From Ancylobacter vacuolatus (lineage in GTDB: Bacteria; Pseudomonadota; Alphaproteobacteria; Rhizobiales; Xanthobacteraceae): DNA of 64,000 nt. The position numbers and the translations under genes are program-made. Below are positions 1 through 64,000 of the stretch, in pieces. The stretch spans positions 62,001 through 126,000 of the forward strand of contig NZ_JAUSUH010000005.1 in NCBI RefSeq assembly GCF_030813595.1. The letters run 5' to 3'. Position 1 is the stretch's first letter. Every line of letters starts with the position of its first letter. Below the pieces are notes generated by a model. That model saw nothing but the letters and a program-made list of their open reading frames with translations. It had not been told where the DNA came from and searched no databases.

Positions 1-1
1 C

Positions 2-826
2 TTCTTCCTGCAGGCGCCGCCGCCGGGCGAGTACCTGTCCCGGCTGCTGCCGACCCTGCCGCCCATCGGCGCGGCGCTGCTCTTTGGCGCCATGTGGGGC
101 TATTTCCCGACGACGCTCGAAGTCGCGCCGATGCAGTCGAACTGGGCGGTCGACAAGAAGTCCGGCATGGTGAAGGTGCATGACCTTCGCCGGCAGGGCT
201 ACGAGGTGGAGCTGGCGCCGAACTATCTGCGCAACTACTTCATCCTGTTCAAGCGCGACATGAACATCAGCTACATCATCTCCGGCCTTACCGGCGCGAT
301 CTTCCTGATCGTCGGTGCCGCCGTCCTCCACCCGATCGGGTTGGTGCCGGCGAGCCGGGAAATGGGCCAGACCATCGCCCGCATCTACACCGACACGTTC
401 GGCGCGTGGATCTTCCCGGTCATCATTGCCGGCGGTGTCGCGGCGCTGTTCTCCACCGTCTTCACCTATTATGACGGTCAGGCGCGGCTGATCGAGGAAT
501 CGGCGGTGCGGCTGCGCGCCTCGCTCGATACGCCGGAGCGCCGCAAGCTGATCTATCGCGGCTTCCAGGTCTTCCTCACCGCTGCCGGCATCGGCATCGT
601 CTACGGCCTGCCCAACCCGATCTTCGTGGTGCAGATCGCGTCCTTCCTGGCGCTGCTGTTCTCGCCGGTGCTGTTCTGGCTCAGCATCCAATCGGTGAAG
701 CGCAACTTCAAGACGCCCGAAGAGCTCGCATTCATGCCCTCCAAGCTCATGTTCGCCTGGGCGTGGGTCGGCACAATCGGGCTGGCGCTGATCAGCGTCT
801 ATGTCATCTGGATCGAGTGGCTCTGA
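2..826 (+). CDS. Nramp-type divalent metal (Mn2+/Fe2+) transporter, 5' partial
   Basis: The frame is open from the window edge to the TGA ending at 826, so the N-terminal part lies outside. The visible 274 residues hold several hydrophobic segments arranged as in the C-terminal half of the Nramp/SLC11 family: a charged loop after a GYFPTTLEVAP segment, then paired helices including IYTDTFGAWIFPVIIAGGVAALFSTVFTYYDG, which resembles the family's late helices. Nramp proteins import Mn2+ or Fe2+ with protons across the inner membrane. The metal-binding DPGN and MPH motifs would lie upstream and cannot be checked. A strong terminator follows, so the gene ends its own transcription unit. It could instead be a more distant LeuT-fold carrier. 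Confidence 0.72.
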   Translation, partial: FFLQAPPPGEYLSRLLPTLPPIGAALLFGAMWGYFPTTLEVAPMQSNWAVDKKSGMVKVHDLRRQGYEVELAPNYLRNYFILFKRDMNISYIISGLTGAIFLIVGAAVLHPIGLVPASREMGQTIARIYTDTFGAWIFPVIIAGGVAALFSTVFTYYDGQARLIEESAVRLRASLDTPERRKLIYRGFQVFLTAAGIGIVYGLPNPIFVVQIASFLALLFSPVLFWLSIQSVKRNFKTPEELAFMPSKLMFAWAWVGTIGLALISVYVIWIEWL

Positions 827-860
827 ATTCCTCTCCCTAGGGCCTGAGACACTCGCGACT

Positions 861-893
861 GCCCCGCCTTCCAGGAAGGCGGGGCTCTTTTTT
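861..893 (+). terminator. Rho-independent terminator after the metal transporter
   Basis: A perfect inverted repeat centred on position 873 (arms GCCCCGCCTTCC and GGAAGGCGGGGC) is followed by a run of six T at 888-893. It sits 35 bases after the stop codon of the Nramp-type gene. Confidence 0.92.
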
Positions 894-1373
894 GGCGATC
901 AAACCCGATGCGTCTCAAACGACGTGACAAGAGCCGCCCAATCCATTAGAAAAGCCGCAGGGTGTCTCTTCTTATCACAGTAGAGGCAGGTTTTGCGTCG
1001 GTCGGGCCGCCACGCAGGAGCTGCCGTGCATGAGATCATCTGACGTTCATTTTCCGTCTGCTCGCTCTATTAGATCGCTGCGCGACACTCGCGTGGGCAC
1101 CCGGCCCATTGCGTTTTGCCTGAGCTTCGCCCCGCCTACAGCGATCAATCGCTAGTCTTATCGAAACTGCGGCGGAACAGGATTGTCACGATTGTCTCCG
1201 AACGACTGCAATTTCAACAGCTTGGCCGATAGGCGCCCTAGCCTTCATTGCCGGGCGCGGAACCATTGGCTTCTGGCCTTGGTTGCGCCAGCGATGCCGC
1301 TCGGCAGGTCTTTCGCCCCCGGGCGACACGGGCGCCACGCCGATGAGTGGACGTGCTGCGGGACGGCTCTGTG
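894..1373. other. 480-base region without a supported gene, upstream of the Mrp operon
   Basis: No convincing coding region was seen here; short open frames have no ribosome-binding site or recognisable product. It probably holds the promoter and leader of the Mrp operon. A GGAAC at 1259-1263 is followed after 17 bases by GGTT at 1281-1284. This resembles an EcfG-type promoter with one mismatch in the -10 element, but the match is weak. Confidence 0.5.
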
Positions 1374-4223
1374 ATGGTGCTGTGGCTCATTCCCCTGCTG
1401 CCGCTGTTCGGCGCCATTCTCCCCGCGCTCCTCATCCGCTCGGGGCGCGATGTCTGCGCCAATGCGACCGGCTTCGTGTCGCTGGCGGCGCTCGGCCTGC
1501 TGCTGTCGCAGGCGCCGGCGGTGTTCGCCGGCGAGGTGGTGCGCGTCAGCCTGCCCTGGGTGCCGCAGATCCAGCTGTCCTTTTCCTTCATGCTGGACGG
1601 GCTCGGCTTCTTCTTCGCGGCGATGATCCTCATCATCGGCCTTCTGGTCATTGTCTATGCGCGCTTCTATCTCGACCGCGCCGACCCGATGGGGCGCTTC
1701 TACGCCTATCTCCTGCTGTTCCAGGGGGCGATGCTGGGCGTGGTGCTGTCCAACAACATCATCCTCCTGCTGGTGTTCTGGGAACTCACCAGCCTCACCT
1801 CCTTCCTGCTGATCGGCTTCTGGCGCCACCGTGCCGATGCCCGGCAGGGTGCGCGCATGGCGCTCATCGTCACCGGCGGCGGGGGGCTTGCGCTCATCGG
1901 CGGGCTGCTGCTCCTTGGCAGCATTGCCGGCAGCTACGAGATTTCCGAAATCCTGGCGCGCGGCGACCTCATCAAAGCCTCGCCGCTCTATCTGCCGGCG
2001 CTGGTGCTGATCCTCATCGGCGCCTTTACCAAGAGCGCGCAGTTCCCGTTCCATTTCTGGCTGCCGCACGCCATGGCGGCGCCGACCCCGGTTTCGGCCT
2101 ATCTGCACTCCGCCACCATGGTGAAGGCGGGCATCTTCCTGCTGGCGCGGCTGTGGCCGGCGCTGGCCGGCACCGAGGCGTGGTTCCTCATCGTGGCGCC
2201 GGTCGGACTCGCCACCATGGTGATCGGCGCGTGGATCGCCAATTTCCGCACCGATCTGAAGAGCCTGCTGGCGTTTTCCACCGTCAGCCATCTCGGCCTC
2301 ATCACCATGCTGCTCGGCCTCGGCACGAAGATGGCGGCGGTGGCGGCGGTGTTCCACATTCTCAACCACGCCACCTTCAAGGCGGCGCTGTTCCTCAGCG
2401 CCGGCATTGTCGACCATGAAGCGGGCACGCGCGATGTGCGCCGGCTCGGCGGGCTTGTCGGCCTGATGCCGATCACCGCGACATTGGCGATGCTGGCCAC
2501 CGCCTCGATGGCGGGCGTGCCGTTGTTCAACGGCTTCCTATCGAAGGAAATGATGCTGGAGGAGGCCGCCCACACCTCCTATGCCGGCGTCACCTGGCTG
2601 TTCCCGGTGCTGGCGACGCTCGGCGCGCTGCTCTCGGTCGGCTATTGCGCGCGCTTTGCCATCCGCACCTTTCTCGGTCCGGTCCGGCACGATTATCCCC
2701 ATCACCCGCACGATCCGCCGGTAGGGATGTGGCTGCCCGTCGCCCTGCTCATCGTGCCGGTGCTGGCCATCGGCCTGTTTCCCGGCGCGGTGGCGGGCGC
2801 TCTGGTGGCGCTCACCGCCGGCGCTGTCATCGGCGGGCCGCTGCCCGATTACTATCTCGCGCTCTGGCACGGGCTGACGCCGGCGCTGGTCATGAGCGTC
2901 CTCGCCTTTGCCGGCGGCGCCCTGTTCTTCCTGACGCAGGCGCGGGTGGACGCGCTGCGGCGGCACTTCCCGCGGCCCGAGGCGCGCGACCTGTTCGAGG
3001 CCGCCTCCAACGCGGTGGTCCTCGCCGCCCGCCGCCTCACCGCGTGGCTGCATGACGGTTCGCTCGCCTTCTATCTCAGGGTGATCCTCGCCGTGCTGAT
3101 TGCCGCCGGCATCTTTGCCATGGTGAGCGCGCCGCATGCGGCTGGGACGCGGGCGATGCTCCCGGTCACGCTGCCGGCCTTGGTCGCCTGGCTGGCGCTG
3201 GTGGTGGCGTGCCTCGCCACCATGATGCGCCACAGCGACCGGCTGCTGGCGCTGATCCTGACCAGCGTGGTCGGGCTGATCGTGGCGCTCGGCTTCGTGC
3301 AGTTCTCGGCGCCCGACCTGGCGTTGACCCAGGTTTCGGTCGATGTCGTCACCACCATATTGATGCTGCTGGCGCTCAATCTGCTGCCCAAGACCAGCCC
3401 CCGCGAGGCCAGCCTGCCGGCGCGCGGACGCGACGGCGTCCTTGCTGGTGTTGGCGGGCTGGGCATCGGGTTGCTCGCCTATGCGGTGATGACGCGCGAC
3501 GGCACCTCGATCGCCGATTATTTCCTGGCGCAGTCGAAGCCGGGCGGGGGCGGGACCAACGTCGTCAATGTCATCCTGGTCGACTTCCGCGGCTACGACA
3601 CCTTTGCCGAGATCATCGTGCTCGGCATTGCGGCGGTGGCCATCTTCGCCCTGCTCGACCCCCGGCTGCCGGCCGGGGCGCTCAAGCGGGTGCGGGCACT
3701 GCTGCCGACCCAGGAGTCGGGCGACGTCCATCCGCCGATGCTGGTCGTGGCGGCGCGCGCCATGCTGCCGCTGGCGCTGGCGGTGGGGGTGTTCATCTTC
3801 CTGCGCGGGCACAACCAGCCGGGCGGCGGCTTCATCGCCGGCCTCGTGGTGGCGATCGCGCTGATGCTGCAATATATTGCCTCCGGCTATCGCTGGGTGG
3901 CCGATCGCAAGCGGCTGGATTCGCAGGCGATGATCGGCGCCGGAATCGGCATTGCCGGGCTCACCGGCATCGCCGCCTGGGCGTTCGGCAAGCCCTTCCT
4001 CACCAGCACCTTCGGCTATTTCACATGGCCGGTGGTCGGTACCTTCGAGCTTGCCTCGGCGCTGCTGTTCGATCTCGGCGTGTTCCTCACCGTGGTCGGG
4101 GTGATGGTGCTCTCGCTGGCGCAGCTCTCACGGGTGGGCCAGAGGGTGGACCCGCTGCCGACGCCGGAACAGCCGATGGACCTGCCGCTCGACGCCCCTC
4201 ACCACCCGCCGAGGGAGGCCTGA
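1374..4223 (+). CDS. mrpA: Mrp/Pha cation:proton antiporter subunit A fused to subunit B
   Basis: The protein has 949 residues with about 20 or more hydrophobic segments. Its N-terminal two thirds match the NuoL/MrpA proton-channel family (for example the segments around LTSLTSFLLIGFW and FPFHFWLPHAMAAPTPVSAY). The C-terminal part, from about residue 785, carries the MrpB signature LRGHNQPGGGFIAG. Fused MrpA-MrpB is typical of the rhizobial PhaAB form. Mrp complexes exchange Na+ or K+ for H+ across the inner membrane and support pH and salt tolerance. The start is placed at ATG 1374, because the N-terminus MVLWLIPLLPLFGA matches the family; a GTG at 1347 is possible. It is the first of six tightly packed genes. 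Confidence 0.93.
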   Translation: MVLWLIPLLPLFGAILPALLIRSGRDVCANATGFVSLAALGLLLSQAPAVFAGEVVRVSLPWVPQIQLSFSFMLDGLGFFFAAMILIIGLLVIVYARFYLDRADPMGRFYAYLLLFQGAMLGVVLSNNIILLLVFWELTSLTSFLLIGFWRHRADARQGARMALIVTGGGGLALIGGLLLLGSIAGSYEISEILARGDLIKASPLYLPALVLILIGAFTKSAQFPFHFWLPHAMAAPTPVSAYLHSATMVKAGIFLLARLWPALAGTEAWFLIVAPVGLATMVIGAWIANFRTDLKSLLAFSTVSHLGLITMLLGLGTKMAAVAAVFHILNHATFKAALFLSAGIVDHEAGTRDVRRLGGLVGLMPITATLAMLATASMAGVPLFNGFLSKEMMLEEAAHTSYAGVTWLFPVLATLGALLSVGYCARFAIRTFLGPVRHDYPHHPHDPPVGMWLPVALLIVPVLAIGLFPGAVAGALVALTAGAVIGGPLPDYYLALWHGLTPALVMSVLAFAGGALFFLTQARVDALRRHFPRPEARDLFEAASNAVVLAARRLTAWLHDGSLAFYLRVILAVLIAAGIFAMVSAPHAAGTRAMLPVTLPALVAWLALVVACLATMMRHSDRLLALILTSVVGLIVALGFVQFSAPDLALTQVSVDVVTTILMLLALNLLPKTSPREASLPARGRDGVLAGVGGLGIGLLAYAVMTRDGTSIADYFLAQSKPGGGGTNVVNVILVDFRGYDTFAEIIVLGIAAVAIFALLDPRLPAGALKRVRALLPTQESGDVHPPMLVVAARAMLPLALAVGVFIFLRGHNQPGGGFIAGLVVAIALMLQYIASGYRWVADRKRLDSQAMIGAGIGIAGLTGIAAWAFGKPFLTSTFGYFTWPVVGTFELASALLFDLGVFLTVVGVMVLSLAQLSRVGQRVDPLPTPEQPMDLPLDAPHHPPREA

Positions 4224-4226
4224 GCC

Positions 4227-4625
4227 ATGGAAATCCTCGTCGCCAGCGCCATCGGCCTGATGACGGCGACCGGCCTGTTCCTGATCCTGCAGGGGCGCAG
4301 CTTTCCGGTCATTGTCGGGCTGACCTTCCTCTCCTATGCGGTCAACGCCTTCCTGTTCGCGATGGGCCGGCTCACTGTCGACCGACCGCCGATCATCACG
4401 GCGGGAGCGGCCTATACTGACCCGCTGCCGCAGGCGCTGGTGCTCACCGCCATCGTCATCTCCTTCGGCATGACGGCGCTGATCGTGGTGCTGGGGCTGC
4501 GCGGTTTCCTGGAGACCGGCTCCGACCGCACCGATCTCAGCCTTGCCAATGCAGCCGAGGAACATGGCCCGGCGCCGGCGGGCGAGGATTCCAGCCGCGA
4601 GCGGGGCGGGGCCGCGCGGGCATGA
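4227..4625 (+). CDS. mrpC: Mrp/Pha antiporter subunit C (NuoK-like)
   Basis: A 132-residue protein with three hydrophobic segments and the NuoK/MrpC pattern FPVIVGLTFLSYAVNAFLFAMG, followed by DPLPQALVLTAIVISFG. This DPLPQALVLTAIVI block is highly typical of MrpC. It is an inner-membrane subunit of the multi-subunit cation/proton antiporter. The gene starts three bases after subunit A ends, and its last four bases overlap the start of subunit D (ATGA), which indicates translational coupling. The C-terminal 30 residues are hydrophilic and Glu/Arg rich. Confidence 0.94.
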   Translation: MEILVASAIGLMTATGLFLILQGRSFPVIVGLTFLSYAVNAFLFAMGRLTVDRPPIITAGAAYTDPLPQALVLTAIVISFGMTALIVVLGLRGFLETGSDRTDLSLANAAEEHGPAPAGEDSSRERGGAARA

Positions 4626-6151
4626 ACAACTGGATCATCATGCCGGCCGTGCTGCCGGCCTTCACCGCAGCCTTCCTGCTGCTGACGCTGCGCCACCGGC
4701 CGCAGGCCCAGCGCATCGTCTCGATCGTCGCCACCGCGCTCGGCCTCCTGGTGGCCATCGGTCTCGCGGTGGAAGCGTCCGACGGGGTGGCGCAGGCCTA
4801 TCGGCTGGGCGACTGGCCCGCCCCCTTCGGCATCGTGCTGGTGCTCGACCGGCTGTCGGCGACCCTGCTGGTACTGACCGGCGTGCTCGCGCTCTGCGTC
4901 GTGCTCTACGCGTCCGCCGGCTGGGACCGGCGCGGGCAGCATTTCCACACCTTGCTGCAGTTCCAACTGCTTGGCATCAACGGGGCGTTCCTCACCGGCG
5001 ACGTGTTCAACCTGTTCGTGTTCTTCGAGGTGATGCTGATCGCCTCCTATGGGCTGATGCTGCATGGCGGCGGCCCGGCGCGGCTGAAGGCGGGCTTTCA
5101 TTATGTCGCGATCAACCTCATCGCCTCGGCGCTGTTCCTCATCGGCGTCGGCCTGATCTATGCCGTCACCGGCACGCTGAACATGGCCGATCTCGCCCTG
5201 AAGGTGCCGGAGGTAGTGCCGGCCGATCAGGGGCTGCTGAAGGCCGGCGCGCTGCTGCTGTTCCTGGTGTTCGCCACCAAGGCGGCGCTGGTGCCGCTGC
5301 ACTGGTGGCTGCCGTCCACCTATGCCGCCACCTCCGCCCCGGCCGCCGCCATCTTCATGATCATGACCAAGGTCGGCGCCTACGCCATATTGCGGGTCTA
5401 TGGGCTGGTGTTCGGCGCGGAAGCCGGCGCGCTGGCGCTGGTCGCCGCGCCCTTCGTGCTGCCGGCGGCGGTGGTGACGCTGCTGCTCGGCACGGTGGGC
5501 GTGGTGGGCAGCCGCAGCCTGCGCAGCCTTTCCGCCTTCGCCATCGTCGCTTCCATGGGTACGCTGCTGATCGCGCTGGGGCTGTTCGACGCCGCCGGGG
5601 TGGCCGCCGCGCTCTATTATATCGTCCATTCCTCGCTTGCCGGCGCGGCGCTGTTCCTGCTCGCCGGGCTGGTGCTGGAGGGGCGCGGCGCCATGGGCGA
5701 TCGCCTGCTGCCGGGCCCCGCCATGCGCGGCGAGGTGCTGGTCGGCGGCCTGTTCCTGCTCTGCGCGGTGGCCATGGTCGGCCTGCCGCCGCTGTCGGGC
5801 TTCCTCGGCAAGGTGATGATCCTGGAGGCGGTGCGGTCCTCGGCGAGCTGGCCGTGGCTCTGGGCGCTGATCCTGGGCACCAGCCTGGCCCTCACGCTCG
5901 GCTTCGTGCGGGCCGGCGCCGTGCTGTTCTGGGCGAGCGGCCCGGCGGGCGAGGGGCCGCGCCGGCGTCTCGACCCGCTGCCGCTCACTGCCATCGTGCT
6001 GCTGCTTGCGCTGGCCGGCGCCTGGACCGGCGCCGCCGGCCCGGCCATGGTCTGGATGGACGAGGTCGCCCGGCAGTCGCTCGACCGTGCTTCCTATGTC
6101 GAGGCTGTGCTGGGCCCCACCAACCACCGTTCCGGCGGCCTGGGGGAGTGA
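4622..6151 (+). CDS. mrpD: Mrp/Pha antiporter subunit D (NuoM/N-like)
   Basis: A 509-residue polytopic protein of the proton-conducting antiporter-like family shared with complex I. Characteristic stretches are GAFLTGDVFNLFVFFEVMLIASYGL, in which the ion-pathway glutamate lies, and FATKAALVPLHWWLPSTY. It forms the second large proton-translocating subunit of the Mrp complex. It overlaps mrpC by four bases and lies five bases before mrpE. Length and motif order fit the family, and no frameshift was seen. Confidence 0.94.
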   Translation: MNNWIIMPAVLPAFTAAFLLLTLRHRPQAQRIVSIVATALGLLVAIGLAVEASDGVAQAYRLGDWPAPFGIVLVLDRLSATLLVLTGVLALCVVLYASAGWDRRGQHFHTLLQFQLLGINGAFLTGDVFNLFVFFEVMLIASYGLMLHGGGPARLKAGFHYVAINLIASALFLIGVGLIYAVTGTLNMADLALKVPEVVPADQGLLKAGALLLFLVFATKAALVPLHWWLPSTYAATSAPAAAIFMIMTKVGAYAILRVYGLVFGAEAGALALVAAPFVLPAAVVTLLLGTVGVVGSRSLRSLSAFAIVASMGTLLIALGLFDAAGVAAALYYIVHSSLAGAALFLLAGLVLEGRGAMGDRLLPGPAMRGEVLVGGLFLLCAVAMVGLPPLSGFLGKVMILEAVRSSASWPWLWALILGTSLALTLGFVRAGAVLFWASGPAGEGPRRRLDPLPLTAIVLLLALAGAWTGAAGPAMVWMDEVARQSLDRASYVEAVLGPTNHRSGGLGE

Positions 6152-6155
6152 GACG

Positions 6156-6647
6156 ATGATGGCGCGGCTCCTCCCTCATCCCGTCCTGTCGGTCGTCATC
6201 GCCCTGGTCTGGTCGCTGCTGCTGAACGAGATCAGCGCCGGCGGCGTGGTCCTCGGCATCGCGCTGGGCCTGCTCATGCCCTGGTACACCGCCCGGTTCT
6301 GGCCGGACCGGGTGCGGCTGAAAGCTCCGTTCACCATCGCCGAATATGTCCTCATCGTGCTGTGGGACATCGTGGTGTCGAACGTGCAGGTGGCCGGGCT
6401 TATCCTGTTCCGGCGCGGGGAGAGCCTGCGCTCGCGCTATGTCACCGTGCCGCTGGAGCTGAAGACGCCGGAAGCCATCGTGGTCTTCGCCGGCACCATC
6501 ACCATGACCCCCGGCACGGTGAGCGCCGATATCAGCGCCGATGGCCGCTCGCTGCTGGTGCATTGCCTGGAGACGTCGGACCCGGACGAGGTCGTGGCCA
6601 CCGTCAAGAGCCGGTATGAGCGCCGCCTGAAGAGGATCTTCGAATGA
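6156..6647 (+). CDS. mrpE: Mrp/Pha antiporter subunit E
   Basis: A 163-residue protein with two N-terminal hydrophobic segments and a soluble C-terminal part. The stretch TPEAIVVFAGTITMTPGTVSADIS is the conserved MrpE core (compare the family's xxANSITLTPGTxTxD). It is a structural subunit of the antiporter in the inner membrane. Two ATG codons, at 6156 and 6159, are in frame; the first is used. Its stop overlaps the start of mrpF by four bases (ATGA at 6644). Confidence 0.93.
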   Translation: MMARLLPHPVLSVVIALVWSLLLNEISAGGVVLGIALGLLMPWYTARFWPDRVRLKAPFTIAEYVLIVLWDIVVSNVQVAGLILFRRGESLRSRYVTVPLELKTPEAIVVFAGTITMTPGTVSADISADGRSLLVHCLETSDPDEVVATVKSRYERRLKRIFE

Positions 6648-6913
6648 TCGCAACCGCCGCGATGATCGCCGTTTGCGCCGTCGGCCTGTCGCTGATGCTG
6701 ACGCTTTATCGGCTGCTCAAGGGGCCGGACGCTCCCGATCGCGTCCTGGCGCTGGACACGCTGGCGATCAACGCCATCGCCCTCATCGTGCTGTTCGGCG
6801 TCCTCTTCGCCACCACCATGTATTTCGAGGTGGCGCTGCTGTTCGCCATGGTTGGCTTCGTGACCACGGTGGCGTTCTGCAAATTCCTGTTGCGCGGCAA
6901 TGTGATCGAGTGA
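6644..6913 (+). CDS. mrpF: Mrp/Pha antiporter subunit F
   Basis: An 89-residue protein with three hydrophobic segments and the MrpF signature LLKGPDAPDRVLALDTLAIN (compare RxxxGPxxxDRVxAxD). It is a small membrane subunit of the cation/proton antiporter. It is translationally coupled to mrpE and followed at seven bases by mrpG. Confidence 0.94.
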   Translation: MIATAAMIAVCAVGLSLMLTLYRLLKGPDAPDRVLALDTLAINAIALIVLFGVLFATTMYFEVALLFAMVGFVTTVAFCKFLLRGNVIE

Positions 6914-6920
6914 GGCTGTG

Positions 6921-7295
6921 ATGGCATTCGTGGTGGAACTGATCATCAGCGCGCTCCTCGTCATCGGCGCGTTCTTTCTTCTGGTCGGCTCGCTCGGTCT
7001 GGCGAAGCTGCCGGACACGATGCGCCGGCTGCACGGGCCGACCAAGGCGACGACGCTGGGCATTGGCAGCCTGCTCATTGCCTCCATGCTGTATTTCTTC
7101 ACCCAGCACGGCCAACTCTCCATCCATGAGCTGCTGATCACGCTGTTCCTGTTTCTCACCGCGCCGATCAGCGCCAACATGATCGCCAAGGCGCATATCC
7201 TGCGCAGTGCGCGCGAGCGCGGGGCGATCACCCCGGCCGGCACGGACACCGGCTGGGCGACGCTTCAGCCCCCGCGCCCGTCCAAGGGCCCTTGA
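6921..7295 (+). CDS. mrpG: Mrp/Pha antiporter subunit G
   Basis: A 124-residue membrane protein with three hydrophobic segments. The family pattern GSLGLAKLPDTMRRLHGPTKATTLG is unmistakable, and a second conserved segment reads FLTAPISANMIAKAH. ATG 6921 is preferred over GTG 6918, because a GAGG at 6912-6915 is spaced better for 6921. This is the last gene of the antiporter operon, which therefore contains AB, C, D, E, F and G. The next gene is convergent, 26 bases away. Confidence 0.93.
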   Translation: MAFVVELIISALLVIGAFFLLVGSLGLAKLPDTMRRLHGPTKATTLGIGSLLIASMLYFFTQHGQLSIHELLITLFLFLTAPISANMIAKAHILRSARERGAITPAGTDTGWATLQPPRPSKGP

Positions 7296-7321
7296 GGCCG
7301 GCGCCGTCCGGCTGCGCGGGC

Positions 7322-7954
7322 TCAGCCGGCTTTTCCGTCCGTGCCGAGGCGGGCGCGCAATTCGGCATTTTCCGCTTCCAGCTGCGCCAGACGGTCACGC
7401 AGCGGGCGGACAGCCTCCGCGATCTCACTCTCGGTGAAGCGGGGGGTGATGTGCTGCGGACAGTTCCAGTCGAAGGCGTCGAGGCGCAGCCGGAACAGGC
7501 GCTCCGGCCGGGCGCGATAGCCCTGCGGGCTCACCTTTTCCGTCAGCTCCGGCTCGGCATCGAGCGCGAGAACCTCGGCATGGGCATAAATCTTCAGCCG
7601 GGTGCGGCGGGGATAGTCCATCAGGAACAGGCAGGCCCGGCTATTGGCGGCAAAGTTGCCGGTGCTGATGTACTGGCGATTGCCGCTATAGTCGGCGAAG
7701 GCGAGCGTGCGCTCGTCGATCACCGTCAGAAAGCCGCGCGGCCCGCCCCGGTGCTGGACATAGGGCCAGCCGGTCTCGGAAACGCTGGCGATATAGAAGC
7801 TGTCGCGCTGCGAGATGAACAGCTCTTCGCTGCGGGTGAAGCGGTCGGAGGAGCGCTCGCCCCGGAAATCCGCCCAGAGATGATCCACGCCCATCTGTTC
7901 CTGAGCCGCGCGGACGCTGGGGGTGATCGCGATATCGAGGAAGCCGTAGGACAT
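7322..7954 (-). CDS. Pyridoxamine 5'-phosphate oxidase-like flavin-binding protein
   Basis: A 210-residue protein with a split-barrel flavin-binding fold of the PNPOx-like family, inferred from ERSSDRFTRSEELFISQRDSF, GWPYVQHRGGPRGFLTVID and SRACLFLMDYP. Proteins of this branch bind FMN or a related cofactor; the substrate is unknown, and true pyridoxine oxidation is not implied. The last 35 residues form a likely coiled coil (LRDRLAQLEAENAELRARLG), an extension often seen in this subgroup. The start at 7954 is chosen because GGAGA stands eight to ten bases upstream; the frame stays open far beyond it without a better start. It converges on mrpG. Confidence 0.75.
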   Translation of the reverse strand: MSYGFLDIAITPSVRAAQEQMGVDHLWADFRGERSSDRFTRSEELFISQRDSFYIASVSETGWPYVQHRGGPRGFLTVIDERTLAFADYSGNRQYISTGNFAANSRACLFLMDYPRRTRLKIYAHAEVLALDAEPELTEKVSPQGYRARPERLFRLRLDAFDWNCPQHITPRFTESEIAEAVRPLRDRLAQLEAENAELRARLGTDGKAG

Positions 7955-8161
7955 GGGAGATCTCCACCCGACGAAGGCGGGCTCCCGCAGGGTGGGTGGG
8001 CGGGTGCCGCCCCGCAAGGGCGTCCGCGTGTTTTTCCCGCCGCGTCGCGCGGCTGTGACCGGCTTCCCTTCCGGGTGCGTCCCCGCACCGGATAACCTTT
8101 CCCGCAGGCTGGCGGGCGGGCGGGGTTGAGTTGTAGTCTCCAGGAGATTCGAGGACCCCCT

Positions 8162-8416
8162 ATGGCAATGACCCCCACACGACGCACTATCGGCTCCGCC
8201 CGCGATGTCGCGGAAGCGGCCTTCAAGAGCGCCACCGCCAAGACCGCGCCCAAACTGCCGGAGGCCGCGCCGGCGGCGAAATCCCCGGCTCTGCCGAACG
8301 CGAAGGAACTGGTGTCCCTGCGGCTCGACCGCGAGGTGCTGGAGCATTTCCAGAAGGACGGCCCCGGCTGGCAGGAGCGCGTCAATGCCGCCCTGCGCAA
8401 GGCGGCAGGGCTTTAG
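8162..8416 (+). CDS. BrnA-like antitoxin (DUF4415 family), no toxin partner nearby
   Basis: An 84-residue protein. The C-terminal 40 residues (LVSLRLDREVLEHFQKDGPGWQERVNAALR) match the ribbon-helix-helix DNA-binding domain of BrnA/DUF4415 antitoxins. The N-terminal 40 residues are Ala/Pro/Lys rich and probably disordered. BrnA normally follows a brnT toxin gene and represses it. Here the upstream gene is on the other strand, and no BrnT-sized frame lies between, so this is a solitary copy. ATG 8162 is used; ATG 8168 is an alternative. Confidence 0.7.
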   Translation: MAMTPTRRTIGSARDVAEAAFKSATAKTAPKLPEAAPAAKSPALPNAKELVSLRLDREVLEHFQKDGPGWQERVNAALRKAAGL

Positions 8417-8454
8417 CCTCCCCCAGCGCCGCAGAGGCTCGCGCCGGGCCGCTC

Positions 8455-8721
8455 TCAGGAGGGGTCGCGCAGGATGATCGGTGGGGCGTTGCAGGGCAGG
8501 GTGATGCAGCTCGGATTGGGATTGAGCTGGCGCACCGCCGGCGCCGGCTGAGGCGCGGGCTGGTAGGTCTTCGGCGGCTTGCCGGCCTGCTTGGGAGTGG
8601 GTGTCGTGGCGCCGGGATTGCGCAAGCCGGGATTGCCCGAATATTGCGCCGAGACGACGCTCGCGCCGGCACAGAGTGCCAGTGCGGTGAGGATGGCCGT
8701 GACGGGAAGACGGTTGTTCAT
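8455..8721 (-). CDS. Small secreted proline-rich protein of unknown function
   Basis: An 88-residue protein starting at 8721, with AGGAAA upstream. Residues 1-25 form a Sec signal peptide ending in VSA-Q. The mature part is rich in Pro, Asn and Gly and ends with a two-cysteine stretch (NPSCITLPCNAPP). I do not recognise the family. It is convergent with the BrnA-like gene and divergent from the stress-promoter-driven gene at 8976. Confidence 0.55.
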   Translation of the reverse strand: MNNRLPVTAILTALALCAGASVVSAQYSGNPGLRNPGATTPTPKQAGKPPKTYQPAPQPAPAVRQLNPNPSCITLPCNAPPIILRDPS

Positions 8722-8916
8722 GGCATTTCCTTGCACGGCGCCCGCCAACTAATCAAGCGCGCCGGCCACCCGGGTCAAGGGCCGTGGTCCAGGCCCGGCG
8801 CTGGCCGGCGCCCCGTGCGGCGCGGTTTTTTGCTGCCGCCTTCCGCTCACCCCATCCTCCTACCTTTCCGGCCCCTGCGCCTGCCATAGCTGTCGCTCCC
8901 GGCGTGGCGACGGCAC

Positions 8917-8941
8917 GGAACTGTTTTGCCTAAATGGCGTT
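8917..8941 (+). promoter_or_regulatory. EcfG-type general stress response promoter
   Basis: GGAAC at 8917-8921 is separated by exactly 16 bases from CGTT at 8938-8941. This is the published alphaproteobacterial EcfG consensus, GGAAC-N16-17-CGTT. It lies 34 bases upstream of the small secreted protein at 8976, which is followed by a YflT-like stress protein that may be cotranscribed. Confidence 0.8.
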
Positions 8942-8975
8942 CACTCTTCACATTTTGTGATCAGAGGGCCATCAA

Positions 8976-9287
8976 ATGAAGCACGTTCTGCCCATTCTCG
9001 CTGCGGTCGCGATCGCTGTTCCCGCCTGGGCCCAGACCCCGCCGGCCGCTCAGGATCCCGCTACCCCTGCCGTGACCACGGAGAGCGCGACCCAGCCGGC
9101 CATGCCGGCCAAGGGCGCCAACAGCTTCACCGAGGCGCAGGCCAAGGAGCGCATCGAGGCGCGCGGCTTCGCCGACGTGACCGGCCTGGCCAAGGATGCC
9201 GACGGCGTCTGGCGCGGCAAGGCCATGAAGGCCGGCGCCTCGCATGACGTCGCGCTCGACTATCAGGGCAACGTCTTTCCGAACTGA
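8976..9287 (+). CDS. Small secreted protein, PepSY-like, under a stress promoter
   Basis: A 103-residue protein with a clear Sec signal peptide (cleavage after AWA, before QTPP). An Ala/Pro/Thr-rich linker follows, then a compact domain of about 60 residues beginning NSFTEAQAKERIEARGF and ending VALDYQGNV. The domain resembles short PepSY-type periplasmic proteins common in Rhizobiales (a helix, then strands), but the function is unknown. GAGGG upstream of ATG 8976 gives the start. The EcfG-type promoter at 8917-8941 suggests induction in the general stress response. The stress gene at 9332 follows after 44 bases. Confidence 0.7.
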   Translation: MKHVLPILAAVAIAVPAWAQTPPAAQDPATPAVTTESATQPAMPAKGANSFTEAQAKERIEARGFADVTGLAKDADGVWRGKAMKAGASHDVALDYQGNVFPN

Positions 9288-9331
9288 ATGTAACCAGGAT
9301 CCCCGACAGGATCCGCTGGGAGGACCCCATC

Positions 9332-9982
9332 ATGGCGACCGTTTCCGGACTTTTCGACAATTATGACGACGCCCTCACGGCTGTGAACAAGCTGCAGGCC
9401 CTGGGTATCGACCGTGCCCAGATCAGCCTCGTCGCGAACAATGCCGATGACTGGTATGGCAGCGACACCACGGCCACGCGGACCGACACCCGCACCGAGA
9501 CCCGCGCTGAGGCGCATGACGAGAGCCATGCGGGCGAAGGCGCGGCGACCGGTGCCGGCATCGGTGCCGTGCTCGGCGGCGCCGGCGGCCTGCTCACCGG
9601 CCTTGGCCTGATGGCCATTCCAGGCGTCGGCCCGGTGGTGGCGGCCGGCTGGCTGGTAGCGACCGGTGCCGGCCTTGTCGCCGGTGCGGCGGCCGGTGGC
9701 GCGGTTGGCGGCATGGTCGGCGCGATGACCTCCGAGGGCGTGCCTGAGGAGCGCGCGCATGTCTATGCCGAGGGTGTGCGCCGCGGCGGCACCGTGGTCT
9801 CCGCCCGCGTTCCCGACGAGCACGAGGCCGAAGCCCAGGCCATTCTCGACGACGAGGCCTCTGTCGACGTGACGGCGCGTGAGCGCGTCTATCGCGACGA
9901 GGGCTGGACCCGCTTCGATCCCGATGCCCCGGCCTATACCGCGCCGGAAGTGCAGAAGGAGCGCGCCCGCTACCGCGCGTGA
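9332..9982 (+). CDS. YflT/general stress 17M-like protein with glycine-zipper membrane region
   Basis: A 216-residue protein. Residues 1-40 (SGLFDNYDDALTAVNKLQALGI) match the start of the general stress protein 17M (YflT-type) domain. Residues about 70-130 form a long Gly/Ala-rich hydrophobic region (GAATGAGIGAVLGGAGGLLTGLG and on), which resembles glycine zippers. The C-terminal part (GVPEERAHVYAEGVRRGGTVVSARV) resembles the second half of the stress domain, followed by a charged tail. A strong ribosome-binding site (GGGAGGA) precedes ATG 9332. It lies just behind the secreted gene under the EcfG-type promoter and is closed by a terminator at 9999-10028. A stress role is inferred. Confidence 0.75.
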   Translation: MATVSGLFDNYDDALTAVNKLQALGIDRAQISLVANNADDWYGSDTTATRTDTRTETRAEAHDESHAGEGAATGAGIGAVLGGAGGLLTGLGLMAIPGVGPVVAAGWLVATGAGLVAGAAAGGAVGGMVGAMTSEGVPEERAHVYAEGVRRGGTVVSARVPDEHEAEAQAILDDEASVDVTARERVYRDEGWTRFDPDAPAYTAPEVQKERARYRA

Positions 9983-9998
9983 CGCTTCACGGATCATG

Positions 9999-10028
9999 AT
10001 GCCGGGCTCGAAAGGGCCCGGCATTTTT
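9999..10028 (+). terminator. Rho-independent terminator after the stress gene
   Basis: Arms ATGCCGGGC (9999-10007) and GCCCGGCAT (10016-10024) form a nine-pair stem, followed by T residues to 10028. It lies 16 bases after the stop codon at 9982. Confidence 0.88.
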
Positions 10029-10195
10029 GTGGCCTGACGGCAAAGGGCTCATTTTGCACCTGTTTTAGGCAGGCTTAATTCTCAAGCAGACAACCAAGCT
10101 TCGCCTCTTGGCGATACTCCCCCCGGGTGTCGCGCCTTTAACCTGCCGTGCGTGTCGATGGAAGTCGGTGCGCGGATCAGGACAAAGGTGCGTAA

Positions 10196-11515
10196 ATGAC
10201 GGCGAATCCTTTCCATCTCGCCTGGTTTCTCCAGGGCTCCAGCATCCAGGCCTGGGGCGAGCCGTGGACCGGCAATATCGGCCAGGACTGGATGGGCGCC
10301 GACCTGTTCGTCGACCTCGTGCGCTCGATGGAGCGGGCCTGCTTCGACTATCTCCTCATCGAAGATTCGATCTATGTCGGCGAGAACTGGCAGAATTCGC
10401 GCGACATCTTCCTGAAGGGCGGCATTTGCATCCCCCGGCAGGAACCGAGCGTGGTCGCCACGCTGCTCGCCGCCTCCACCCGCAAGCTCGGCATCGTGCC
10501 GACGCTCTCCACCTTCGCCTACCACCCCTACCTGACCGCCCGCATCGTCTCCTCGCTCGATCAGATCTCCGGCGGGCGGGCCGGCTGGAACATGGTGACG
10601 GGTTCGTCCGACTTCTCCGCCCAGAATTTCGGCATGGATAAGCTGCCCGAGCACGACCAGCGCTATGTGATGGCGGAAGAATATATCGACATCGTCAAGG
10701 CGCTGTGGGGCTCGTGGGATCCCGGCGCGATCATCAACGACCTTGAAAACGGCGTGCTGATCGACCCGGCCAAGGTCCACACCATCGACTATAAGGGCGC
10801 CCATTACGCCTCGCGCGGGCCGCTGAATTCCGGGCCCTGCCCGCAAGGGATTCCGGTGATCGCGCAGGCCGGTGGCTCGAAGAGCGGGCGCAAGATCGCC
10901 GCCACCCATGCCGACACCATCGTCGCCGCGCCGAACGGCGTCGCCGCGATGAAGCAGTACCGCGACGATGTCCGCGCCCAGATGGCCGGAATGGGCCGCA
11001 ACCCCGACGACTGCAAGATCCTGTTCCTGCTCTCGCCCATCGTCGCCGAAACCGAGGACCAGGCGAAATGGGCGGCCGAGCAACGCCGCGTCTCCGCCGC
11101 GCAGAATCTCGACGCGCGCATGGCCCGCTTCGGCTGGAGCACCAATCTCGACCTCTCCAGCCTCGACCTCGACACGCCGGTGAGCCAGCTCAGCCTGACC
11201 ACCAACGGCCATCAGTCGAGCCTCTCGCAATTCCTCACCCGCGCCGGCGACAAGCCGCTGCGCGAGGCGATGATCGACCATGTGAGCTGCGGCTACTGCG
11301 TCGATGTCGTCGGCACGCCGGACAGCGTCGCCAGCCAGATGGACGAGATCATGCAGGAGATTGGCGGCGACGGCTTCCTCATCGCGCTGTCGGATGTCTC
11401 GCGCCGCTCCGTGTCCACCATCACCGACGGGCTGGTGCCGGTGCTGCAGCGTCGCGGCCTGACGCGCCGCGCCTATGAGCACCAGCACCTGCGCGACAAC
11501 CTCACCGCCTTCTGA
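10196..11515 (+). CDS. FMNH2-dependent monooxygenase, NtaA/SnaA/DszA family (copy 1)
   Basis: A 439-residue flavin monooxygenase of the bacterial luciferase superfamily. Family features are the N-terminal FHLAWF, MERACFDYLLIEDS, GRAGWNMVTG, QNFGMDKL and IAQAGGS segments. These enzymes use FMNH2 from a separate reductase to cleave C-N or C-S bonds in nitrilotriacetate, sulfones or alkyl-sulfur compounds; the substrate here is not deducible. AAAGGTG lies before ATG 10196. It leads directly into an amino-acid-type ABC importer, which suggests uptake followed by oxidative cleavage. No flavin reductase gene is seen nearby. A diverged paralogue lies at 14843-16156. Confidence 0.88.
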   Translation: MTANPFHLAWFLQGSSIQAWGEPWTGNIGQDWMGADLFVDLVRSMERACFDYLLIEDSIYVGENWQNSRDIFLKGGICIPRQEPSVVATLLAASTRKLGIVPTLSTFAYHPYLTARIVSSLDQISGGRAGWNMVTGSSDFSAQNFGMDKLPEHDQRYVMAEEYIDIVKALWGSWDPGAIINDLENGVLIDPAKVHTIDYKGAHYASRGPLNSGPCPQGIPVIAQAGGSKSGRKIAATHADTIVAAPNGVAAMKQYRDDVRAQMAGMGRNPDDCKILFLLSPIVAETEDQAKWAAEQRRVSAAQNLDARMARFGWSTNLDLSSLDLDTPVSQLSLTTNGHQSSLSQFLTRAGDKPLREAMIDHVSCGYCVDVVGTPDSVASQMDEIMQEIGGDGFLIALSDVSRRSVSTITDGLVPVLQRRGLTRRAYEHQHLRDNLTAF

Positions 11516-11548
11516 CCCCGCACCGCCCCTCACCAGGACACGACGCCG

Positions 11549-12394
11549 ATGATCACATGCCTGCCGCATCATCCTCTCCGCCGGGCCGGTGCCTTCGCCC
11601 TCGGCGTTCTCATCGCCAGCGCCGGCCTGTCGGCCGCCTCCGCCGAGAAGCTCAAGCTCGGCAATGAGGGCGTCTACCCGCCCTTCTCCATGGTCGAGGC
11701 GTCAGGCAACCTGACCGGCATGGAGCCGGAGCTGGCGCGCGAAATGTGCAAGCGCATCGGCGCCGACTGCGAGATCGTGGTCATGGACTTCAAGGCGCTG
11801 ATCCCGTCCATGCTGCAGGGCAAGTTCGACGGCATCGTCACCCAGATCTCGCCGACCCCCGAGCGGGTCGAGAAGGCGCTCTTCGCCACGCCGATCGTCT
11901 ATAATCCGGCGACCTTCATCGTGAAGAAGGACAGCAACTACACGCTCACCAAGGAAGGCGTCACCGGCAAGGGCCTGCGCATCGCGCTGCAGCGCGGCGC
12001 TTCGATGGTGCCCTACATCCACAAGCATTTCGGCAAGGACACCTTCGTCGAGGTCTATTACGACAACCCCGACCAGATGAAGCTCGACCTGCTGGCCGGC
12101 CGGCTCGACCTCGTCTTCGATTCCAAGATCAACTGGACCCTGGAACTGATCGCCAAGCCCGAGGGCAAGGACTACATGCTCGCCGGCGGCGACCATTGGC
12201 TGGGCGATCCCGCCATTCCCGAGGCCGAGCGCGGCTATAGCTGGATCTTCCCGAAGAAGAGCGAAGCGCTGGTCAAGCGCGTCAACACCGCGCTGGCCGA
12301 GATGATCAAGGACTGCACCTACACCACCATCCGCAAGAAATACGTGCCGGTGGCCACGCTCGCGGCGGAAGCGGCCTGCGAGAAGACCAACTGA
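11549..12394 (+). CDS. ABC transporter periplasmic binding protein, family 3
   Basis: A 281-residue protein with an N-terminal signal peptide (residues 1-33, ending SAASA-E) and the SBP_bac_3 fold. Markers are KLKLGNEGVYPPFSM, GNLTGMEPELAREMCKRIG and DFKALIPSMLQGKFDGIV. It should deliver a polar amino acid or an amino-acid-like compound (cystine- or opine-type binding proteins are relatives) to the permeases encoded just downstream. It lies 33 bases after the monooxygenase and 25 bases before the first permease, so all belong to one operon. The ligand is not predictable by eye. Confidence 0.88.
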   Translation: MITCLPHHPLRRAGAFALGVLIASAGLSAASAEKLKLGNEGVYPPFSMVEASGNLTGMEPELAREMCKRIGADCEIVVMDFKALIPSMLQGKFDGIVTQISPTPERVEKALFATPIVYNPATFIVKKDSNYTLTKEGVTGKGLRIALQRGASMVPYIHKHFGKDTFVEVYYDNPDQMKLDLLAGRLDLVFDSKINWTLELIAKPEGKDYMLAGGDHWLGDPAIPEAERGYSWIFPKKSEALVKRVNTALAEMIKDCTYTTIRKKYVPVATLAAEAACEKTN

Positions 12395-12419
12395 CCGCGC
12401 GCCCCCCGGAGAACGGCGG

Positions 12420-13148
12420 ATGACCAACCTCTCCCTTGCCGATTTGGCAGGCTATCTGCGCCAGCTCGGCGAGGGAGCGCTCATCACGCTGGAGCTGTTC
12501 TTCGCCAGCTTCGCGCTGGCCTTCGTGCTCGGCGTGCTGATCGGGGTGGCGACGCTCGCGCGCAGCCGCGTCATCCGCGCGGCATGGCGGGTCTATGCCT
12601 CCATCTTCATGGGCGTGCCCTCGCTGCTGGTGATCTTCCTGATCTTCTATGGCGGTAGCGCCATGCTGGCGGCGGTGCTGGGCGAGTTCGGCGCCCGGAT
12701 CGACATTTCGCCCTTCGGCGCCGGCGTCGCGGCGCTCGGCATCGTCTACTCCGCCTATGTCGCCGAACTGGTGCGCGGGGCGATCGAGAATCTGCCCAAG
12801 GGCCAGTTCGAGGGCGCCCGCGCGCTTGCCATTCCCCCCTTCATCATGTGGGGGCGGGTGATCCTGCCGCAGGTAATGCGGCTGGCTCTCCCCGGCCTGG
12901 TCAATGTGTGGAGCTTCATGCTGAAGGAGACGCCGCTGGTGTCGCTGGCCGGGCTGCAGGACCTTGTCGCGGCCACCAAGATCGCCGCCGGGGCCACCAA
13001 GGAGCCCTTCATCTTCTTCGTTGCCACGGCTCTGGTCTTCATCGCCTTCAGCGCCGCCAGCCTCTGGCTGGCCAACCGGCTCGAGGTGCGCCTCGATCGC
13101 GGCCAGCGCCGCGCGCCCGTCCGCTCGCCCGCGCAGGCCGAGGCATGA
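12420..13148 (+). CDS. ABC transporter permease 1, HisM/GlnP type
   Basis: A 242-residue inner-membrane protein with about five hydrophobic segments. It carries the EAA loop contacting the ATPase: ENLPKGQFEGARALAIPPFIMWGRVILPQ. The early segment GEGALITLELFFASFALAFVLGVLIG is typical of polar amino-acid permeases. It forms a heterodimer with the next gene product. Its last four bases overlap the ATG of that gene. Confidence 0.9.
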   Translation: MTNLSLADLAGYLRQLGEGALITLELFFASFALAFVLGVLIGVATLARSRVIRAAWRVYASIFMGVPSLLVIFLIFYGGSAMLAAVLGEFGARIDISPFGAGVAALGIVYSAYVAELVRGAIENLPKGQFEGARALAIPPFIMWGRVILPQVMRLALPGLVNVWSFMLKETPLVSLAGLQDLVAATKIAAGATKEPFIFFVATALVFIAFSAASLWLANRLEVRLDRGQRRAPVRSPAQAEA

Positions 13149-13912
13149 ACGCGCTGCCGATTGATCTCGCCCTCGCCTGGGAAAGCCTGCCGGCGCTGTT
13201 CGACGGGCTGATGGTGACGGTGTTCCTCACCGCGCTGCCGCTGATCATCGGGCTGGCGCTGGCCTTTCCGATCTGCTTCGCCCGCATGTCGGCGCGGCGC
13301 GCTTTGGCGCTGCCGGCGGAGATCTTCGTCGTGTTCTTTCGCGGCGCGCCGCTGCTGATCCTGCTCTATCTCGTCTATTACGGCCTCGGCCAGATCGAGG
13401 CGCTGCGCAATGGCCCGTTCTGGATCGTCTTCGGCTCGCCCTTCGGCTGTGCCATCGTCGCGCTCAGCCTCAACCATGCCGCCTATATGGTCGAGGTGCT
13501 GCGCGGCAGCCTGCTGGCGGTGCCGCACGGCATCGTCGAGGCCAGCGAGGCGCTCGGCATCACGCGGCGCAACATCTTCCTCTGGGTGCGGATGCCGCTC
13601 GCTCTGCGCTACGGGCTGAAGGCCTATCAGAACGAGGTGGTGAGCTTCGTCAAGGGCACCGCCATCGTTTCGGTGGTGACGATCACCGACCTGATGGCGG
13701 TGGCCAATTCCATCTTCGAGCAGACCTATGACCCGTTCACGCCCATTCTCTGCGCGGCCGCCTTCTACTGGGCCTTCGTCAACCTGATCCGGGTCGGCTT
13801 CACCGTCTGGGGCCGCTGGCTGAGCCGACACAGTGCCGAGGACGCCGTCGTCGCCATCCCCGGCCGGCAAGGGCTGGGTGGTGTGGTCGTCGAGGCGAAG
13901 GTGACGCCATGA
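13145..13912 (+). CDS. ABC transporter permease 2, HisQ/GlnP type
   Basis: A 255-residue inner-membrane permease, with start at ATG 13145 inside the end of permease 1. The conserved loop reads VPHGIVEASEALGITRRNIFLWVRMPLA. The N-terminal DGLMVTVFLTALPLIIGLALAFPI is the usual first helix of this family. It pairs with permease 1 to form the channel. It overlaps the ATPase gene by four bases (ATGA at 13909). Confidence 0.9.
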   Translation: MNALPIDLALAWESLPALFDGLMVTVFLTALPLIIGLALAFPICFARMSARRALALPAEIFVVFFRGAPLLILLYLVYYGLGQIEALRNGPFWIVFGSPFGCAIVALSLNHAAYMVEVLRGSLLAVPHGIVEASEALGITRRNIFLWVRMPLALRYGLKAYQNEVVSFVKGTAIVSVVTITDLMAVANSIFEQTYDPFTPILCAAAFYWAFVNLIRVGFTVWGRWLSRHSAEDAVVAIPGRQGLGGVVVEAKVTP

Positions 13913-14676
13913 TCCCGCGCCCCCACGCTGCCGAGCCTGCCGCCGAGCCGGCCATCCTCCTCGCGCAGGTGGTGAAGCGCTACGGCGCCCATCGGGCGCT
14001 GGCCGGTGTCGACCTCCAGGTGCGGCGCGGCGAAAAGCTGGTCATCTGCGGCCCTTCCGGCTCGGGCAAATCGACCCTCATCCGCTGCATCAACGCGCTG
14101 GAGCGGCACGATGCCGGCCGGATCGTCGTCAATGGCATCGCGCTGACCAATGATGAAGGCACGGTGCAGGACATCCGCCAGGAAGTCGGCATGGTGTTCC
14201 AGCACTTCAACCTGTTTCCGCACCTCACCGCGCTGGAAAACTGCATGCTGGCGCCGCGGCTCAACCGGGGCCTGTCGAAGGCGCAGGCGGAAAAGCTCGC
14301 CCTGGCGCATCTGGAGCGGGTGCATCTGGCCGACCAGGCGCGCAAATACCCCGCGCGGCTCTCCGGCGGCCAGCAGCAGCGCGTCGCCATCGCCCGCGCG
14401 CTGTGCATGGAGCCGCGCATCCTGCTGTTCGACGAGCCGACCTCGGCGCTCGACCCGGAAATGGTGAAAGAGGTGCTGGGGGTGATCGAGGAACTCGCCG
14501 CCAGCGGCGTCACCATGATCTGCGTCACCCACGAGATGGGGTTCGCCCGCCGCGTGGCCGACCGCTGCGTGTTCATGGACCGGGGCGAGATTGTCGAGGA
14601 GGGCGACGCCGCGCGCTTCTTCGAGGCACCCGAAAGCGAGCGCCTGCGTCACTTCCTCGCGCAGATCCTGCGCTGA
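13909..14676 (+). CDS. ABC transporter ATP-binding protein, polar amino acid type
   Basis: A 255-residue ATPase with Walker A GPSGSGKST, a Q-loop region FQHFNLFPHLTALEN, the signature LSGGQQQRVAIARAL, Walker B ILLFDEPTSALDPE and the switch histidine in CVTHEMGFAR. It matches the GlnQ/HisP group throughout. It energises the importer encoded by the three preceding genes and ends the operon. A palindromic repeat follows at 14720-14813. Confidence 0.94.
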   Translation: MIPRPHAAEPAAEPAILLAQVVKRYGAHRALAGVDLQVRRGEKLVICGPSGSGKSTLIRCINALERHDAGRIVVNGIALTNDEGTVQDIRQEVGMVFQHFNLFPHLTALENCMLAPRLNRGLSKAQAEKLALAHLERVHLADQARKYPARLSGGQQQRVAIARALCMEPRILLFDEPTSALDPEMVKEVLGVIEELAASGVTMICVTHEMGFARRVADRCVFMDRGEIVEEGDAARFFEAPESERLRHFLAQILR

Positions 14677-14719
14677 GCAATCCTGCGCTGGGGGAGCGGC
14701 GCCTCGCCCTCTGGCGGCT

Positions 14720-14813
14720 GTCATCCCGGCCGCCGCCTAAGGCGGAGAGGCGGGATCGTCCTCAGGCAGACGCACGCGATCCCGGACAGGGCCTGTGGCC
14801 CTTCCGGGATGAC
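14720..14813. repeat. Palindromic intergenic repeat of the GTCATCCCGG type
   Basis: Outer arms GTCATCCCGG (14720-14729) and CCGGGATGAC (14804-14813) are exact reverse complements. Inside, ATCCCGGA (14779-14786) pairs with TCCGGGAT (14803-14810), enclosing a further AGGGCC/GGCCCT stem. It lies between convergent genes. Related elements occur at 60471-60505 and, less well preserved, at 34471-34497. Confidence 0.75.
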
Positions 14814-14842
14814 GCTTCTGGGGGGAGCCGCCAAGGAGCCCC

Positions 14843-16156
14843 TCAGAACTCCCGCAGCATCTGCCGCAGCGTGGCGCCTTCGGTGTAGCGGGTGCGGGCG
14901 AGGCCCCGGCGCTGCAAAGCGGGCACCAGCCCCTCGCAGATATCGGTGATGTATTGCCGGCTGATATTGGCGGTGAATGGCCGGGTGATGAGGAAGCCGT
15001 CGCCGCCCACTTCCGCCATCACCTCGCCCATGCGCTCGGCCACCTGGTCGGGCGTGCCGATCAGCCCGTCCAGCCCGCGCGAGAGCTGGTCGGCGCAGAG
15101 CTGGCGCAGCGTCTTGCCCGAGCCGGTCTGCTGGAAGGCATCGAGCGAGCCCTGCTCGCCATTGGTGGTGAGGTGGGGCAGGGGGGCGTCGAGGTCGAAT
15201 GTCGAGAAGTCGATATCGGTGATGGCGGCGATCAGCGCCAGCGCCTTCTCGCAATAATCTGGCGCCTCGATGATGCGCGCCGCCTTCGCCTTCGCCTCGT
15301 CCTCGGTCTCGCCGAGAATGGGGGCGACGACGAACAGCACCTTGATCTCGTCCGGGTCGCGCCCGCCGGCTTCAGCCCGCGCCCGCACATCGGCGCGATA
15401 GGCCTTTAGCCCGGCGACGCCCATGGAAGGAGCGATGATGCTGTCGGCGGTCATCGCCGCGAATTGCCGCCCGCGCGGCGAGCCGCCGGCCTGCACGAAG
15501 GCGGGGCGCTGCTGCGGCGAGGGCACGCAGTTTAGCGGTCCCCGGCTCTTGAAATATTTGCCCTCGAAATGGATCGGCCGCACTTTCGAAGCATCGGCAT
15601 AGGTGCCGGTGGCCCGGTCGCGCACCACCGCGTCGGCTTCCCAGCTGCCCCAGAGCTGCTTGCACAGTTCCACATACTCGTCCGCCATGTCGTAGCGCTC
15701 CTGGCGCGGCGGCAGCTTGTCCATGCCGAAATTCTCGGCAGCGAGGTCCTCGCCTGTCGTGACGATGTTCCAGCCGAAGCGGCCCTTGCAGAGGCTGTCG
15801 AGCGTCGAGCACAGCCGCGCGAGCATGAAGGGCGGATAGGCCATGGTGGAGAAGGTCGCCACCACGCCGAGATTTTTGGTGTTGGCGCCGATCAGCGCGG
15901 CCATCGGCGAGGGGTCGGCCTTCGGCCCCATGATGTTGTGCTTGAGATAGACCTCGTTGGTGCCGCCATAGGCCTCGGAGATCATCAGCGTGTCTTCCAG
16001 CATGATGTAGTCGAAGCAGGCCCGTTCCATGGCCTGCGCCATGTCGATGTAGAATTTTCCGTCCCAGGGGTCGCCGCCGCCGCCGGTGAAAGGCCGGGTC
16101 CACTCGTCGACCGCGAAATTGGTGAACCATCCGAGGTGTAACGGTCGTGGACTCAT
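14843..16156 (-). CDS. FMNH2-dependent monooxygenase, NtaA/SnaA/DszA family (copy 2)
   Basis: A 437-residue luciferase-superfamily monooxygenase with the same motif order as the enzyme at 10196: LHLGWFTNF, MERACFDYIMLEDT, GRFGWNIVT, ENFGMDKLP, FVQAGGS. The two are clearly diverged rather than a recent duplication, so they may act on different substrates or successive steps. It reads toward the ABC operon, and its promoter faces the LysR gene at 16450 across 293 bases, the usual arrangement for a LysR-controlled target. Confidence 0.88.
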   Translation of the reverse strand: MSPRPLHLGWFTNFAVDEWTRPFTGGGGDPWDGKFYIDMAQAMERACFDYIMLEDTLMISEAYGGTNEVYLKHNIMGPKADPSPMAALIGANTKNLGVVATFSTMAYPPFMLARLCSTLDSLCKGRFGWNIVTTGEDLAAENFGMDKLPPRQERYDMADEYVELCKQLWGSWEADAVVRDRATGTYADASKVRPIHFEGKYFKSRGPLNCVPSPQQRPAFVQAGGSPRGRQFAAMTADSIIAPSMGVAGLKAYRADVRARAEAGGRDPDEIKVLFVVAPILGETEDEAKAKAARIIEAPDYCEKALALIAAITDIDFSTFDLDAPLPHLTTNGEQGSLDAFQQTGSGKTLRQLCADQLSRGLDGLIGTPDQVAERMGEVMAEVGGDGFLITRPFTANISRQYITDICEGLVPALQRRGLARTRYTEGATLRQMLREF

Positions 16157-16374
16157 GACACTGCCCCATCTGCCTGCTCAAGACGAAGCGGCAGCCTAGG
16201 CCGGGGCTCCGCGCCGCCACCATTGCGAAAAGCCCAAGCGATGTTCCGCTCAGGGGCGGCTCAACATTGGGCAGAGCACAGGGGCGTGGGCAAACACTGT
16301 GCAATCGGCCCCCGGCGGCGAGGGCCTGCCGCGCCCGGAGCGGGCTGGAAGATCAGCAAAACCGCGCCACGGCA

Positions 16375-16408
16375 GGTGCGGCGCACAAATTGCTATGTGC
16401 GCTGCACC
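16375..16408. promoter_or_regulatory. Large dyad, candidate LysR operator
   Basis: Left arm GGTGCGGCGCACA (16375-16387) and right arm TGTGCGCTGCACC (16396-16408) match as reverse complements at 12 of 13 positions, around an eight-base AT-rich spacer (AATTGCTA). It lies 41 bases upstream of the lysR start, in the divergent region shared with the monooxygenase gene. LysR proteins bind such dyads to control themselves and a divergent target; assignment to this regulator is inference. Confidence 0.6.
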
Positions 16409-16449
16409 GGGGGGAAAGGGGCATCATCGACACGGAGCGAGGCCTAGCC

Positions 16450-17481
16450 ATGTCGCACATCAGCCAGATCTACGATATCGACCTGAAGCTGCTGCGCTGC
16501 TTCTGCACCATCGTCGAGGAGAGGAGCTTCACCGCCGCGCAGGCGGCGCTCAACCTGTCGCAATCCACCCTCAGCGAGAACCTGAAATCGCTGGAGATCC
16601 GCCTCGGCACGCGGCTGTGCCGGCGCGGACCGAAGGGCTTCAAGCTCTTCCGCGAGGGCGAGGTGGTCTACAAGGCGGCCAAGGAACTGTTCGCCTCGGT
16701 GGAGGCCTTCAAGCAGAAGGCCTCGAACATCAACCAGAATACCGTCTATGAACTCTCCATCGGCATTCAGGACGGCATTGTCGAAAACCCGTCCGCGCGC
16801 CTGCACGACGCCATTCGCCGGTTTTCCGACTATTACCCCAATGTCCGCTTCCGCATGGAGGTCATGCTCGGCTTCCAGCTGGCCGGCCGGGTGGCCGACG
16901 GCATGCTGCATGTCGGCATCGGCCTGGTGAACGAGCATTACGCGCAACTGACCTATGAGCACCTGTTCGACGAGCAGGGCTTCATGTGCTGCGGCCACCG
17001 GCATCCGCTCTTCGCCATTCCGGAGGAGGAATTGACGATGGCGGACATTGAATCCGCCGCCTATTGCAGCCGGGGGCATCTCGAATATTACCATCCCGAG
17101 CGTGCCCGCCGCAGCGACACCTGCGGCGACATCGGCCTCGGCATCCAGTCGCAACTGGCGCTGATCCTGTCGGGGCGCAATATCGGCTATGTGCTCGACC
17201 ATACGGCGCAGCCGCTGATCGCCAGCGGCGCGCTCAGGGCGCTGCGGCCGGACCGGGTGCGGATCGTCAACCCGATCACCGCGATGATGGGGCCCGCCGC
17301 CGCCGACTTCAAGCTGGCGCGGCAGTTCGTCGACTGCCTGATCGACGTGCATATGGAGCTTGGCCAGAGCCGCCTGCTTCCCCGGCCGGACTTTGCCACC
17401 GGTTGCGGCACGGTGGTGGACCGCGACGGCGTGTTTCGCGTGCTCTCCACCGCCAAGGCGCCCGTCTATGCCGGTGCGTGA
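16450..17481 (+). CDS. LysR-family transcriptional regulator
   Basis: A 343-residue regulator. Residues about 10-68 are the winged helix-turn-helix (LKLLRCFCTIVEERSFTAAQ, then ALNLSQSTLSENLKSLEIRLG). The C-terminal part is the periplasmic-binding-like effector domain, with an extra tail of about 30 residues. The start at ATG 16450 is set by GGAGCGAGG upstream and the domain boundary, although the frame is open further upstream. It is divergent from the second monooxygenase gene and probably regulates it, and perhaps the ABC operon. The effector is unknown. Confidence 0.9.
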   Translation: MSHISQIYDIDLKLLRCFCTIVEERSFTAAQAALNLSQSTLSENLKSLEIRLGTRLCRRGPKGFKLFREGEVVYKAAKELFASVEAFKQKASNINQNTVYELSIGIQDGIVENPSARLHDAIRRFSDYYPNVRFRMEVMLGFQLAGRVADGMLHVGIGLVNEHYAQLTYEHLFDEQGFMCCGHRHPLFAIPEEELTMADIESAAYCSRGHLEYYHPERARRSDTCGDIGLGIQSQLALILSGRNIGYVLDHTAQPLIASGALRALRPDRVRIVNPITAMMGPAAADFKLARQFVDCLIDVHMELGQSRLLPRPDFATGCGTVVDRDGVFRVLSTAKAPVYAGA

Positions 17482-17765
17482 GGCCGCAATGCGCGCCCGC
17501 CACTATGGGCGGCCGGCCCCGCAGACGCCCGGGCGATGGATGGACTAAATGTGGGGTTGCAATCGCCCCGCGACATTCTGGCCCGCGCGCGCCGCCAGAA
17601 GCTGCCGGTCTCCCTGAAATAGCTGAACATTTCCCAGGGGGTGGCTGACCGGCGGCGGCGGGACGCGCGTGATCGCGTTCAAAAAATCTCGGTTGAGATT
17701 GTTGACGATGCAACCTGTAGGTGTCAGGCTGCCACTCGATGGCCGAAAGGGGCTGGGAGCGGGGC

Positions 17766-19547
17766 ATGAGGAAGACCAAGGTTGAAGAGCAGCTGAAGAA
17801 TGGGAGGCTGCAATTCCCAGATCCATTGCCCGCGCTGAGATATGGCTTCTGGTCCGCATACCGGTTCAACGACACTCATCTGCCCGAGCCAGGTGCTGAG
17901 TTTCGATATATTAAAGTAGACCTACCACTATTTTCATATGCGCCTGAATTTTCGGACATAAGACAAGAAGGAGTTGGAGATTGTTACCTTTTGTCCGCCA
18001 TAAATGCCGCTATTAGAACAAAAGATGCCGATTTTTTCTATAGCATGATGGGGGGCGACGACGAACATGTGCATGTGCGCTTTAACGACGGAAAAGGATC
18101 TCAGGTAATAGTAAGCGTTCAGCGTACGATATTGAAGCGCTTGGAAGGAAAAGAATACGTCGATATACAAGGGCATTCGGCCATATGGCCCTATTTTATC
18201 GAGAAGGCATATGCCTATTTCAGGGCATACTATATTCAGCCGCTATTTTTCGAGAGCCTGATCGACGTGCCCGTTCAGTCCCAACTGATGGCTCTGCTGT
18301 CCCGGCCGTTCACGAATCCGCCGACTTTGCCGCCTTGGCCATTCCCGGGAACCCAGCGTCCATCCCTGGGCTCATCCGATAAAAGATATGCTTCCAACTA
18401 CATCGAAGCAGTGGAAGGTGGTTTCACGGGGGCGGCGTATACGCATCTAACAGGCGCGTTGATAGACGATTCCGTTACAGTGGTTAAATTAACTAGGCCG
18501 GGACGTAGCAAACTTGTGGTTTCGGAGAAATTTTACCGAGCCAATATTCTGGCATGCTTTCTCGATGAAACGCGACCAAATCCATTCGGCGAGAAATGGG
18601 ACGCGGTTCTCGGTCATATTCTATCGGTTCTGAAGCGAGATATAGCGAACCTCGTCAATCCCGAAAATGTAATTGATTTTAAAATTGAGCATAAAAACGA
18701 GGCCGTTGATCAAATAAGAATCTATATGCTTAAGTCTATGAAACTAAACAGAAAATTGATAGATAATTATTTGTCTCTGGTATCTGAGCAAACAAATCTG
18801 GGCAGAGAAATTAGAAAAGAAAATCTTTTAAAGCTTATTGATAATATGAAATTTGAAGATTTTTCTTTTGATAAAAGTAAATTCATACAGTTAAATATAA
18901 AGAATATAAATATCAAAAGTATAATTATCGAATATATCAACCTATCATTTCCAGGGAAAAGAGGTACCGGAGAGTATGCGGATTATCAAAGTAGAATCTT
19001 CGATGCTATAAAAAATGCCGTCGGAGAAATAAAAACGGGAAACGCTCCTGTAATCGTTGGCTTAAATAAAGCTGCATTTGCTGCAACGAGAAAATATTTG
19101 AGAAGTGTTGATATTATTTTCTATAAATACGAATATCATAACAAAAGAAAAGGTCTTGTTCCCGGACATGCGTATGAAATTGAGGGCGTCCAAGAAATGG
19201 ATGTTGTGAGAAATGGTAAAATTGTAAAGCTAAAATTCATTCACGTTATAAATCCGTGGAGAGATTACGTCAGAGGTTATAAATATAAAACGGCAGAGAC
19301 TGATGGCGTAAAGACGGTGACGTCTCTTTCTGCGTTCTCTGTGAAGATGTCGAATGATCTTCCTGAAGATTCTCTTTTAATGATCAATTTTCAGGCGAGA
19401 GGTCTTGAGTCATTATCTGCGGAATTGAAAAATATATCCGACGATCTTCAAAAGAATGCATCCCAAACGACGAAAAAAAGTGACGCATTTCCAATCGAAT
19501 TGTCCGATATTACGAAGTATTTCGATAGCATATCGATCGAAAAATGA
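17766..19547 (+). CDS. Calpain-like (C2 family) cysteine protease, low G+C
   Basis: A 593-residue protein. The catalytic triad of calpains is recognisable: Cys73 in QEGVGDCYLLSA, His468 in VPGHAYEIEG and Asn496 in VINPW. Known C2 proteases cleave proteins at limited sites. The distance from Cys to His (395 residues) is far larger than in classical calpains, so a long insertion lies inside the catalytic domain. No signal peptide is seen. ATG 17766 is chosen because GGGAGCGGGG precedes it; ATG 17739 and GTG 17721 are alternatives. G+C falls to 9 of 60 bases at 18841-18900, against a very G+C-rich background, which suggests foreign origin. It opens a same-strand cluster with the DUF6603-like gene 58 bases downstream. 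Confidence 0.8.
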   Translation: MRKTKVEEQLKNGRLQFPDPLPALRYGFWSAYRFNDTHLPEPGAEFRYIKVDLPLFSYAPEFSDIRQEGVGDCYLLSAINAAIRTKDADFFYSMMGGDDEHVHVRFNDGKGSQVIVSVQRTILKRLEGKEYVDIQGHSAIWPYFIEKAYAYFRAYYIQPLFFESLIDVPVQSQLMALLSRPFTNPPTLPPWPFPGTQRPSLGSSDKRYASNYIEAVEGGFTGAAYTHLTGALIDDSVTVVKLTRPGRSKLVVSEKFYRANILACFLDETRPNPFGEKWDAVLGHILSVLKRDIANLVNPENVIDFKIEHKNEAVDQIRIYMLKSMKLNRKLIDNYLSLVSEQTNLGREIRKENLLKLIDNMKFEDFSFDKSKFIQLNIKNINIKSIIIEYINLSFPGKRGTGEYADYQSRIFDAIKNAVGEIKTGNAPVIVGLNKAAFAATRKYLRSVDIIFYKYEYHNKRKGLVPGHAYEIEGVQEMDVVRNGKIVKLKFIHVINPWRDYVRGYKYKTAETDGVKTVTSLSAFSVKMSNDLPEDSLLMINFQARGLESLSAELKNISDDLQKNASQTTKKSDAFPIELSDITKYFDSISIEK

Positions 19548-19605
19548 TCTTTCCGGTGCGTAATATATATTTGAAATGCGACCTTCTCAATAAAGGGCAA
19601 GCAAG

Positions 19606-22600
19606 ATGGCCAGCGGAAAAGAGGGAGACGGCGCGCTCATCGTGGTCCCCGTGTCCAAGGTCGATCCGGAGCAGTTCGAGGCGCTGGCGCTGAACGATCA
19701 TGGCTGCGCCCAGCTGGATCTGTGGCTGGCCACGCTGGCGGCGGGTGGCGCCACGGTCTCGGCGCGCCAGTTCGAGCTGCCGGTCTTCGGGAAGGGCGGC
19801 GCGCGTACGCTGGCGACGCGCCTTTTCGTCGCCTCCAGCGAGCGCCGCGACGTCTGGCGCCCGGGCGATGCCTATGCCGACCTCAAGCCGGCGCAGGCCG
19901 CCATCGACAAGGCGCTGGGCCTGCGCGCGGCGCAGCTCTGTTATTCCTCCTATGATTTCGCCGCCATACAGGCCGTTACCGGCAAGGTCAGCCCCAAGGA
20001 CTGCGCCCTCGTCGCGGAGACGGCGCGTGCGCTGCAGGCGGACTGGCCGCACGATCTGGCGCCGCTACGGGGCGGCATCAACTTTACCGGCGAGGCAAGC
20101 CTGCTGCCGGAGATCGACCCGGCGCTGCGTACGCGCTTCGGACTCGATGGCAGCGTGCGTGTCGCCGGCAGTGTCGGCAAGCTGCCGCAGGGCTACCGGA
20201 TCGAGGCCAGCACCGCTTTGTCCATCCCGCCGCTGGAACTGCTGGGCGGGCGCCTCAACATCGCGCTGCTCCGCGCCAGCATCGGGGTGGAAGGGGTGGG
20301 CGCGGAAGGGGAGAGGGCGGACCGCGCGACGCCGCCCTTCACGCTGGCGCTGCACGGCGCCATCACGCTCGACCAGCAGAAACTGGCGACCTCGATCGAG
20401 GTAAATGCCGGCACCCGCCACCTCGCGCTCACGGCGGACGCGCCGGACCTGATCCAGGCGGGGGCGCTGATCAAGAGCCTCGTTCCCGAGCTGGGCGACA
20501 AGCTCAGCAGTGCCTTCAGCACCATGGACAAGGTGGTTCCCGGCCTGCAACGCCTGGAAGTGTCCACCCCGCTGGACGGGCTGGAGGGTGCGCGGTTCGC
20601 GCTCTGGCTGAAGTACCGCGACGCCTTTCCCCTGCTCGATCTGATCCGCGTCACCCCCAGCCTGTACGTCGCCGGCACCTCCAGCGGCGGGGCCTTCACC
20701 TTCGATATCGAGCTGACCGGCCGGGGCGAGATCGGCAGCGGGGAGCAGACCCTCGCCTTCGAGACGACGCTCTCCCTGTCCGAGGGCATCTTCCGAGCCA
20801 CGCTGGTCGAGGGCAGCAAGGTCGTCCTGCCGGCGGACATCGCCGGCAAGGTAGCCAAGGTGGAGGGGCGCGAAAGCCTGCGGCTGATCGACCTGGCGAT
20901 CAGCGCGAACACGAAGACGCAGGCGTATTCCTTCTCGGTCATCACCATCGGCTTTCTCGAATACCGGATCGGCAAGGGATCGCTGCTGATCGGCGATGTG
21001 CGTTTCGAGATCGGCAAGCGCGAGGGCGGCAGCATCACGGCGGCGCTGGAGGGCTCGCTGGTCGTCGGCGATGTCGAGGCCGATGTCTCGATCAACATCG
21101 ACAACGGGCTGAGGGGGAAGGTGACGATTCCCCGCCTGCCGATCGGCGCCATCGCCGCCGATCTGCTGCAGATCGAGGCTCCGGAGGAACTGGCGGCGGC
21201 GGAGATCAAGGACTTCGACGTCGCGCTCACGCTCGGCAAGGAGACCGAGTTCACCTTCAAGGCCGAGTCGGATTCGGAATTCACCATTGCCGGGCTGAAG
21301 GCGAAGCTGGCCAAGCTTGACGTCAGCTATGCCGGGAAACTGAAACTTGACGCTGAAGGCCAGCTGCGCTTTGGCACCACCGAGGTGGACCTGAAGCTCG
21401 TCTATGACGAGGGAACGTGGAACTTCTCCGTCAACGCCACTACCCGCTTCGATCTCGGCACGGCGCTGCGGCCGCTGGCGGCGGAAATCGGCTTCGAACC
21501 GCCCTTCCAGGATGGCAGCCTCACCGTTACCCGCGTCGACGGCGCCCTGCGGCTCGGGTCTGAGGGCACCCGCATCGCGCTCAGTTTCGCGTTCGAGACC
21601 AAGGACGGCGATTTCCGCCTCACTCTGGTGGCGGCGCGCCAGACATCGGGGGAAAAGGCCGGCTGGGACTACAGCCTCAGAATGGGGCCGGCGACGATCG
21701 ACTTCCGCAGCCTGCCGGTCATTGGCGGGGCGATCGGCTCGGCCGCCGATGCCTTCGCCAAGAGCGGGGGCAAGAGGGAGATCGGCCTCGACGCGCTAAA
21801 GGTCGGGCTGCTCTCCACGCTTGAGGAAGCCGACATCGCCGCGCTGTTCAGGAACCTGCCGGAAAAGGCGTTTTCTGCGCCAACCGAGGTGACAGGCAAG
21901 CTCTCGCTGACCGGCACGCTGCGGCTGCTCGATTACGAGAAGCCGATCATCTATCCGCAGCCGAAGGAGAAGGCGCCGGCCAAGGAGGCCGGGGACGCGC
22001 CGAAAGCGCTGCCGGCGCCCGCCAAGGTCGAAACTCCCGCAAAGGTCGAAACGCCCGCAAAGGTCGAGGCGGGCGAGAAGCCCGCCGTTCCCGCCGCGCC
22101 GGAAGACAAGCCGGCTGACAATCTGAACTGGCTGACGATCCAGCGCGATTGCGGCCCGCTGCACCTGGCCAAGCTCGGTTACGGGGTGCGGCAGGCGGGC
22201 GGCAGCTGGGAGGTCTCCGCTGCGCTGGCGGGCAGGATCAGCCTGGCGGGGGTGCAGCTGGAGCTGATCGATGCCGGCGTCAGCGTCAGCCTCAACGCGC
22301 TCACCGCGCCACGCGGCCGGCTGAAGGGCATGAGCCTCAGCTTCAAGCGTGGCTCGGTGTCGGTCGAGGGCGGCTTCCTGCAGATGTCGGAGACCGTCTA
22401 TGGCGGCCAGCTCAGCATCCAGCTGCCGAAAATGTCGATCGGCGTCGTCGGCCTCTATGGCACCTATCCGCTTCCCTCAGGCCGCTCCTCCACCTCCCTG
22501 TTCATCTATGGAACGCTGAGCCTGACCGGTGGCGCCGGTATCAAGCTGGGCGCGATCACGCTGACCGGCCTGGCGCTCGGCTTCGGCTATAACCGCCGGG

Positions 22601-24333
22601 TGGTCGTGCCTGACATCGGCACGGTGGCGGACTTCCCGCTCGTGGCGCTGGCGATGAAGGAGAGCGCGCCCGACGCGGACAGGCCCTCGGCGGCGTCCAT
22701 GCTCGCCACGCTGGAGAAGCACCTGCCCTTCGACGAAGGCCAGATGTTCGCCGCGCTGGGGCTGCGCTTCACCATCGCCGAGACCATCGACGCCTTCGCG
22801 CTGGCCATCGCCCAGTTCGGCAAGGATGTCGAGTTCTCGCTGCTGGGCCTCGCCCGTTTCGAGAAGTCGGTCGGCGACCAGAAATTCTGCCGGGTCGAGC
22901 TGGCGATCAAGATGACCTTGCGGCCGGACGAGGGCGTGTTCCTGCTGCAGGCCGAGCTGACCGCCAATTCCTGGGTTCTGGACCCGTCCTGCCGGCTCAC
23001 CGGCGGCTTCGCGCTGGGCGTGTGGTTCGCCGGCGCGCGCAAGGGCGATTTCGTGCTCACCATCGGCGGCTATCACCGCGCCTTCAAGCCGCCGGCGCAT
23101 TACCCCGCCGTGCCGCGCCTCGGCCTCAACTGGGCGGTGACCAACGAGCTGACCCTCAAGGGCGAGCTCTATTGCGCGCTCACGCCGTCGCATCTCATGG
23201 CGGGCGGGCGTTTCGAGGCGTCCTTCGTCCATAGCCGCATCAAGGCGTGGTTCGTCGCCGCCATCGACTTCCTGATCAGCTGGGCGCCGCTGGAATACAG
23301 CCTGGATGCCGGCATCTCGATCCGGATCGAGGCCGATCTGTGGCTGTTCTCGATCAATCTCAGCCTCGACGTCCAGCTCAGCCTGTGGGGGCCGCCCTTT
23401 GCCGGGCGGGTGAGGGTCAACATCTCGGTGCTGTCCTTCGAGATCGCCTTTGGCGGCACCAAGGCCGCCAGCGAGATCCGCAGCTGGGCGCAGTTCGGCG
23501 CGCTGTTCCTCGACAAGGCCAGCACAAATTGGCAGGCGATACCCACCGCTGGAACACCCGTGGAGGCGCCGGCCATTTGCGGGGCGGCGCTGGTCGGCGG
23601 GCGGCTGTCGCAGCCGGGTGACAAGCCGCCGAGCGGGCCGTGGCTGGTGCGCGGGGACGAGCTGGTGCTCTCGGTGGCGTCGATCCTGCCGGCCACCAGC
23701 CTCGCCTTCGGCACGGTGAGGGATGCGGTGCCGCCGAAGGGCCGCAGCGGCCGCCCCCTCGCGCTGGCCGAGCCGCTGGTGCTGGCGGTGACGGTGCGTC
23801 GCCATGTCGCCGAGAGCGCCAATTTCGGCATCGTCCCGCTGGCGATCACCGCGGCGGAGAGCGCGCTGACCATCGCCATCGTCAAGGATCTTCCCGGCGG
23901 CGGCACCGTGCCGGTCGATCTGACGGGCTGGGACAGCGAGGCCGAGCGCCAGGGCATGCCGGCCGCCCTGTGGGACCGGCACCCCCCGGACAAGGCGCCC
24001 GCCGCCAAGATGACCGGCGCCTATCTCACCGGCCTCGCCCGCCTGCGCCCGCCGGCCGGCCAGCGCCGCGGCGAGGGCACGAGGGTGGATATCGCCCGCC
24101 ACCGCGAGAGCGACCTGATTTTTCGCGAGGGCTCCGTCCGCGACCCGGCCGTGCAGGCCCCCGTCTCAGCCGGCGCCGCGCGAGACGTGGCAACGGCGCA
24201 GGGCGCCCGCCAGGCCGAGCTGGTCAAGGCGCTGGGCGGGCTCGGATTTCCGATCGCGCTGGGCGCCGGGGAGGGCGCGGCGCGTCCCTTCCACGCCCCG
24301 CCGATGAGCCGCAGCTGGAGCCAAGGAGAGTGA
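19606..24333 (+). CDS. Giant DUF6603-like beta-rich protein, 1575 residues
   Basis: No signal peptide is apparent. Residues 1-785 consist of long amphipathic beta-like stretches. Residues about 785-840 are a Pro/Ala/Lys/Glu linker with three exact six-residue repeats. Residues about 855-1290 resemble DUF6603. The most telling stretch is GGYHRAFKPPAHYPAVPRLG, continuing LNWAVTNELTLKGELYCALT and ending SHLMAGGRFEA. The last 285 residues are a separate extension. The function of DUF6603 is not known to me. AAGGGC precedes the start, and two bases separate its stop from the next ATG. Its G+C is that of the chromosome, unlike the calpain gene before it. The family call rests on recalled pattern only. 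Confidence 0.62.
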   Translation: MASGKEGDGALIVVPVSKVDPEQFEALALNDHGCAQLDLWLATLAAGGATVSARQFELPVFGKGGARTLATRLFVASSERRDVWRPGDAYADLKPAQAAIDKALGLRAAQLCYSSYDFAAIQAVTGKVSPKDCALVAETARALQADWPHDLAPLRGGINFTGEASLLPEIDPALRTRFGLDGSVRVAGSVGKLPQGYRIEASTALSIPPLELLGGRLNIALLRASIGVEGVGAEGERADRATPPFTLALHGAITLDQQKLATSIEVNAGTRHLALTADAPDLIQAGALIKSLVPELGDKLSSAFSTMDKVVPGLQRLEVSTPLDGLEGARFALWLKYRDAFPLLDLIRVTPSLYVAGTSSGGAFTFDIELTGRGEIGSGEQTLAFETTLSLSEGIFRATLVEGSKVVLPADIAGKVAKVEGRESLRLIDLAISANTKTQAYSFSVITIGFLEYRIGKGSLLIGDVRFEIGKREGGSITAALEGSLVVGDVEADVSINIDNGLRGKVTIPRLPIGAIAADLLQIEAPEELAAAEIKDFDVALTLGKETEFTFKAESDSEFTIAGLKAKLAKLDVSYAGKLKLDAEGQLRFGTTEVDLKLVYDEGTWNFSVNATTRFDLGTALRPLAAEIGFEPPFQDGSLTVTRVDGALRLGSEGTRIALSFAFETKDGDFRLTLVAARQTSGEKAGWDYSLRMGPATIDFRSLPVIGGAIGSAADAFAKSGGKREIGLDALKVGLLSTLEEADIAALFRNLPEKAFSAPTEVTGKLSLTGTLRLLDYEKPIIYPQPKEKAPAKEAGDAPKALPAPAKVETPAKVETPAKVEAGEKPAVPAAPEDKPADNLNWLTIQRDCGPLHLAKLGYGVRQAGGSWEVSAALAGRISLAGVQLELIDAGVSVSLNALTAPRGRLKGMSLSFKRGSVSVEGGFLQMSETVYGGQLSIQLPKMSIGVVGLYGTYPLPSGRSSTSLFIYGTLSLTGGAGIKLGAITLTGLALGFGYNRRVVVPDIGTVADFPLVALAMKESAPDADRPSAASMLATLEKHLPFDEGQMFAALGLRFTIAETIDAFALAIAQFGKDVEFSLLGLARFEKSVGDQKFCRVELAIKMTLRPDEGVFLLQAELTANSWVLDPSCRLTGGFALGVWFAGARKGDFVLTIGGYHRAFKPPAHYPAVPRLGLNWAVTNELTLKGELYCALTPSHLMAGGRFEASFVHSRIKAWFVAAIDFLISWAPLEYSLDAGISIRIEADLWLFSINLSLDVQLSLWGPPFAGRVRVNISVLSFEIAFGGTKAASEIRSWAQFGALFLDKASTNWQAIPTAGTPVEAPAICGAALVGGRLSQPGDKPPSGPWLVRGDELVLSVASILPATSLAFGTVRDAVPPKGRSGRPLALAEPLVLAVTVRRHVAESANFGIVPLAITAAESALTIAIVKDLPGGGTVPVDLTGWDSEAERQGMPAALWDRHPPDKAPAAKMTGAYLTGLARLRPPAGQRRGEGTRVDIARHRESDLIFREGSVRDPAVQAPVSAGAARDVATAQGARQAELVKALGGLGFPIALGAGEGAARPFHAPPMSRSWSQGE
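22018..22071 (+). repeat. Three tandem 18-base units in the DUF6603 gene linker
   Basis: Units at 22018-22035, 22036-22053 and 22054-22071 differ by only a few bases and encode PAKVET, PAKVET and PAKVEA. They form the flexible linker between the two halves of the 1575-residue protein. Confidence 0.9.
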
Positions 24334-24335
24334 TC

Positions 24336-26342
24336 ATGCCCAATGCCGGCTCCCCGCCTGACGCCCTCAAGGTCGAGCTCTACGACGCCTACCACCCGGC
24401 GCTCACCTCCGGCAGCCACCGCGTGCTGGTGCAGCAGTCGCTGACCTATCCCGACCCGGACGGGTCGGCGAAGGCGCATCATTATTACCGCGACGAAGCC
24501 TTCCTCGTGCGAGGCCCGCGCTTCTTCCTCGACGAGAACGACATCCACGCCCGCTACCCCTCCCTGGGGGCGATCGGCGATTTCGGCCGGCACGTTCCCA
24601 ATATCGTGCTGCGCAAGCGGGCGCTGCCCTGGGAGCGCCAGCTGGCGCTGGGCGGAGCGGCGCGAGCGCCGTGGATGGCGCTTTTCCTGCTCACCGAGGC
24701 CGAATTCCAGGCGCAGGGCGGCGAGGCGGCGGTGCAGCTCGTCGCGCCCGAGGCGCTGATCGCCGCCGGCCGCCGCAGCGCCGACGGCAAGGTGCTGCTG
24801 CCGAAGCTCGACGCCGAGCCCGACAATGACGCGGGCAATCTGCGCGCGAGCGTGATCGACCTGGAGCGCGATCTCGCCCGTGCCCTGTGCCCGTCGGCGG
24901 CGGATCTGCCGCTGCTGGCGCATGTGCGCCAGGTCGGCATGGGCGACAAGCCGCGCGAGGCGATGCATGGGGCGGGCGAATTTCCCGTCGTGTGCGCCCG
25001 CCGGATTCCCGCGCCCGGCGCCAATCTCGCCTTCCTGGTGTCGCTGGAAGGCTGGGAGGAACTGGTGGAGGGAACGCTGCCGGAAGGGCCGGCCCGCCTG
25101 CGGCTGGTGGTTCTGGCGCGCTGGCGCTTCACCCATGATCCCGGCTTTTCCCACAGCTTTGCCGGCCTCGCCCGGCGCCTCGGCACCGACACGCTGCGCA
25201 CCCAGAGCCCGCCCGGCACGCCGGAGGCGCTGGCCCGCCCGCTCGCCGCCGGCCACACCCCGATGCCCTGCCGGAGGGGCGAGGGCGACGCGCGGCTGGC
25301 CTGGTATCGCGGCCCCTTCGCGCCGGCGCCGGTGGCGCCGCTGCCGGTGGACGAGTTCGCCCATGCCGACGCCGCCCTGATCGTCTCGCCCGAGGATGGC
25401 GCGCTCACCCTGTCCTATGCCGCCGCCTGGCAGTTGGGGCGGCTGATGGCGCTGGCCTCCCCGGGCTTCCTGGCCGCCACAAGGGCCTTCATCACCGAGG
25501 ATGCCGGCCCGCGCGAGGTGGCGTTCCGGCTCGACATCTTCATGCGCAACCACCTGCTGGCGATCCGGCGGGAATGGGGCGCGCCCGCTCCCTCTCCCGC
25601 CGCCGACACCGGGGCCGAGCCGCCCGACACCTTCCATGCCGCCCTGAAGATGATCGGCTGGCTCAAGGGCCTGCTGCTGCTGGAAGGCGTTCCCTTCCCC
25701 TATCTGGTCGCGGGCGAGGCGCTGCTTCCGGTCTCCAGCCTTCGCTATTTCCATGTCGATTCCAACTGGCTGCTGGCGCTGGCCAATGGCGCGCTCAGCC
25801 TCAGCGGCAGCGCGACCCGCGCCGCCACCCGCGCCGGGCCGTCCATGCGCCGCTTGCTGTCGCAGCTGATGGAGCGCTGCGCGGCGGGCGCGGCAGCCGA
25901 GCTTGATCCCAAGGGCGAGCTTCTCGACCGGCCGCGCACCGGCTTCCTGCTGCGCTCGACCCTGGTGTCGGACTGGCCGGGGCTGGAGACGGTCGTCACC
26001 TCGACGCCGGAGAGCGCCCGTCCGCTGCGGCTGGAGCGGCTGGCGCCGGATGTGCTGCTCGGCATCACCGAGGGACAGATCGCCCGGCTGACGCTCAAGG
26101 AGCCGCCCGAGGGGCTGGCCTTCCGCCTGCCGGAGCCGCGCGCCACCGTGCCGGAACCGGATGCGCGGGGCCTGTTCAGCCCGCTGGAGCGGCTGCGGGC
26201 GGAGAGCGCGCTGGGCCTTACCCGCCTCCAGCCCGCCACGGCGTCCGCGTCGCCGCCGGACCCGCTTTCCGCCGCCGCCTTCGCCGCGGGCGCGCTGAGC
26301 AGCGGCAGCATCCGGAACTTTGTTTGGGAGATCACGCGGTGA
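24336..26342 (+). CDS. Unknown 668-residue protein of the DUF6603 locus
   Basis: I do not recognise a family. AAGGAGAG precedes ATG 24336, and only two bases separate it from the DUF6603-like gene, so the two are surely cotranscribed. No signal peptide or transmembrane segment is visible. The N-terminal 130 residues (KVELYDAYHPALTSGSHRVL, then FLVRGPRFFLDENDIHARYP) look like a globular beta-rich domain. The middle carries FRLDIFMRNHLLAIRREWG and FPYLVAGEALLPVSSLRYFHVDSNWL, and the C-terminal 150 residues are Pro/Leu/Arg rich. The stop overlaps the GTG start of the next gene. Its length, coupling and company suggest a structural or assembly partner of its neighbours. Confidence 0.7.
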   Translation: MPNAGSPPDALKVELYDAYHPALTSGSHRVLVQQSLTYPDPDGSAKAHHYYRDEAFLVRGPRFFLDENDIHARYPSLGAIGDFGRHVPNIVLRKRALPWERQLALGGAARAPWMALFLLTEAEFQAQGGEAAVQLVAPEALIAAGRRSADGKVLLPKLDAEPDNDAGNLRASVIDLERDLARALCPSAADLPLLAHVRQVGMGDKPREAMHGAGEFPVVCARRIPAPGANLAFLVSLEGWEELVEGTLPEGPARLRLVVLARWRFTHDPGFSHSFAGLARRLGTDTLRTQSPPGTPEALARPLAAGHTPMPCRRGEGDARLAWYRGPFAPAPVAPLPVDEFAHADAALIVSPEDGALTLSYAAAWQLGRLMALASPGFLAATRAFITEDAGPREVAFRLDIFMRNHLLAIRREWGAPAPSPAADTGAEPPDTFHAALKMIGWLKGLLLLEGVPFPYLVAGEALLPVSSLRYFHVDSNWLLALANGALSLSGSATRAATRAGPSMRRLLSQLMERCAAGAAAELDPKGELLDRPRTGFLLRSTLVSDWPGLETVVTSTPESARPLRLERLAPDVLLGITEGQIARLTLKEPPEGLAFRLPEPRATVPEPDARGLFSPLERLRAESALGLTRLQPATASASPPDPLSAAAFAAGALSSGSIRNFVWEITR

Positions 26343-29300
26343 GCGCTGCCGAGACTGCCGCGAAGGCGGCCACCCCGCTGCTGGTGCCGATCCAGCTCGA
26401 AGCGCTGGTGATCGAGGGGGACGCCAGCCCGAGCGGCGAGCTGCTGCTGGCGCGCCACACCGCCGAACGCGGCGCCACACTGCGCTGGAAGGCGACGCGC
26501 GCCAATTATGTTCCCGGCCTGCGTACCCTCGTCGATCCCAAGCTCACGCCCTTTCTGGGCGCGGTGCCAGAGGCGGGCGGGCGGCTGGCGCTGCGCGAAA
26601 GCGAGCGCCCGCAAAAGGCCGATCGCGGCGTCTATCTGCGCTGGCTCGTTCCCGCCGGCCTGCGCAAATCGCTGGCCGAGAACAGCCTGAGCTTTCCCGC
26701 CTTGCCGGACCAGTGGCTGATTGTGCGCCTGTTGCGCCGCGCGGCCTCCCGCCGCGAGGTCGAGCTCAAGGCGTGGGTGATCGACGGGTCGGCCTATCCC
26801 GGCGATGCCACCTCGGCCAGCCTGCCGGTGGCGATGCCCGGCAAGACCGCTGCGGCGCCGCCGGAACTGACGGCGACGCCGGTCGGGATCGCCCGCCCGC
26901 TGGAGGCGTATGACGCCGCGCAACAGGCGCAGATGGCGCACACCACGCTGACCGCGCTCGGCACCCCATGGACCGGCTCGCCGACCTTCTCCACCTCGCT
27001 GGCGGAGAACCGCAACATCCTGTCCTGGCGCGACGGGCTCGCCGATCTGCGCGACGGGCAGGACAAGCTGCAGCTGGCCTGCGTCAGCTATGCGGTGGTC
27101 GGCTGGTATCGCACGCCCGGCGCCGATCCGCTGGTGGCCCTGCCGCAGACGCTGAAGGACGCGGCCGGCCGCCCGGCCGATCTCGCGGCCGTGCTGGCGC
27201 ATCTGGGCTGGGCGATGCCGCCTGGCTTGCCTGAGACGCCGGGCCCCTGCCTGTTCCACGGTGAGACCGCCCATATCAATTTCTGGGACGCGGAGCGCTA
27301 TCGCGGGCCGCTGCTCGGCTACCCCCAGTCGCCGCCCGCTCATGGCGGCCTGGCGCCGCCGGAGGCGCGGTTGGAGGTGGGGCTCGGCACCTCGGCGCCG
27401 GCGGCGCTGGCCGCGCTGGTGTCGGACCAGTGGTGGAAAGACGAATTCGCGCCGGACGACCGGCCGAAATGGGCGGTGCTGGAGGGGCATTTGCTGGGGG
27501 CGGCCGACCCCGCCGGGCTCGATACCGCCACACGCCGGCGGCTCGACCATCCGCTCGGTTTCACCTCGCTCGATGCCGGGGTGCTGCACCATCTCGTGCA
27601 GAGCGCCGACGCGGCGGACAAGGGCCCGGCGCCGACGGAGGCGCAGAGGCAGGAACTGGCCCGGCTCAATGGGCGGCAATCGGCGCTGAATGACGAGGTA
27701 CGCGCGCTGGTCACGCGGGGGAATGCGCTGCGCATGGCCTGGCGCGAGCGCATCGTCGCGGTGCGGACCGGCACGCTGCGCCTCAACGCGCAGCCGGACC
27801 CGCTGGCCGGGCTGCAGGCCGATCTCGACGCCTTCGCCCAGGCGGTGGAGACGGCCTCGGCCGCCGCTGGCGCTCTTGCCGCCTCCGTTGCCGCTCTCAA
27901 GGCCGGCCTGCCCAAGGGGTGGGAGCTCAATGCCGCGCCCGAGCCGCCCTTTTGGGTGGCGGCGGACCCGGTGGTGATGCTGGCCGGAATGCCTGGCGCC
28001 AGCCGGAGCGCATTGCCGGAACAGCTGCCCTGCCGCACGCCGGCGGGCCTCGTCGCCACCGCGCCTGTTGCGGCCGAGCGCGCCGCCTTTCCCACGGAGG
28101 GCCTGACAGCGCTGGCGACTACCCTCGACGCCAGGGGAGTGCCGCAGGCCGCCATCCTTGCCGCCGTGATGCGCGAAGCGGCGCTGATGGAGCAGGCGGT
28201 CGCCTCACGCGCCTTTGCCGAGGCCGAGCCCTTTGCCGGGCAGATCGAATGGGAGCAGTGGAAGAACGCGCTGCAGGCGCGCTTCCGCTCGGGCACGGCG
28301 GGCGTGTCGCTCACCCTGGCCGGGGCGGATGGCCGCGCGGTTCTCCCCGAGGCGCTGGTCGCCGTCTGGGGCCAGCAGCCCTGGTCGCCGCTTTATCTCG
28401 ACTGGAACGTGAACTGGCACGCCAGCCCCGCCGGGCTGAAGGACTGGACCTTCCCCCTTGGCCAGCAGGCGCTGCACTATGACTACCGGCAGCCGGACGG
28501 CGTGCCGGCGGCCGGACGCGAGGCTCCTTCGGGGGTCAAGGGCCGCAGCCTGATGGCGCCGATGGATGGCGGCTTCATCACCACCGCGCTCGAAGCCTCC
28601 ATCGCCGAGGCAAAGCTGAACAATGGCGATTTCGCCGCCCTGACCCGCACGCCGCTGGTCGGGCAGGAACTGGCCGGGCTGGGGGCGAGCGTGCGCCGGC
28701 TCAACGCCCAGGCGCTGACGCCCCGGCCCGACGCCGCGCTGCCCTGGCTCACCCCGGCGACCGACCGGCAGCTGCAGGCCGGTATGAGCGCGTTGGCCCG
28801 GCTGGCGTCCGGCCTGCGCATTGCCCTGCCCGCGCCGCTGCCGCCACTGCCCGGCGCGCCGGGCGAGGCCCCTCCGCTTGAGGCCGGCTGGTTTCGCCTT
28901 GAGCATCTATGGGTGGTGGACGATTTCGGCCAATGGGCCGAGCCGATCGCCCGGCCCGGGACAAGGGTGCAGCCGCATCCGCGCTCGCGCCTGCGCCTCG
29001 GCGCCAGCGTGGACGACACCCAGTGCGGGCCCTTCGCCCGACCGCCCCGACTGACCGACGGCGCGCGGCTCGACATCTCCTTCGTCGGGCCGCAGACGGC
29101 GATCCGCGGCTGGGTCTATCTCAACCGGCAGGACCATGCGCTTGTTGTCTGCGCCGGCGATGGGCGGCTGCTGGGCGAACTGGCGCTGCTGCCCGGCGGG
29201 GCCGGGCGCGTCGTCTGGCGCAGCCTTGCCGAGGCCGCGCCCGTCGCCCTTGCCGGGATCGATGATCCGGTGCTCGCCCATCTGGCGGCGTGGCTGGCGG

Positions 29301-29965
29301 ACCCGGCCGAGGGGGCCGACCGGCTGGCCCGGATGCTGGCGATGGTGGAGGAGGCGCTCCCCACCATAAGGGCGCGCGAGGCCGCTCCGGAGCAGATGCT
29401 GATCGGCCGGCCGCTGGCGGTGGTGGTGGCGCAGGTCCGGCTGCAGTCCTTTCGCGGCACGCCCGGGGCGGCTGCCGGCGCGCTCGCCCTGCCGCTGCGC
29501 CTCGGCAACCGGCGGGACCCGCAGGACGGGCTCGTCGGCCATGCGCAGGGGCTGGCCTTTGCCGCCTTCGCCGGGCTCGACGGGGCGCAGACGCCGCAGG
29601 CGGGGTTCGCCACTGCCAGCGACCTCGTGCTGCTCATGGACCCGTCGGCCTCGGTGGAAGTCGCCTGCGGCGTGCTGCCGGCGCGGGCAATGAGCCTGCC
29701 CGTCGACGAGGTGCGGGCCGGGCTGGCGCGGCTGGAGATCGGCTTCAGCGTCGGCCCCGTGCTGTTTCACGGCGCGCTGCCGGTCCTGCCGCCGCCGGCC
29801 AGCACGGGCGGCACGTGGGAATTGCGCGAGGCCGGCGGCGCTCTCTCGCCGGTGGCGGCGCTCGGCATCGCGCCGCGCTTCGACGGGGCGGCGCCCTCGG
29901 CGGGCGAGGGCTGGCTGATCCTGCGCCGCACGCAAACGCCGGAAAAAACAGCGCCAGAGGCCTGA
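26339..29965 (+). CDS. Unknown 1208-residue protein of the DUF6603 locus
   Basis: The start is GTG 26339, overlapping the preceding stop (GTGA), so translation is coupled. No signal peptide or membrane segment is seen. Near residue 100, RGVYLRWLVPAGLRKSLAEN and FPALPDQWLIVRLLRR recall large uncharacterised bacterial proteins with the pattern RGVxLxWxxPxxL...FPxxPxxWLVVR; I know no function for them. Residues about 430-520 (the AQRQELARLNGRQSALNDEV region) look helical. The C-terminal third is beta-like, including an FRLEHLWVVDDFGQW segment. The gene is intact and has the chromosome's composition. A role as scaffold or surface component is only a guess. Confidence 0.7.
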   Translation: MSAAETAAKAATPLLVPIQLEALVIEGDASPSGELLLARHTAERGATLRWKATRANYVPGLRTLVDPKLTPFLGAVPEAGGRLALRESERPQKADRGVYLRWLVPAGLRKSLAENSLSFPALPDQWLIVRLLRRAASRREVELKAWVIDGSAYPGDATSASLPVAMPGKTAAAPPELTATPVGIARPLEAYDAAQQAQMAHTTLTALGTPWTGSPTFSTSLAENRNILSWRDGLADLRDGQDKLQLACVSYAVVGWYRTPGADPLVALPQTLKDAAGRPADLAAVLAHLGWAMPPGLPETPGPCLFHGETAHINFWDAERYRGPLLGYPQSPPAHGGLAPPEARLEVGLGTSAPAALAALVSDQWWKDEFAPDDRPKWAVLEGHLLGAADPAGLDTATRRRLDHPLGFTSLDAGVLHHLVQSADAADKGPAPTEAQRQELARLNGRQSALNDEVRALVTRGNALRMAWRERIVAVRTGTLRLNAQPDPLAGLQADLDAFAQAVETASAAAGALAASVAALKAGLPKGWELNAAPEPPFWVAADPVVMLAGMPGASRSALPEQLPCRTPAGLVATAPVAAERAAFPTEGLTALATTLDARGVPQAAILAAVMREAALMEQAVASRAFAEAEPFAGQIEWEQWKNALQARFRSGTAGVSLTLAGADGRAVLPEALVAVWGQQPWSPLYLDWNVNWHASPAGLKDWTFPLGQQALHYDYRQPDGVPAAGREAPSGVKGRSLMAPMDGGFITTALEASIAEAKLNNGDFAALTRTPLVGQELAGLGASVRRLNAQALTPRPDAALPWLTPATDRQLQAGMSALARLASGLRIALPAPLPPLPGAPGEAPPLEAGWFRLEHLWVVDDFGQWAEPIARPGTRVQPHPRSRLRLGASVDDTQCGPFARPPRLTDGARLDISFVGPQTAIRGWVYLNRQDHALVVCAGDGRLLGELALLPGGAGRVVWRSLAEAAPVALAGIDDPVLAHLAAWLADPAEGADRLARMLAMVEEALPTIRAREAAPEQMLIGRPLAVVVAQVRLQSFRGTPGAAAGALALPLRLGNRRDPQDGLVGHAQGLAFAAFAGLDGAQTPQAGFATASDLVLLMDPSASVEVACGVLPARAMSLPVDEVRAGLARLEIGFSVGPVLFHGALPVLPPPASTGGTWELREAGGALSPVAALGIAPRFDGAAPSAGEGWLILRRTQTPEKTAPEA

Positions 29966-29978
29966 AACGGGGATCGGG

Positions 29979-32597
29979 ATGACATATCGTACAAGGTTCT
30001 CCACCCTGCTGACCGCCGCCCTTCTGGCGGTCCTCCCCAGCCTTGGCGGTGCGCCCGCCACCGCCCAGAGCCCGGCATCGCTCCCGCCGCCGCTGACGGA
30101 GGCGCGCGTGGTGCCCGGCACGCCGCCCACGCTGCAATTGGTCGTTCGGCCAAAGCTCGGGGGCGATGAGGCGACCCTTCCGCGCGTGGTGCAGATCCTG
30201 ATCAGTCGCGACAGCCTCGCCGATGACCTCATCCGCGACCAGTCCGATGACCTCTGGCAGGATATCGGCTCGGTCAAAGGGGTGCTGCGCGACCCCGTGG
30301 GCGACCCGCCCTGGTTCCTGATGCGCAGCGCCGCCGCCGATCCGGACAAGGTCCGCATCGGCATCGCCAACTACAATCTCAACCGGAGCGACGCCTCGGA
30401 CGTGAGCCCGGTCAACACGGCGCTGCGCATCCTCCTGCCGTTGCGCAAGGGCAACCAGGCCCTGACGCTGGAGGTCAGCGCCGGCGCCAGTATCGACACT
30501 CTGTCGGCGCCCATCCCGGTGACGGTGCCGCTGCAGCAGCCGGCCGTGCTCAATCCCGACGCCAAGGTCGACTTCGGCGTCGATGTCGCCGCGCCGAACG
30601 CGCTGGCGATGGGCGCCACCGTCACCCTGACCTGGAACGTCACGGACTGCGTCCAGGCGACGTTGAGCGGCCCGATCGATTTTCGCCAGCCGGTCCTCGC
30701 CATCAAGCCCATTGGCGGCGTGTGCGCGGGCTCGAAGAAGGTGCTGGCGCTGGGCAAAGCCACCTATCAGCTCACGGCCGAGCTTGCCGGCAAGGCGGAC
30801 AACCCCGTCAGCGCCGTCGTTACCAAGACCATCAGCCTCGAGGTCCTGCGTTTCGATCAGTTCGCCAATCTGACGCTGACGCCGCCCTCGGTGCTGCCCG
30901 GCGGCAAGGTGCGGGCGCGCTGGTACATCCGCGAACTGCCGGCCGACGACCGGCGCGAGGCGGTGCTGTCCTGGACCGATGCCAATGGCAACCGACGCCT
31001 GCAGCGGCTGCGTGACTCGTCGAGCCAGACCACCTCGGGCGAGATGAGCTTCGTCGTGGCGCAGCAGCCGGAAGGCGTCGATACGGCCGTCCGGCTGCAC
31101 TATGGCGAGGAAACCATCGAGCGCTCCTTCGATATTGAGCGCTGGCAGGTGGCGGGACGTTCCGCGATCGATGCCGGGTCGTTGCGCGGCATGGCCCTCG
31201 CCGGCGGCCGGCTGGTGCTGTGCAGCGAGAAGGGCATCTTCCTCTCCGAGGTCGGCGCGGGCGGCGGCATCGGCGCGGGCAGTGTCGGCAAGGTCAACGA
31301 CCCGTTCCCGGATTTTTCGCGCATGCCCATCACCGTTGGCGTTCGCCCGGCGGCGGGCAGTCCCGAAGCTGTCGCCGGCGGGCGGGCGTCGATCGAGCAG
31401 GCCCCGTGCCTGGCGGTGCGCGCCATTGATGGCGAGCGGGTGGCGGCGCTGGTCCAAATTGAGAAGCCGGCGGCCGGCAGCCCCGGCTATGCCGAGCTGA
31501 CGCTGCTGTCGCCGGCGGCCCAGCTGGCGAGCTATCCGGTGACCCTGACGGATGGCCCGGTCGATACCGGCGCCGCGCAGCTGCGGGACTATCAGCTCGG
31601 CATGCTGTATGGGCGGATCATCGTGCAGGTGCAGATCGGCCCGCGCGACCGCAGCACCGATCTCAATCCCCGCTCCTCCGTCAAGGCGTACTCGATCGCC
31701 GAGGGCGACATACGCGCCAGCACCGCCAGCTGGCGGCCCGAGCCGGCGCTCGCCACCGACGAACTGCGACCCCGCTATGGCTGGGAGCTGGTGGACGGCT
31801 TCGGTGTCGACAATGCGGCGCTGTTCCTAGTGAACGCGATCAGCGGCGAGACCGCACGCTACGAGCCGAGCGCCGCCAGCCGCGACCGGCTGGCCGCCGC
31901 CAGGGCCAGCGGCTCGCCGGCCAAACTGGCCGCGGCGCGCGAGGCGGTGGAGATCGAGTTTCCCACATCGGCCAGCAGCCTGGGCAAGGAGCAGGCCGCC
32001 GCGCTGGGCAACGGGCCGATGACCAATGTCGGCGGGGTGCTGGTCGCGTTCGGGGCTGGCGTGGCCTACAACCCGCAGACCAATCAGTGGCAGCCCGGCT
32101 CCTTCGGCGAGGCCGGCGGCAAGGGCAGCGTCGCCGCCTATCGCGGCGACGGCGAGCCGCGCCTGTGGCTGGTGAAGGCCAATGGCGAAAGGCTCAGCCT
32201 GCCGGTGGAAAGCCCGCGCCTGTTCGTCGCCGACTATTTCGATAACGGGCGCGCCGCCAGCCTGCCTTATCTCGTCCTGGCCGCCCGGGTGACGATCCGC
32301 AGCCGCGAGGCGCTGCAATGGCGGACCGACCGGCGCACCCAGTTCAATCAGGTCGGCAGCACTGTCACAGAGACGGTGAACTGCACGGTGAAGGGGGTCA
32401 CCACCCCGGTGCCGATGGTGGTGAGCACCTACACGCTGCGCTACCCCGATCGCGGCTTCGCGCTCATCGGCGGGTCCGCCGACGGCAAGACCAGCGTCTC
32501 CAAGGCGCACAAGGGCAATGGCAGCTGGGACGTCACCGCCAGTTCCGACCCCTGCGTGAGCGTTCGCATCGAGCCGATCGCGGTGTCGAGCCAGTGA
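29979..32597 (+). CDS. Secreted 872-residue protein of the DUF6603 locus, function unknown
   Basis: Residues 1-30 form a Sec signal peptide (TLLTAALLAVLPSLGGAPAT, then AQ), so this member of the cluster is exported. The mature protein is beta-rich. One stretch (MGATVTLTWNVTDCVQATLSG, about residue 210) looks like an Ig-like or PKD-type module with a cysteine pair. Later parts (GMALAGGRLVLCSEKGIFLS and VGGVLVAFGAGVAYNPQTNQW) resemble propeller-like repeats. No enzyme motif is recognised. It lies 13 bases after the 1208-residue gene. Its export contrasts with the apparently signal-less neighbours. Confidence 0.7.
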   Translation: MTYRTRFSTLLTAALLAVLPSLGGAPATAQSPASLPPPLTEARVVPGTPPTLQLVVRPKLGGDEATLPRVVQILISRDSLADDLIRDQSDDLWQDIGSVKGVLRDPVGDPPWFLMRSAAADPDKVRIGIANYNLNRSDASDVSPVNTALRILLPLRKGNQALTLEVSAGASIDTLSAPIPVTVPLQQPAVLNPDAKVDFGVDVAAPNALAMGATVTLTWNVTDCVQATLSGPIDFRQPVLAIKPIGGVCAGSKKVLALGKATYQLTAELAGKADNPVSAVVTKTISLEVLRFDQFANLTLTPPSVLPGGKVRARWYIRELPADDRREAVLSWTDANGNRRLQRLRDSSSQTTSGEMSFVVAQQPEGVDTAVRLHYGEETIERSFDIERWQVAGRSAIDAGSLRGMALAGGRLVLCSEKGIFLSEVGAGGGIGAGSVGKVNDPFPDFSRMPITVGVRPAAGSPEAVAGGRASIEQAPCLAVRAIDGERVAALVQIEKPAAGSPGYAELTLLSPAAQLASYPVTLTDGPVDTGAAQLRDYQLGMLYGRIIVQVQIGPRDRSTDLNPRSSVKAYSIAEGDIRASTASWRPEPALATDELRPRYGWELVDGFGVDNAALFLVNAISGETARYEPSAASRDRLAAARASGSPAKLAAAREAVEIEFPTSASSLGKEQAAALGNGPMTNVGGVLVAFGAGVAYNPQTNQWQPGSFGEAGGKGSVAAYRGDGEPRLWLVKANGERLSLPVESPRLFVADYFDNGRAASLPYLVLAARVTIRSREALQWRTDRRTQFNQVGSTVTETVNCTVKGVTTPVPMVVSTYTLRYPDRGFALIGGSADGKTSVSKAHKGNGSWDVTASSDPCVSVRIEPIAVSSQ

Positions 32598-32652
32598 GGC
32601 GTTCGCCCGACCATCGCCGCCCACCGGCATTCCCAAGGCAAGGAACAGGAAG

Positions 32653-33717
32653 ATGAGCGAAGACACCGTGACCCCGCTATGGACCCTGACCCGGGTCAGC
32701 CAGATCGACGGCAAGAATCTGAGCCTGACCCTTGACGGGGAAAGCACGCCGAAGGTGGAGATAACCCCCGAAGGCAAGGCTACCTTCAACACCTCGATGA
32801 CGGTCGTCGGGGCCGTGGTCATGGAGGCGGCGGTGACGGCCGGGGCCGGCCTCACCGTGAATGGCGAACTGAAGGTGAACGGCCCGGTTTTGGCGACCGG
32901 CACGATCGCGGCGGCGCAGGGGCTCACGGGCCTGGGGGCGGTGCCGATCGGCGCCATCCTCATGTGGTCGGGTGATCCGGCCAAGCTGCCCGCCGGCTGG
33001 TTCCTGTGCAATGGCGGCGGCTGGCTGGCCAATGGCGACCCCATTCCGGACCTGCGGAGCCAATTCATCGTCGGCCACGATCCGGCCAGCACCGACTACA
33101 AGCAGGTGCACAACCGCGGCGGCACCAGCGAGAGCACGCTGAAGGTCGAAAACCTGCCCAAGGACGATGCCCTGACGCTGAAAGAGCTGGTGGTCTCCGT
33201 CCCCTATATAGACGGCGACAACAATGCCCTCTCGCGAAACGTTGGCCGGGATGTGAAGGTCGGCACGAACGGATCGTCCAAGCCGTTCGACAATCGCCCA
33301 CCCTGGTATGCGCTGGCCTATATCATCTATAGCGGGGCTGGTGCCGTGGCGTGCGCCGATCCCAACATGCGGGCGGTCCTGCGCAATGACCAGTTCCTGA
33401 GCGCGGGGCAGGGCATCGCCTCGCCCTCCGGGCGCTACGCCCTGACGATGGCGGCGGGTGGCACGCTCAGGCTGCTGGACATGCAGGACAAGGCGCTCCC
33501 CAAACAGCTCTGGGTGGCCAAGCAGGGCGAATCCGAGGCTTTCGGGGTTGAGGCACGCATGCAGCCCGACAGCAATTTCGTCATGTATGACGGGAACCGG
33601 AGCGCGACCTTTGCCTCGGATACCTTCAAAAAGGGCGGTGTGCTGCTGCGTGTAACGGACGACGGCAAGGTCACCATCGACGGCGCCGACGGCAAATCTG
33701 TCTGGTCGAAGCCGTGA
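32653..33717 (+). CDS. Phage tail collar-like protein with C-terminal bulb-lectin domain
   Basis: A 354-residue protein of three parts. Residues 1-60 are a short module shared with the next gene (WTLTRVSQIDGKNLSL). Residues about 65-230 hold a tail-collar-like domain (PIGAILMWSGDPAKLPAGWFLCNGG, then IPDLRSQFIVGHD), as in phage short tail fibres and microcystin-dependent proteins. Residues about 245-354 resemble a bulb-type mannose-binding lectin. They include a perfect QxDxNxVxY motif at Gln304 to Tyr312 (QPDSNFVMY), then a second degenerate copy ending in VWSKP. It probably recognises a glycan at the tip of a fibre-like assembly. No signal peptide is seen. No other phage genes are present. 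Confidence 0.82.
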   Translation: MSEDTVTPLWTLTRVSQIDGKNLSLTLDGESTPKVEITPEGKATFNTSMTVVGAVVMEAAVTAGAGLTVNGELKVNGPVLATGTIAAAQGLTGLGAVPIGAILMWSGDPAKLPAGWFLCNGGGWLANGDPIPDLRSQFIVGHDPASTDYKQVHNRGGTSESTLKVENLPKDDALTLKELVVSVPYIDGDNNALSRNVGRDVKVGTNGSSKPFDNRPPWYALAYIIYSGAGAVACADPNMRAVLRNDQFLSAGQGIASPSGRYALTMAAGGTLRLLDMQDKALPKQLWVAKQGESEAFGVEARMQPDSNFVMYDGNRSATFASDTFKKGGVLLRVTDDGKVTIDGADGKSVWSKP

Positions 33718-33757
33718 AGCGATCAGGTCACGCCAGTCTCGCAACAGGAGCCGCAGC

Positions 33758-34360
33758 ATGAACGACCAGACCGTGACGCCGAACTGGACCCTGACCCGGG
33801 TCAGCCAGGTCGATGGACGCAATTTCAGCCTCACCTGCGAGGGCAAGAGCGAGCCGGCGCTGGAGATCACCACCGAGGGCAAGACCACGCTCAACACCCC
33901 GCTCACCGTCACCCAGGCGGTAACGGCGAGCGGCGGCATGCAGGTCAGCGGCGGCAAGCTGGCGGTCACGGGCGGCCTTGCCGTCACCGGGGCGATCGAG
34001 GTGACGGGCGGGATCACCGGCCCGGGGATGACGCCGAAAGGGGCGATCATCATGTGGGCGGGCGATCCCAAGGATGTCCCCGCCGGCTGGGCGCTGTGCG
34101 ACGGCAGCCACGGCACGCCCGACATGCGGGCGAGGTTCCCTGTGGGCGCGGATGGCGGCTCCTTCGCCGTTGGCAGGCCGGGCGGCGCAACCAGTCACCA
34201 GCATGATATTCATGCATCGGTCGAGCTGAAGGCGATCCGGTCGGCGGGTAACAATTACTTCGAGGTCATTACCCCGGGCACATATCCGATCAAGGGCACT
34301 ACCACGCTGTCCGACCACCTGCCGCCCTATCTGCCGCTGCATTTCCTCATGAAGCTGTAG
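33758..34360 (+). CDS. Phage tail collar-like protein, second copy
   Basis: A 200-residue protein whose first 55 residues closely match those of the preceding protein (WTLTRVSQVDGRNFSL; about 32 of 47 aligned residues identical). It then carries a tail-collar-like domain with PKGAIIMWAGDPKDVPAGWALCDGS and TPDMRARFPVGADG, ending in a His/Pro-rich tip (TSHQHDIH, HLPPYLPLHF). It lacks the lectin part. The shared N-terminus suggests that both attach to the same partner through it. ACAGGAG precedes ATG 33758, and it is the last gene of the accessory cluster. Confidence 0.82.
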   Translation: MNDQTVTPNWTLTRVSQVDGRNFSLTCEGKSEPALEITTEGKTTLNTPLTVTQAVTASGGMQVSGGKLAVTGGLAVTGAIEVTGGITGPGMTPKGAIIMWAGDPKDVPAGWALCDGSHGTPDMRARFPVGADGGSFAVGRPGGATSHQHDIHASVELKAIRSAGNNYFEVITPGTYPIKGTTTLSDHLPPYLPLHFLMKL

Positions 34361-34470
34361 GCGAGCCGCGCGGGGCGCAGGACCCGCCGAAGGCGAGCCA
34401 CCGCGGCTTTACAGCCACCGGAGCGCGACGGTAGAAAACAATCGCATGCGGCGCGGGGGCGGATGACTCG

Positions 34471-34497
34471 CATCCCGCAGCGATTGGGCGGGAATGA
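34471..34497. repeat. Degenerate CATCCCGC...GCGGGAATG palindrome
   Basis: CATCCCGC (34471-34478) and GCGGGAATG (34489-34497) pair with one bulged base. It resembles the palindromes at 14720 and 60471 and overlaps the start codon proposed for the next gene. Confidence 0.4.
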
Positions 34498-35702
34498 CCG
34501 GAACGTCAAGGCATGCCGCGCGCGAGGCTGATCCAGCCTTTGCGCTGCTGCTGCAGCTGTGCGCGCGGGCCGCGCGGCACGCGGCAGCGGAGTCCGCCGC
34601 TCCGGCCGGCCGGGTCGAGGATTGGCAGGCGTTCCTGCGCCTCGTCGACCGGCACCGCGTGGCCGGCCTCGTTCATCTGGGGCTGGGGCGCGTCGCCGCT
34701 GCTGTTCCGGACGATGTGCGCCGTGCCATCGCCGAGAGGGCAGGGGTGCTGGCGCGCAACAACCTTGCCATGGTTGCCGCCACCATCCGCCTGCAGAAGG
34801 CGTTCGACGCCGCCGGCATCGAGGTGGTCTTCTTCAAGGGCGCGCTGGTCGGCCAGCGGGCCTATGGATCGATTGCCATCAAGCAAGGCAAGGACGTCGA
34901 CTTTCTGGTGCGGCCGGACGATCTGGCGGCGACCGTCATGCTTCTCGCGGGCGAGGGCTACCGGCCGTCCATTCCCGAGGCGCCGCTAACCCCGGCCAAG
35001 ATCGACGCGCTGCGCGCCTTCCAGATCGAGGCGGTCATGGTCGATCCGGCGCGCGGCGTGCAGTTGGAGCCGCATTGGCGCCTCACCGAGAACCGCCGGT
35101 TGCTGCCGCTCGGGCCGCTTCTGGCGGGCGCGGACAAGCGCGAGAGCCTGGGCGGCGTCGCCATCCGGGGCTTCCATCCCGACGACGAGTTCGCCTATCT
35201 CTGCGTCCACGGCGCCCGCAGCGGCTGGTTCCGCCTCAAATGGCTGGCCGATCTGCACGCCCTGCTGGTCGGGCTGCCGGAAGAAGAGCGGGCGCGCCTC
35301 TATCGCCATGCCGAGACCTTGGGCGCCGGGCCCGCCGCCCTGCTCGCCTTCGGCCTGTGCCGCGAGCTGTTCGCGCTGCCGGTGCCGGCGGCGCTGGCGC
35401 GTCCCGTCGCGGCGCCGTTGCAGAGGGCGATGCACCGCATGAGCATCTCCTGCCTCCGGGATGAGGATCCGCAATTCTCCATCCGCCGTGTGGTGGTGCT
35501 GCCGATGCTGCACGCTTTGGCCTGCGGTCCCCTGCATGTGATGGCCGAGTTCGGGCGCTGGACGGTCAACTGCCAGGACGCGCTCGACGTGCCGCTGCCG
35601 CGCCGGCTGTATTTCCTCTACCCGCTGCTGCGGGTCCCGCTCTGGTTCGGGCGGCTGCTGCGCGGCAAGAACCGGCTGGGCCGCAAGACGGCCGGTGTTT
35701 GA
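34494..35702 (+). CDS. Nucleotidyltransferase-fold family protein (PF14907-like)
   Basis: A 402-residue protein with the pattern of the uncharacterised nucleotidyltransferase family: VVFFKGALVGQRAYGS followed by QGKDVDFLVRPDDL, where the two aspartates would be the metal-binding pair. A later segment, HPDDEFAYLCVHGARSGWFRLKWLADLHAL, is also typical. Members occur in polysaccharide and natural product clusters; substrates are generally unknown. It lies 133 bases after the tail-collar gene, and whether it belongs to that system is uncertain. The start at ATG 34494 overlaps a palindromic repeat and has only GGGCGGG upstream, so a later start is possible. Confidence 0.75.
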   Translation: MTGTSRHAAREADPAFALLLQLCARAARHAAAESAAPAGRVEDWQAFLRLVDRHRVAGLVHLGLGRVAAAVPDDVRRAIAERAGVLARNNLAMVAATIRLQKAFDAAGIEVVFFKGALVGQRAYGSIAIKQGKDVDFLVRPDDLAATVMLLAGEGYRPSIPEAPLTPAKIDALRAFQIEAVMVDPARGVQLEPHWRLTENRRLLPLGPLLAGADKRESLGGVAIRGFHPDDEFAYLCVHGARSGWFRLKWLADLHALLVGLPEEERARLYRHAETLGAGPAALLAFGLCRELFALPVPAALARPVAAPLQRAMHRMSISCLRDEDPQFSIRRVVVLPMLHALACGPLHVMAEFGRWTVNCQDALDVPLPRRLYFLYPLLRVPLWFGRLLRGKNRLGRKTAGV

Positions 35703-35782
35703 TCCCGCCCTCCCGGCTTCGATGTTGCGATGCAGCATCAGCCCCGCTACGGTAAGGCCGTCCGGTTCCGAAAGGCGCGCCA

Positions 35783-36931
35783 ATGCCCTCCAAGGTCCTG
35801 CCTCCCGCCCAACCTCGCGCCGCCACCGCCGCAAAGACGGCGCGGCGCGGCCCCCGCAAAGGCGCCGGGGGCGCGCCGCCGGCCCTGGCACCCGACGAGA
35901 CGGCAGCGCCGCAGCGTTCCGGCCCGATCCGGGTTGATCTCGCTTTGCAGGGCGGCGGCTCGCATGGCGCCTTCACCTGGGGTGTGCTCGACCGGTTGCT
36001 GGAAGAGGATTGGCTCAGCATCGAGGGCATTTCCGGCACCTCCGCCGGGGCGATGAACGCCGCCGTGCTGGCCGATGGTTTTGCCGCCGGCGGGCGTGAG
36101 GGTGCGCGCGCGGCGCTCGATGCCTATTGGCGCCAGGTCGCCGAGGCGGCGCGCTTCAGCCCGTTCCAGCGCGGCCCGCTCGATGTGCTGCTCGGGCGCT
36201 GGACGCTCGACCATTCGCCGCTCTTCGTCACCATGGACCTGATGTCGCGGCTCTATTCGCCCTATGATCTCAATCCGGGCGGCGCCAACCCGCTGCGCGC
36301 CATTCTGGAGAAGGCGATCGACTTCGAGCGGCTGCGCGCCTCGCCGGTCAAGCTGTTCATCACCGCCACCAATGTGCGTACCGGGCGCGGCCGGGTTTTC
36401 CGCAATGCCGAGATCACGCCCGAAGTGCTGATGGCCTCGGCCTGCCTGCCCACGCTGTTCCAGGCGGTGGAGGTCGACGGCGAGAGCTATTGGGATGGCG
36501 GCTATTCCGGCAACCCGACGATGACGCCGCTGGTGCGCGAACTTGAATCCGACGACACCATCCTGATCCCGATCAACCCGGTGGAGCGCCCCGGCACGCC
36601 ACGCACCGCGTCGGAAATCCTCAACCGGCTTAACGAAGTCTCGTTCAATGCGGTGCTGCTGAAGGAATTGCGGATGATCGCCCTGCTGCGGCAGGTGGCC
36701 AATCCCGGCAATTGCGAGGGCGCGCAATGGGCGCGGATGCGGATCCATCTGGTGCGCAACTCGATCATGGACACGCTCGGCTATTCCTCGAAGCTCAACG
36801 CCGAGTGGGAGTTCCTCAGCATGCTCCGGGACGAAGGCCGCAAGGCCGCCGACGCCTTCCTCGAAGCCGATGGCGGCAATATCGGCAAGCGTTCCTCGGT
36901 CGATCTCGACGTGCTGCTCGAAGGGGTGTGA
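35783..36931 (+). CDS. Patatin-like phospholipase
   Basis: A 382-residue lipid acyl hydrolase. It shows the oxyanion hole LQGGGSHGAF, the nucleophile Ser87 in GTSAG and the catalytic Asp238 in DGGYSGN, the full patatin Ser-Asp dyad. The first 50 residues are a basic, Ala/Pro-rich disordered extension. In rhizobia this subgroup commonly sits beside 3-hydroxybutyrate metabolism genes. Here it is followed after three bases by a GntP-type permease that may carry such a substrate. Whether it acts on phospholipids or on short polyesters is not known. Confidence 0.88.
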   Translation: MPSKVLPPAQPRAATAAKTARRGPRKGAGGAPPALAPDETAAPQRSGPIRVDLALQGGGSHGAFTWGVLDRLLEEDWLSIEGISGTSAGAMNAAVLADGFAAGGREGARAALDAYWRQVAEAARFSPFQRGPLDVLLGRWTLDHSPLFVTMDLMSRLYSPYDLNPGGANPLRAILEKAIDFERLRASPVKLFITATNVRTGRGRVFRNAEITPEVLMASACLPTLFQAVEVDGESYWDGGYSGNPTMTPLVRELESDDTILIPINPVERPGTPRTASEILNRLNEVSFNAVLLKELRMIALLRQVANPGNCEGAQWARMRIHLVRNSIMDTLGYSSKLNAEWEFLSMLRDEGRKAADAFLEADGGNIGKRSSVDLDVLLEGV

Positions 36932-36934
36932 GCC

Positions 36935-38386
36935 ATGGGCCTCATCGGCATATTGCTCGGTCTCGGCCTTCTCGTCTGGTTCGCCTATCGTGGCTGGAGC
37001 GTGCTGCTGCTGGCGCCGCTCGCGGCGCTGCTCGCCGCCCTGATGTCCGGCGTGCCGCTGCTCGCCAGCTGGACCCAGACCTTCATGGGCAGCGCCGCCA
37101 GCTTTGTCGGGCAGTTCTTTCCGCTGTTCCTGCTCGGCGCGCTGTTCGGCAAGCTGATGGAGGACAGCGGCTCGGTCGCCGCCATCGCCGATTTCATGAC
37201 CGAGAAGCTTGGCGCGCAGCGCGCCATCCTCGCCGTGGTGCTGGCGGGTGCCATCGTCACCTATGGCGGGGTGAGCCTGTTCGTCGCCCTGTTCGTGCTG
37301 GCGCCGATGGCGCAGGCGCTGTTCCGCGCGGCCGACATTCCGCGCCGGCTGATGGCGCCGGCCATCGCGCTCGGCACCTTCACCTTCACCATGATGGCGC
37401 TGCCCGGCACGCCGGCGATCCAGAACGCCATTCCCATGCCGTTCTTCGGCACCACGCCCTTCGCCGCGCCGGGGCTTGGAATCATCGCCTCCGTCCTCAT
37501 GCTTGGCTTCGGCCTGTGGTGGCTCGGCCGGGCTGAGGCAGCGGCGCGCCGGGCGGGGGAGGGGTTCGGCGATGGCGCCGCTTCGGTGAATGCCGCTCTC
37601 GACGACCCGGTCCTGCGCGAGCGGGCGACCACGGCGCGCGAATTCGACCCGGCCGAGATCGCCCATGGCCATCAGAGCGTGGCGCGCCCCTCCATTGCGC
37701 TGGCAGCGCTGCCGCTGGGGCTGGTGATCTCCGTCAATCTGCTGATGTCCTTCCTTGTCCTGCCGCGCCTCGATTTCGGCTTTCTGGCCGAGGAGCGCTG
37801 GGGCGGCATTCCCCTGTCGGCGGTCTCCGGCGTGTGGTCGGTGGCGGTGGCCCTGCTCGTGGCGATACTGGCGACGCTGGTCATTAATTGGCGCCGCCTG
37901 CCAAAGCTACGCGAGACCATGGATGCTGGCGCCAACGCCTCGGTGCTGCCGATTTTCTCGGTGGCGAGCCTTGTCGGCTTCGGTGCGGTGGTGGCGGCGC
38001 TGCCCGCCTTCGCGCTGGTGCGCGACTGGGTGCTCGCCATCGAGGGCGGGCCGCTGGTGTCGCTGGCGGTGGCGGTCAACATCCTCGCCGCGCTCACCGG
38101 CTCGGCCTCGGGCGGGCTCACCATCGCGCTCGACGCGCTGGGGCCGGTGTTTCTGGAGCGTGCCGGGGCGCTCGGCATCGAGCCAGCGCTGCTGCATCGC
38201 GTGGCGGTCATGAGCGCGGGCACGCTGGACAGCCTGCCGCACAGTGGCGCGGTGGTGACGCTGCTTGCCGTCTGCGGAGTGACCCCAAGGGAAAGCTATC
38301 TCGATATCGTCATGGTTGCTATCGTCGGTGCCCTGGTGGCGCTGGTGGTCGTCATCGGGCTCGGCTCGGTTGCGGGCAATTTCTGA
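36935..38386 (+). CDS. GntP-family permease, possibly for 3-hydroxybutyrate
   Basis: A 483-residue inner-membrane protein with about 12 hydrophobic segments. GntP-family features are FFPLFLLGALFGKLMEDSGS, ALPGTPAIQNAIPM and LTGSASGGLTIALDALG. The family carries gluconate and related organic acids with protons. The branch with this LMEDSGSV loop is often annotated as D-beta-hydroxybutyrate permease. It is preceded at three bases by the patatin-like gene, an arrangement that suggests release and uptake of hydroxyacids; that is inference. Confidence 0.82.
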   Translation: MGLIGILLGLGLLVWFAYRGWSVLLLAPLAALLAALMSGVPLLASWTQTFMGSAASFVGQFFPLFLLGALFGKLMEDSGSVAAIADFMTEKLGAQRAILAVVLAGAIVTYGGVSLFVALFVLAPMAQALFRAADIPRRLMAPAIALGTFTFTMMALPGTPAIQNAIPMPFFGTTPFAAPGLGIIASVLMLGFGLWWLGRAEAAARRAGEGFGDGAASVNAALDDPVLRERATTAREFDPAEIAHGHQSVARPSIALAALPLGLVISVNLLMSFLVLPRLDFGFLAEERWGGIPLSAVSGVWSVAVALLVAILATLVINWRRLPKLRETMDAGANASVLPIFSVASLVGFGAVVAALPAFALVRDWVLAIEGGPLVSLAVAVNILAALTGSASGGLTIALDALGPVFLERAGALGIEPALLHRVAVMSAGTLDSLPHSGAVVTLLAVCGVTPRESYLDIVMVAIVGALVALVVVIGLGSVAGNF

Positions 38387-38438
38387 AGGCGGCGGGTCCC
38401 GGGAAGGGGTTGCCAGCCGCAGCGATGACGGAGTGACG

Positions 38439-39644
38439 ATGTCGGCGATTGAAATTTCGGGCCTTCTCACCTTCACCATCGCCATTGTCGTCTTCTTCGT
38501 TGGCTCGGGCATCAACCGGGCGATCCCCCCGTTGGGACAGTTCAACATTCCGGAGGCGGTGACCGGCGGCCTGCTGGCGGCGCTGGCGACGCTGATCGCC
38601 TATCAGTTCCTTGATACCGCCATCGTGTTCGATCTCGGCGCGCGCGACCTGCTGCTGCTGTATTTCTTCACCGGCATCGGCCTCAACGCCCGGCTGGACG
38701 ATCTTCTCGCCGGGGGGCGGCCGCTGGTGATCCTGCTCGGTCTCACCATCATCTATCTCGTCATCCAGAACGTGATCGCCCTCGGTGCCGTCAGCCTGCT
38801 CAACCTGCCGGAAGGGCTCGCCGTCTTCCTCGGCTCGGCCTCGCTGATCGGCGGGCACGGCACCACCATCGCCTGGGCGCCGCTGATCGCGGAGCGCTTC
38901 GGCGTCGCCAATGCGCTGGAGGTCGGCATCGCCGTGGCGACGCTCGGCCTCGTGCTGGCCAGTCTCGCCGGCGGGCCGATCGCCCGCTACCTCATCACCC
39001 GCCACCAGTTGACGAGCGAACCGGGGCAGGAGGCCGTCGTCGGCCTGCCCAAGGCGGTGAATGAGCGCATGGATGACGACATCAGCCATGTCAGCCTGCT
39101 GCGCACGGTACTGGTGCTCAATGTCGCCATCCTGATCGCCTTCGGCCTGGAGGAAGCGGTGGAGTGGACCGGCCTCAAGCTGCCGATGTTCGTGGTCTGC
39201 CTGCTGGTCGGCATCGTGCTCACCAACACCGTGCCGCGCCTGCTGCCACGCGTGCGCTGGCCGACGCGCACACGGGCGCTGGCGCTGGTGTCCGATCTCG
39301 CGCTGAACGTTTTCCTCGCCATGTCGCTGATGAGCATGCAGCTGTGGAGCATTGGCGGGCTGGGGCTGGCGCTGGTTGTGGTGCTCGCGGTGCAGACGGT
39401 GGCGGCGGTGGCCTATATCGTCTTCGTCGTGTTCCCGGCGATGGGGCGCGACTATCAGGCGGCGGTGATCTCCGCCGGCTTCACCGGCATCAGCCTGGGG
39501 GCCACGCCGACCGCCATCGCCAACATGACCGCCGTGACCAAGACGCACGGGCCCTCGCCGCGCGCCTTCATCATACTGCCGCTGGTGTCGGCCTTCTTCA
39601 TCGACATCATCAACGCCGCCGCCATCGGATTTCTGGCGCGCTGA
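38439..39644 (+). CDS. gltS: Sodium/glutamate symporter
   Basis: A 401-residue membrane protein of the GltS family. The symmetric GG-containing loops are recognisable in GSASLIGGHGTTIAWAP and SAGFTGISLGATPTAIANM, with IPEAVTGGLLAAL near the N-terminus. It imports glutamate with Na+. The start is ATG 38439, with GGAGTG upstream; the open frame reaches further upstream into the end of the permease gene, but the family begins here. It converges tightly on the DUF900 gene, whose stop lies seven bases away. Confidence 0.9.
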   Translation: MSAIEISGLLTFTIAIVVFFVGSGINRAIPPLGQFNIPEAVTGGLLAALATLIAYQFLDTAIVFDLGARDLLLLYFFTGIGLNARLDDLLAGGRPLVILLGLTIIYLVIQNVIALGAVSLLNLPEGLAVFLGSASLIGGHGTTIAWAPLIAERFGVANALEVGIAVATLGLVLASLAGGPIARYLITRHQLTSEPGQEAVVGLPKAVNERMDDDISHVSLLRTVLVLNVAILIAFGLEEAVEWTGLKLPMFVVCLLVGIVLTNTVPRLLPRVRWPTRTRALALVSDLALNVFLAMSLMSMQLWSIGGLGLALVVVLAVQTVAAVAYIVFVVFPAMGRDYQAAVISAGFTGISLGATPTAIANMTAVTKTHGPSPRAFIILPLVSAFFIDIINAAAIGFLAR

Positions 39645-39650
39645 GGACCG

Positions 39651-40868
39651 TCAATCGGCACCGGGGTCCTCGACCGTCTCGGTCACGGTCTGGCCGAAGC
39701 GCTCGACCTGGCCCTGATAGGTGCGCCGGGTCGCCGGGTCGACCACGGCCAGCGGCGCGCTCAGCGCGAGGCCGGCGGCGCTGCCGACCGTCTGGCCGAC
39801 GCCCATCGCCCCCGCCGCGATGCGGTCGCCGAGGCTGACTTCGGAATCGGTCACGGTCTGCCCGTTCACCAGCCGCTGGCCGATCAGCTGCACCACCTCG
39901 GGCGAGGAGGCGAAGCGGCCGTGATTGAGCGAATCGCCGCTGCGCATGGCGGTGAGGTCGATCACCACGATGCCGGACTTCTCCAGCTGCCCGTAGAATT
40001 GCTGGGCGTCGATCAACCCCAGCCGGTCCACCCCGCCGGCGATGCGGCGCGAGACCTGCAGCGCCCGGTCGTCCTGGGAGACGAACAGGGTGAAGCGCGC
40101 CTGCGTGCCCTGCAGCGCCCGCCATTGCGAGGCGAACACATCGACATCGACATCGGGCGAGGCGAGGATGACGTTGCGGATCTTCGCCGGCAGCTTGCCG
40201 TGGCGGATCGCCATCTGCCGCAAGCTCTCCATCGCCAGCCACGCCCCCATGGAGTGCGCCATGATGGTCACGTCCTCCACCCGCGGGTCGCTGGTGACCT
40301 GCCAGACCGTGTCCTCGAAGGCGTCGCGCGAGACGATGGTGCTCTCGCGGTCGAACAGATAGTCGAACACCCGGGCGCGTGAGGGCCAGGTGAACAGCAC
40401 CGGCGCCACGTCCGACCCCGAATCATGCACGATCTGGGCGAAGCGGTAGACGGCGTCCTCGAAGCGGTTGTTGAAGCCGTGCACGAAGATCAGCACCCGC
40501 CGGCTCTTCGGCAGATGGCCGTTGAGCCAGCCCCTGGCGGCCTTCACATTCGGCAGCGGCTCGACGGCGAGGGTGGCGAAGTCGGTTTCCGGGTTGGGCG
40601 GCAGGCTGCGCGGCCATTGCACCTCGCCGATCTGCCGGCGGCTGTCCGGCGGGATCGAGACGGTGAAGGCGTCGAGCGAGACGCCGGCGCCGCGTTCGCC
40701 GCTATAGAGCGTGGCGACGTCGTTGGAGGCCTCGCGGGTGGTCGCGACCAGCAACTCCACCTTGGTGGTGCCCGGCACCGCCGCCTCGACCGGGGTGAGC
40801 ACACCCACCGGCCGGTTCGAGCATCCCGCGCACAGGGCGAAGGCCAACGCAACAACGACCAGACGCAT
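39651..40868 (-). CDS. DUF900-type alpha/beta hydrolase lipoprotein
   Basis: A 405-residue protein. Residues 1-16 form a lipoprotein signal with a CAG-C cleavage site, so it should be anchored to a periplasmic membrane face. The hydrolase part shows IFVHGFNNRFEDAVYRFAQI and the nucleophile elbow MAHSMGAW, typical of the DUF900 family. The C-terminal 60 residues are Gly/Thr rich. GGAGG precedes the ATG at 40868. The substrate is unknown. The upstream region is shared with the divergent efflux operon. Confidence 0.85.
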   Translation of the reverse strand: MRLVVVALAFALCAGCSNRPVGVLTPVEAAVPGTTKVELLVATTREASNDVATLYSGERGAGVSLDAFTVSIPPDSRRQIGEVQWPRSLPPNPETDFATLAVEPLPNVKAARGWLNGHLPKSRRVLIFVHGFNNRFEDAVYRFAQIVHDSGSDVAPVLFTWPSRARVFDYLFDRESTIVSRDAFEDTVWQVTSDPRVEDVTIMAHSMGAWLAMESLRQMAIRHGKLPAKIRNVILASPDVDVDVFASQWRALQGTQARFTLFVSQDDRALQVSRRIAGGVDRLGLIDAQQFYGQLEKSGIVVIDLTAMRSGDSLNHGRFASSPEVVQLIGQRLVNGQTVTDSEVSLGDRIAAGAMGVGQTVGSAAGLALSAPLAVVDPATRRTYQGQVERFGQTVTETVEDPGAD

Positions 40869-41111
40869 TCCGCCTCCGTAAGGCCCCCACCCCGACAAGA
40901 CGGCCAGCATTAGCGCGCCACTGCGGCAAAGGCGAGTCGCACGCCCGCTTCCGCGCGGCGCGCACAGAAGGTTTGCGCCGGGGTGATTTACGGAGTGTCA
41001 TCTGCCTCTGTAAGCTCGGCGGTAGGATCGGGCCGGCAGCTTATGCCTGGCGGCGGAAGGTCGCCGGCTGGGCACGGCGCGGCGCAGTGGCAGGCAGGGG
41101 AGCGACCGGCG

Positions 41112-42197
41112 ATGAAAACCACCAAGCCATGGAGCGCGGCTCTCGCGCTTGGCGCCAGCCTGCTTCTTGCCGGTTGCGGCGAGGAGCCGGAGGCGCAGGC
41201 CCCGGCGCCCCGGCCGGTGCGCGTCGTCACGGTGGAAAAGGGCGTCGGCGGGCAGGTTGCCTCCTTCACCGGCGATGTGCAGGCGCAGGATGAGGCCGCG
41301 CTCGCCTTCCGCGTTTCCGGCCGGATGATCGAGCGCAGCGCCAATGTCGGTGATCAGGTCAAGGCCGGGCAGGTCGTGGCCCGGCTCGATCCGCAGAACG
41401 CGCTGAATGCCCTGCGTTCGGCCCAGGCGGCACTGGCGGCGGCGGAGAGCCAGCTCGTCACCGCCGCCAATACCTTCGAGCGGCAGGAGCGGCTGCTCGG
41501 CAACGGCTTCACTACTCAGGCCAATCACGACGCCGCCCGCACCGCGCTGCAGGCGGCGCAGTCGGGGGTGGACAATGCCGAGGCGCAGTTGAAGACCGCG
41601 CAGGACAATGTCAGCTATACCGACCTCGTCGCCGACGCCCCCGGCACGGTGACGGCGCGCGGCGCCGAGCCGGGCGAGGTGGTGCAGGCCGGGCAGATGA
41701 TTCTTCAGCTCGCACGGCAGGGCGGGCGCGACGCGGTGTTCGACGTGCCGGCGAATGTCCTGCGCGCGGCCCCAGTCGATCCGGTCATCACCGTCACGCT
41801 GAGCGACGATCCCAGCGTGACCGCGCGCGGCCGGGTGCGCGAGGTGGCGCCGCAGGCGGACCCGGTGACGCGCACCTTCCGGGTGCGGGTCGGGCTCGAC
41901 ACGCCGCCGGCGGCGATGCGTCTCGGCTCGACGGTCATCGGCCGGGTGGAACTTGGCAGCGACGCGGCGATCGAGATCCCCGCCTCGGCGCTCACCGCGG
42001 TCAATGAACGTCCGGCGGTGTGGGTCTATGACCCCGCCAGCCAGACCGTGGCGCTGCGCAACATCGAGCTGCGTCGCTTCTCGCAGGCCTCCGTCGCGGT
42101 CGAGACCGGGCTCAGCCCGGGCGAGATCGTGGTGACGGCCGGCGTGCAGGCGCTGCACCCCGGCCAGAAGGTGCGTCTGCTCGGGGCGGGCTCGTGA
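41112..42197 (+). CDS. RND efflux periplasmic adaptor (membrane fusion lipoprotein)
   Basis: A 361-residue adaptor with a lipoprotein signal (LLLAGC, Cys22). Domains run in the usual order: barrel-sandwich part (FTGDVQAQDEAALAFRVSGR), alpha-helical hairpin (residues about 95-150), return lipoyl strand (DLVADAPGTVTARGAEPGEVVQAGQ), beta-barrel and membrane-proximal domain (VTAGVQALHPGQKVRLL). It links the inner-membrane pump to an outer-membrane channel. The stop overlaps the ATG of the pump gene by one base. No TolC-like gene or local regulator is seen. Confidence 0.92.
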   Translation: MKTTKPWSAALALGASLLLAGCGEEPEAQAPAPRPVRVVTVEKGVGGQVASFTGDVQAQDEAALAFRVSGRMIERSANVGDQVKAGQVVARLDPQNALNALRSAQAALAAAESQLVTAANTFERQERLLGNGFTTQANHDAARTALQAAQSGVDNAEAQLKTAQDNVSYTDLVADAPGTVTARGAEPGEVVQAGQMILQLARQGGRDAVFDVPANVLRAAPVDPVITVTLSDDPSVTARGRVREVAPQADPVTRTFRVRVGLDTPPAAMRLGSTVIGRVELGSDAAIEIPASALTAVNERPAVWVYDPASQTVALRNIELRRFSQASVAVETGLSPGEIVVTAGVQALHPGQKVRLLGAGS

Positions 42198-45100
42198 TGC
42201 GGTTCAACCTGTCGGAATGGGCGGTCCGCGAGCGCTCGCTGGTCCTGTTCTTCATGCTGGCCGTGGTGGTCGCTGGCCTGTTTGCCTATACGCGCCTCGG
42301 CCGCGCGGAAGACCCGTCCTTCATCATCAAGACCATGGTGGTGCAGGCGGCCTGGCCCGGCGCCAGCATCGAGGACACGCTGCAGCAGGTGACGGAACGG
42401 CTGGAGCGCACGCTGCAGGAAACGCCGCATCTCGACTTCATCCGCAGCTATACCCGCCCCGGCGTCACCACCATCTTCGTCGCCCTGAAGGGCAGCACCA
42501 CCGCGCAGGAGGTGCCCGATGTCTGGTACCAGGTGCGCAAAAGCATTGGCGACATGGCCCACACCCTGCCGCGCGGGGTGGTGGGACCGGGCTTCAACGA
42601 CGAGTTCGGCGACACGTTCGGCCTGATCTATGGCTTCACCGCCGACGGCTTCACCCATCGCGAGCTGCGCGATTATGTCGAGCAGGCCCGTTCGACGCTG
42701 CTGCGGGTTCCTGATGTCGCCAAGATCGAGCTGCTGGGCGAGCAGGACGAGCAGATCTTTGTCGAGTTCTCGGTGCGCGAACTCGCCACTCTCGGCATCA
42801 ACCGCTCCGCCCTGGTGGCGGCGCTGCGGGCGCAGAACGTGGTGCAGCCCTCCGGCACCATCCAGACCGGCGACGAGGCGCTGGTGATCGACGTGTCCGG
42901 CGCCTTCGGCTCCGAGCAGGATGTGGCCAACATCAATTTCGCCGTGGACGGGCGCATGCTGCGCCTCGCCGACATCGCCACCGTGCGGCGCGGCTATGTC
43001 GATCCGCCGCGCCCGCTGTTCCGCACCGATGGCGAGCCCGCCATCGGCCTCGCTATTTCGATGCGCGAGGGCGGCGACATTCTCCAGCTCGGCCGCAACA
43101 TCGACACGGCCATGGCGAAGATCTCGGCGGAACTGCCGATCGGCATCGAGCCGCATCTGGTGGCCGACCAGGCGGTGACGGTCGCAGGCGCGATTTCCGA
43201 ATTCATGGAATCGCTCTGGCAGGCCATTCTCATCATCCTCGTGGTGAGCTTCATCGCGCTCGGCGTGCGCGCCGGCCTGATGGTGGCGCTGACCATTCCG
43301 CTCACCCTGGCCGGCGTGTTCGCGGTGATGTGGCTGCTGGGCATCGACATGCAGCGCATCTCGCTCGGCGCCCTCATCATCGCGCTGGCGCTGATGGTGG
43401 ACGATGCGATGACCACCACCGACGCCACGCTGGGGCGCCTTGCCGCCGGCGAGACCAAGGAGGTGGCGGCGGTCTATGCCTTCAAGACCTACGCTTTCGC
43501 CATGCTGGCCGGCACGCTGGTGACGATCGCCGGCTTCGTGCCGGTGGGCTTTGCCGCCTCGTCGGCGGGCGAATACACCTTCTCGCTGTTCGCGGTGGTG
43601 ACGGTGGCGCTGCTGGTGTCGTGGCTGGTGGCGGTGCTGTTCGCCCCGCTGATCGGCCTCGTGATCCTGAAAGCGCCGAAGAACGCCGGTGGCGAACCGG
43701 GCCGGGTGATGCGGCTCTATCGCGCGCTTCTCTCCGCCGCGCTGGGGGCGCCCTGGGTGACGGTCGCGGTCACGCTCGCCCTGTTCGTCGCCGCCGTGCT
43801 GGCGCTGCCGCTGATCCCGCGCCAGTTCTTCCCCTCGTCCGACCGGCCGGAACTGCTGGTGGACCTGCAATTGCCGCAGAACGCCTCGATCTTTGCCACC
43901 GAGCGGGCGATGGAACGGCTCGACGACGCGCTGAGGGGCGATCCCGATGTGGAGCGCTGGAGCGGCTATGTCGGGCGCGGGGCGATCCGCTTCTACCTGC
44001 CGCTCAATGCCCAGCTTCCCAATGCCTTTTTCGGCCAGGCCGTGGTGGTGGCCAAGGACGTGCCGGCGCGCGAACGACTGGAGGCCAAGCTCGACACGCT
44101 GCTCGCGAACGATTTTCCCAATGTCGTGAGCCGCGTCTCGCCGCTGGAACTGGGGCCACCGGTGGGCTGGCCGATCCAGTACCGCGTCGTCGGGCCGGAA
44201 CTCGGCCCGGTGCGCGACATCGCCTTCAGGCTGGCCGAAGTGATCGCCGCCGACCCGCTGACGCGCACGGTGAACTATGACTGGATCGAGCCGGCGCGCG
44301 AGATCCGCATCCGCGTCGACCAGGACCAGGCGCGGCTGCTCGGCCTCTCCACCGAGGCGATCGGCTCGGTGCTGAACACGGTCGTGACGGGCGCGCCGGT
44401 GACGCAGCTGCGCGACGACATCTATCTGATCGACGTGGTGCTGCGCGCCACCGACGAGCAGCGCGTCTCGCTCGACACGCTGCGCACGCTGGAAGTGCCG
44501 CTGCCGGGCGGGCGCACCGTGCCGCTGAGCCAGTTCGCCACCTTCGACTATGAGCAGACCTATCCGCTGGTCTGGCGCCGCGACCGGCTGCCCGCGCTCA
44601 CCGTGCAGTCCGACATCGCGCCGGGCGAGCTCCCCGAGACGGTGGTGGCTCAGCTGGCGCCGAAGATCGAAGAACTGGCACAGACGCTGCCGGCCGGCTA
44701 CCGCATCGAGACCGGCGGCACGGTGGAGGAGAGCGCGAACTCGCTCGCCTCGGTCATGGCGGTGGTGCCTGTCATGATCCTCATCATGCTCACCGTCCTC
44801 ATGTTCCAGCTGAGGCGCTTCTCACTGGCCGCACTGGTCATAAGTGTTGCACCGCTTGGACTCATTGGCGTTGTCATTGCACTGCTGGTTTCCGGCCGCC
44901 CGCTGGGTTTCGTCGCCATTCTCGGCGTGCTGGCGCTGATCGGGATGATCATAAAAAACGCTGTGATTCTAATAGGTCAGATCGAATCCGAGCGCGCCGG
45001 CGGCAAGGATGCGCGGCAGGCGGTGACCGACGCCGCCTGCGCCCGCTTCACCCCGATCGTGCTCACCGCTTTGTCCACAGTACTCGGAATGATCCCCATA

Positions 45101-45247
45101 GCCCCCACCGTCTTCTGGGGCCCCATGGCCTTCGCCATCATGGGAGGGCTGCTGATCGCCACCCTGCTCACGCTGGTCTTCCTGCCGGCGCTCTATCTGG
45201 CGACGGCAGGACGGCAGCGGGGGCTCTTTCGTGAAGCAAATCAATAG
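42197..45247 (+). CDS. RND-family efflux pump, inner-membrane transporter
   Basis: A 1016-residue protein of the AcrB/hydrophobe-amphiphile family, with the duplicated arrangement of one N-terminal helix, a large periplasmic loop and a helix bundle. The proton-relay region is recognisable in SLGALIIALALMVDDAMTTTD, and in the second half in GVLALIGMIIKNAVILIGQI. The pump exports toxic organic compounds by proton exchange. ATG 42197 is preferred over GTG 42194, as it overlaps the adaptor stop in the common TGATG form. The next gene converges, with one base between the stops. Confidence 0.93.
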   Translation: MRFNLSEWAVRERSLVLFFMLAVVVAGLFAYTRLGRAEDPSFIIKTMVVQAAWPGASIEDTLQQVTERLERTLQETPHLDFIRSYTRPGVTTIFVALKGSTTAQEVPDVWYQVRKSIGDMAHTLPRGVVGPGFNDEFGDTFGLIYGFTADGFTHRELRDYVEQARSTLLRVPDVAKIELLGEQDEQIFVEFSVRELATLGINRSALVAALRAQNVVQPSGTIQTGDEALVIDVSGAFGSEQDVANINFAVDGRMLRLADIATVRRGYVDPPRPLFRTDGEPAIGLAISMREGGDILQLGRNIDTAMAKISAELPIGIEPHLVADQAVTVAGAISEFMESLWQAILIILVVSFIALGVRAGLMVALTIPLTLAGVFAVMWLLGIDMQRISLGALIIALALMVDDAMTTTDATLGRLAAGETKEVAAVYAFKTYAFAMLAGTLVTIAGFVPVGFAASSAGEYTFSLFAVVTVALLVSWLVAVLFAPLIGLVILKAPKNAGGEPGRVMRLYRALLSAALGAPWVTVAVTLALFVAAVLALPLIPRQFFPSSDRPELLVDLQLPQNASIFATERAMERLDDALRGDPDVERWSGYVGRGAIRFYLPLNAQLPNAFFGQAVVVAKDVPARERLEAKLDTLLANDFPNVVSRVSPLELGPPVGWPIQYRVVGPELGPVRDIAFRLAEVIAADPLTRTVNYDWIEPAREIRIRVDQDQARLLGLSTEAIGSVLNTVVTGAPVTQLRDDIYLIDVVLRATDEQRVSLDTLRTLEVPLPGGRTVPLSQFATFDYEQTYPLVWRRDRLPALTVQSDIAPGELPETVVAQLAPKIEELAQTLPAGYRIETGGTVEESANSLASVMAVVPVMILIMLTVLMFQLRRFSLAALVISVAPLGLIGVVIALLVSGRPLGFVAILGVLALIGMIIKNAVILIGQIESERAGGKDARQAVTDAACARFTPIVLTALSTVLGMIPIAPTVFWGPMAFAIMGGLLIATLLTLVFLPALYLATAGRQRGLFREANQ

Positions 45248-45248
45248 G

Positions 45249-46724
45249 TTACGGGGAGGCTTTCGGTTCAGTGGCGGCCGGCTTGATGCGGTCGTTCATA
45301 TAGGCGAAGAACGGATTTGACGACATCCGCACCAGCGCGTCGAGGCTGACGATCAGCGCGCCGCGCTCGCCGCGCACCGCCATGGCGCCGAGCTCAAGCC
45401 CAAAGTTCTCCTTCGGGTCGGGATGCGAGCCATACAACGCGTCCTCCGGTGGGAAGGGCAGGGCGACGTGGGACAGCGAATAGACGTCGATCGGATAGGA
45501 CAGCCCGAGGGGACGGATGGTCTCCTCCGTCCCGCCGGCGGGAATGGAGCGCTCCACTACCAGGTCGCTGCCCGCGTCCTCATTGGTGATGATCACGGTT
45601 CGGAAGTCGCGCGGCAGCGGCGGCAATAAGCGCATCAGCGCGGAATACGAGGTCGCGCGCAGCAAGGGCCCGAGCTTGGTGTTGCGGTTGATATCGAACA
45701 GCACGAGTTCACTGCCGTTTGCCGGCAGCTGGCTGTACAGCGCGTCCACGATCGCACGGGTGGACACGGTGAAGTCCATGACCGACTGGAAGGTCAGCAC
45801 CGGGGCGAGCTCTGTCAGCCGCCCGGCGCGGGCCTCGGCGGTGATCGAGGCTTGCAGCGCCCGCGTAAGCCGATGGGACTGTACGGCGCCGTTCACCGGG
45901 AAGCTGTTGTATTTGAAAGGGTTGAACTCCGGTACGATGCCGAGCCACGCTGCCTTGTCAAAAGCCGGCAGCCAGGCCGGCAGGGCGGCGAGACCGGCGA
46001 AGCGGGCGAAGCGGGTGATGCCGATCATCGGCGAGATCAGCACCAGCCGGTCGGGGCGGGTGAGTGTGTTGTCACTGAGCGCGTCGAGCGCATATTTCAG
46101 CGCCAGCGCCCCGCCATTGGAAAAGCCGACGATCTCCAGCGGCTTGCCCGGCACGCGGGCGGCTGCTTCGCGCACGGCGAGGCGGGTGGCGGCTAGCCAA
46201 TCTTCCCATTCGGCGGCGGTGAGGCCGGCCGGCACCGTCCCGTGACCGGGCAGGCGCGGGGCGACGACGAGGAACCCGTTGGCAAGGTAGCGGCGTGCGA
46301 CATGACGCAGGCTGTAGGGCGAATCGGTGAGCCCGTGCAGCAGCACCACGACGCCGACCGGCACGCCTTCCGGCGCCAGTTCATAGGAACGGTTGAAATC
46401 CTGCGAGAGGCGTGGCGGGTAGACCACGCTGCCGGCGAAGTAGCGGTTGGAGGGAACCCGGTCCTCCTCCGGCAGCTTCTGCACCACCTCGCGGGTGACG
46501 TAGGCGAACAGCCTATCCTCGTGGGCGAGATAGGCGCGCCAGTCGGCGGCGTCGAGCTCCGCAACGCTCAACTCTTCCGGCACGAAGGTGTGCCAGGGCT
46601 CCAGCGGCGGGCCGCTCTGCGCGAACCAGACGCGCGAGCCGAGGAAGGCAACAAACAGCACCAGCGTCAGCACTGCCAGCCATTTGAGAACCCTGCGAAG
46701 GGGAGTGAGTACGAAGGCGAGCAT
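45249..46724 (-). CDS. Membrane-anchored alpha/beta hydrolase
   Basis: A 491-residue protein with one N-terminal transmembrane segment (residues 14-32), so the enzyme part probably faces the periplasm. The hydrolase fold shows VVLLHGLTDSPYSLR (oxyanion region) and the nucleophile elbow IVGFSNGGALALKYAL. A late histidine in YSLSHVALPF may complete the triad. The substrate is unknown; it resembles lysophospholipase- or carboxylesterase-like proteins. It starts two bases after the AI-2E-type permease gene and forms an operon with it. Confidence 0.85.
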   Translation of the reverse strand: MLAFVLTPLRRVLKWLAVLTLVLFVAFLGSRVWFAQSGPPLEPWHTFVPEELSVAELDAADWRAYLAHEDRLFAYVTREVVQKLPEEDRVPSNRYFAGSVVYPPRLSQDFNRSYELAPEGVPVGVVVLLHGLTDSPYSLRHVARRYLANGFLVVAPRLPGHGTVPAGLTAAEWEDWLAATRLAVREAAARVPGKPLEIVGFSNGGALALKYALDALSDNTLTRPDRLVLISPMIGITRFARFAGLAALPAWLPAFDKAAWLGIVPEFNPFKYNSFPVNGAVQSHRLTRALQASITAEARAGRLTELAPVLTFQSVMDFTVSTRAIVDALYSQLPANGSELVLFDINRNTKLGPLLRATSYSALMRLLPPLPRDFRTVIITNEDAGSDLVVERSIPAGGTEETIRPLGLSYPIDVYSLSHVALPFPPEDALYGSHPDPKENFGLELGAMAVRGERGALIVSLDALVRMSSNPFFAYMNDRIKPAATEPKASP

Positions 46725-46726
46725 GG

Positions 46727-47752
46727 TCAGACGGCTGGCTCCTCACGGCCGGACAATAGGCGGGCGATCCAGCGGCTGCCCTCGCCCTCCTCGCAGAAGG
46801 TGAGGGCGGCAATCACCAGCGGCACGCCGATGAAGGCGCCCGACAGGCCCCACATGAATGCCCAGAAGAACACGGCGAGCAGCACCAGGAAAGGCGAGAT
46901 CGCCAGCGCCTTGCCGGCCACGCGCGGCTCGATATAGCTGCCGCTGAAGAACTGAATGACGTTCATGGCAAGGAATACCGCCACCGCCGTCTCCCACGAG
47001 CCGAACTGCGCCAGCGCGAAGAAGGTGGGCAGCAACGTCGCCACCAGCGGGCCGATGAAGGGAATGTAGTTCAGCGCAAAGGCGATGACACCGAAGGCCA
47101 GGGCGAGTTCGAGCCCGATGGCGGCGGAAACCGCCCAGACGAACACGCCGGTCAGCACGCTCATCACCGTGCGCACCATCATATAGGTGCGGAACTTCGC
47201 CCCCGTCGCCGCGCTGGCCCGCACCAGACGCTGGCCGGTCTCGCCAGCCTCGGCGAGCAGCTTGGTGCGCACGATACCGACCTCCAGCAGGCCGAGCATG
47301 ACGAAGATCAGCGTCACAACGCCGAAGCCGAGCATGCCATTGAGCCGTCCGGCCAGTCCCTGGAAGGCGCCGATCAGCCAGCCGGCGTTGAAGGTGTCGG
47401 CGAGCATGCCGGCCGAGTAGAGGCCCATCTCTTCCAGCTGGGCGGCGGTTTCGCTGTAGATCGCCTGGAATCGGCCGGCATTGGCGATCAGCCAGCGCCC
47501 TGCCTGGCTGAACCCCCAGATCGTCACATAGCCGAGCAGCGCCAAAGCGAGGACGGTCAGCGTTAGGGTAAGCAGCATCGCCACCAGGGCGGGCAGCCGC
47601 TGCTGCAGTCGAACCTGCAGTGGCCAGACGAGGGCAATGATGAACACGGCGAAGGCAACGGGCGCCACGACCGATCGAGTGAGATAGATCGCCCCCGCCG
47701 CGAGAACGAACGCGCAGATGCCGAGGGGAAAACGCAGCGCGCTGGAGGTCAT
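46727..47752 (-). CDS. AI-2E (PerM/TqsA-type) family transporter
   Basis: A 341-residue inner-membrane protein with about eight hydrophobic segments. The family signature appears in FGVIAFALNYIPFIGPLVATLLP, and NVIQFFSGSYIEPRVAGKAL and LSPF-like ISPFLVLLAVFFWAFMWG follow. Members have been linked to export of autoinducer-2 or to ion exchange; the substrate here is open. The start at 47752 fits the family N-terminus, although its ribosome-binding site is weak and the frame extends 34 codons further. It is divergent from the TRAP genes. Confidence 0.87.
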   Translation of the reverse strand: MTSSALRFPLGICAFVLAAGAIYLTRSVVAPVAFAVFIIALVWPLQVRLQQRLPALVAMLLTLTLTVLALALLGYVTIWGFSQAGRWLIANAGRFQAIYSETAAQLEEMGLYSAGMLADTFNAGWLIGAFQGLAGRLNGMLGFGVVTLIFVMLGLLEVGIVRTKLLAEAGETGQRLVRASAATGAKFRTYMMVRTVMSVLTGVFVWAVSAAIGLELALAFGVIAFALNYIPFIGPLVATLLPTFFALAQFGSWETAVAVFLAMNVIQFFSGSYIEPRVAGKALAISPFLVLLAVFFWAFMWGLSGAFIGVPLVIAALTFCEEGEGSRWIARLLSGREEPAV

Positions 47753-48006
47753 GAGAGCTTTCGCGGAGTCGAGCCGGAGGGTCGGAATGGGATAACACGG
47801 CGCAACGAGCCGGCAAATCGCCCCGGTGCCGGCGGCGACCGGCAGAACAGCCACACCCCCGCAGCTTATGCGGCCGGCGGGAGGGCGCCGGCGTCGGCGG
47901 GTTAAATTGCGTGAGACGATGGTCTATCTTGCCGCGATTGGCGGGGCCAGCGATTGGGGCGCCCCGGCCGTAACGATAAAAGCCGGCCAGAACGAGGGGA
48001 AATGCG

Positions 48007-48546
48007 ATGGGAGGGCTGCTCGCCTTCAGCCGCGTCATCGACGGATTGAACGAGAGATTCGGCCGCGTCGCGGATTACTGCGTGCTGTTCGCCTGTCTCG
48101 TCAGCGCCGGAAACGCGACGGTGCGCTATCTGTTCAGCTACAGCACCAATGGCCTTCTGGAAGTCCAATGGTACCTGTTCGGGGCCGTCGTGCTGCTCGG
48201 GGCACCCTATACGCTGAAACGCAACGAACATGTGCGGGTTGATCTCGTCTATATGTCGGTGTCGCCCCGCGCCCGGCTGTGGATCGACACGCTGGGCTTC
48301 ACGCTCATCCTCATTCCCGCCGGCCTCTATCTCACCTGGCTCAGCTTTCCGTTCTTCTGGCAGTCCTTCCTCTCGGACGAGGTGTCGCAAAACGCCGGCG
48401 GGCTGATCCTGTGGCCGGCCAAGCTGCTGCTTCCGCTCGGCTTTGCACTCCTGACCGTGCAAGGAGTTTCGGAACTCATCAAGCGCGTCGCGGCGCTTTC
48501 CGGCGCCATCGAGGTTGCGACCGACTACGAGAAGCCGCTCCAGTAG
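48007..48546 (+). CDS. TRAP transporter small permease (DctQ type)
   Basis: A 179-residue membrane protein with four hydrophobic segments. The DctQ pattern is visible in NGLLEVQWYLFGAVVLLGAPYTLKRNEHVRVDL. It partners with the large subunit encoded 63 bases downstream, in a sodium-driven importer of organic acids such as dicarboxylates or mannitol-like compounds. GAGGGGAAA precedes the start. A DctP-type binding protein gene, normally adjacent, is absent here. Confidence 0.9.
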   Translation: MGGLLAFSRVIDGLNERFGRVADYCVLFACLVSAGNATVRYLFSYSTNGLLEVQWYLFGAVVLLGAPYTLKRNEHVRVDLVYMSVSPRARLWIDTLGFTLILIPAGLYLTWLSFPFFWQSFLSDEVSQNAGGLILWPAKLLLPLGFALLTVQGVSELIKRVAALSGAIEVATDYEKPLQ

Positions 48547-48609
48547 CAGCGTTGATGAACCGACCTCCTCTCTCTGTCCGGCCCCCTTCTCCCGACGCGC
48601 GAGCCTTGC

Positions 48610-50022
48610 ATGTTCTCTTATGGCGTGATGCCCCCGCTCATGTTCGCCGGCATGATCTGCTTCATGCTGGCCGGCTTTCCCGTCGCGTTTTCGCTCATCG
48701 CGGTCGGCCTGTTCTTCGGCACGCTTGGCATACTGACCGACCACTTCACGCTCAGCTTCCTGCAGGCGCTTCCGTTCCGCTTCTACGGCATCATCTCGAA
48801 CGACCTTCTGCTCGCCATTCCCTTCTTCACCTTCATGGGCGCGATACTGGAGCGGTGCGGACTGGCTGAAGATCTGCTGGAAGGCACCGGCAAGCTCTTT
48901 GGCAAGGTCCCGGGCGGCCTTGCCTATGCGGTGATCGTGGTCGGCGCCATCCTCGGTGCCATCACCGGGACGGTGGCAGCCTCGGTCATCGCCATGGGTG
49001 TGATCTCGCTGCCGGTGATGATGAGGTACGGCTATGATCAGAAACTTGCCACCGGGGTGATCGCGGCATCGGGCACCATCACCCAGCTCATTCCGCCCTC
49101 GCTGGTGTTGATCGTGCTGGCCGAGCAACTCGGCAGGCCGGTGGGCGAGATGTATCTCGGCGCGATCGGCCCCTCGCTGCTGCAGATCCTGATCTTCCTC
49201 GCCTATGTGTTCGTGCTGTCGCTGATCAAGCCTGGGCACATGCCGCCACTGCCGCCCGAGGCGCGCGGGGAGGGCGGGTGGCCGCTGATCCGTCAGGTTC
49301 TTTGGGGGATGGTCCCCTCCATCGTGCTGATCATGCTCGTGCTCGGCACGCTGGCCATGGGCCTTGCCACGCCAACCGAAGCCGGCGCGATGGGGGCGGT
49401 CGGCGCGATCATTCTGGCGGCGCTGCACGGACGCCTGACCTGGCCGCTGATACGCCAGGCCATGGGGGCGACAGCCCGGCTGACCGCCATGGTGGTGTTT
49501 ATCCTCATCGGTGCCACCGTGTTCAGCCTGGTGTTTCAGGGCATGGACGGCGCGCTGTGGATCGAACACCTGCTCGCCCAGCTGCCCGGCGGACGTGCCG
49601 GATTTCTGATCTTCGTCAACGTGTTCATCTTCTTCATCGCCTTCTTCCTCGATTTTTTCGAGATCGCCTTCATCATCGTGCCGCTGCTGGTGCCGGTGGC
49701 GCTGAAGCTCGACATCAATCTCGTCTGGTTCGGCGTGCTGCTCTGCGTGAATATGCAGACCGCCTTCATGCATCCGCCCTTCGGCTTTGCGCTGTTCTAC
49801 CTGCGCGGAATCGCGCCGAAATCGATCCGCACCTCGCAGATTTACTGGGGCGCAATCCCGTGGCTGCTGATGCAGCTGGTGCTGGTGGCGATCGTCATCC
49901 TCTGGCCGGAGGCTGTGACCTATTGGATCAGCGCCGGGCCGAGCGTCGATCCCTCGACGATCGAACTCAACATTCCCCAATATGACGCGCCGCCGCTCGA
50001 CCTGGCGCCGCCTCAGTTCTGA
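48610..50022 (+). CDS. TRAP transporter large permease (DctM type)
   Basis: A 470-residue inner-membrane protein with about 12 or more segments. DctM features include PFFTFMGAILERCGLAEDLLE, GAITGTVAASVIAMGVISLPVMMRYGYD and GTITQLIPPSLVLIVLAEQLG. The C-terminal MQTAFMHPPFGFALFYLRGIAP is also characteristic. It carries substrate and Na+ with the small subunit. The ribosome-binding site is poor, so coupling to the upstream gene is possible. The substrate is not predictable, as the binding protein lies elsewhere. Confidence 0.92.
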   Translation: MFSYGVMPPLMFAGMICFMLAGFPVAFSLIAVGLFFGTLGILTDHFTLSFLQALPFRFYGIISNDLLLAIPFFTFMGAILERCGLAEDLLEGTGKLFGKVPGGLAYAVIVVGAILGAITGTVAASVIAMGVISLPVMMRYGYDQKLATGVIAASGTITQLIPPSLVLIVLAEQLGRPVGEMYLGAIGPSLLQILIFLAYVFVLSLIKPGHMPPLPPEARGEGGWPLIRQVLWGMVPSIVLIMLVLGTLAMGLATPTEAGAMGAVGAIILAALHGRLTWPLIRQAMGATARLTAMVVFILIGATVFSLVFQGMDGALWIEHLLAQLPGGRAGFLIFVNVFIFFIAFFLDFFEIAFIIVPLLVPVALKLDINLVWFGVLLCVNMQTAFMHPPFGFALFYLRGIAPKSIRTSQIYWGAIPWLLMQLVLVAIVILWPEAVTYWISAGPSVDPSTIELNIPQYDAPPLDLAPPQF

Positions 50023-50024
50023 GG

Positions 50025-50513
50025 TCAGGCGGGGAGGGCGCTGGGCCGACGGCCCCGCAGCGCCGCGACGCCGGCGAGCACGAAGAGCAGCAGCACAACG
50101 CCTTCCGCAATGGCGAAGGGTGGTTCGGACTGGGTGGGTGCCAGACTCTGTAGCGCCGGCACTTTGGCAAAAGCCTGGGCAACAGCGACGAAGACGAGCA
50201 GCCACTGGCTCGCGACGATCCCCACCGCGTAGACCGTGTTCCAGCGCCCGGTGCGGCGGAAATGGTAACGCGCCGGCACGGTGACGGCGAGCACGACGAG
50301 CGCGACCACGCCAACGATATGCGAGGGAAGTACCGCGTTGAACGGAAAGCCAAATCCGGTGGCGCTGGTGGCGAGTGCGGTGGCGAGGAAGGCGGCGACC
50401 CACCCACGCCGATCACGCCCGGCGATGAGGTCGGCCAGCACGACGAAGCCGGTGGCGATGGCGATGAGGCTCAGCCAGGTGTGAAACCCGGTCCACGTGG
50501 TTGGATCGAACAT
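50025..50513 (-). CDS. Conserved membrane protein of unknown function
   Basis: A 162-residue protein with four strongly hydrophobic segments (WLSLIAIATGFVVLADLIAG; HIVGVVALVVLAVTV; YAVGIVASQWLLVFVAVAQAF; VVLLLFVLAGVAAL). An arginine-rich loop carries YHFRRTGRWNTVYAVG. It resembles small membrane proteins common in alphaproteobacteria with no assigned role. The start at 50513 has GGGGAGCGC upstream; the frame continues 35 codons further with an unlikely sequence. It converges on the TRAP gene and is divergent from the drug exporter. Confidence 0.7.
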   Translation of the reverse strand: MFDPTTWTGFHTWLSLIAIATGFVVLADLIAGRDRRGWVAAFLATALATSATGFGFPFNAVLPSHIVGVVALVVLAVTVPARYHFRRTGRWNTVYAVGIVASQWLLVFVAVAQAFAKVPALQSLAPTQSEPPFAIAEGVVLLLFVLAGVAALRGRRPSALPA

Positions 50514-50781
50514 AGATGCGCTCCCCCGTTGCGCCCCGCCCGACGCGGCGCGCGGCGCCGGCACGGTTGCCGCCGGCGAATTGATGATAGCCATCATTTT
50601 TATTGACGCCACTGCCAAGCGTTGGGGCCGTTGGGTTTGTCACGCGGCCCCATCAAAATTCACCCCGCTGTGTCTTTCGGCCTATAGGCCCCGCCGTCTC
50701 TGCGCGTTAAGGCGAGCATCGACGGCTGTTGCCGTCTCCCTTTGCCGAGTCCCTCGGCGCTCTTGCCGCATTGGATCGCCT

Positions 50782-52050
50782 ATGTCCGCCCCCCTCTCCG
50801 CGCCGGGAAATCCTCCCCCAGGGTCTCCACATCCCGGCATGGGATTTCGGGAGTTCGTGCTGTTCATCGCCGGCCTCATGGCGACCAATGCCATCGCCAT
50901 CGATTCCATGCTGCCGGCGCTGCCTGAGATCGGCGAGTCGCTCGGCATCGACACGGCAAACCATACGCAGCTTGTCATCACCGCCTATCTGCTCGGCTTC
51001 GGCGGCGCCCAACTCATCTATGGCACGCTTGCCGACCGCTTCGGCCGCCGCACGATCCTGCTGTTCGGCCTCGCCGTCTATACGGCGGCCTCGATCGGCG
51101 CCATCTTTGCCGGCACGGTGGAGGTGATGCTGGCGGCGCGTGTGGTGCAGGGCATAGGCGCGGCGGCAACGCGGATTCTCGCCATAACCATTGTGCGCGA
51201 TTGCTATTCCGGCTCGCACATGGCCCGCGTGATGTCGCTCGCCTTCCTGGTCTTTCTGTCAGTGCCCATTATTGCACCGTCCATCGGACAGGCCATCATG
51301 ATGGTCGCGCCGTGGAGGGGAATCTTCCTGATGCTGTGTGCGCTCGGGGCGGGGCTGTTCGTTTGGACGCTGGCCCGCTTGCCGGAAACGCTGCACCCGG
51401 AGGACCGCTCGCCGATTTCCTTTGCCGGAATCTCCCACGCCTTCGGCCTCATCGTCCGCAGTCGTGTGACGGTCGGCTACATGCTGGCTATCACCATGGC
51501 GATGGGCGGCCTGTTCGGGTTCATCAACTCCGCGCAGCAGGTGTTCGCCGACGCCTTTGACGCGGAGGAGCTGTTCACGCTGATCTTCGCGCTGATTGCC
51601 GTGTTCATGGCGGCTTCATCGCTGCTCAATGCGCGAATCGTCGAGAAGCTGGGCATGCGGCGTGTTTCGCACGTCGCGCTCTGCGGCTATCTCGCCGTCA
51701 CGCTGGCACATGCCGGCATCGTTCTCGGCGGCGTCGAGACCATCTGGACGTTCTCCATCCTGCAGGGCGCCATGATGTTCTTCTTCGGCCTGATGGTGTC
51801 GAACTTCAATTCCATGGCGATGGAGCCGGTCGGCCATGTCGCGGGCACGGCCTCCTCGGTGCTTGGATTTGTCAGCACGGTGGGGGGCGCGCTTGCCGGC
51901 TTTGTTCTGGGGCAGAATTTCGACGGAACGACCTTGCCGCTGACTCTCGGCTTTGCCGCCCTTGCCGGCGCCGCTCTTTGCTGCGTTGCGTTTGCCGAAA
52001 GGGGGCGTCTTTTCCGCGCCGACGTCCGGGTGGCCGACACGACGGCCTGA
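50782..52050 (+). CDS. Bcr/CflA-type multidrug MFS exporter
   Basis: A 422-residue transporter with 12 hydrophobic segments. Markers of the Bcr/CflA branch are TNAIAIDSMLPALPEIGESLG in the first helix, GTLADRFGRRTILLFGL in the 2-3 loop, and ARVVQGIGAAATRILAITIVRD. It should expel drugs such as bicyclomycin-like compounds or small metabolites against protons. The start at ATG 50782 follows the family; the frame extends much further upstream without support. It is convergent with the Nudix gene. Confidence 0.9.
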   Translation: MSAPLSAPGNPPPGSPHPGMGFREFVLFIAGLMATNAIAIDSMLPALPEIGESLGIDTANHTQLVITAYLLGFGGAQLIYGTLADRFGRRTILLFGLAVYTAASIGAIFAGTVEVMLAARVVQGIGAAATRILAITIVRDCYSGSHMARVMSLAFLVFLSVPIIAPSIGQAIMMVAPWRGIFLMLCALGAGLFVWTLARLPETLHPEDRSPISFAGISHAFGLIVRSRVTVGYMLAITMAMGGLFGFINSAQQVFADAFDAEELFTLIFALIAVFMAASSLLNARIVEKLGMRRVSHVALCGYLAVTLAHAGIVLGGVETIWTFSILQGAMMFFFGLMVSNFNSMAMEPVGHVAGTASSVLGFVSTVGGALAGFVLGQNFDGTTLPLTLGFAALAGAALCCVAFAERGRLFRADVRVADTTA

Positions 52051-52092
52051 CAGTTCGGGCGTCGGCCCGTGCGCGCTGAGGCCGATGGAGCT

Positions 52093-52635
52093 TCAGGCCG
52101 CAGATCCACCCAGACCCTGCGCGGTGGGTGCTGCCATCGCTTGGCGTCCGCCGGTCTTCGAGCCGGCTGCCAGCAACCGGGCCGCGCGCGATTGGGAAAA
52201 ATCGAGGATGATCGCGCCGAGTTCCGGCTCGTCAATCAGCAAAGCGGCGTCCTCTGCGGAAATCCAGGTTTGCGCCCGTTCGTGACGTTCGGGCCAATCG
52301 GCCAACTGGCGACGGACGGCGAGCGGATACACCGCGACCTTGACGAGCGCGAAATGGCTCTCCAGCCGTTTCCAGTACAGATACTGGCCGAGCCTCTTGC
52401 GCCCTATCTCGCCAATGACGCCGGCCTCCTGCCGGGCCTCAATCTGCGCGGACTTCCAGTCCTTGCGGTTCTTCATCGGCCAGCCCTTCGGGATGATCAC
52501 CCGCTGGGTCTCCCGCGACGTCATGACGAGAACCTCAACGCTGCCATCCTCAACCACGCGGTAAGGCAGCGCCGCCACCTGACTGAGGGGGCGGCCGTCG
52601 GTTGCCGGACGCTTGGTCTGTTTCTGCTTGGCCAT
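52093..52635 (-). CDS. Nudix-family protein with a degenerate Nudix box
   Basis: A 180-residue protein similar to diphosphoinositol/diadenosine polyphosphate-type Nudix hydrolases (VLVMTSRETQRVIIPKGWPM, later AQIEARQEAGVIGEIG, LGQYLYWKR). The canonical REUxEExGU core is changed to IEARQEAGV, and the first Glu of the box is also replaced, so catalysis may be weakened or altered. A C-terminal tail of 30 residues is Ala/Gly rich. ATG 52635 is used. The gene is divergent from the MAPEG gene across 73 bases. Confidence 0.8.
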   Translation of the reverse strand: MAKQKQTKRPATDGRPLSQVAALPYRVVEDGSVEVLVMTSRETQRVIIPKGWPMKNRKDWKSAQIEARQEAGVIGEIGRKRLGQYLYWKRLESHFALVKVAVYPLAVRRQLADWPERHERAQTWISAEDAALLIDEPELGAIILDFSQSRAARLLAAGSKTGGRQAMAAPTAQGLGGSAA

Positions 52636-52708
52636 GATTGCCAAATGTAGTGCATCGCGTAGGAATAGCGACGCCTCTTATGGTGTTTTTCGCCTTTTGG
52701 GACCTTCT

Positions 52709-53107
52709 ATGACAACTGAACTGACGCTTCTCGCCTGGACGCTGGTCCTGGCCCTCGCGCAGGTGCTGCTCCCTGCGATGTGGCGCAACCGGGAAACCGG
52801 GATCGACTACAATACGGGGCCGCGCGACGAGCCAGGCCCGCCGGTGGGGATCATCACCGGACGGCTCCAGCGCGCGCAGGCCAACCTTTTCGAGACGCTT
52901 CCCGTGTTCGCCGCAGTGGTGCTGATCGCCCATGTCGCCGGCCGGGAAGGAGCGCTCACATTTTGGGGGGCGTGGCTCTATCTTGGCGCGCGGATCGTCT
53001 ATGTGCCGCTTTACGCCATGGGCGTGCCCTATCTGCGCTCGCTGGCCTGGACCGTGTCGCTTCTGGGCATCGTGCTGATTCTGTTCGCCGTCTTGGCGCC
53101 GATCTGA
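52709..53107 (+). CDS. MAPEG-family membrane protein
   Basis: A 132-residue protein with four hydrophobic segments and the MAPEG pattern (GRLQRAQANLFETLPVFAAVVLIAHVAG, then WLYLGARIVYVPLYAMGVPYLRS). Eukaryotic members are glutathione-dependent membrane enzymes; bacterial ones of this short form have no established substrate. The start is ATG 52709. It lies 14 bases before an RBBP9-like hydrolase gene and is probably cotranscribed with it. Confidence 0.88.
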   Translation: MTTELTLLAWTLVLALAQVLLPAMWRNRETGIDYNTGPRDEPGPPVGIITGRLQRAQANLFETLPVFAAVVLIAHVAGREGALTFWGAWLYLGARIVYVPLYAMGVPYLRSLAWTVSLLGIVLILFAVLAPI

Positions 53108-53121
53108 GCGAGGGCGGGAAT

Positions 53122-53688
53122 ATGGCGGTCGATTTTTCCTCGTTTGATTTCCTCGTCATTCCCGGTCGCGAGAACGCGCCGGCCGAACACTGGCAGTCGC
53201 ATTGGCTCGGTGCCTTCCCCAATTCGAGCCGGTTGATTCAGTCTGATTGGAGCCGGCCCGAGGTGGGAGCCTGGACCGCCCGGCTTGACGCTGCGGTTGT
53301 GTCGTCCCCGCGCCGGGTGGTGCTTGTCGCTCATTCGGTCGGCGTGGCGACGGTGCTGCGCTGGACGGCGGCGCAGCCGGAACGGGCGCGTGCCAAGGTG
53401 GCTGCCGCCTTTCTGGCGGCGCCGACCAATGTCGACGATCCCGATCCCTCGTTCGACCTTGTGCGCAATTTCGGCCCGATGCCGCTCTCTCCCCTGCCTC
53501 ACCCGGCGCTCGTTCTGGCCTCCCGGGATGATCCGAGGGTGACGCCGGCGCAAGCAAGCGCGTTCGCGCAGGCCTGGGGAGCCGACCTGGCCGATGTCGG
53601 GGAACTCGGCCATATCGGCTCCGCCGCGCGGCTCGGCCTCTGGCCGGCAGGCCTTGTGCTGCTCGGTGGCTTGATGGCGCGGCTTTAG
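53122..53688 (+). CDS. RBBP9/YdeN-family serine hydrolase
   Basis: A 188-residue protein. The family N-terminus is FLVIPGRENAPAEHWQSHW. The nucleophile elbow reads VAHSVGVAT, with Asp in SRDDPRV and His in ELGHIGS, giving a complete catalytic triad. Family members are small cytoplasmic esterases of unclear substrate. A GAGGGCGGG lies before ATG 53122. It follows the MAPEG gene closely. Confidence 0.88.
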   Translation: MAVDFSSFDFLVIPGRENAPAEHWQSHWLGAFPNSSRLIQSDWSRPEVGAWTARLDAAVVSSPRRVVLVAHSVGVATVLRWTAAQPERARAKVAAAFLAAPTNVDDPDPSFDLVRNFGPMPLSPLPHPALVLASRDDPRVTPAQASAFAQAWGADLADVGELGHIGSAARLGLWPAGLVLLGGLMARL

Positions 53689-53704
53689 GGCGGCTGCCCG
53701 CTGG

Positions 53705-53914
53705 TCAGTGCTGGGCGAGGATCGCGGCGATGGCCTGCGCGACGGATTTGGTCACGCGCTTGCGGTAGCGCCGGTGGACCAGCTGGCCATTGTGAAAGAC
53801 GTCCTGCTCGACATAGAGATTGGTGCCGTCCCAGCGCAGGACATTGTCGGACTCGACGGTCTCGATGACGCCGATCCCCGGAATGAGATGTCCTTCCGGC
53901 GCGGTGGTGGTCAT
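53705..53914 (-). CDS. Small conserved protein of unknown function
   Basis: A 69-residue soluble protein starting at 53914, with a strong AGGAGAAA ribosome-binding site. The core LRWDGTNLYVEQDVFHNGQLVHRRYRKRVTKS looks like a compact beta sheet with a basic end. I do not recognise the family. The last gene before it converges at 16 bases. Confidence 0.65.
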   Translation of the reverse strand: MTTTAPEGHLIPGIGVIETVESDNVLRWDGTNLYVEQDVFHNGQLVHRRYRKRVTKSVAQAIAAILAQH

Positions 53915-54006
53915 GGGCTTTCTCCTACGTTGGTGGCACGCTCTGCGGCGGCCTGAGCGAATGATAGCCGAGCGCGAGGCGAAAGCCATCGGGGGCGTAG
54001 CGGGGA

Positions 54007-54792
54007 TTACGATGGCGTGGGGGTGTCCGGGCCGCCGGAACCGTTGGCGCTGGAGCCCTCGACCTTGCCACGGCGCTGCAGCAGCAGCACGATGATCCAG
54101 CATAGGAGCGCCCAGGCGCTGCCGGAGCACCAGCCGGCGAGAACGTCGGTCGGCCAGTGGACGCCGAGATAGACGCGGCTGAACCCCACCAGCAAGGTGA
54201 GACTGACCGCTACGGCGAGCGCATAGGCCTTGATCCTTCGTTTGCTCTCCGTGCGGACGATGAGGACGCCAAGGGTGAGGAAGGTCACTGCCGAGCCCAT
54301 GGCGTGGCCGCTCGGAAAGCTCAACGTGCTGACATCGACGAGATGGGCGACGAGGTCCGGCCGGGGGCGGTCGAAGCCGAGTTTCAGCGCATAGCTCAGC
54401 AGGCCTCCGCCGGACGTTGCCACCAGCACGAACAATGCTGCGGCGCGCTTGCCGTCCATGGCGAGGAAGCCCGCGACGATGAGGGTGATGAGGGTAAGCA
54501 CCGTCGTTCCGCCCAGCGCTGTCACATCGCGCATGATGATCTCCAGCCAGGGCGGGCCGAGAGGATCGGCGGGATCACCGGGCACGCGGAAAGCCAGCAG
54601 CACCGCCTCGTCAAAGGCGTGCGTCTCACCTTCCGCCACTTCGTCGGCAATGAAAGCGAAAGCCAATAGACCCAATGCGGCACCGAGCAGGGCCAGCAGA
54701 ACCGCAAGCTCGGGCAGCAGGGGGCCGGCAAGCCGGCGCAGGCGAAGCGGCAGGCACTGGACGAGGCGGCGTGGCGAGAAGGACGACATCAT
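54007..54792 (-). CDS. PAP2-family membrane phosphatase
   Basis: A 261-residue protein with six hydrophobic segments and all three phosphatidic acid phosphatase type 2 motifs: KLGFDRPRP, PSGHAMGS and SRVYLGVHWPTDVLAGW. It should dephosphorylate a lipid phosphate such as phosphatidate or undecaprenyl diphosphate on the periplasmic side. Two ATG codons, at 54792 and 54789, are possible starts. It is divergent from the 26-residue membrane peptide across 100 bases. Confidence 0.92.
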   Translation of the reverse strand: MMSSFSPRRLVQCLPLRLRRLAGPLLPELAVLLALLGAALGLLAFAFIADEVAEGETHAFDEAVLLAFRVPGDPADPLGPPWLEIIMRDVTALGGTTVLTLITLIVAGFLAMDGKRAAALFVLVATSGGGLLSYALKLGFDRPRPDLVAHLVDVSTLSFPSGHAMGSAVTFLTLGVLIVRTESKRRIKAYALAVAVSLTLLVGFSRVYLGVHWPTDVLAGWCSGSAWALLCWIIVLLLQRRGKVEGSSANGSGGPDTPTPS

Positions 54793-54838
54793 TCACCGGC
54801 AATGAGAAAAATTCGACGGGGCGAAGCCCGGTGGAGCT

Positions 54839-54864
54839 GGAACCCAACAGGGCCCTGGCGTGTT
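54839..54864 (+). promoter_or_regulatory. Possible EcfG-type promoter of the small membrane peptide
   Basis: GGAAC at 54839-54843, a 17-base spacer and TGTT at 54861-54864 match the EcfG consensus except for the first -10 base. It lies 28 bases before the start codon of the 26-residue peptide. Confidence 0.45.
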
Positions 54865-54892
54865 CCCTTGCTACAATCACAAGGAGTTATTC

Positions 54893-54973
54893 ATGCTTAA
54901 GGGTGGCGCTCTCTGGATGCTTGGTATTCCGCTGCCGATCATTCTGATTCTGTGGTTCTTGGGTTATCTCTGA
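54893..54973 (+). CDS. 26-residue hydrophobic membrane peptide
   Basis: ATG 54893 is preceded by a perfect AAGGAG at eight bases' spacing. The product begins MLKGGALWMLGIPLPI and ends WFLGYL, so it is almost entirely one membrane helix. Very similar peptides (MLKGxxLWLxGIPxPIIxxL) are found as conserved unannotated small proteins in many proteobacteria, as I recall. A possible EcfG-type promoter lies just upstream, which hints at a stress role. The ribosome-binding site and family-like sequence support it in spite of its length. Confidence 0.75.
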   Translation: MLKGGALWMLGIPLPIILILWFLGYL

Positions 54974-55075
54974 AGGCTCGCAAAGGCGACCGTGTTACCC
55001 TGCGGGAGCCGACGCGACAGTCACGCGGCCCGGAACCGCGTGCTGTGCGCGGAAGGTGAGACATAATCGGCGATC

Positions 55076-57397
55076 ATGAACATCATCGGGAGCCACAATG
55101 GCGCGCTGGTGGCGCTGTCGATCCTGATCGCCGTCGCGGCGTCTTATACCGCGCTTGATCTGGCGGGACGCACGACGCGCGCGGGAGCCGCGCGGCTGGT
55201 TTGGCTCTCGGCTGCGGCTATTGTGCTCGGCGGCGGCATCTGGGCGATGCACTTCATCGCCATGCTGGCGCTTCATGTCGGCATTGAGGTTTCTTACGGC
55301 GTCGCGCTGACGCTGGCCTCGCTGGTGTTGGCTGTTTTAGCCACTGCCGTGGCGCTGTTCGCCGCAAGCCGTCCGGCGGTCGGGATCGAAGGTATTCTGC
55401 TGAGCGGAATCTTCATGGGCCTCGGCATTGTCGGCATGCACTATACCGGCATGGCAGCGATGCGGATGCCTGCATCCATGACTTTCGACATGATCCATGT
55501 CGGCGCCGCCATTGTCCTCGCCATCGCCGCCTCGACTGTCGCGATCTGGCTGGCGTTCCGGAATCACTCGGTTTTTCAGCGTGCCATCGCCGCTCTGGCG
55601 CTTGGCTTTGGCATTGCCGGCATGCATTACGTGGCCATGTCGGGTGTCACGTTTACCGGCCATGGCGATGCCCATGATGCCACCCAGGCGGCCAGCGCCG
55701 CAATGGCGGGTGGGATCGGCAATGCGGCGCTTGTCGCCGTGGTGACGGCCGCAACCTTCGCCATCTTTGTCGCCCTTTTGCTCGCCGCCGCCTATGACCG
55801 CCGGGTCGCGATGCTGGCCGACCGAGAGGCCGGAGTGTGGCGCGAGAGCGAGGAACGCTACCGCAATCTTTATCGTCGCACGCCGCTGCCGCTGCACTCC
55901 CTCGGGCCGGACGGCTGCATCGCTCAAGTGAGTGACCGCTGGCTCAGCCTGTTCGGTTACGCGCGCGAGGAGGTGATAGGGCGGCCATTGACTGATTTCA
56001 TGACGGCCGATTCCGCGCGTCGCCGCACCGAGGAGCACTGGCCGCGCCTGCTCGACACCGGCGAATTGCGGGAAGCGGAATACAGGCTCATCGCCAAGGA
56101 TGGGCGCGTGGTCGACTGCGTGCTTTCCGCCGTCGCGGAACGTGACGCCGACGGCAATCTCACGAACACGCTGTGCGGCCTTGTCGACGTCACCGAGCGG
56201 CGCGCGACCGAGGACGCCCTGCGCCAAGCGCAGAAACTGGAGGCCGTCGGCCAGCTCACCGGCGGCATCGCCCATGATTTCAACAATCTCCTCGCCGTCG
56301 TCCTCGGCAATCTTGAGCTCGCCGCCAAGCGCGCGCCGGACGATGCGCGGCTGCGATCGTTGCTCGGCAATGCGATGCAGGCTGCCCAGCGCGGCGCGGC
56401 GCTGACCCAGCGCATGCTGGCCTTCGCCCGACGGCAGGACCTGAAGCCTGCGGCGGTCGACGTGCCCGAGCTGGTGCTGGGCATGGCCGAGATGATGCGC
56501 CGGTCGATCGGTCCAAGTGTCCGTATTGAAACACGTTTTCCGCTCGGATTGCCGTTGGCGCGGGTGGATGCCAATCAGCTTGAACTCGCCCTGCTGAATC
56601 TCGCGGTGAATGCGCGGGACGCGATGCCGGAGGGTGGAGTGATCACCATCGCCGCGCGCGACGAAGTCGTCCCCGCGCCGGCGTCGAACGAGGTGCCGGA
56701 GCCCGGCGGGCTAAGGCCCGGACATTATTTCTGCCTCTCGATTGGCGATAGCGGCAGCGGCATGGATGCGGAGACGCTGGCGCGCGCCGCCGAACCGTTC
56801 TTCACCACCAAGGGCGTGGGCAAGGGCACTGGGCTTGGCCTCGCCATGGTGCATGGCCTTGCCGCGCAGTCGGATGGGAGGTTGGTGCTGGCGAGCAACC
56901 CCGGACAGGGCACGACAGCCACCATTTATCTGCCGGTTGCGGAGGTGGCGCGGGCGGCTGCCACGGCCTCGGTCGAGGATGAAGGCGGTGTTCCGGAGGG
57001 TGAGGCCGGGGCGCGGCGCGTTTTGGTGGTCGATGACGATCCGCTCGTTCTCTCGGCCACCGGCGCCATGCTGGAGGATCTCGGCTGCGCGGTGACCGAG
57101 GCCGCTTCCGCGCGCGAAGCGCTGGACCTGCTGGAATCGGGCGTCGCCTTCGACGTCGTGCTCACCGACCAGGCGATGCCTGATATGACCGGCGTGCAGA
57201 TGGCGGCGGTGATCGACCAGCGCTGGCCGGGCCTGCCGCTGATCCTCGGCACCGGCTATGCCGAGCTTCCCACCGACGCCAAGGCCGGGATGCCGCGCCT
57301 TGGAAAACCCTTTAGCCGCGAGGCTTTGCGGCGCGCCATCGTGCTGGCGACGCGCCCGGTGCCCGACAATGTGGTGCCGCTGCCGCGTCGCGGCTGA
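55076..57397 (+). CDS. MHYT-PAS hybrid sensor histidine kinase
   Basis: A 773-residue protein. Residues about 5-245 are an MHYT sensor with seven helices and the metal-binding repeats WAMHFIAM, GMHYTGMAAM and GMHYVAMSG. Residues about 260-385 are a PAS domain. His400 in IAHDFNN is the phosphoacceptor, followed by the ATPase domain (LNLAVNARDAMPEGG, GSGMDAETL, GTGLGLAMV). The receiver domain has the acidic DDD and Asp698 in VLTDQAMPDMTG. MHYT is thought to bind copper and sense oxygen, CO or NO. No separate response regulator lies next to it, so output goes elsewhere. Translation could also begin slightly downstream. Confidence 0.93.
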   Translation: MNIIGSHNGALVALSILIAVAASYTALDLAGRTTRAGAARLVWLSAAAIVLGGGIWAMHFIAMLALHVGIEVSYGVALTLASLVLAVLATAVALFAASRPAVGIEGILLSGIFMGLGIVGMHYTGMAAMRMPASMTFDMIHVGAAIVLAIAASTVAIWLAFRNHSVFQRAIAALALGFGIAGMHYVAMSGVTFTGHGDAHDATQAASAAMAGGIGNAALVAVVTAATFAIFVALLLAAAYDRRVAMLADREAGVWRESEERYRNLYRRTPLPLHSLGPDGCIAQVSDRWLSLFGYAREEVIGRPLTDFMTADSARRRTEEHWPRLLDTGELREAEYRLIAKDGRVVDCVLSAVAERDADGNLTNTLCGLVDVTERRATEDALRQAQKLEAVGQLTGGIAHDFNNLLAVVLGNLELAAKRAPDDARLRSLLGNAMQAAQRGAALTQRMLAFARRQDLKPAAVDVPELVLGMAEMMRRSIGPSVRIETRFPLGLPLARVDANQLELALLNLAVNARDAMPEGGVITIAARDEVVPAPASNEVPEPGGLRPGHYFCLSIGDSGSGMDAETLARAAEPFFTTKGVGKGTGLGLAMVHGLAAQSDGRLVLASNPGQGTTATIYLPVAEVARAAATASVEDEGGVPEGEAGARRVLVVDDDPLVLSATGAMLEDLGCAVTEAASAREALDLLESGVAFDVVLTDQAMPDMTGVQMAAVIDQRWPGLPLILGTGYAELPTDAKAGMPRLGKPFSREALRRAIVLATRPVPDNVVPLPRRG

Positions 57398-57477
57398 GGC
57401 CCCGCAAACCCGTTGCAGAGGCGGGAATGTTGAGCCAGCGACGGTGACATTCGCCGGCTGAGTGATTATATCCAGAG

Positions 57478-57578
57478 CGTCCGGGGGAGCCTCGTCAGGA
57501 GGCTGAGAGGCCATCGGCGCGTTCTGCGCGGCATGGCGACCCTTTGAACCTGATCCAGTTGACACTGGCGGAGGGAGG
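57478..57578 (+). ncRNA. TPP riboswitch (THI element)
   Basis: The conserved pieces appear in order: GGGGGAGCC, GGCTGAGAGGC (CTGAGA at 57502-57507), then GACCCTTTGAACCTGATCC and CTGGCGGAGGGA. The final GGAGGGAGGGA also serves as the ribosome-binding site of thiO, whose ATG is at 57585. Thiamine pyrophosphate binding should therefore hide the site and shut down the thiamine operon. Confidence 0.95.
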
Positions 57579-57584
57579 GAGTGC

Positions 57585-58709
57585 ATGACTTCCACGCAGA
57601 CTGAATCCACTGAGAAAACAACACCTTGGCAGGGCGCCAACGCCATGCGGGTGCGGATCGTCGGTGCCGGCGTCGCCGGGCTCACCTGCGCCCACGCCTT
57701 TGCCGCGCGCGGGGCCCAAGTCACTGTGATCGAACGCAAATCCGGCTCGGGGCAGGGCTGTTCCTGGTATGCTGGCGGCATGCTGGCGCCCTGGTGCGAG
57801 CGCGAGAGTGCGGAGCCGATCATCGCCGAACTGGGCCATGAATCGCTCGCCTATTGGCGCGCGAGCGTGCCTGATGTGCCCAATGAGGGCTCGCTGGTGC
57901 TGGCGCCGCCGCGCGATCTACCTGATCTTAAACGGTTTTCCCGCCGCACCGAGGCGTTTGAATGGGTCGATGGCGCCCGCATCGGCGCGCTGGAACCAGA
58001 TCTCGACGGGCGCTTCGACCAGGGGCTGTTCTTCCCCACCGAGGCGCATCTGGAGCCGCGCAAGGCACTCGCCGCGCTCACCCGCCTTCTGGTCGAGGAG
58101 TATCAGGTTGCCTTCCGCTTCGCGGCCGATGGGTGCAGTGAGGTGGACGATCAGTGCAGTGAGGCCAACAATCCGAGCCGTGAGGTGGACGATCAGGGCA
58201 GTGACGCCAAAGTGGCCGACTTCGTGGTCGACTGCCGCGGGCTGGCGGCGCGCGACACGCTCACCGACCTGCGCGGGGTGAAGGGCGAGATGCTGGTGCT
58301 CTATTCCACCGAGATTTCGCTCAAGCGCCCGGTCCGCCTGCTGCACCCGCGCATCCCGGTCTACATCGTGCCGCGCGGCGACGGGCATTTCATGATCGGC
58401 GCCACCTCGATCGAGAATGACGAGCGCGGCCGCGTCACCGGGCGGTCGATGCTGGAGCTGCTCGGCGCGGCCTATGCGCTGCACCCCGCCTTTGGCGAGG
58501 CGGAAATCGTCGAGATCGGGGCGGATGTGCGCCCGGCCTTTCCCGACAATCTGCCGCGCCTGCGCAAGCGCGGCAACACGCTCTATATCAACGGTCTCTA
58601 CCGGCACGGCTTCCTGGCGGCGCCGGCGCTGGCGCGCCGCGCGGCGGAGGTCGCGTTTGACGGGGCGTATTTCCCGGAGGTGATGGATGAAGATCATCGT
58701 CAATGGTGA
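57585..58709 (+). CDS. thiO: Glycine oxidase ThiO
   Basis: A 374-residue FAD-dependent amine oxidase. The dinucleotide-binding motif VRIVGAGVAGLTCAHAFAARG begins at about residue 21. Typical downstream pieces are SWYAGGMLAPWCE and YRHGFLAAPALA. ThiO oxidises glycine to the imine needed for thiazole synthesis by ThiG. The start right behind the riboswitch gives 20 extra residues; ATG 57645 would give a more usual N-terminus. An insertion of four seven-residue repeats at residues 184-211 (CSEVDDQ, CSEANNP, SREVDDQ, GSDAKVA) is unusual. The end overlaps thiS. Confidence 0.94.
   Translation: MTSTQTESTEKTTPWQGANAMRVRIVGAGVAGLTCAHAFAARGAQVTVIERKSGSGQGCSWYAGGMLAPWCERESAEPIIAELGHESLAYWRASVPDVPNEGSLVLAPPRDLPDLKRFSRRTEAFEWVDGARIGALEPDLDGRFDQGLFFPTEAHLEPRKALAALTRLLVEEYQVAFRFAADGCSEVDDQCSEANNPSREVDDQGSDAKVADFVVDCRGLAARDTLTDLRGVKGEMLVLYSTEISLKRPVRLLHPRIPVYIVPRGDGHFMIGATSIENDERGRVTGRSMLELLGAAYALHPAFGEAEIVEIGADVRPAFPDNLPRLRKRGNTLYINGLYRHGFLAAPALARRAAEVAFDGAYFPEVMDEDHRQW
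58134..58217 (+). repeat. Four in-frame 21-base tandem units within thiO
   Basis: Units at 58134-58154, 58155-58175, 58176-58196 and 58197-58217 share the GCAGTGAGG/GTGAGGTGGACGATCAG core with substitutions. They insert 28 acidic, polar residues into ThiO, between a strand of the substrate domain and the conserved VVDCRG motif. Confidence 0.75.
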
Positions 58710-58884
58710 GCCGGCCGATACCGCTGCCGGCACGCTGGCCGGCCTGCTGGCCGAGCTTGATATGGCCGACGCCATCGTGGCGACGGCGCTGAATGGCGAC
58801 ATGGTCCGTGCCGCCCGGCGCGAAGCAACCGCTATCGCCGAGGGCGACCGGGTGGAAATTCTCGCCCCGATGCAGGGCGGATGA
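58687..58884 (+). CDS. thiS: Sulfur carrier protein ThiS
   Basis: A 65-residue ubiquitin-like protein beginning MKIIVNGEP and ending in the essential MQGG tail, whose terminal glycine is adenylated and thiocarboxylated to donate sulfur to ThiG. It overlaps the end of thiO by 23 bases and is followed by thiG after 13 bases. Confidence 0.95.
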
Positions 58885-58897
58885 GAGGGAGTTCCTC

Positions 58898-59716
58898 ATG
58901 GATGCGATGACCCACAAGGCGACGATGTCGGCGGCCGACCCGGTGACGTTCTACGGCACCGAGGTGGCCTCGCGCCTGCTGCTGGGCACGGCGCAATACC
59001 CCTCGCCAGCGATCCTCGCTGAGGCGATCCGCGCCAGCGGCACCGAGATCGTCACCGTGTCGCTGCGGCGGGAATCGGGGGCGGCGAAGGCCGGCCAGAG
59101 TTTCTGGCAGCTGATCCGCGACCTTGGGGTCAAGGTGCTGCCCAACACCGCCGGCTGCCGGACGGTGAAGGAAGCCGTGACCACGGCGGAAATGGCGCGC
59201 GAGCTTTTCGGCACGCCCTGGGTGAAGCTGGAGGTGATCGGCGAGGACGACACGCTGCAGCCGGACGTGTTCGGGCTGGTCGAGGCGGCGCGCATTCTCT
59301 CGCGCGACGGCTTCCAGGTGTTTCCCTACACCACCGAGGATCTGGTGGTGGCGGAGAAGCTGGTTTCCGCCGGCTGTGAGGTGTTGATGCCCTGGGGCGC
59401 GCCGATCGGCTCCGGCCGCGGGCTCAACAACCCCTATGGGCTGCGCTCGATGCGGGCGCATTTCCCCGGAATCCCGCTGGTGGTCGACGCGGGCGTCGGC
59501 CTGCCCTCGCATGCGGCCGCAGCGATGGAGCTGGGCTATGATGCGGTGCTGCTGAACACGGCGGTGGCCAAGGCGGGCGATCCCGTCCGCATGGCCCGCG
59601 CCTTCGCCGCCGCCATCGCCGCCGGGCGCGAGGCGGTGATCGCCGACCCGATGGAGGTGCGCGACATGGCGGCGCCTTCGACCCCGGTCATGGGCCGGGC
59701 CCTTCTCGGTTCCTAA
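58898..59716 (+). CDS. thiG: Thiazole synthase ThiG
   Basis: A 272-residue TIM-barrel enzyme: [65 protein letters not shown] and [17 protein letters not shown]. It joins the glycine imine from ThiO, deoxyxylulose phosphate and ThiS sulfur to make the thiazole phosphate. GAGGGAG precedes ATG 58898. A leading 18-residue extension is slightly longer than usual. Confidence 0.96.
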
Positions 59717-59734
59717 CCCCACAGTGAGTGCGTG

Positions 59735-60331
59735 ATGAAGCTCGATCCGTTCTATCTCATCGTCGACCGCGCCTCCTGGCTGCCGCGCCTGCTGCCGCAG
59801 GGGGTGAAGCTGGTGCAGCTGCGCGCCAAGGACATGGACGAAGCCGAGCTGCGCCGGGAGATCGCGACCGCGCGCGAGGTCTGCGCCCGCTTCGGCGCCC
59901 AGCTGATCGTCAATGACTATTGGAAGCTCGCCATCGAGCTGGGCTGCGACTTCGTGCATCTCGGGCAGGAGGACCTTGCCGAGGCCGATGTGCCGGCGAT
60001 GCGGCGGGCAGGGCTCAAGCTCGGCATCAGCACCCATGACGAGGCCGAATTAGAGGCCGCGCTGCTGGCCGGGCCGGACTATATCGCCTTCGGCCCGATC
60101 TACCCGACCATTCTCAAGAAGATGCGCTGGGCGCCGCAGGGGCTGGAGCGGGTGCGCCAGTGGAAGACGCGGATCGGCGACCTGCCGCTGGTCGGCATTG
60201 GCGGCCTCACCATCGAGCGCGCGGCGGGCGTGCGGCAGGCCGGGGCGGACAGCCTCGCCGTCGTCACCGACATTCTGCTGAACGACAACCCGGAAGCCCG
60301 CGCCCGCGAATGGGTGCTGGCGACGCGGTAG
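59735..60331 (+). CDS. thiE: Thiamine-phosphate synthase ThiE (or close TenI-like relative)
   Basis: A 198-residue TIM-barrel protein with VKLVQLRAKDMDEAELRREIA, LIVNDYWKLAIELGCDFVHLGQEDL, YIAFGPIYPT and LVGIGGLTIERAA. ThiE couples the pyrimidine and thiazole moieties to thiamine phosphate; TenI-like proteins aromatise the thiazole. The VHLGQEDL and GPIYPT motifs suit either, so the call to ThiE is by operon position. ATG 59735 is preferred to GTG 59732. It ends the riboswitch-controlled operon, in which thiC is absent. Confidence 0.88.
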   Translation: MKLDPFYLIVDRASWLPRLLPQGVKLVQLRAKDMDEAELRREIATAREVCARFGAQLIVNDYWKLAIELGCDFVHLGQEDLAEADVPAMRRAGLKLGISTHDEAELEAALLAGPDYIAFGPIYPTILKKMRWAPQGLERVRQWKTRIGDLPLVGIGGLTIERAAGVRQAGADSLAVVTDILLNDNPEARAREWVLATR

Positions 60332-60419
60332 GGGGGCGCGGCGGGTGCTCTCCCCCTTGAGCAGGAGCGGCCGCACCCCGCCTCTCTGAGCCTTGGTCCA
60401 ATCGGCGCTCATTCTCGCC

Positions 60420-60466
60420 CATCCCCCCCTCATCCCCGGGCTTGACCCGGGGATGAGGGGGGGATG
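60420..60466. repeat. Perfect 21-pair hairpin
   Basis: The arms at 60420-60440 and 60446-60466 are exact reverse complements (CATCCCCCCCTCATCCCCGG and its partner, one further G/C pair at the loop), around a CTTGA loop. It lies between convergent genes, 89 bases after thiE. It has no T-run, so it is more likely a repeat element than a simple terminator, though it could protect or end transcripts. Confidence 0.85.
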
Positions 60467-60470
60467 GCTC

Positions 60471-60505
60471 GTCATCCCGGACGACGCATCTCGTCGATCC
60501 GGGAT
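60471..60505. repeat. Palindromic GTCATCCCGG repeat
   Basis: ATCCCGGA (60474-60481) pairs with TCCGGGAT (60498-60505), with an inner CGACG/CGTCG stem. It shares its GTCATCCCGG arm with the element at 14720-14813 and lies four bases after the long hairpin. Confidence 0.75.
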
Positions 60506-60570
60506 CGGTTTCCGAGAAAAGCGGCCTGCGGTCCCAGCATCCGCTTCGCGGTGGCCGGGAGGACGCCAGC

Positions 60571-61944
60571 CTACTCCGCCGCCGCGCTGGCCGGGCTGCC
60601 GGCGAAAGAGCGCTCCATCTCGCGGCGCAGGCGCACCGCCGGGCTGTCCTTCACCTCGACATCGGCCCAGCCGACGATCTCGCCTTCCGCAATGTCGCGG
60701 GTGAGGGTGACGTGATGGGCGAGGCCGATCGGCAGGCCGCCCTTGGCGAGCGAGGTGGCGGCGGGAAACAGCTTGCCCCAGACGGTGAAGCCGCCTTCGC
60801 CATCCAGCGTCTCGCCGGCTCTCAAGGGGCGCTTGGCCACCGCCACCACATCGGCGTTGAAGGCTTCGGTGACGCCGGTCGGCTCATGGCGCAGCGCCGC
60901 CGAGGCGACGCTGACGCCGAGTTCCAGCCCGATCAGGTGATAGGGGCGGTAGAGCGCGGTGTAGCGGCCGGAGGCATCGGTCACCACGCCATATTCCTTG
61001 AAGCAGCGGCGGGCATAGTCGCCGCGCGGGCTGGGATCGGCCTCGAACACCACATAGACGCCCCAGCGCAGATCGCGGAACACCGGGCGGCCGTCGCGCT
61101 CCAGCGAGGAGACGGTTTCCACCGTGCCGGAATGCTCCAGAATGCCGCCGGCCGCGCGGGGGCGCAGGATGGTGGCGAGATCATCGACGCCGCAGGGCGG
61201 GAACAGCAGCCCGTCGGAGGGGGCGGAGAGCCCGGCCGCATTGGCGATCGCAGCCATCTCGATCGAGGATTTGGTGCCGTCGGCGAAGGAGTTGAACATC
61301 TGCGCGTTCATGCCGCCCTGCGCCGCCTGCTCGGGGGTGAGGCCGTAGAGGCTCCAGATCGTGTCGGGGGTGGAGCGGTGGAAGCTCGGCAGGTATTTCG
61401 TGCCCTTGCCGGCGCAGACGACGTTGAAGCCGCAGGTGCGGGCCCAGTCGACCATTTCGCACACCAGCGCCGGCTGGTCGCCATAGGCCATGGAATAGAC
61501 CACGCCGGCCTTGCGGGCCCGCTCGGCCAGCAGCGGGCCGACGAGAACATCCGCCTCGACCGTGACCATGACGATGTGGCGGCCCTGCTCGATCGCCATC
61601 AGCGCATGCGCGGCGCCGGCAGCGGGGCTGCCGGTGACTTCCACCACCACGTCGAGCCCGTCGGCGGCGATCAGCGCCGAGGCGTCGTCGGTCAGCATGG
61701 TGCAGCCGGTGCCCAGCGCCTCGGTGAAGGAGGAGGCGACCACGGCGTCGGTATCCCAGCCTGTGGCCGCCAGCGCGGCGCGGGCGCGCGGCACCGAGAG
61801 ATCGGCGATGCCGAGCAGATGCAGGCCGGGCGTGGTGCGCAGCTGCGACAGGAACATGGAGCCGAACTTGCCGGCGCCGATGAGGCCGACACGGACGGGG
61901 CGGCCGGCATCGGCGCGGGCCTTGAGCAGGCGGGCGAGATTCAT
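60571..61944 (-). CDS. SAF-domain NAD(P)-binding oxidoreductase, homoserine dehydrogenase-like
   Basis: A 457-residue protein. Residues about 15-160 are a Rossmann domain (VRVGLIGAGKFGSMFLSQL; VVEVTGSPAAGAAHALMA). The centre resembles homoserine dehydrogenase-like proteins (SMAYGDQPALVCEMVDWART; FNVVCAGKGTKYLP). The C-terminal part (KRPLRAGETLDGEGGFTVWG, HHVTLTRDIAEGEIV) is a SAF domain. Members occur in sugar-acid and polyol pathways, but the substrate is not evident. Two parts of the protein are separated by a loop rich in SPRGDYARRCFKEYG. The start at 61944 has the family N-terminus. Confidence 0.85.
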   Translation of the reverse strand: MNLARLLKARADAGRPVRVGLIGAGKFGSMFLSQLRTTPGLHLLGIADLSVPRARAALAATGWDTDAVVASSFTEALGTGCTMLTDDASALIAADGLDVVVEVTGSPAAGAAHALMAIEQGRHIVMVTVEADVLVGPLLAERARKAGVVYSMAYGDQPALVCEMVDWARTCGFNVVCAGKGTKYLPSFHRSTPDTIWSLYGLTPEQAAQGGMNAQMFNSFADGTKSSIEMAAIANAAGLSAPSDGLLFPPCGVDDLATILRPRAAGGILEHSGTVETVSSLERDGRPVFRDLRWGVYVVFEADPSPRGDYARRCFKEYGVVTDASGRYTALYRPYHLIGLELGVSVASAALRHEPTGVTEAFNADVVAVAKRPLRAGETLDGEGGFTVWGKLFPAATSLAKGGLPIGLAHHVTLTRDIAEGEIVGWADVEVKDSPAVRLRREMERSFAGSPASAAAE

Positions 61945-62026
61945 CAGGTGTTTCCTTCCCAGGATGCGGCCGGGCTTGGCGCCCGGTCCGGTTCTTCGCC
62001 GGCCGGCCAGGGCCGGCGGCGCGATG

Positions 62027-63067
62027 TCAGCTGGCGACGGCCCGGCCCTGGGGGCGGGCCTCTTCCACCGCCAGCGCCTCGGCGGCGGTGTGCGCGGCCT
62101 TGAGGTCGAGAATGCGGTCGGCCAGGGTCGGCGGGGCGCCGGGCACGCGGGAATGGCCGGCGAGCAGCGCGTCGATCGGCGAGCCGGGGCCCTCCAGCCG
62201 GGCGGTGAGATGGGCGACCCCGGCGGCGATGTCGCTGATGTGCTCGCGCAGCATCGCGGTGTCGACCGTGCCATCAGGCGCCGGCTCGGGCGATTGCGGC
62301 GCGGCGGCGGCCAGCGCGGTGAGGCGCTCGATACGCTCCTGCAGCGCGGCGCGCTCTTCCTGCGCCCGGGCGAGAGCCTCCTGCGCCTGCGTCAGCTCGT
62401 CCGTCATCTCGTGGTTCCGGCGGCGTTCGGTTGTCAGGCTCTCGCTCGTGCTGCGCGCCGCTTCGCGCTCGCTCATCAGATGGCCGTTGGCGGTGGCGAG
62501 CTGGCGGTCGAGTTCGCCGATGCGGTCCTTGAGCGTGTCGCGCAGCGTTGTCAGCGCCACATGCTCGATCTTCAGCTCGTCTTCCCGCGTGCGGGTTTCC
62601 TCGAAGGCGTCGCGGGTGCGGGCGAGCTCGGTGCGGGCGTGCAGCAGGGCGGCGCGGGCTTCTTCGAGGTGGCGGGTGGTGGTTTCAAGCTCGCCGCGCA
62701 GATGGTCGCGATGGCTGGCGACGCTGGCATGCTCGGTCTGCAGCGCGTCCAGCTCGGTGGAGAGCCGCTCGACGGTCTCCTGCCGGGCGCGCAGCGCCTC
62801 GGCCTGCCGGACGATCTCGCCATGTTGCGCGGCGGTGCGGGCCTGCTGGCGCTCCACTTCCACTTCGAGGCGGCGGATGCCGACGGCGAACAGCGCGCGC
62901 TGCTCGTCCTTGTCGGCCTGAACCTCGGCGATCGAGACGGGGATAGCGCCCTCGATCCGCTTGCGGGTGAGCCGCACCGCCCGCCGCCACACGGCCGGCA
63001 GCGTGAGCAGCGCCAGCAGGGTCGCGGCCAGGAAGCCGATGGCGGCGTACATGATCGCTTCGATCAT
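62027..63067 (-). CDS. Membrane-anchored coiled-coil protein of unknown function
   Basis: A 346-residue protein with one N-terminal helix (residues 3-25, IEAIMYAAIGFLAATLLALL), then a basic stretch (WRRAVRLTRKRIEGA). About 200 residues of continuous coiled coil follow (for example LSTELDALQTEHASV, EEARAALLHARTELARTRDA, LTQAQEALARAQEERAALQ). The C-terminal 75 residues are globular (DTAMLREHISDIAAGVAHLTARLEG). Similar proteins are frequent next to eipA-like genes in Rhizobiales, as I recall, but no function is known. Two consecutive coils facing the cytoplasm suggest a scaffold role. Confidence 0.78.
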   Translation of the reverse strand: MIEAIMYAAIGFLAATLLALLTLPAVWRRAVRLTRKRIEGAIPVSIAEVQADKDEQRALFAVGIRRLEVEVERQQARTAAQHGEIVRQAEALRARQETVERLSTELDALQTEHASVASHRDHLRGELETTTRHLEEARAALLHARTELARTRDAFEETRTREDELKIEHVALTTLRDTLKDRIGELDRQLATANGHLMSEREAARSTSESLTTERRRNHEMTDELTQAQEALARAQEERAALQERIERLTALAAAAPQSPEPAPDGTVDTAMLREHISDIAAGVAHLTARLEGPGSPIDALLAGHSRVPGAPPTLADRILDLKAAHTAAEALAVEEARPQGRAVAS

Positions 63068-63143
63068 GCGGCGATCTCACCTCACAACACGGCGGCGGTC
63101 CGGAGCGGACGGCCGGCCAGGGAGCCAACAGGTTACAGATATC

Positions 63144-63167
63144 AAAACGGCCGGGCTAGCCCGGCCG
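63144..63167 (-). terminator. Rho-independent terminator of eipA
   Basis: On the minus strand, the stem CGGCCGGG/CCCGGCCG with a CTAG loop (63148-63167) is followed by TTTTGAT. It lies 21 bases beyond the stop codon of the DUF1134 gene, between it and the coiled-coil gene. Confidence 0.88.
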
Positions 63168-63188
63168 CACGGCGTCAGGCGGGGCGGT

Positions 63189-63761
63189 TCAGAAGGGATT
63201 CCACGTCGCGGCGGGGGTGAATTTGAGATAGCCGATATTGGCGCCGAGGCGCACACCGACGCCGGAGCGGATCGGCACGACGACGATATTGTCCGAGGCC
63301 AGCGCCGTCATGCCGAAGCCGGCGACGAAATAGGCCGAGCCGGAAATGCCGCCGAAGCGCCGGAAGATGTCGTTGATGCCGTTGAGATTATACACCAGAA
63401 TCATGGTGCGGGCGCCGTCGCCGCCGAAATCCCAGCCGAGCGAAGGGCCCTGCCAGTACACCTTCAGGTCGCCGGCATTGCGGGTGTAGAGCGTGCCGTC
63501 GCCATAGCGCAGGCCGCCGACAAAGGCGCCGGAACCTTCCTGGCCGAGAATATAGCCATTGGGCTGGCCCCACTGGTTGACCGCCTTCTCGATCGACAAA
63601 GCAAGGCCGCGCGAGACCTCGCCGAAGAAGCCGTGCCCCTGCTGCACCAGTTCGTCGCTGGAATAGGTGTTGGCCTGCTGCTGCGCCTGCGCGGGTGCGG
63701 CGAGCACGGGCAAAGCCAGGAGAAGGGCGAAGCAGGCATAAAGGGCGCGCAAGGTCGGCAT
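63189..63761 (-). CDS. eipA: EipA-family envelope protein (DUF1134)
   Basis: A 190-residue protein with a Sec signal peptide (residues 1-27, ending AQA-QQQ). The mature domain matches DUF1134: SSDELVQQGHGFFGEVSRGLA, AVNQWGQPNGYILGQEGSGA, GLRYGDGTLYT and WQGPSLGWDFGGDGARTMIL. The family's founding member, EipA of Brucella, is needed for envelope integrity, and it occurs across alphaproteobacteria. The start at 63761 gives the signal peptide; the frame runs 13 codons further upstream. A terminator follows at 63144-63167. Confidence 0.9.
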   Translation of the reverse strand: MPTLRALYACFALLLALPVLAAPAQAQQQANTYSSDELVQQGHGFFGEVSRGLALSIEKAVNQWGQPNGYILGQEGSGAFVGGLRYGDGTLYTRNAGDLKVYWQGPSLGWDFGGDGARTMILVYNLNGINDIFRRFGGISGSAYFVAGFGMTALASDNIVVVPIRSGVGVRLGANIGYLKFTPAATWNPF

Positions 63762-64000
63762 GGACGGTCTCGCGTTTGATCTCAACAAGCGGGGCGTCAC
63801 CCGACACGGGCCCGATTCAGAACCCAGGCAACCAACACCCCGACGCTATCAATAGCATGGAGTGCGACCAGAGAAAGGCGAGGGGCGCCCAAAAGGGTCG
63901 CGAGCGGCGCATCTGGGGCGCCACTGTGGCCGGACGGCCCGCCTCAGGAGCCGGCCCCTCGCACTATGAAACCGTGCACGCGGTAGTCGGCCTGAGTGCG

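What the first reader, a model, noticed from the sequence alone, without database searches (positions are those of the whole stretch)
17766..19547. Bacterial calpain with a 395-residue gap between catalytic Cys and His
The triad Cys73, His468 and Asn496 is visible in the contexts GDCYLL, GHAYE and INPW. In classical calpains the Cys-His distance is about 157 residues, so some 240 residues are inserted into the protease core. The insertion contains the most AT-rich part. It may be a regulatory or substrate-binding domain, or an effector carried by the downstream structure.
Basis: partly seen in the sequence, partly recalled or inferred. Interest (0 to 1): 0.66.

Follow-up and report, generated by a model that had tools for sequence, protein, structure and literature searches.

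The report
Swappable calpain-like protease gene
A soil bacterium carries a relative of animal calpain proteases with two extra pieces built into its core; the gene sits at the head of an unstudied operon, where related strains have swapped it for very different versions, which suggests it is the exchangeable enzyme part of that system.

Summary
17766-19547 encodes a 593-aa calpain-family (C2) protease with Cys73, His468 and Asn496. The Cys-His distance is 395, against 157 on calpain-9. The extra length is two insertions, about 57 and about 180 residues; a conserved F[PS]GKRGTGxY motif marks the subfamily. The triad is kept in 6 of 6 genus members with the gene.

The larger finding lies outside the coordinates. 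All 6 calpains found in 30 genus genomes sit directly upstream of DUF6603 (in one strain only fragments of it), which starts a conserved multi-gene module; here the operon also has tail-collar fibres. The calpain gene is an exchanged allele: 39-43% identical between strains whose neighbouring proteins are 79-99% identical, with conflicting trees (AU p 0.002-0.003 in the calpain, about 1e-6 or less in flanks). In one strain the core is gone and only the two ends remain. In 5 other DUF6603 loci the slot seems to hold a metallo-beta-lactamase-fold protein.

Best reading: an exchangeable hydrolase cargo of a DUF6603 system. Cargo role, activity and target are inferred. Structure prediction failed (pLDDT 29), so the fold is untested.

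The parts
17766..19547 (+). calpain-family (C2) cysteine protease gene, 593 aa
   Evidence: PF00648 E 8e-14; triad invariant in 6 of 6 genus homologues
17766..17945 (+). N-terminal end segment (aa 1-60), retained in the G406 remnant protein
17982..17984 (+). codon of catalytic Cys73 (GDCYLL)
   Evidence: alignment to calpains
17946..18236 (+). Cys lobe block (about aa 61-157), mean pairwise identity 64% among five genes
18237..18383 (+). insertion 1 (roughly aa 158-206), proline-rich by eye; about 57 residues more than calpain-9 in the window protein (47 on the family profile)
   Evidence: gap between matched blocks
18462..18944 (+). insertion 2, placed at aa 233-393 by the G385-based alignment (HMMER's pairing would place it at about aa 269-461); about 180 residues more than calpain-9 in the window protein (166 on the profile); AT-rich (GC 0.33), 34% mean pairwise identity; helical only in a low-confidence model
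   Evidence: secondary structure only from the pLDDT 29 model
18945..18986 (+). conserved SFPGKRGTGEYADY motif (aa 394-407), 93% mean pairwise identity among five genes; KRGTG also in G385
19167..19169 (+). codon of catalytic His468 (GHAYE)
19251..19253 (+). codon of catalytic Asn496 (INPW)
19446..19544 (+). C-terminal end segment (aa 561-593; FPxELSDxTKFFD), retained in the G406 remnant; strong matches in 7 of 30 genus genomes, all at this locus
17585..19746 (.). divergence island: allele replaced by recombination (41-72% DNA identity inside among window/G806/G804; mostly 83-99% outside, with a dip to 73-74% near 24.1 kb in pairs with G804)
19606..24333 (+). DUF6603 protein, 1575 aa (domain 22138-23673); no relative among solved structures by sequence
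   Evidence: PF20248 E 1.5e-126
24330..26342 (+). 670-aa protein of the conserved DUF6603 module, no Pfam or PHROGs match
26324..29965 (+). 1213-aa protein of the conserved DUF6603 module, no match over a family cut-off
29979..32597 (+). 872-aa protein with an N-terminus that looks like a Sec signal peptide (by eye); found in 6 of the 20 loci, those of the genus-type operon
32653..33717 (+). tail-collar fibre-like protein, 354 aa
   Evidence: phrog_1800 tail collar fiber E 1.8e-15
33758..34360 (+). tail-collar fibre-like protein, 200 aa
   Evidence: phrog_5795 tail protein E 1.9e-12; phrog_1800 E 1.5e-10

Best explanation
The gene encodes a C2 protease, catalytically competent by its motifs, of a subfamily whose core is enlarged by two insertions. 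It is the exchangeable enzyme component (cargo) of a DUF6603 operon. Shown by sequence: family, intact triad, insertions, linkage to DUF6603 in the genus, allele replacement by recombination, loss of the core with both ends kept in one strain, and apparently a different hydrolase fold in the same slot elsewhere. Inferred: the two ends bind the DUF6603 complex, the protease is carried or presented by that complex (whose fibres would bind a target), and the insertions shape substrate choice or hold the enzyme inactive until release.
For: Profile and triad. Among 30 genus genomes PF00648 matches in 6 at E <= 0.001 (5 over the family cut-off; G804 below it in that search) and the C-terminal profile strongly in those 6 plus G406; all lie directly upstream of DUF6603 sequence. 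Against the window, in G806 and G804 the calpain is 39-43% identical while LysR is 97-99%, DUF6603 82-87%, g670 90-96%, g1213 86-93% and g872 79-85%. Tree conflict: the calpain tree joins G806 with G802 (100/100) and rejects window+G806 (AU p 0.0033) and window+G806+G804 (p 0.002); LysR rejects G806+G802 (p 1e-36) and the module backbone rejects G806+G406 (p 1e-6). In G806 the swapped tract includes about the first 90 codons of DUF6603. The G406 remnant keeps the N- and C-terminal ends, in frame, without the core, and its tail has pN 0.08 against pS 0.17. The DUF6603 slot appears to hold MBL-fold proteins in G761, G694, G798, S. clavuligerus and Embleya NBC_00896. Tail-collar fibres lie in the same operon.
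Against: No activity, secretion or binding data. G802 keeps an intact calpain although its DUF6603 is in fragments and no other module gene was found in the 20-kb stretch, so the protease may work alone or be decaying slowly. Nine of the 20 loci compared have no recognised enzyme in the slot. The N-terminal end of the G406 remnant shows no constraint (pN 0.14, pS 0.10). The MBL calls are weak: Pfam scores mostly below the curated cut-off, G798 by motif only with no Pfam hit, Embleya by eye only. The DUF6603 N-terminus (first 90 residues) of window and G804 stays 77-90% identical although their calpains are 39-41%, which does not favour a co-evolving dock. No contractile sheath was found in the genome, so there is no known injector. 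The structure model failed.
Confidence: 0.45

Rival explanations
1. Maturation protease: the calpain processes the very large DUF6603, 670-aa and 1213-aa proteins so that the complex can assemble, rather than being its cargo.
For: It is the first gene, co-directional, with a 58-bp gap to DUF6603. In G806 the swapped tract carries the DUF6603 N-terminus along with the protease, as an enzyme-substrate pair might.
Against: G406 has an intact-looking module with no protease core. 15 of the 20 DUF6603 loci have no full calpain by motif, and 5 seem to have a non-protease fold in the slot. The calpain diverges far more than its supposed substrates.
Confidence: 0.18
2. Stand-alone cytoplasmic or defence protease whose linkage to DUF6603 is only shared hitch-hiking on one genomic island.
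For: No signal peptide evident by eye in the translation; G802 retains the calpain without an intact module; G385 has a KRGTG-type calpain at a contig end and no DUF6603 match in that genome.
Against: In the genus 6 of 6 calpains are immediately upstream of DUF6603 sequence, including G795 where the operon sits in a different chromosomal context. No PADLOC or PHROGs match.
Confidence: 0.22
3. Secreted antibacterial toxin with immunity, as in polymorphic toxin systems.
For: Allele replacement with conserved ends is toxin-like. Calpain domains fused to WXG100 are proposed T7SS toxins (PMC4631099: passages and sections 10 and 14 read).
Against: No immunity-sized gene between calpain and DUF6603 in the 7 loci examined. 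Toxins of that kind usually vary at the C-terminus (recalled), whereas here the middle varies and the extreme C-terminus is kept.
Confidence: 0.1

Closest known systems
Calpain family, MEROPS C2 / Pfam PF00648 (animal calpains; solved calpain-9, calpain-3, calpain-1)
   Same: Cys, His and Asn blocks in the same order with GDC, GHAY and NPW motifs
   Different: Cys-His spacing 370-395 instead of 157; two insertions; no other Pfam domain found, so no sign of the further domains of classical calpains
Bacterial calpains (P. gingivalis Tpr, cyanobacterial and other homologues; Rawlings 2015 PMC4631099; PMC9380684)
   Same: Rare, scattered in a minority of species of a genus; mostly a single C2 domain; triad kept
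   Different: Those measured here have gaps of 157-182 (G385: 288); linkage to a DUF6603 operon and allele swapping are not mentioned in the passages read
DUF6603 (PF20248)
   Same: The downstream gene is a strong member (E 1.5e-126)
   Different: A family of unknown function; no paper in the held library names it
Extracellular contractile injection systems and phage tails
   Same: Tail-collar fibre-like proteins in the operon
   Different: No sheath gene found in the genome; the three module proteins match no PHROGs family

Membership tests
Calpain / C2 peptidase | Match to Peptidase_C2 above the curated cut-off | tested here: met
   51.8 bits against 23.8, E 8e-14
Calpain / C2 peptidase | Catalytic Cys, His, Asn in order in calpain-like contexts | tested here: met
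   C73, H468, N496; invariant in 6 of 6 genus homologues and in G385
Calpain / C2 peptidase | Papain-like fold with the triad assembled in space | tested here: inconclusive
   AlphaFold2 with 2 sequences, pLDDT 29; only the block order supports it
Calpain / C2 peptidase | Proteolytic activity | not testable with these tools
   no experiment
Classical (animal-type) calpain | Cys-His spacing near 157 and calcium-binding C-terminal domains | tested here: not met
   gap 395; no further Pfam domain
Contractile injection system effector | Contractile sheath encoded in the genome | tested here: not met
   no PF04984 match in the genome (the control rings in 3 of 14 genomes)
Polymorphic toxin system | Adjacent immunity gene | tested here: not met
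   the spacer to DUF6603 holds no gene in 7 loci; a distant immunity gene is not excluded
Polymorphic toxin system | Exchange of toxin alleles beside conserved parts | tested here: met
   allele exchange only, toxicity untested:

The most novel reading that the evidence does not exclude
DUF6603 operons encode an undescribed, non-contractile protein particle of bacteria, in this genus decorated with tail-collar fibres, that carries interchangeable hydrolases (calpain here, metallo-beta-lactamase-fold enzymes elsewhere). The two ends of the calpain are docking tags, and the calpain insertions are cargo-specific parts.
Probability: 0.2. Interest if true: 0.82.

Novelty: new variant of a known kind. 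Interest (0 to 1): 0.52.

Why it matters
The 2015 survey of bacterial calpains says that the pressure which keeps them is unknown (PMC4631099, passage). Here a calpain has a genetic partner (the DUF6603 module), a natural core-less strain, and a set of swapped alleles, so its role becomes directly testable. It also gives DUF6603, a family of unknown function found here in three phyla, a functional lead.

Tried and rejected
AlphaFold2 on window + L001: pLDDT 29, discarded; no fold search was run on it. Viral contigs searched with the calpain alignment, the G385 calpain and DUF6603: no confirmed relative. Phage records: none. Plasmids with P0001: none; with the G385 calpain: one Mycolicibacterium C2 protease, with no DUF6603 annotated in its 20-kb stretch. 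Rfam on 17300-19700: none. Promoter/terminator scan: within shuffled expectation (5 promoter-like against 4.0, 1 terminator-like against 2.6). Idea of a common C-terminal tag on other proteins: rejected, as beyond the 7 locus copies the next best match in 30 genus genomes is E 0.003. Contractile-system idea: no sheath gene. The first 5-row calpain tree did not resolve the swap (AU p 0.17 and 0.39); adding G802 did. Both are reported.

Limits: P0001 rings in 1 of 385 class genomes and the Pfam calpain in 1 of 289, each time the window's own, so the spacing comparison outside the genus rests on 4 calpains. HMMs for the module genes were built iteratively from the same 20 loci, so those E-values are in-sample; stretches for G777, G589 and G747 end before the third gene. 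The edges of the insertions are uncertain: HMMER pairs calpain's first PC2 helix with aa ~255-268, while the G385 alignment suggests aa ~408-425. The G806-G406 comparison covers only the ends of the calpain, because G406 lacks the core.

Full report
1. What is there. The reading frame 17766-19547 (+) gives 593 residues with GDCYLL at 71, GHAYE at 467 and INPW at 495, so Cys73, His468 and Asn496 are right. It matches Peptidase_C2 (PF00648) at E 8e-14 in two separate stretches. A profile of five homologues finds solved calpains (best E 9e-07, calpain-3), with three blocks in the same order: Cys block, YEALxGG..TG block, His/Asn block; single blocks are weak, and the middle one is not significant alone. 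On the calpain-9 chain in that alignment the Cys-His distance is 157 by my count. Counted on the same alignment, the window protein has about 57 extra residues between blocks 1 and 2 and about 180 between blocks 2 and 3 (47 and 166 on the family profile).

2. The insertions are a subfamily trait. The six genus calpains have Cys-His gaps of 370, 370, 375, 375, 378 and 395. A calpain in G385 (same family; the contig ends inside it) has gap 288 and the same F[PS]GKRGTGxY motif. Other bacterial calpains seen here have 157, 179 and 182. Among five of the genes insertion 2 has 34% mean pairwise identity, the adjoining helix-strand part 31%, and the KRGTG motif 93%. The synonymous proportion of differences exceeds the non-synonymous one in 10 of 10 pairs of five genes, although the window's pairs are saturated at synonymous sites, so the protein looks to be under purifying selection. 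The AlphaFold2 model had pLDDT 29 and cannot be used.

3. Where it sits. The genome belongs to the same genus as Ancylobacter rudongensis: the contig length of NZ_FMTP01000001.1 equals that of G804:C7, and G804 is listed as same genus. Downstream follow DUF6603 (1575 aa), a 670-aa and a 1213-aa protein, an 872-aa protein with a Sec-like N-terminus (by eye), and two tail-collar fibre-like proteins. In 30 genus genomes DUF6603 matches in 9 (one of them, G802, a fragment below the cut-off) and PF00648 in 6 (5 over the cut-off). All 6 calpains lie directly upstream of DUF6603 sequence.

4. The calpain is an exchanged allele. By tblastn the calpain is 35-41% identical to the window's in four strains (39% in G802), while in G806 and G804 LysR is 97-99%, DUF6603 82-87%, g670 90-96%, g1213 86-93% and g872 79-85%. 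In the more distant G815 and G795 DUF6603 is 65-68%. DNA identity among window, G806 and G804 falls to 41-72% between 17.6 and 19.75 kb, against mostly 83-99% outside. G806 is 78-95% identical to G406 at the two ends of that tract, but 65-90% downstream of 20.3 kb and 77-92% in the LysR flank, where it is 96-99% to the window in LysR. At protein level its first ~90 DUF6603 residues are 90-97% identical to G406 (57-73% to the window) and then switch to the window type. Trees agree: the module joins window with G806 at 100/100 (LysR at 81/82, with G804 at 100/100) and rejects G806+G406 (p 1e-6), LysR rejects G806+G802 (p 1e-36), while the calpain joins G806+G802 at 100/100 and rejects window+G806 (p 0.0033) and window+G806+G804 (p 0.002). 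A first test without G802 was undecided (p 0.17 and 0.39).

5. Separable parts. G406 has a 127-aa protein made of the calpain's two ends without the core, in frame, followed by an intact-looking module. Against G806 its tail shows constraint (pN 0.08, pS 0.17) but its head does not (pN 0.14, pS 0.10). G802 is the reverse: intact calpain, DUF6603 in fragments, and no match to the other module genes in the 20-kb stretch. The module therefore seems not to need the protease, and the protease gene can outlast the module.

6. The slot elsewhere. I compared 20 DUF6603 loci: 9 from the 299 genomes of the phylum search, 6 more from the 30 of the genus search (G802 treated apart), and 5 of the 7 plasmid records. 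g670 relatives are found in 19 of 20 and g1213 relatives in 16 of 20; in 3 of the 4 misses the stretch ended first. The upstream slot holds a calpain in 5, a remnant in 1, an apparent MBL-fold protein in 5 (G761, G694, G798, S. clavuligerus, Embleya NBC_00896; the first two are near copies), and nothing I could name in 9. The MBL evidence is weak Pfam hits (2e-4 to 4e-5, mostly below cut-off) for G761, G694 and S. clavuligerus, the HxHxDH motif alone for G798, and a reading by eye for Embleya.

7. Mechanism. Most likely the calpain is exchangeable cargo of a DUF6603 complex. Linkage and swapping are shown, slot sharing is likely; docking, delivery and target are inferred. The maturation-protease rival is weakened by G406 and by the many DUF6603 loci without a calpain. 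The stand-alone rival is kept alive by G802 and G385. A standard toxin-immunity pair is not seen, and no contractile sheath was found in the genome. The DUF6603 N-terminus travelled with the calpain in G806, but window and G804 keep a similar DUF6603 N-terminus beside very different calpains, so a matched dock is not established.

8. Literature. DUF6603 is named in no paper of the held library. Two papers hold both Ancylobacter and calpain; their titles and counts suggest passing mention (listing only). Rawlings 2015 (PMC4631099: passages plus sections 10 and 14 read) describes bacterial calpains as rare, mostly single-domain and of unknown selective value, and mentions WXG100 fusions as possible toxins. 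The term 'insert' occurs 0 times in it. PMC9380684 was searched for passages only. The statement that this linkage is unpublished rests alone.

Noticed in passing
L083:5787-6670: In G802 the DUF6603 gene survives only as fragments beside an intact calpain, and the other module genes gave no match in the 20-kb stretch: an operon caught in decay.
   Followed up: partly
L028:1074-6130: On a Streptomyces plasmid, CATRA caspase/TPR-associated and CHAT-domain conflict genes lie about 5-10 kb upstream of a DUF6603 operon.
   Followed up: no
L008:13947-15067: A second KRGTG-type calpain (G385, Cys74-His362) at a contig end, close to an acyltransferase-like gene; no DUF6603 match in that genome.
   Followed up: partly
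L022, L024, L025, L026, L027: A long DUF6603 form of about 3250-3400 aa, preceded by a 200-300-aa protein of unknown function that looks related by eye in these five genomes.
   Followed up: no
window 34494-36931: An NTP_transf_5 nucleotidyltransferase gene and a patatin-like phospholipase gene follow the fibre genes; a similar patatin-like gene (by eye) also follows the decayed locus in G802, so they are probably chromosomal flank.
   Followed up: no
window 19606-19875: About the first 90 codons of DUF6603 travelled with the calpain allele in G806, which may mark a contact region.
   Followed up: partly
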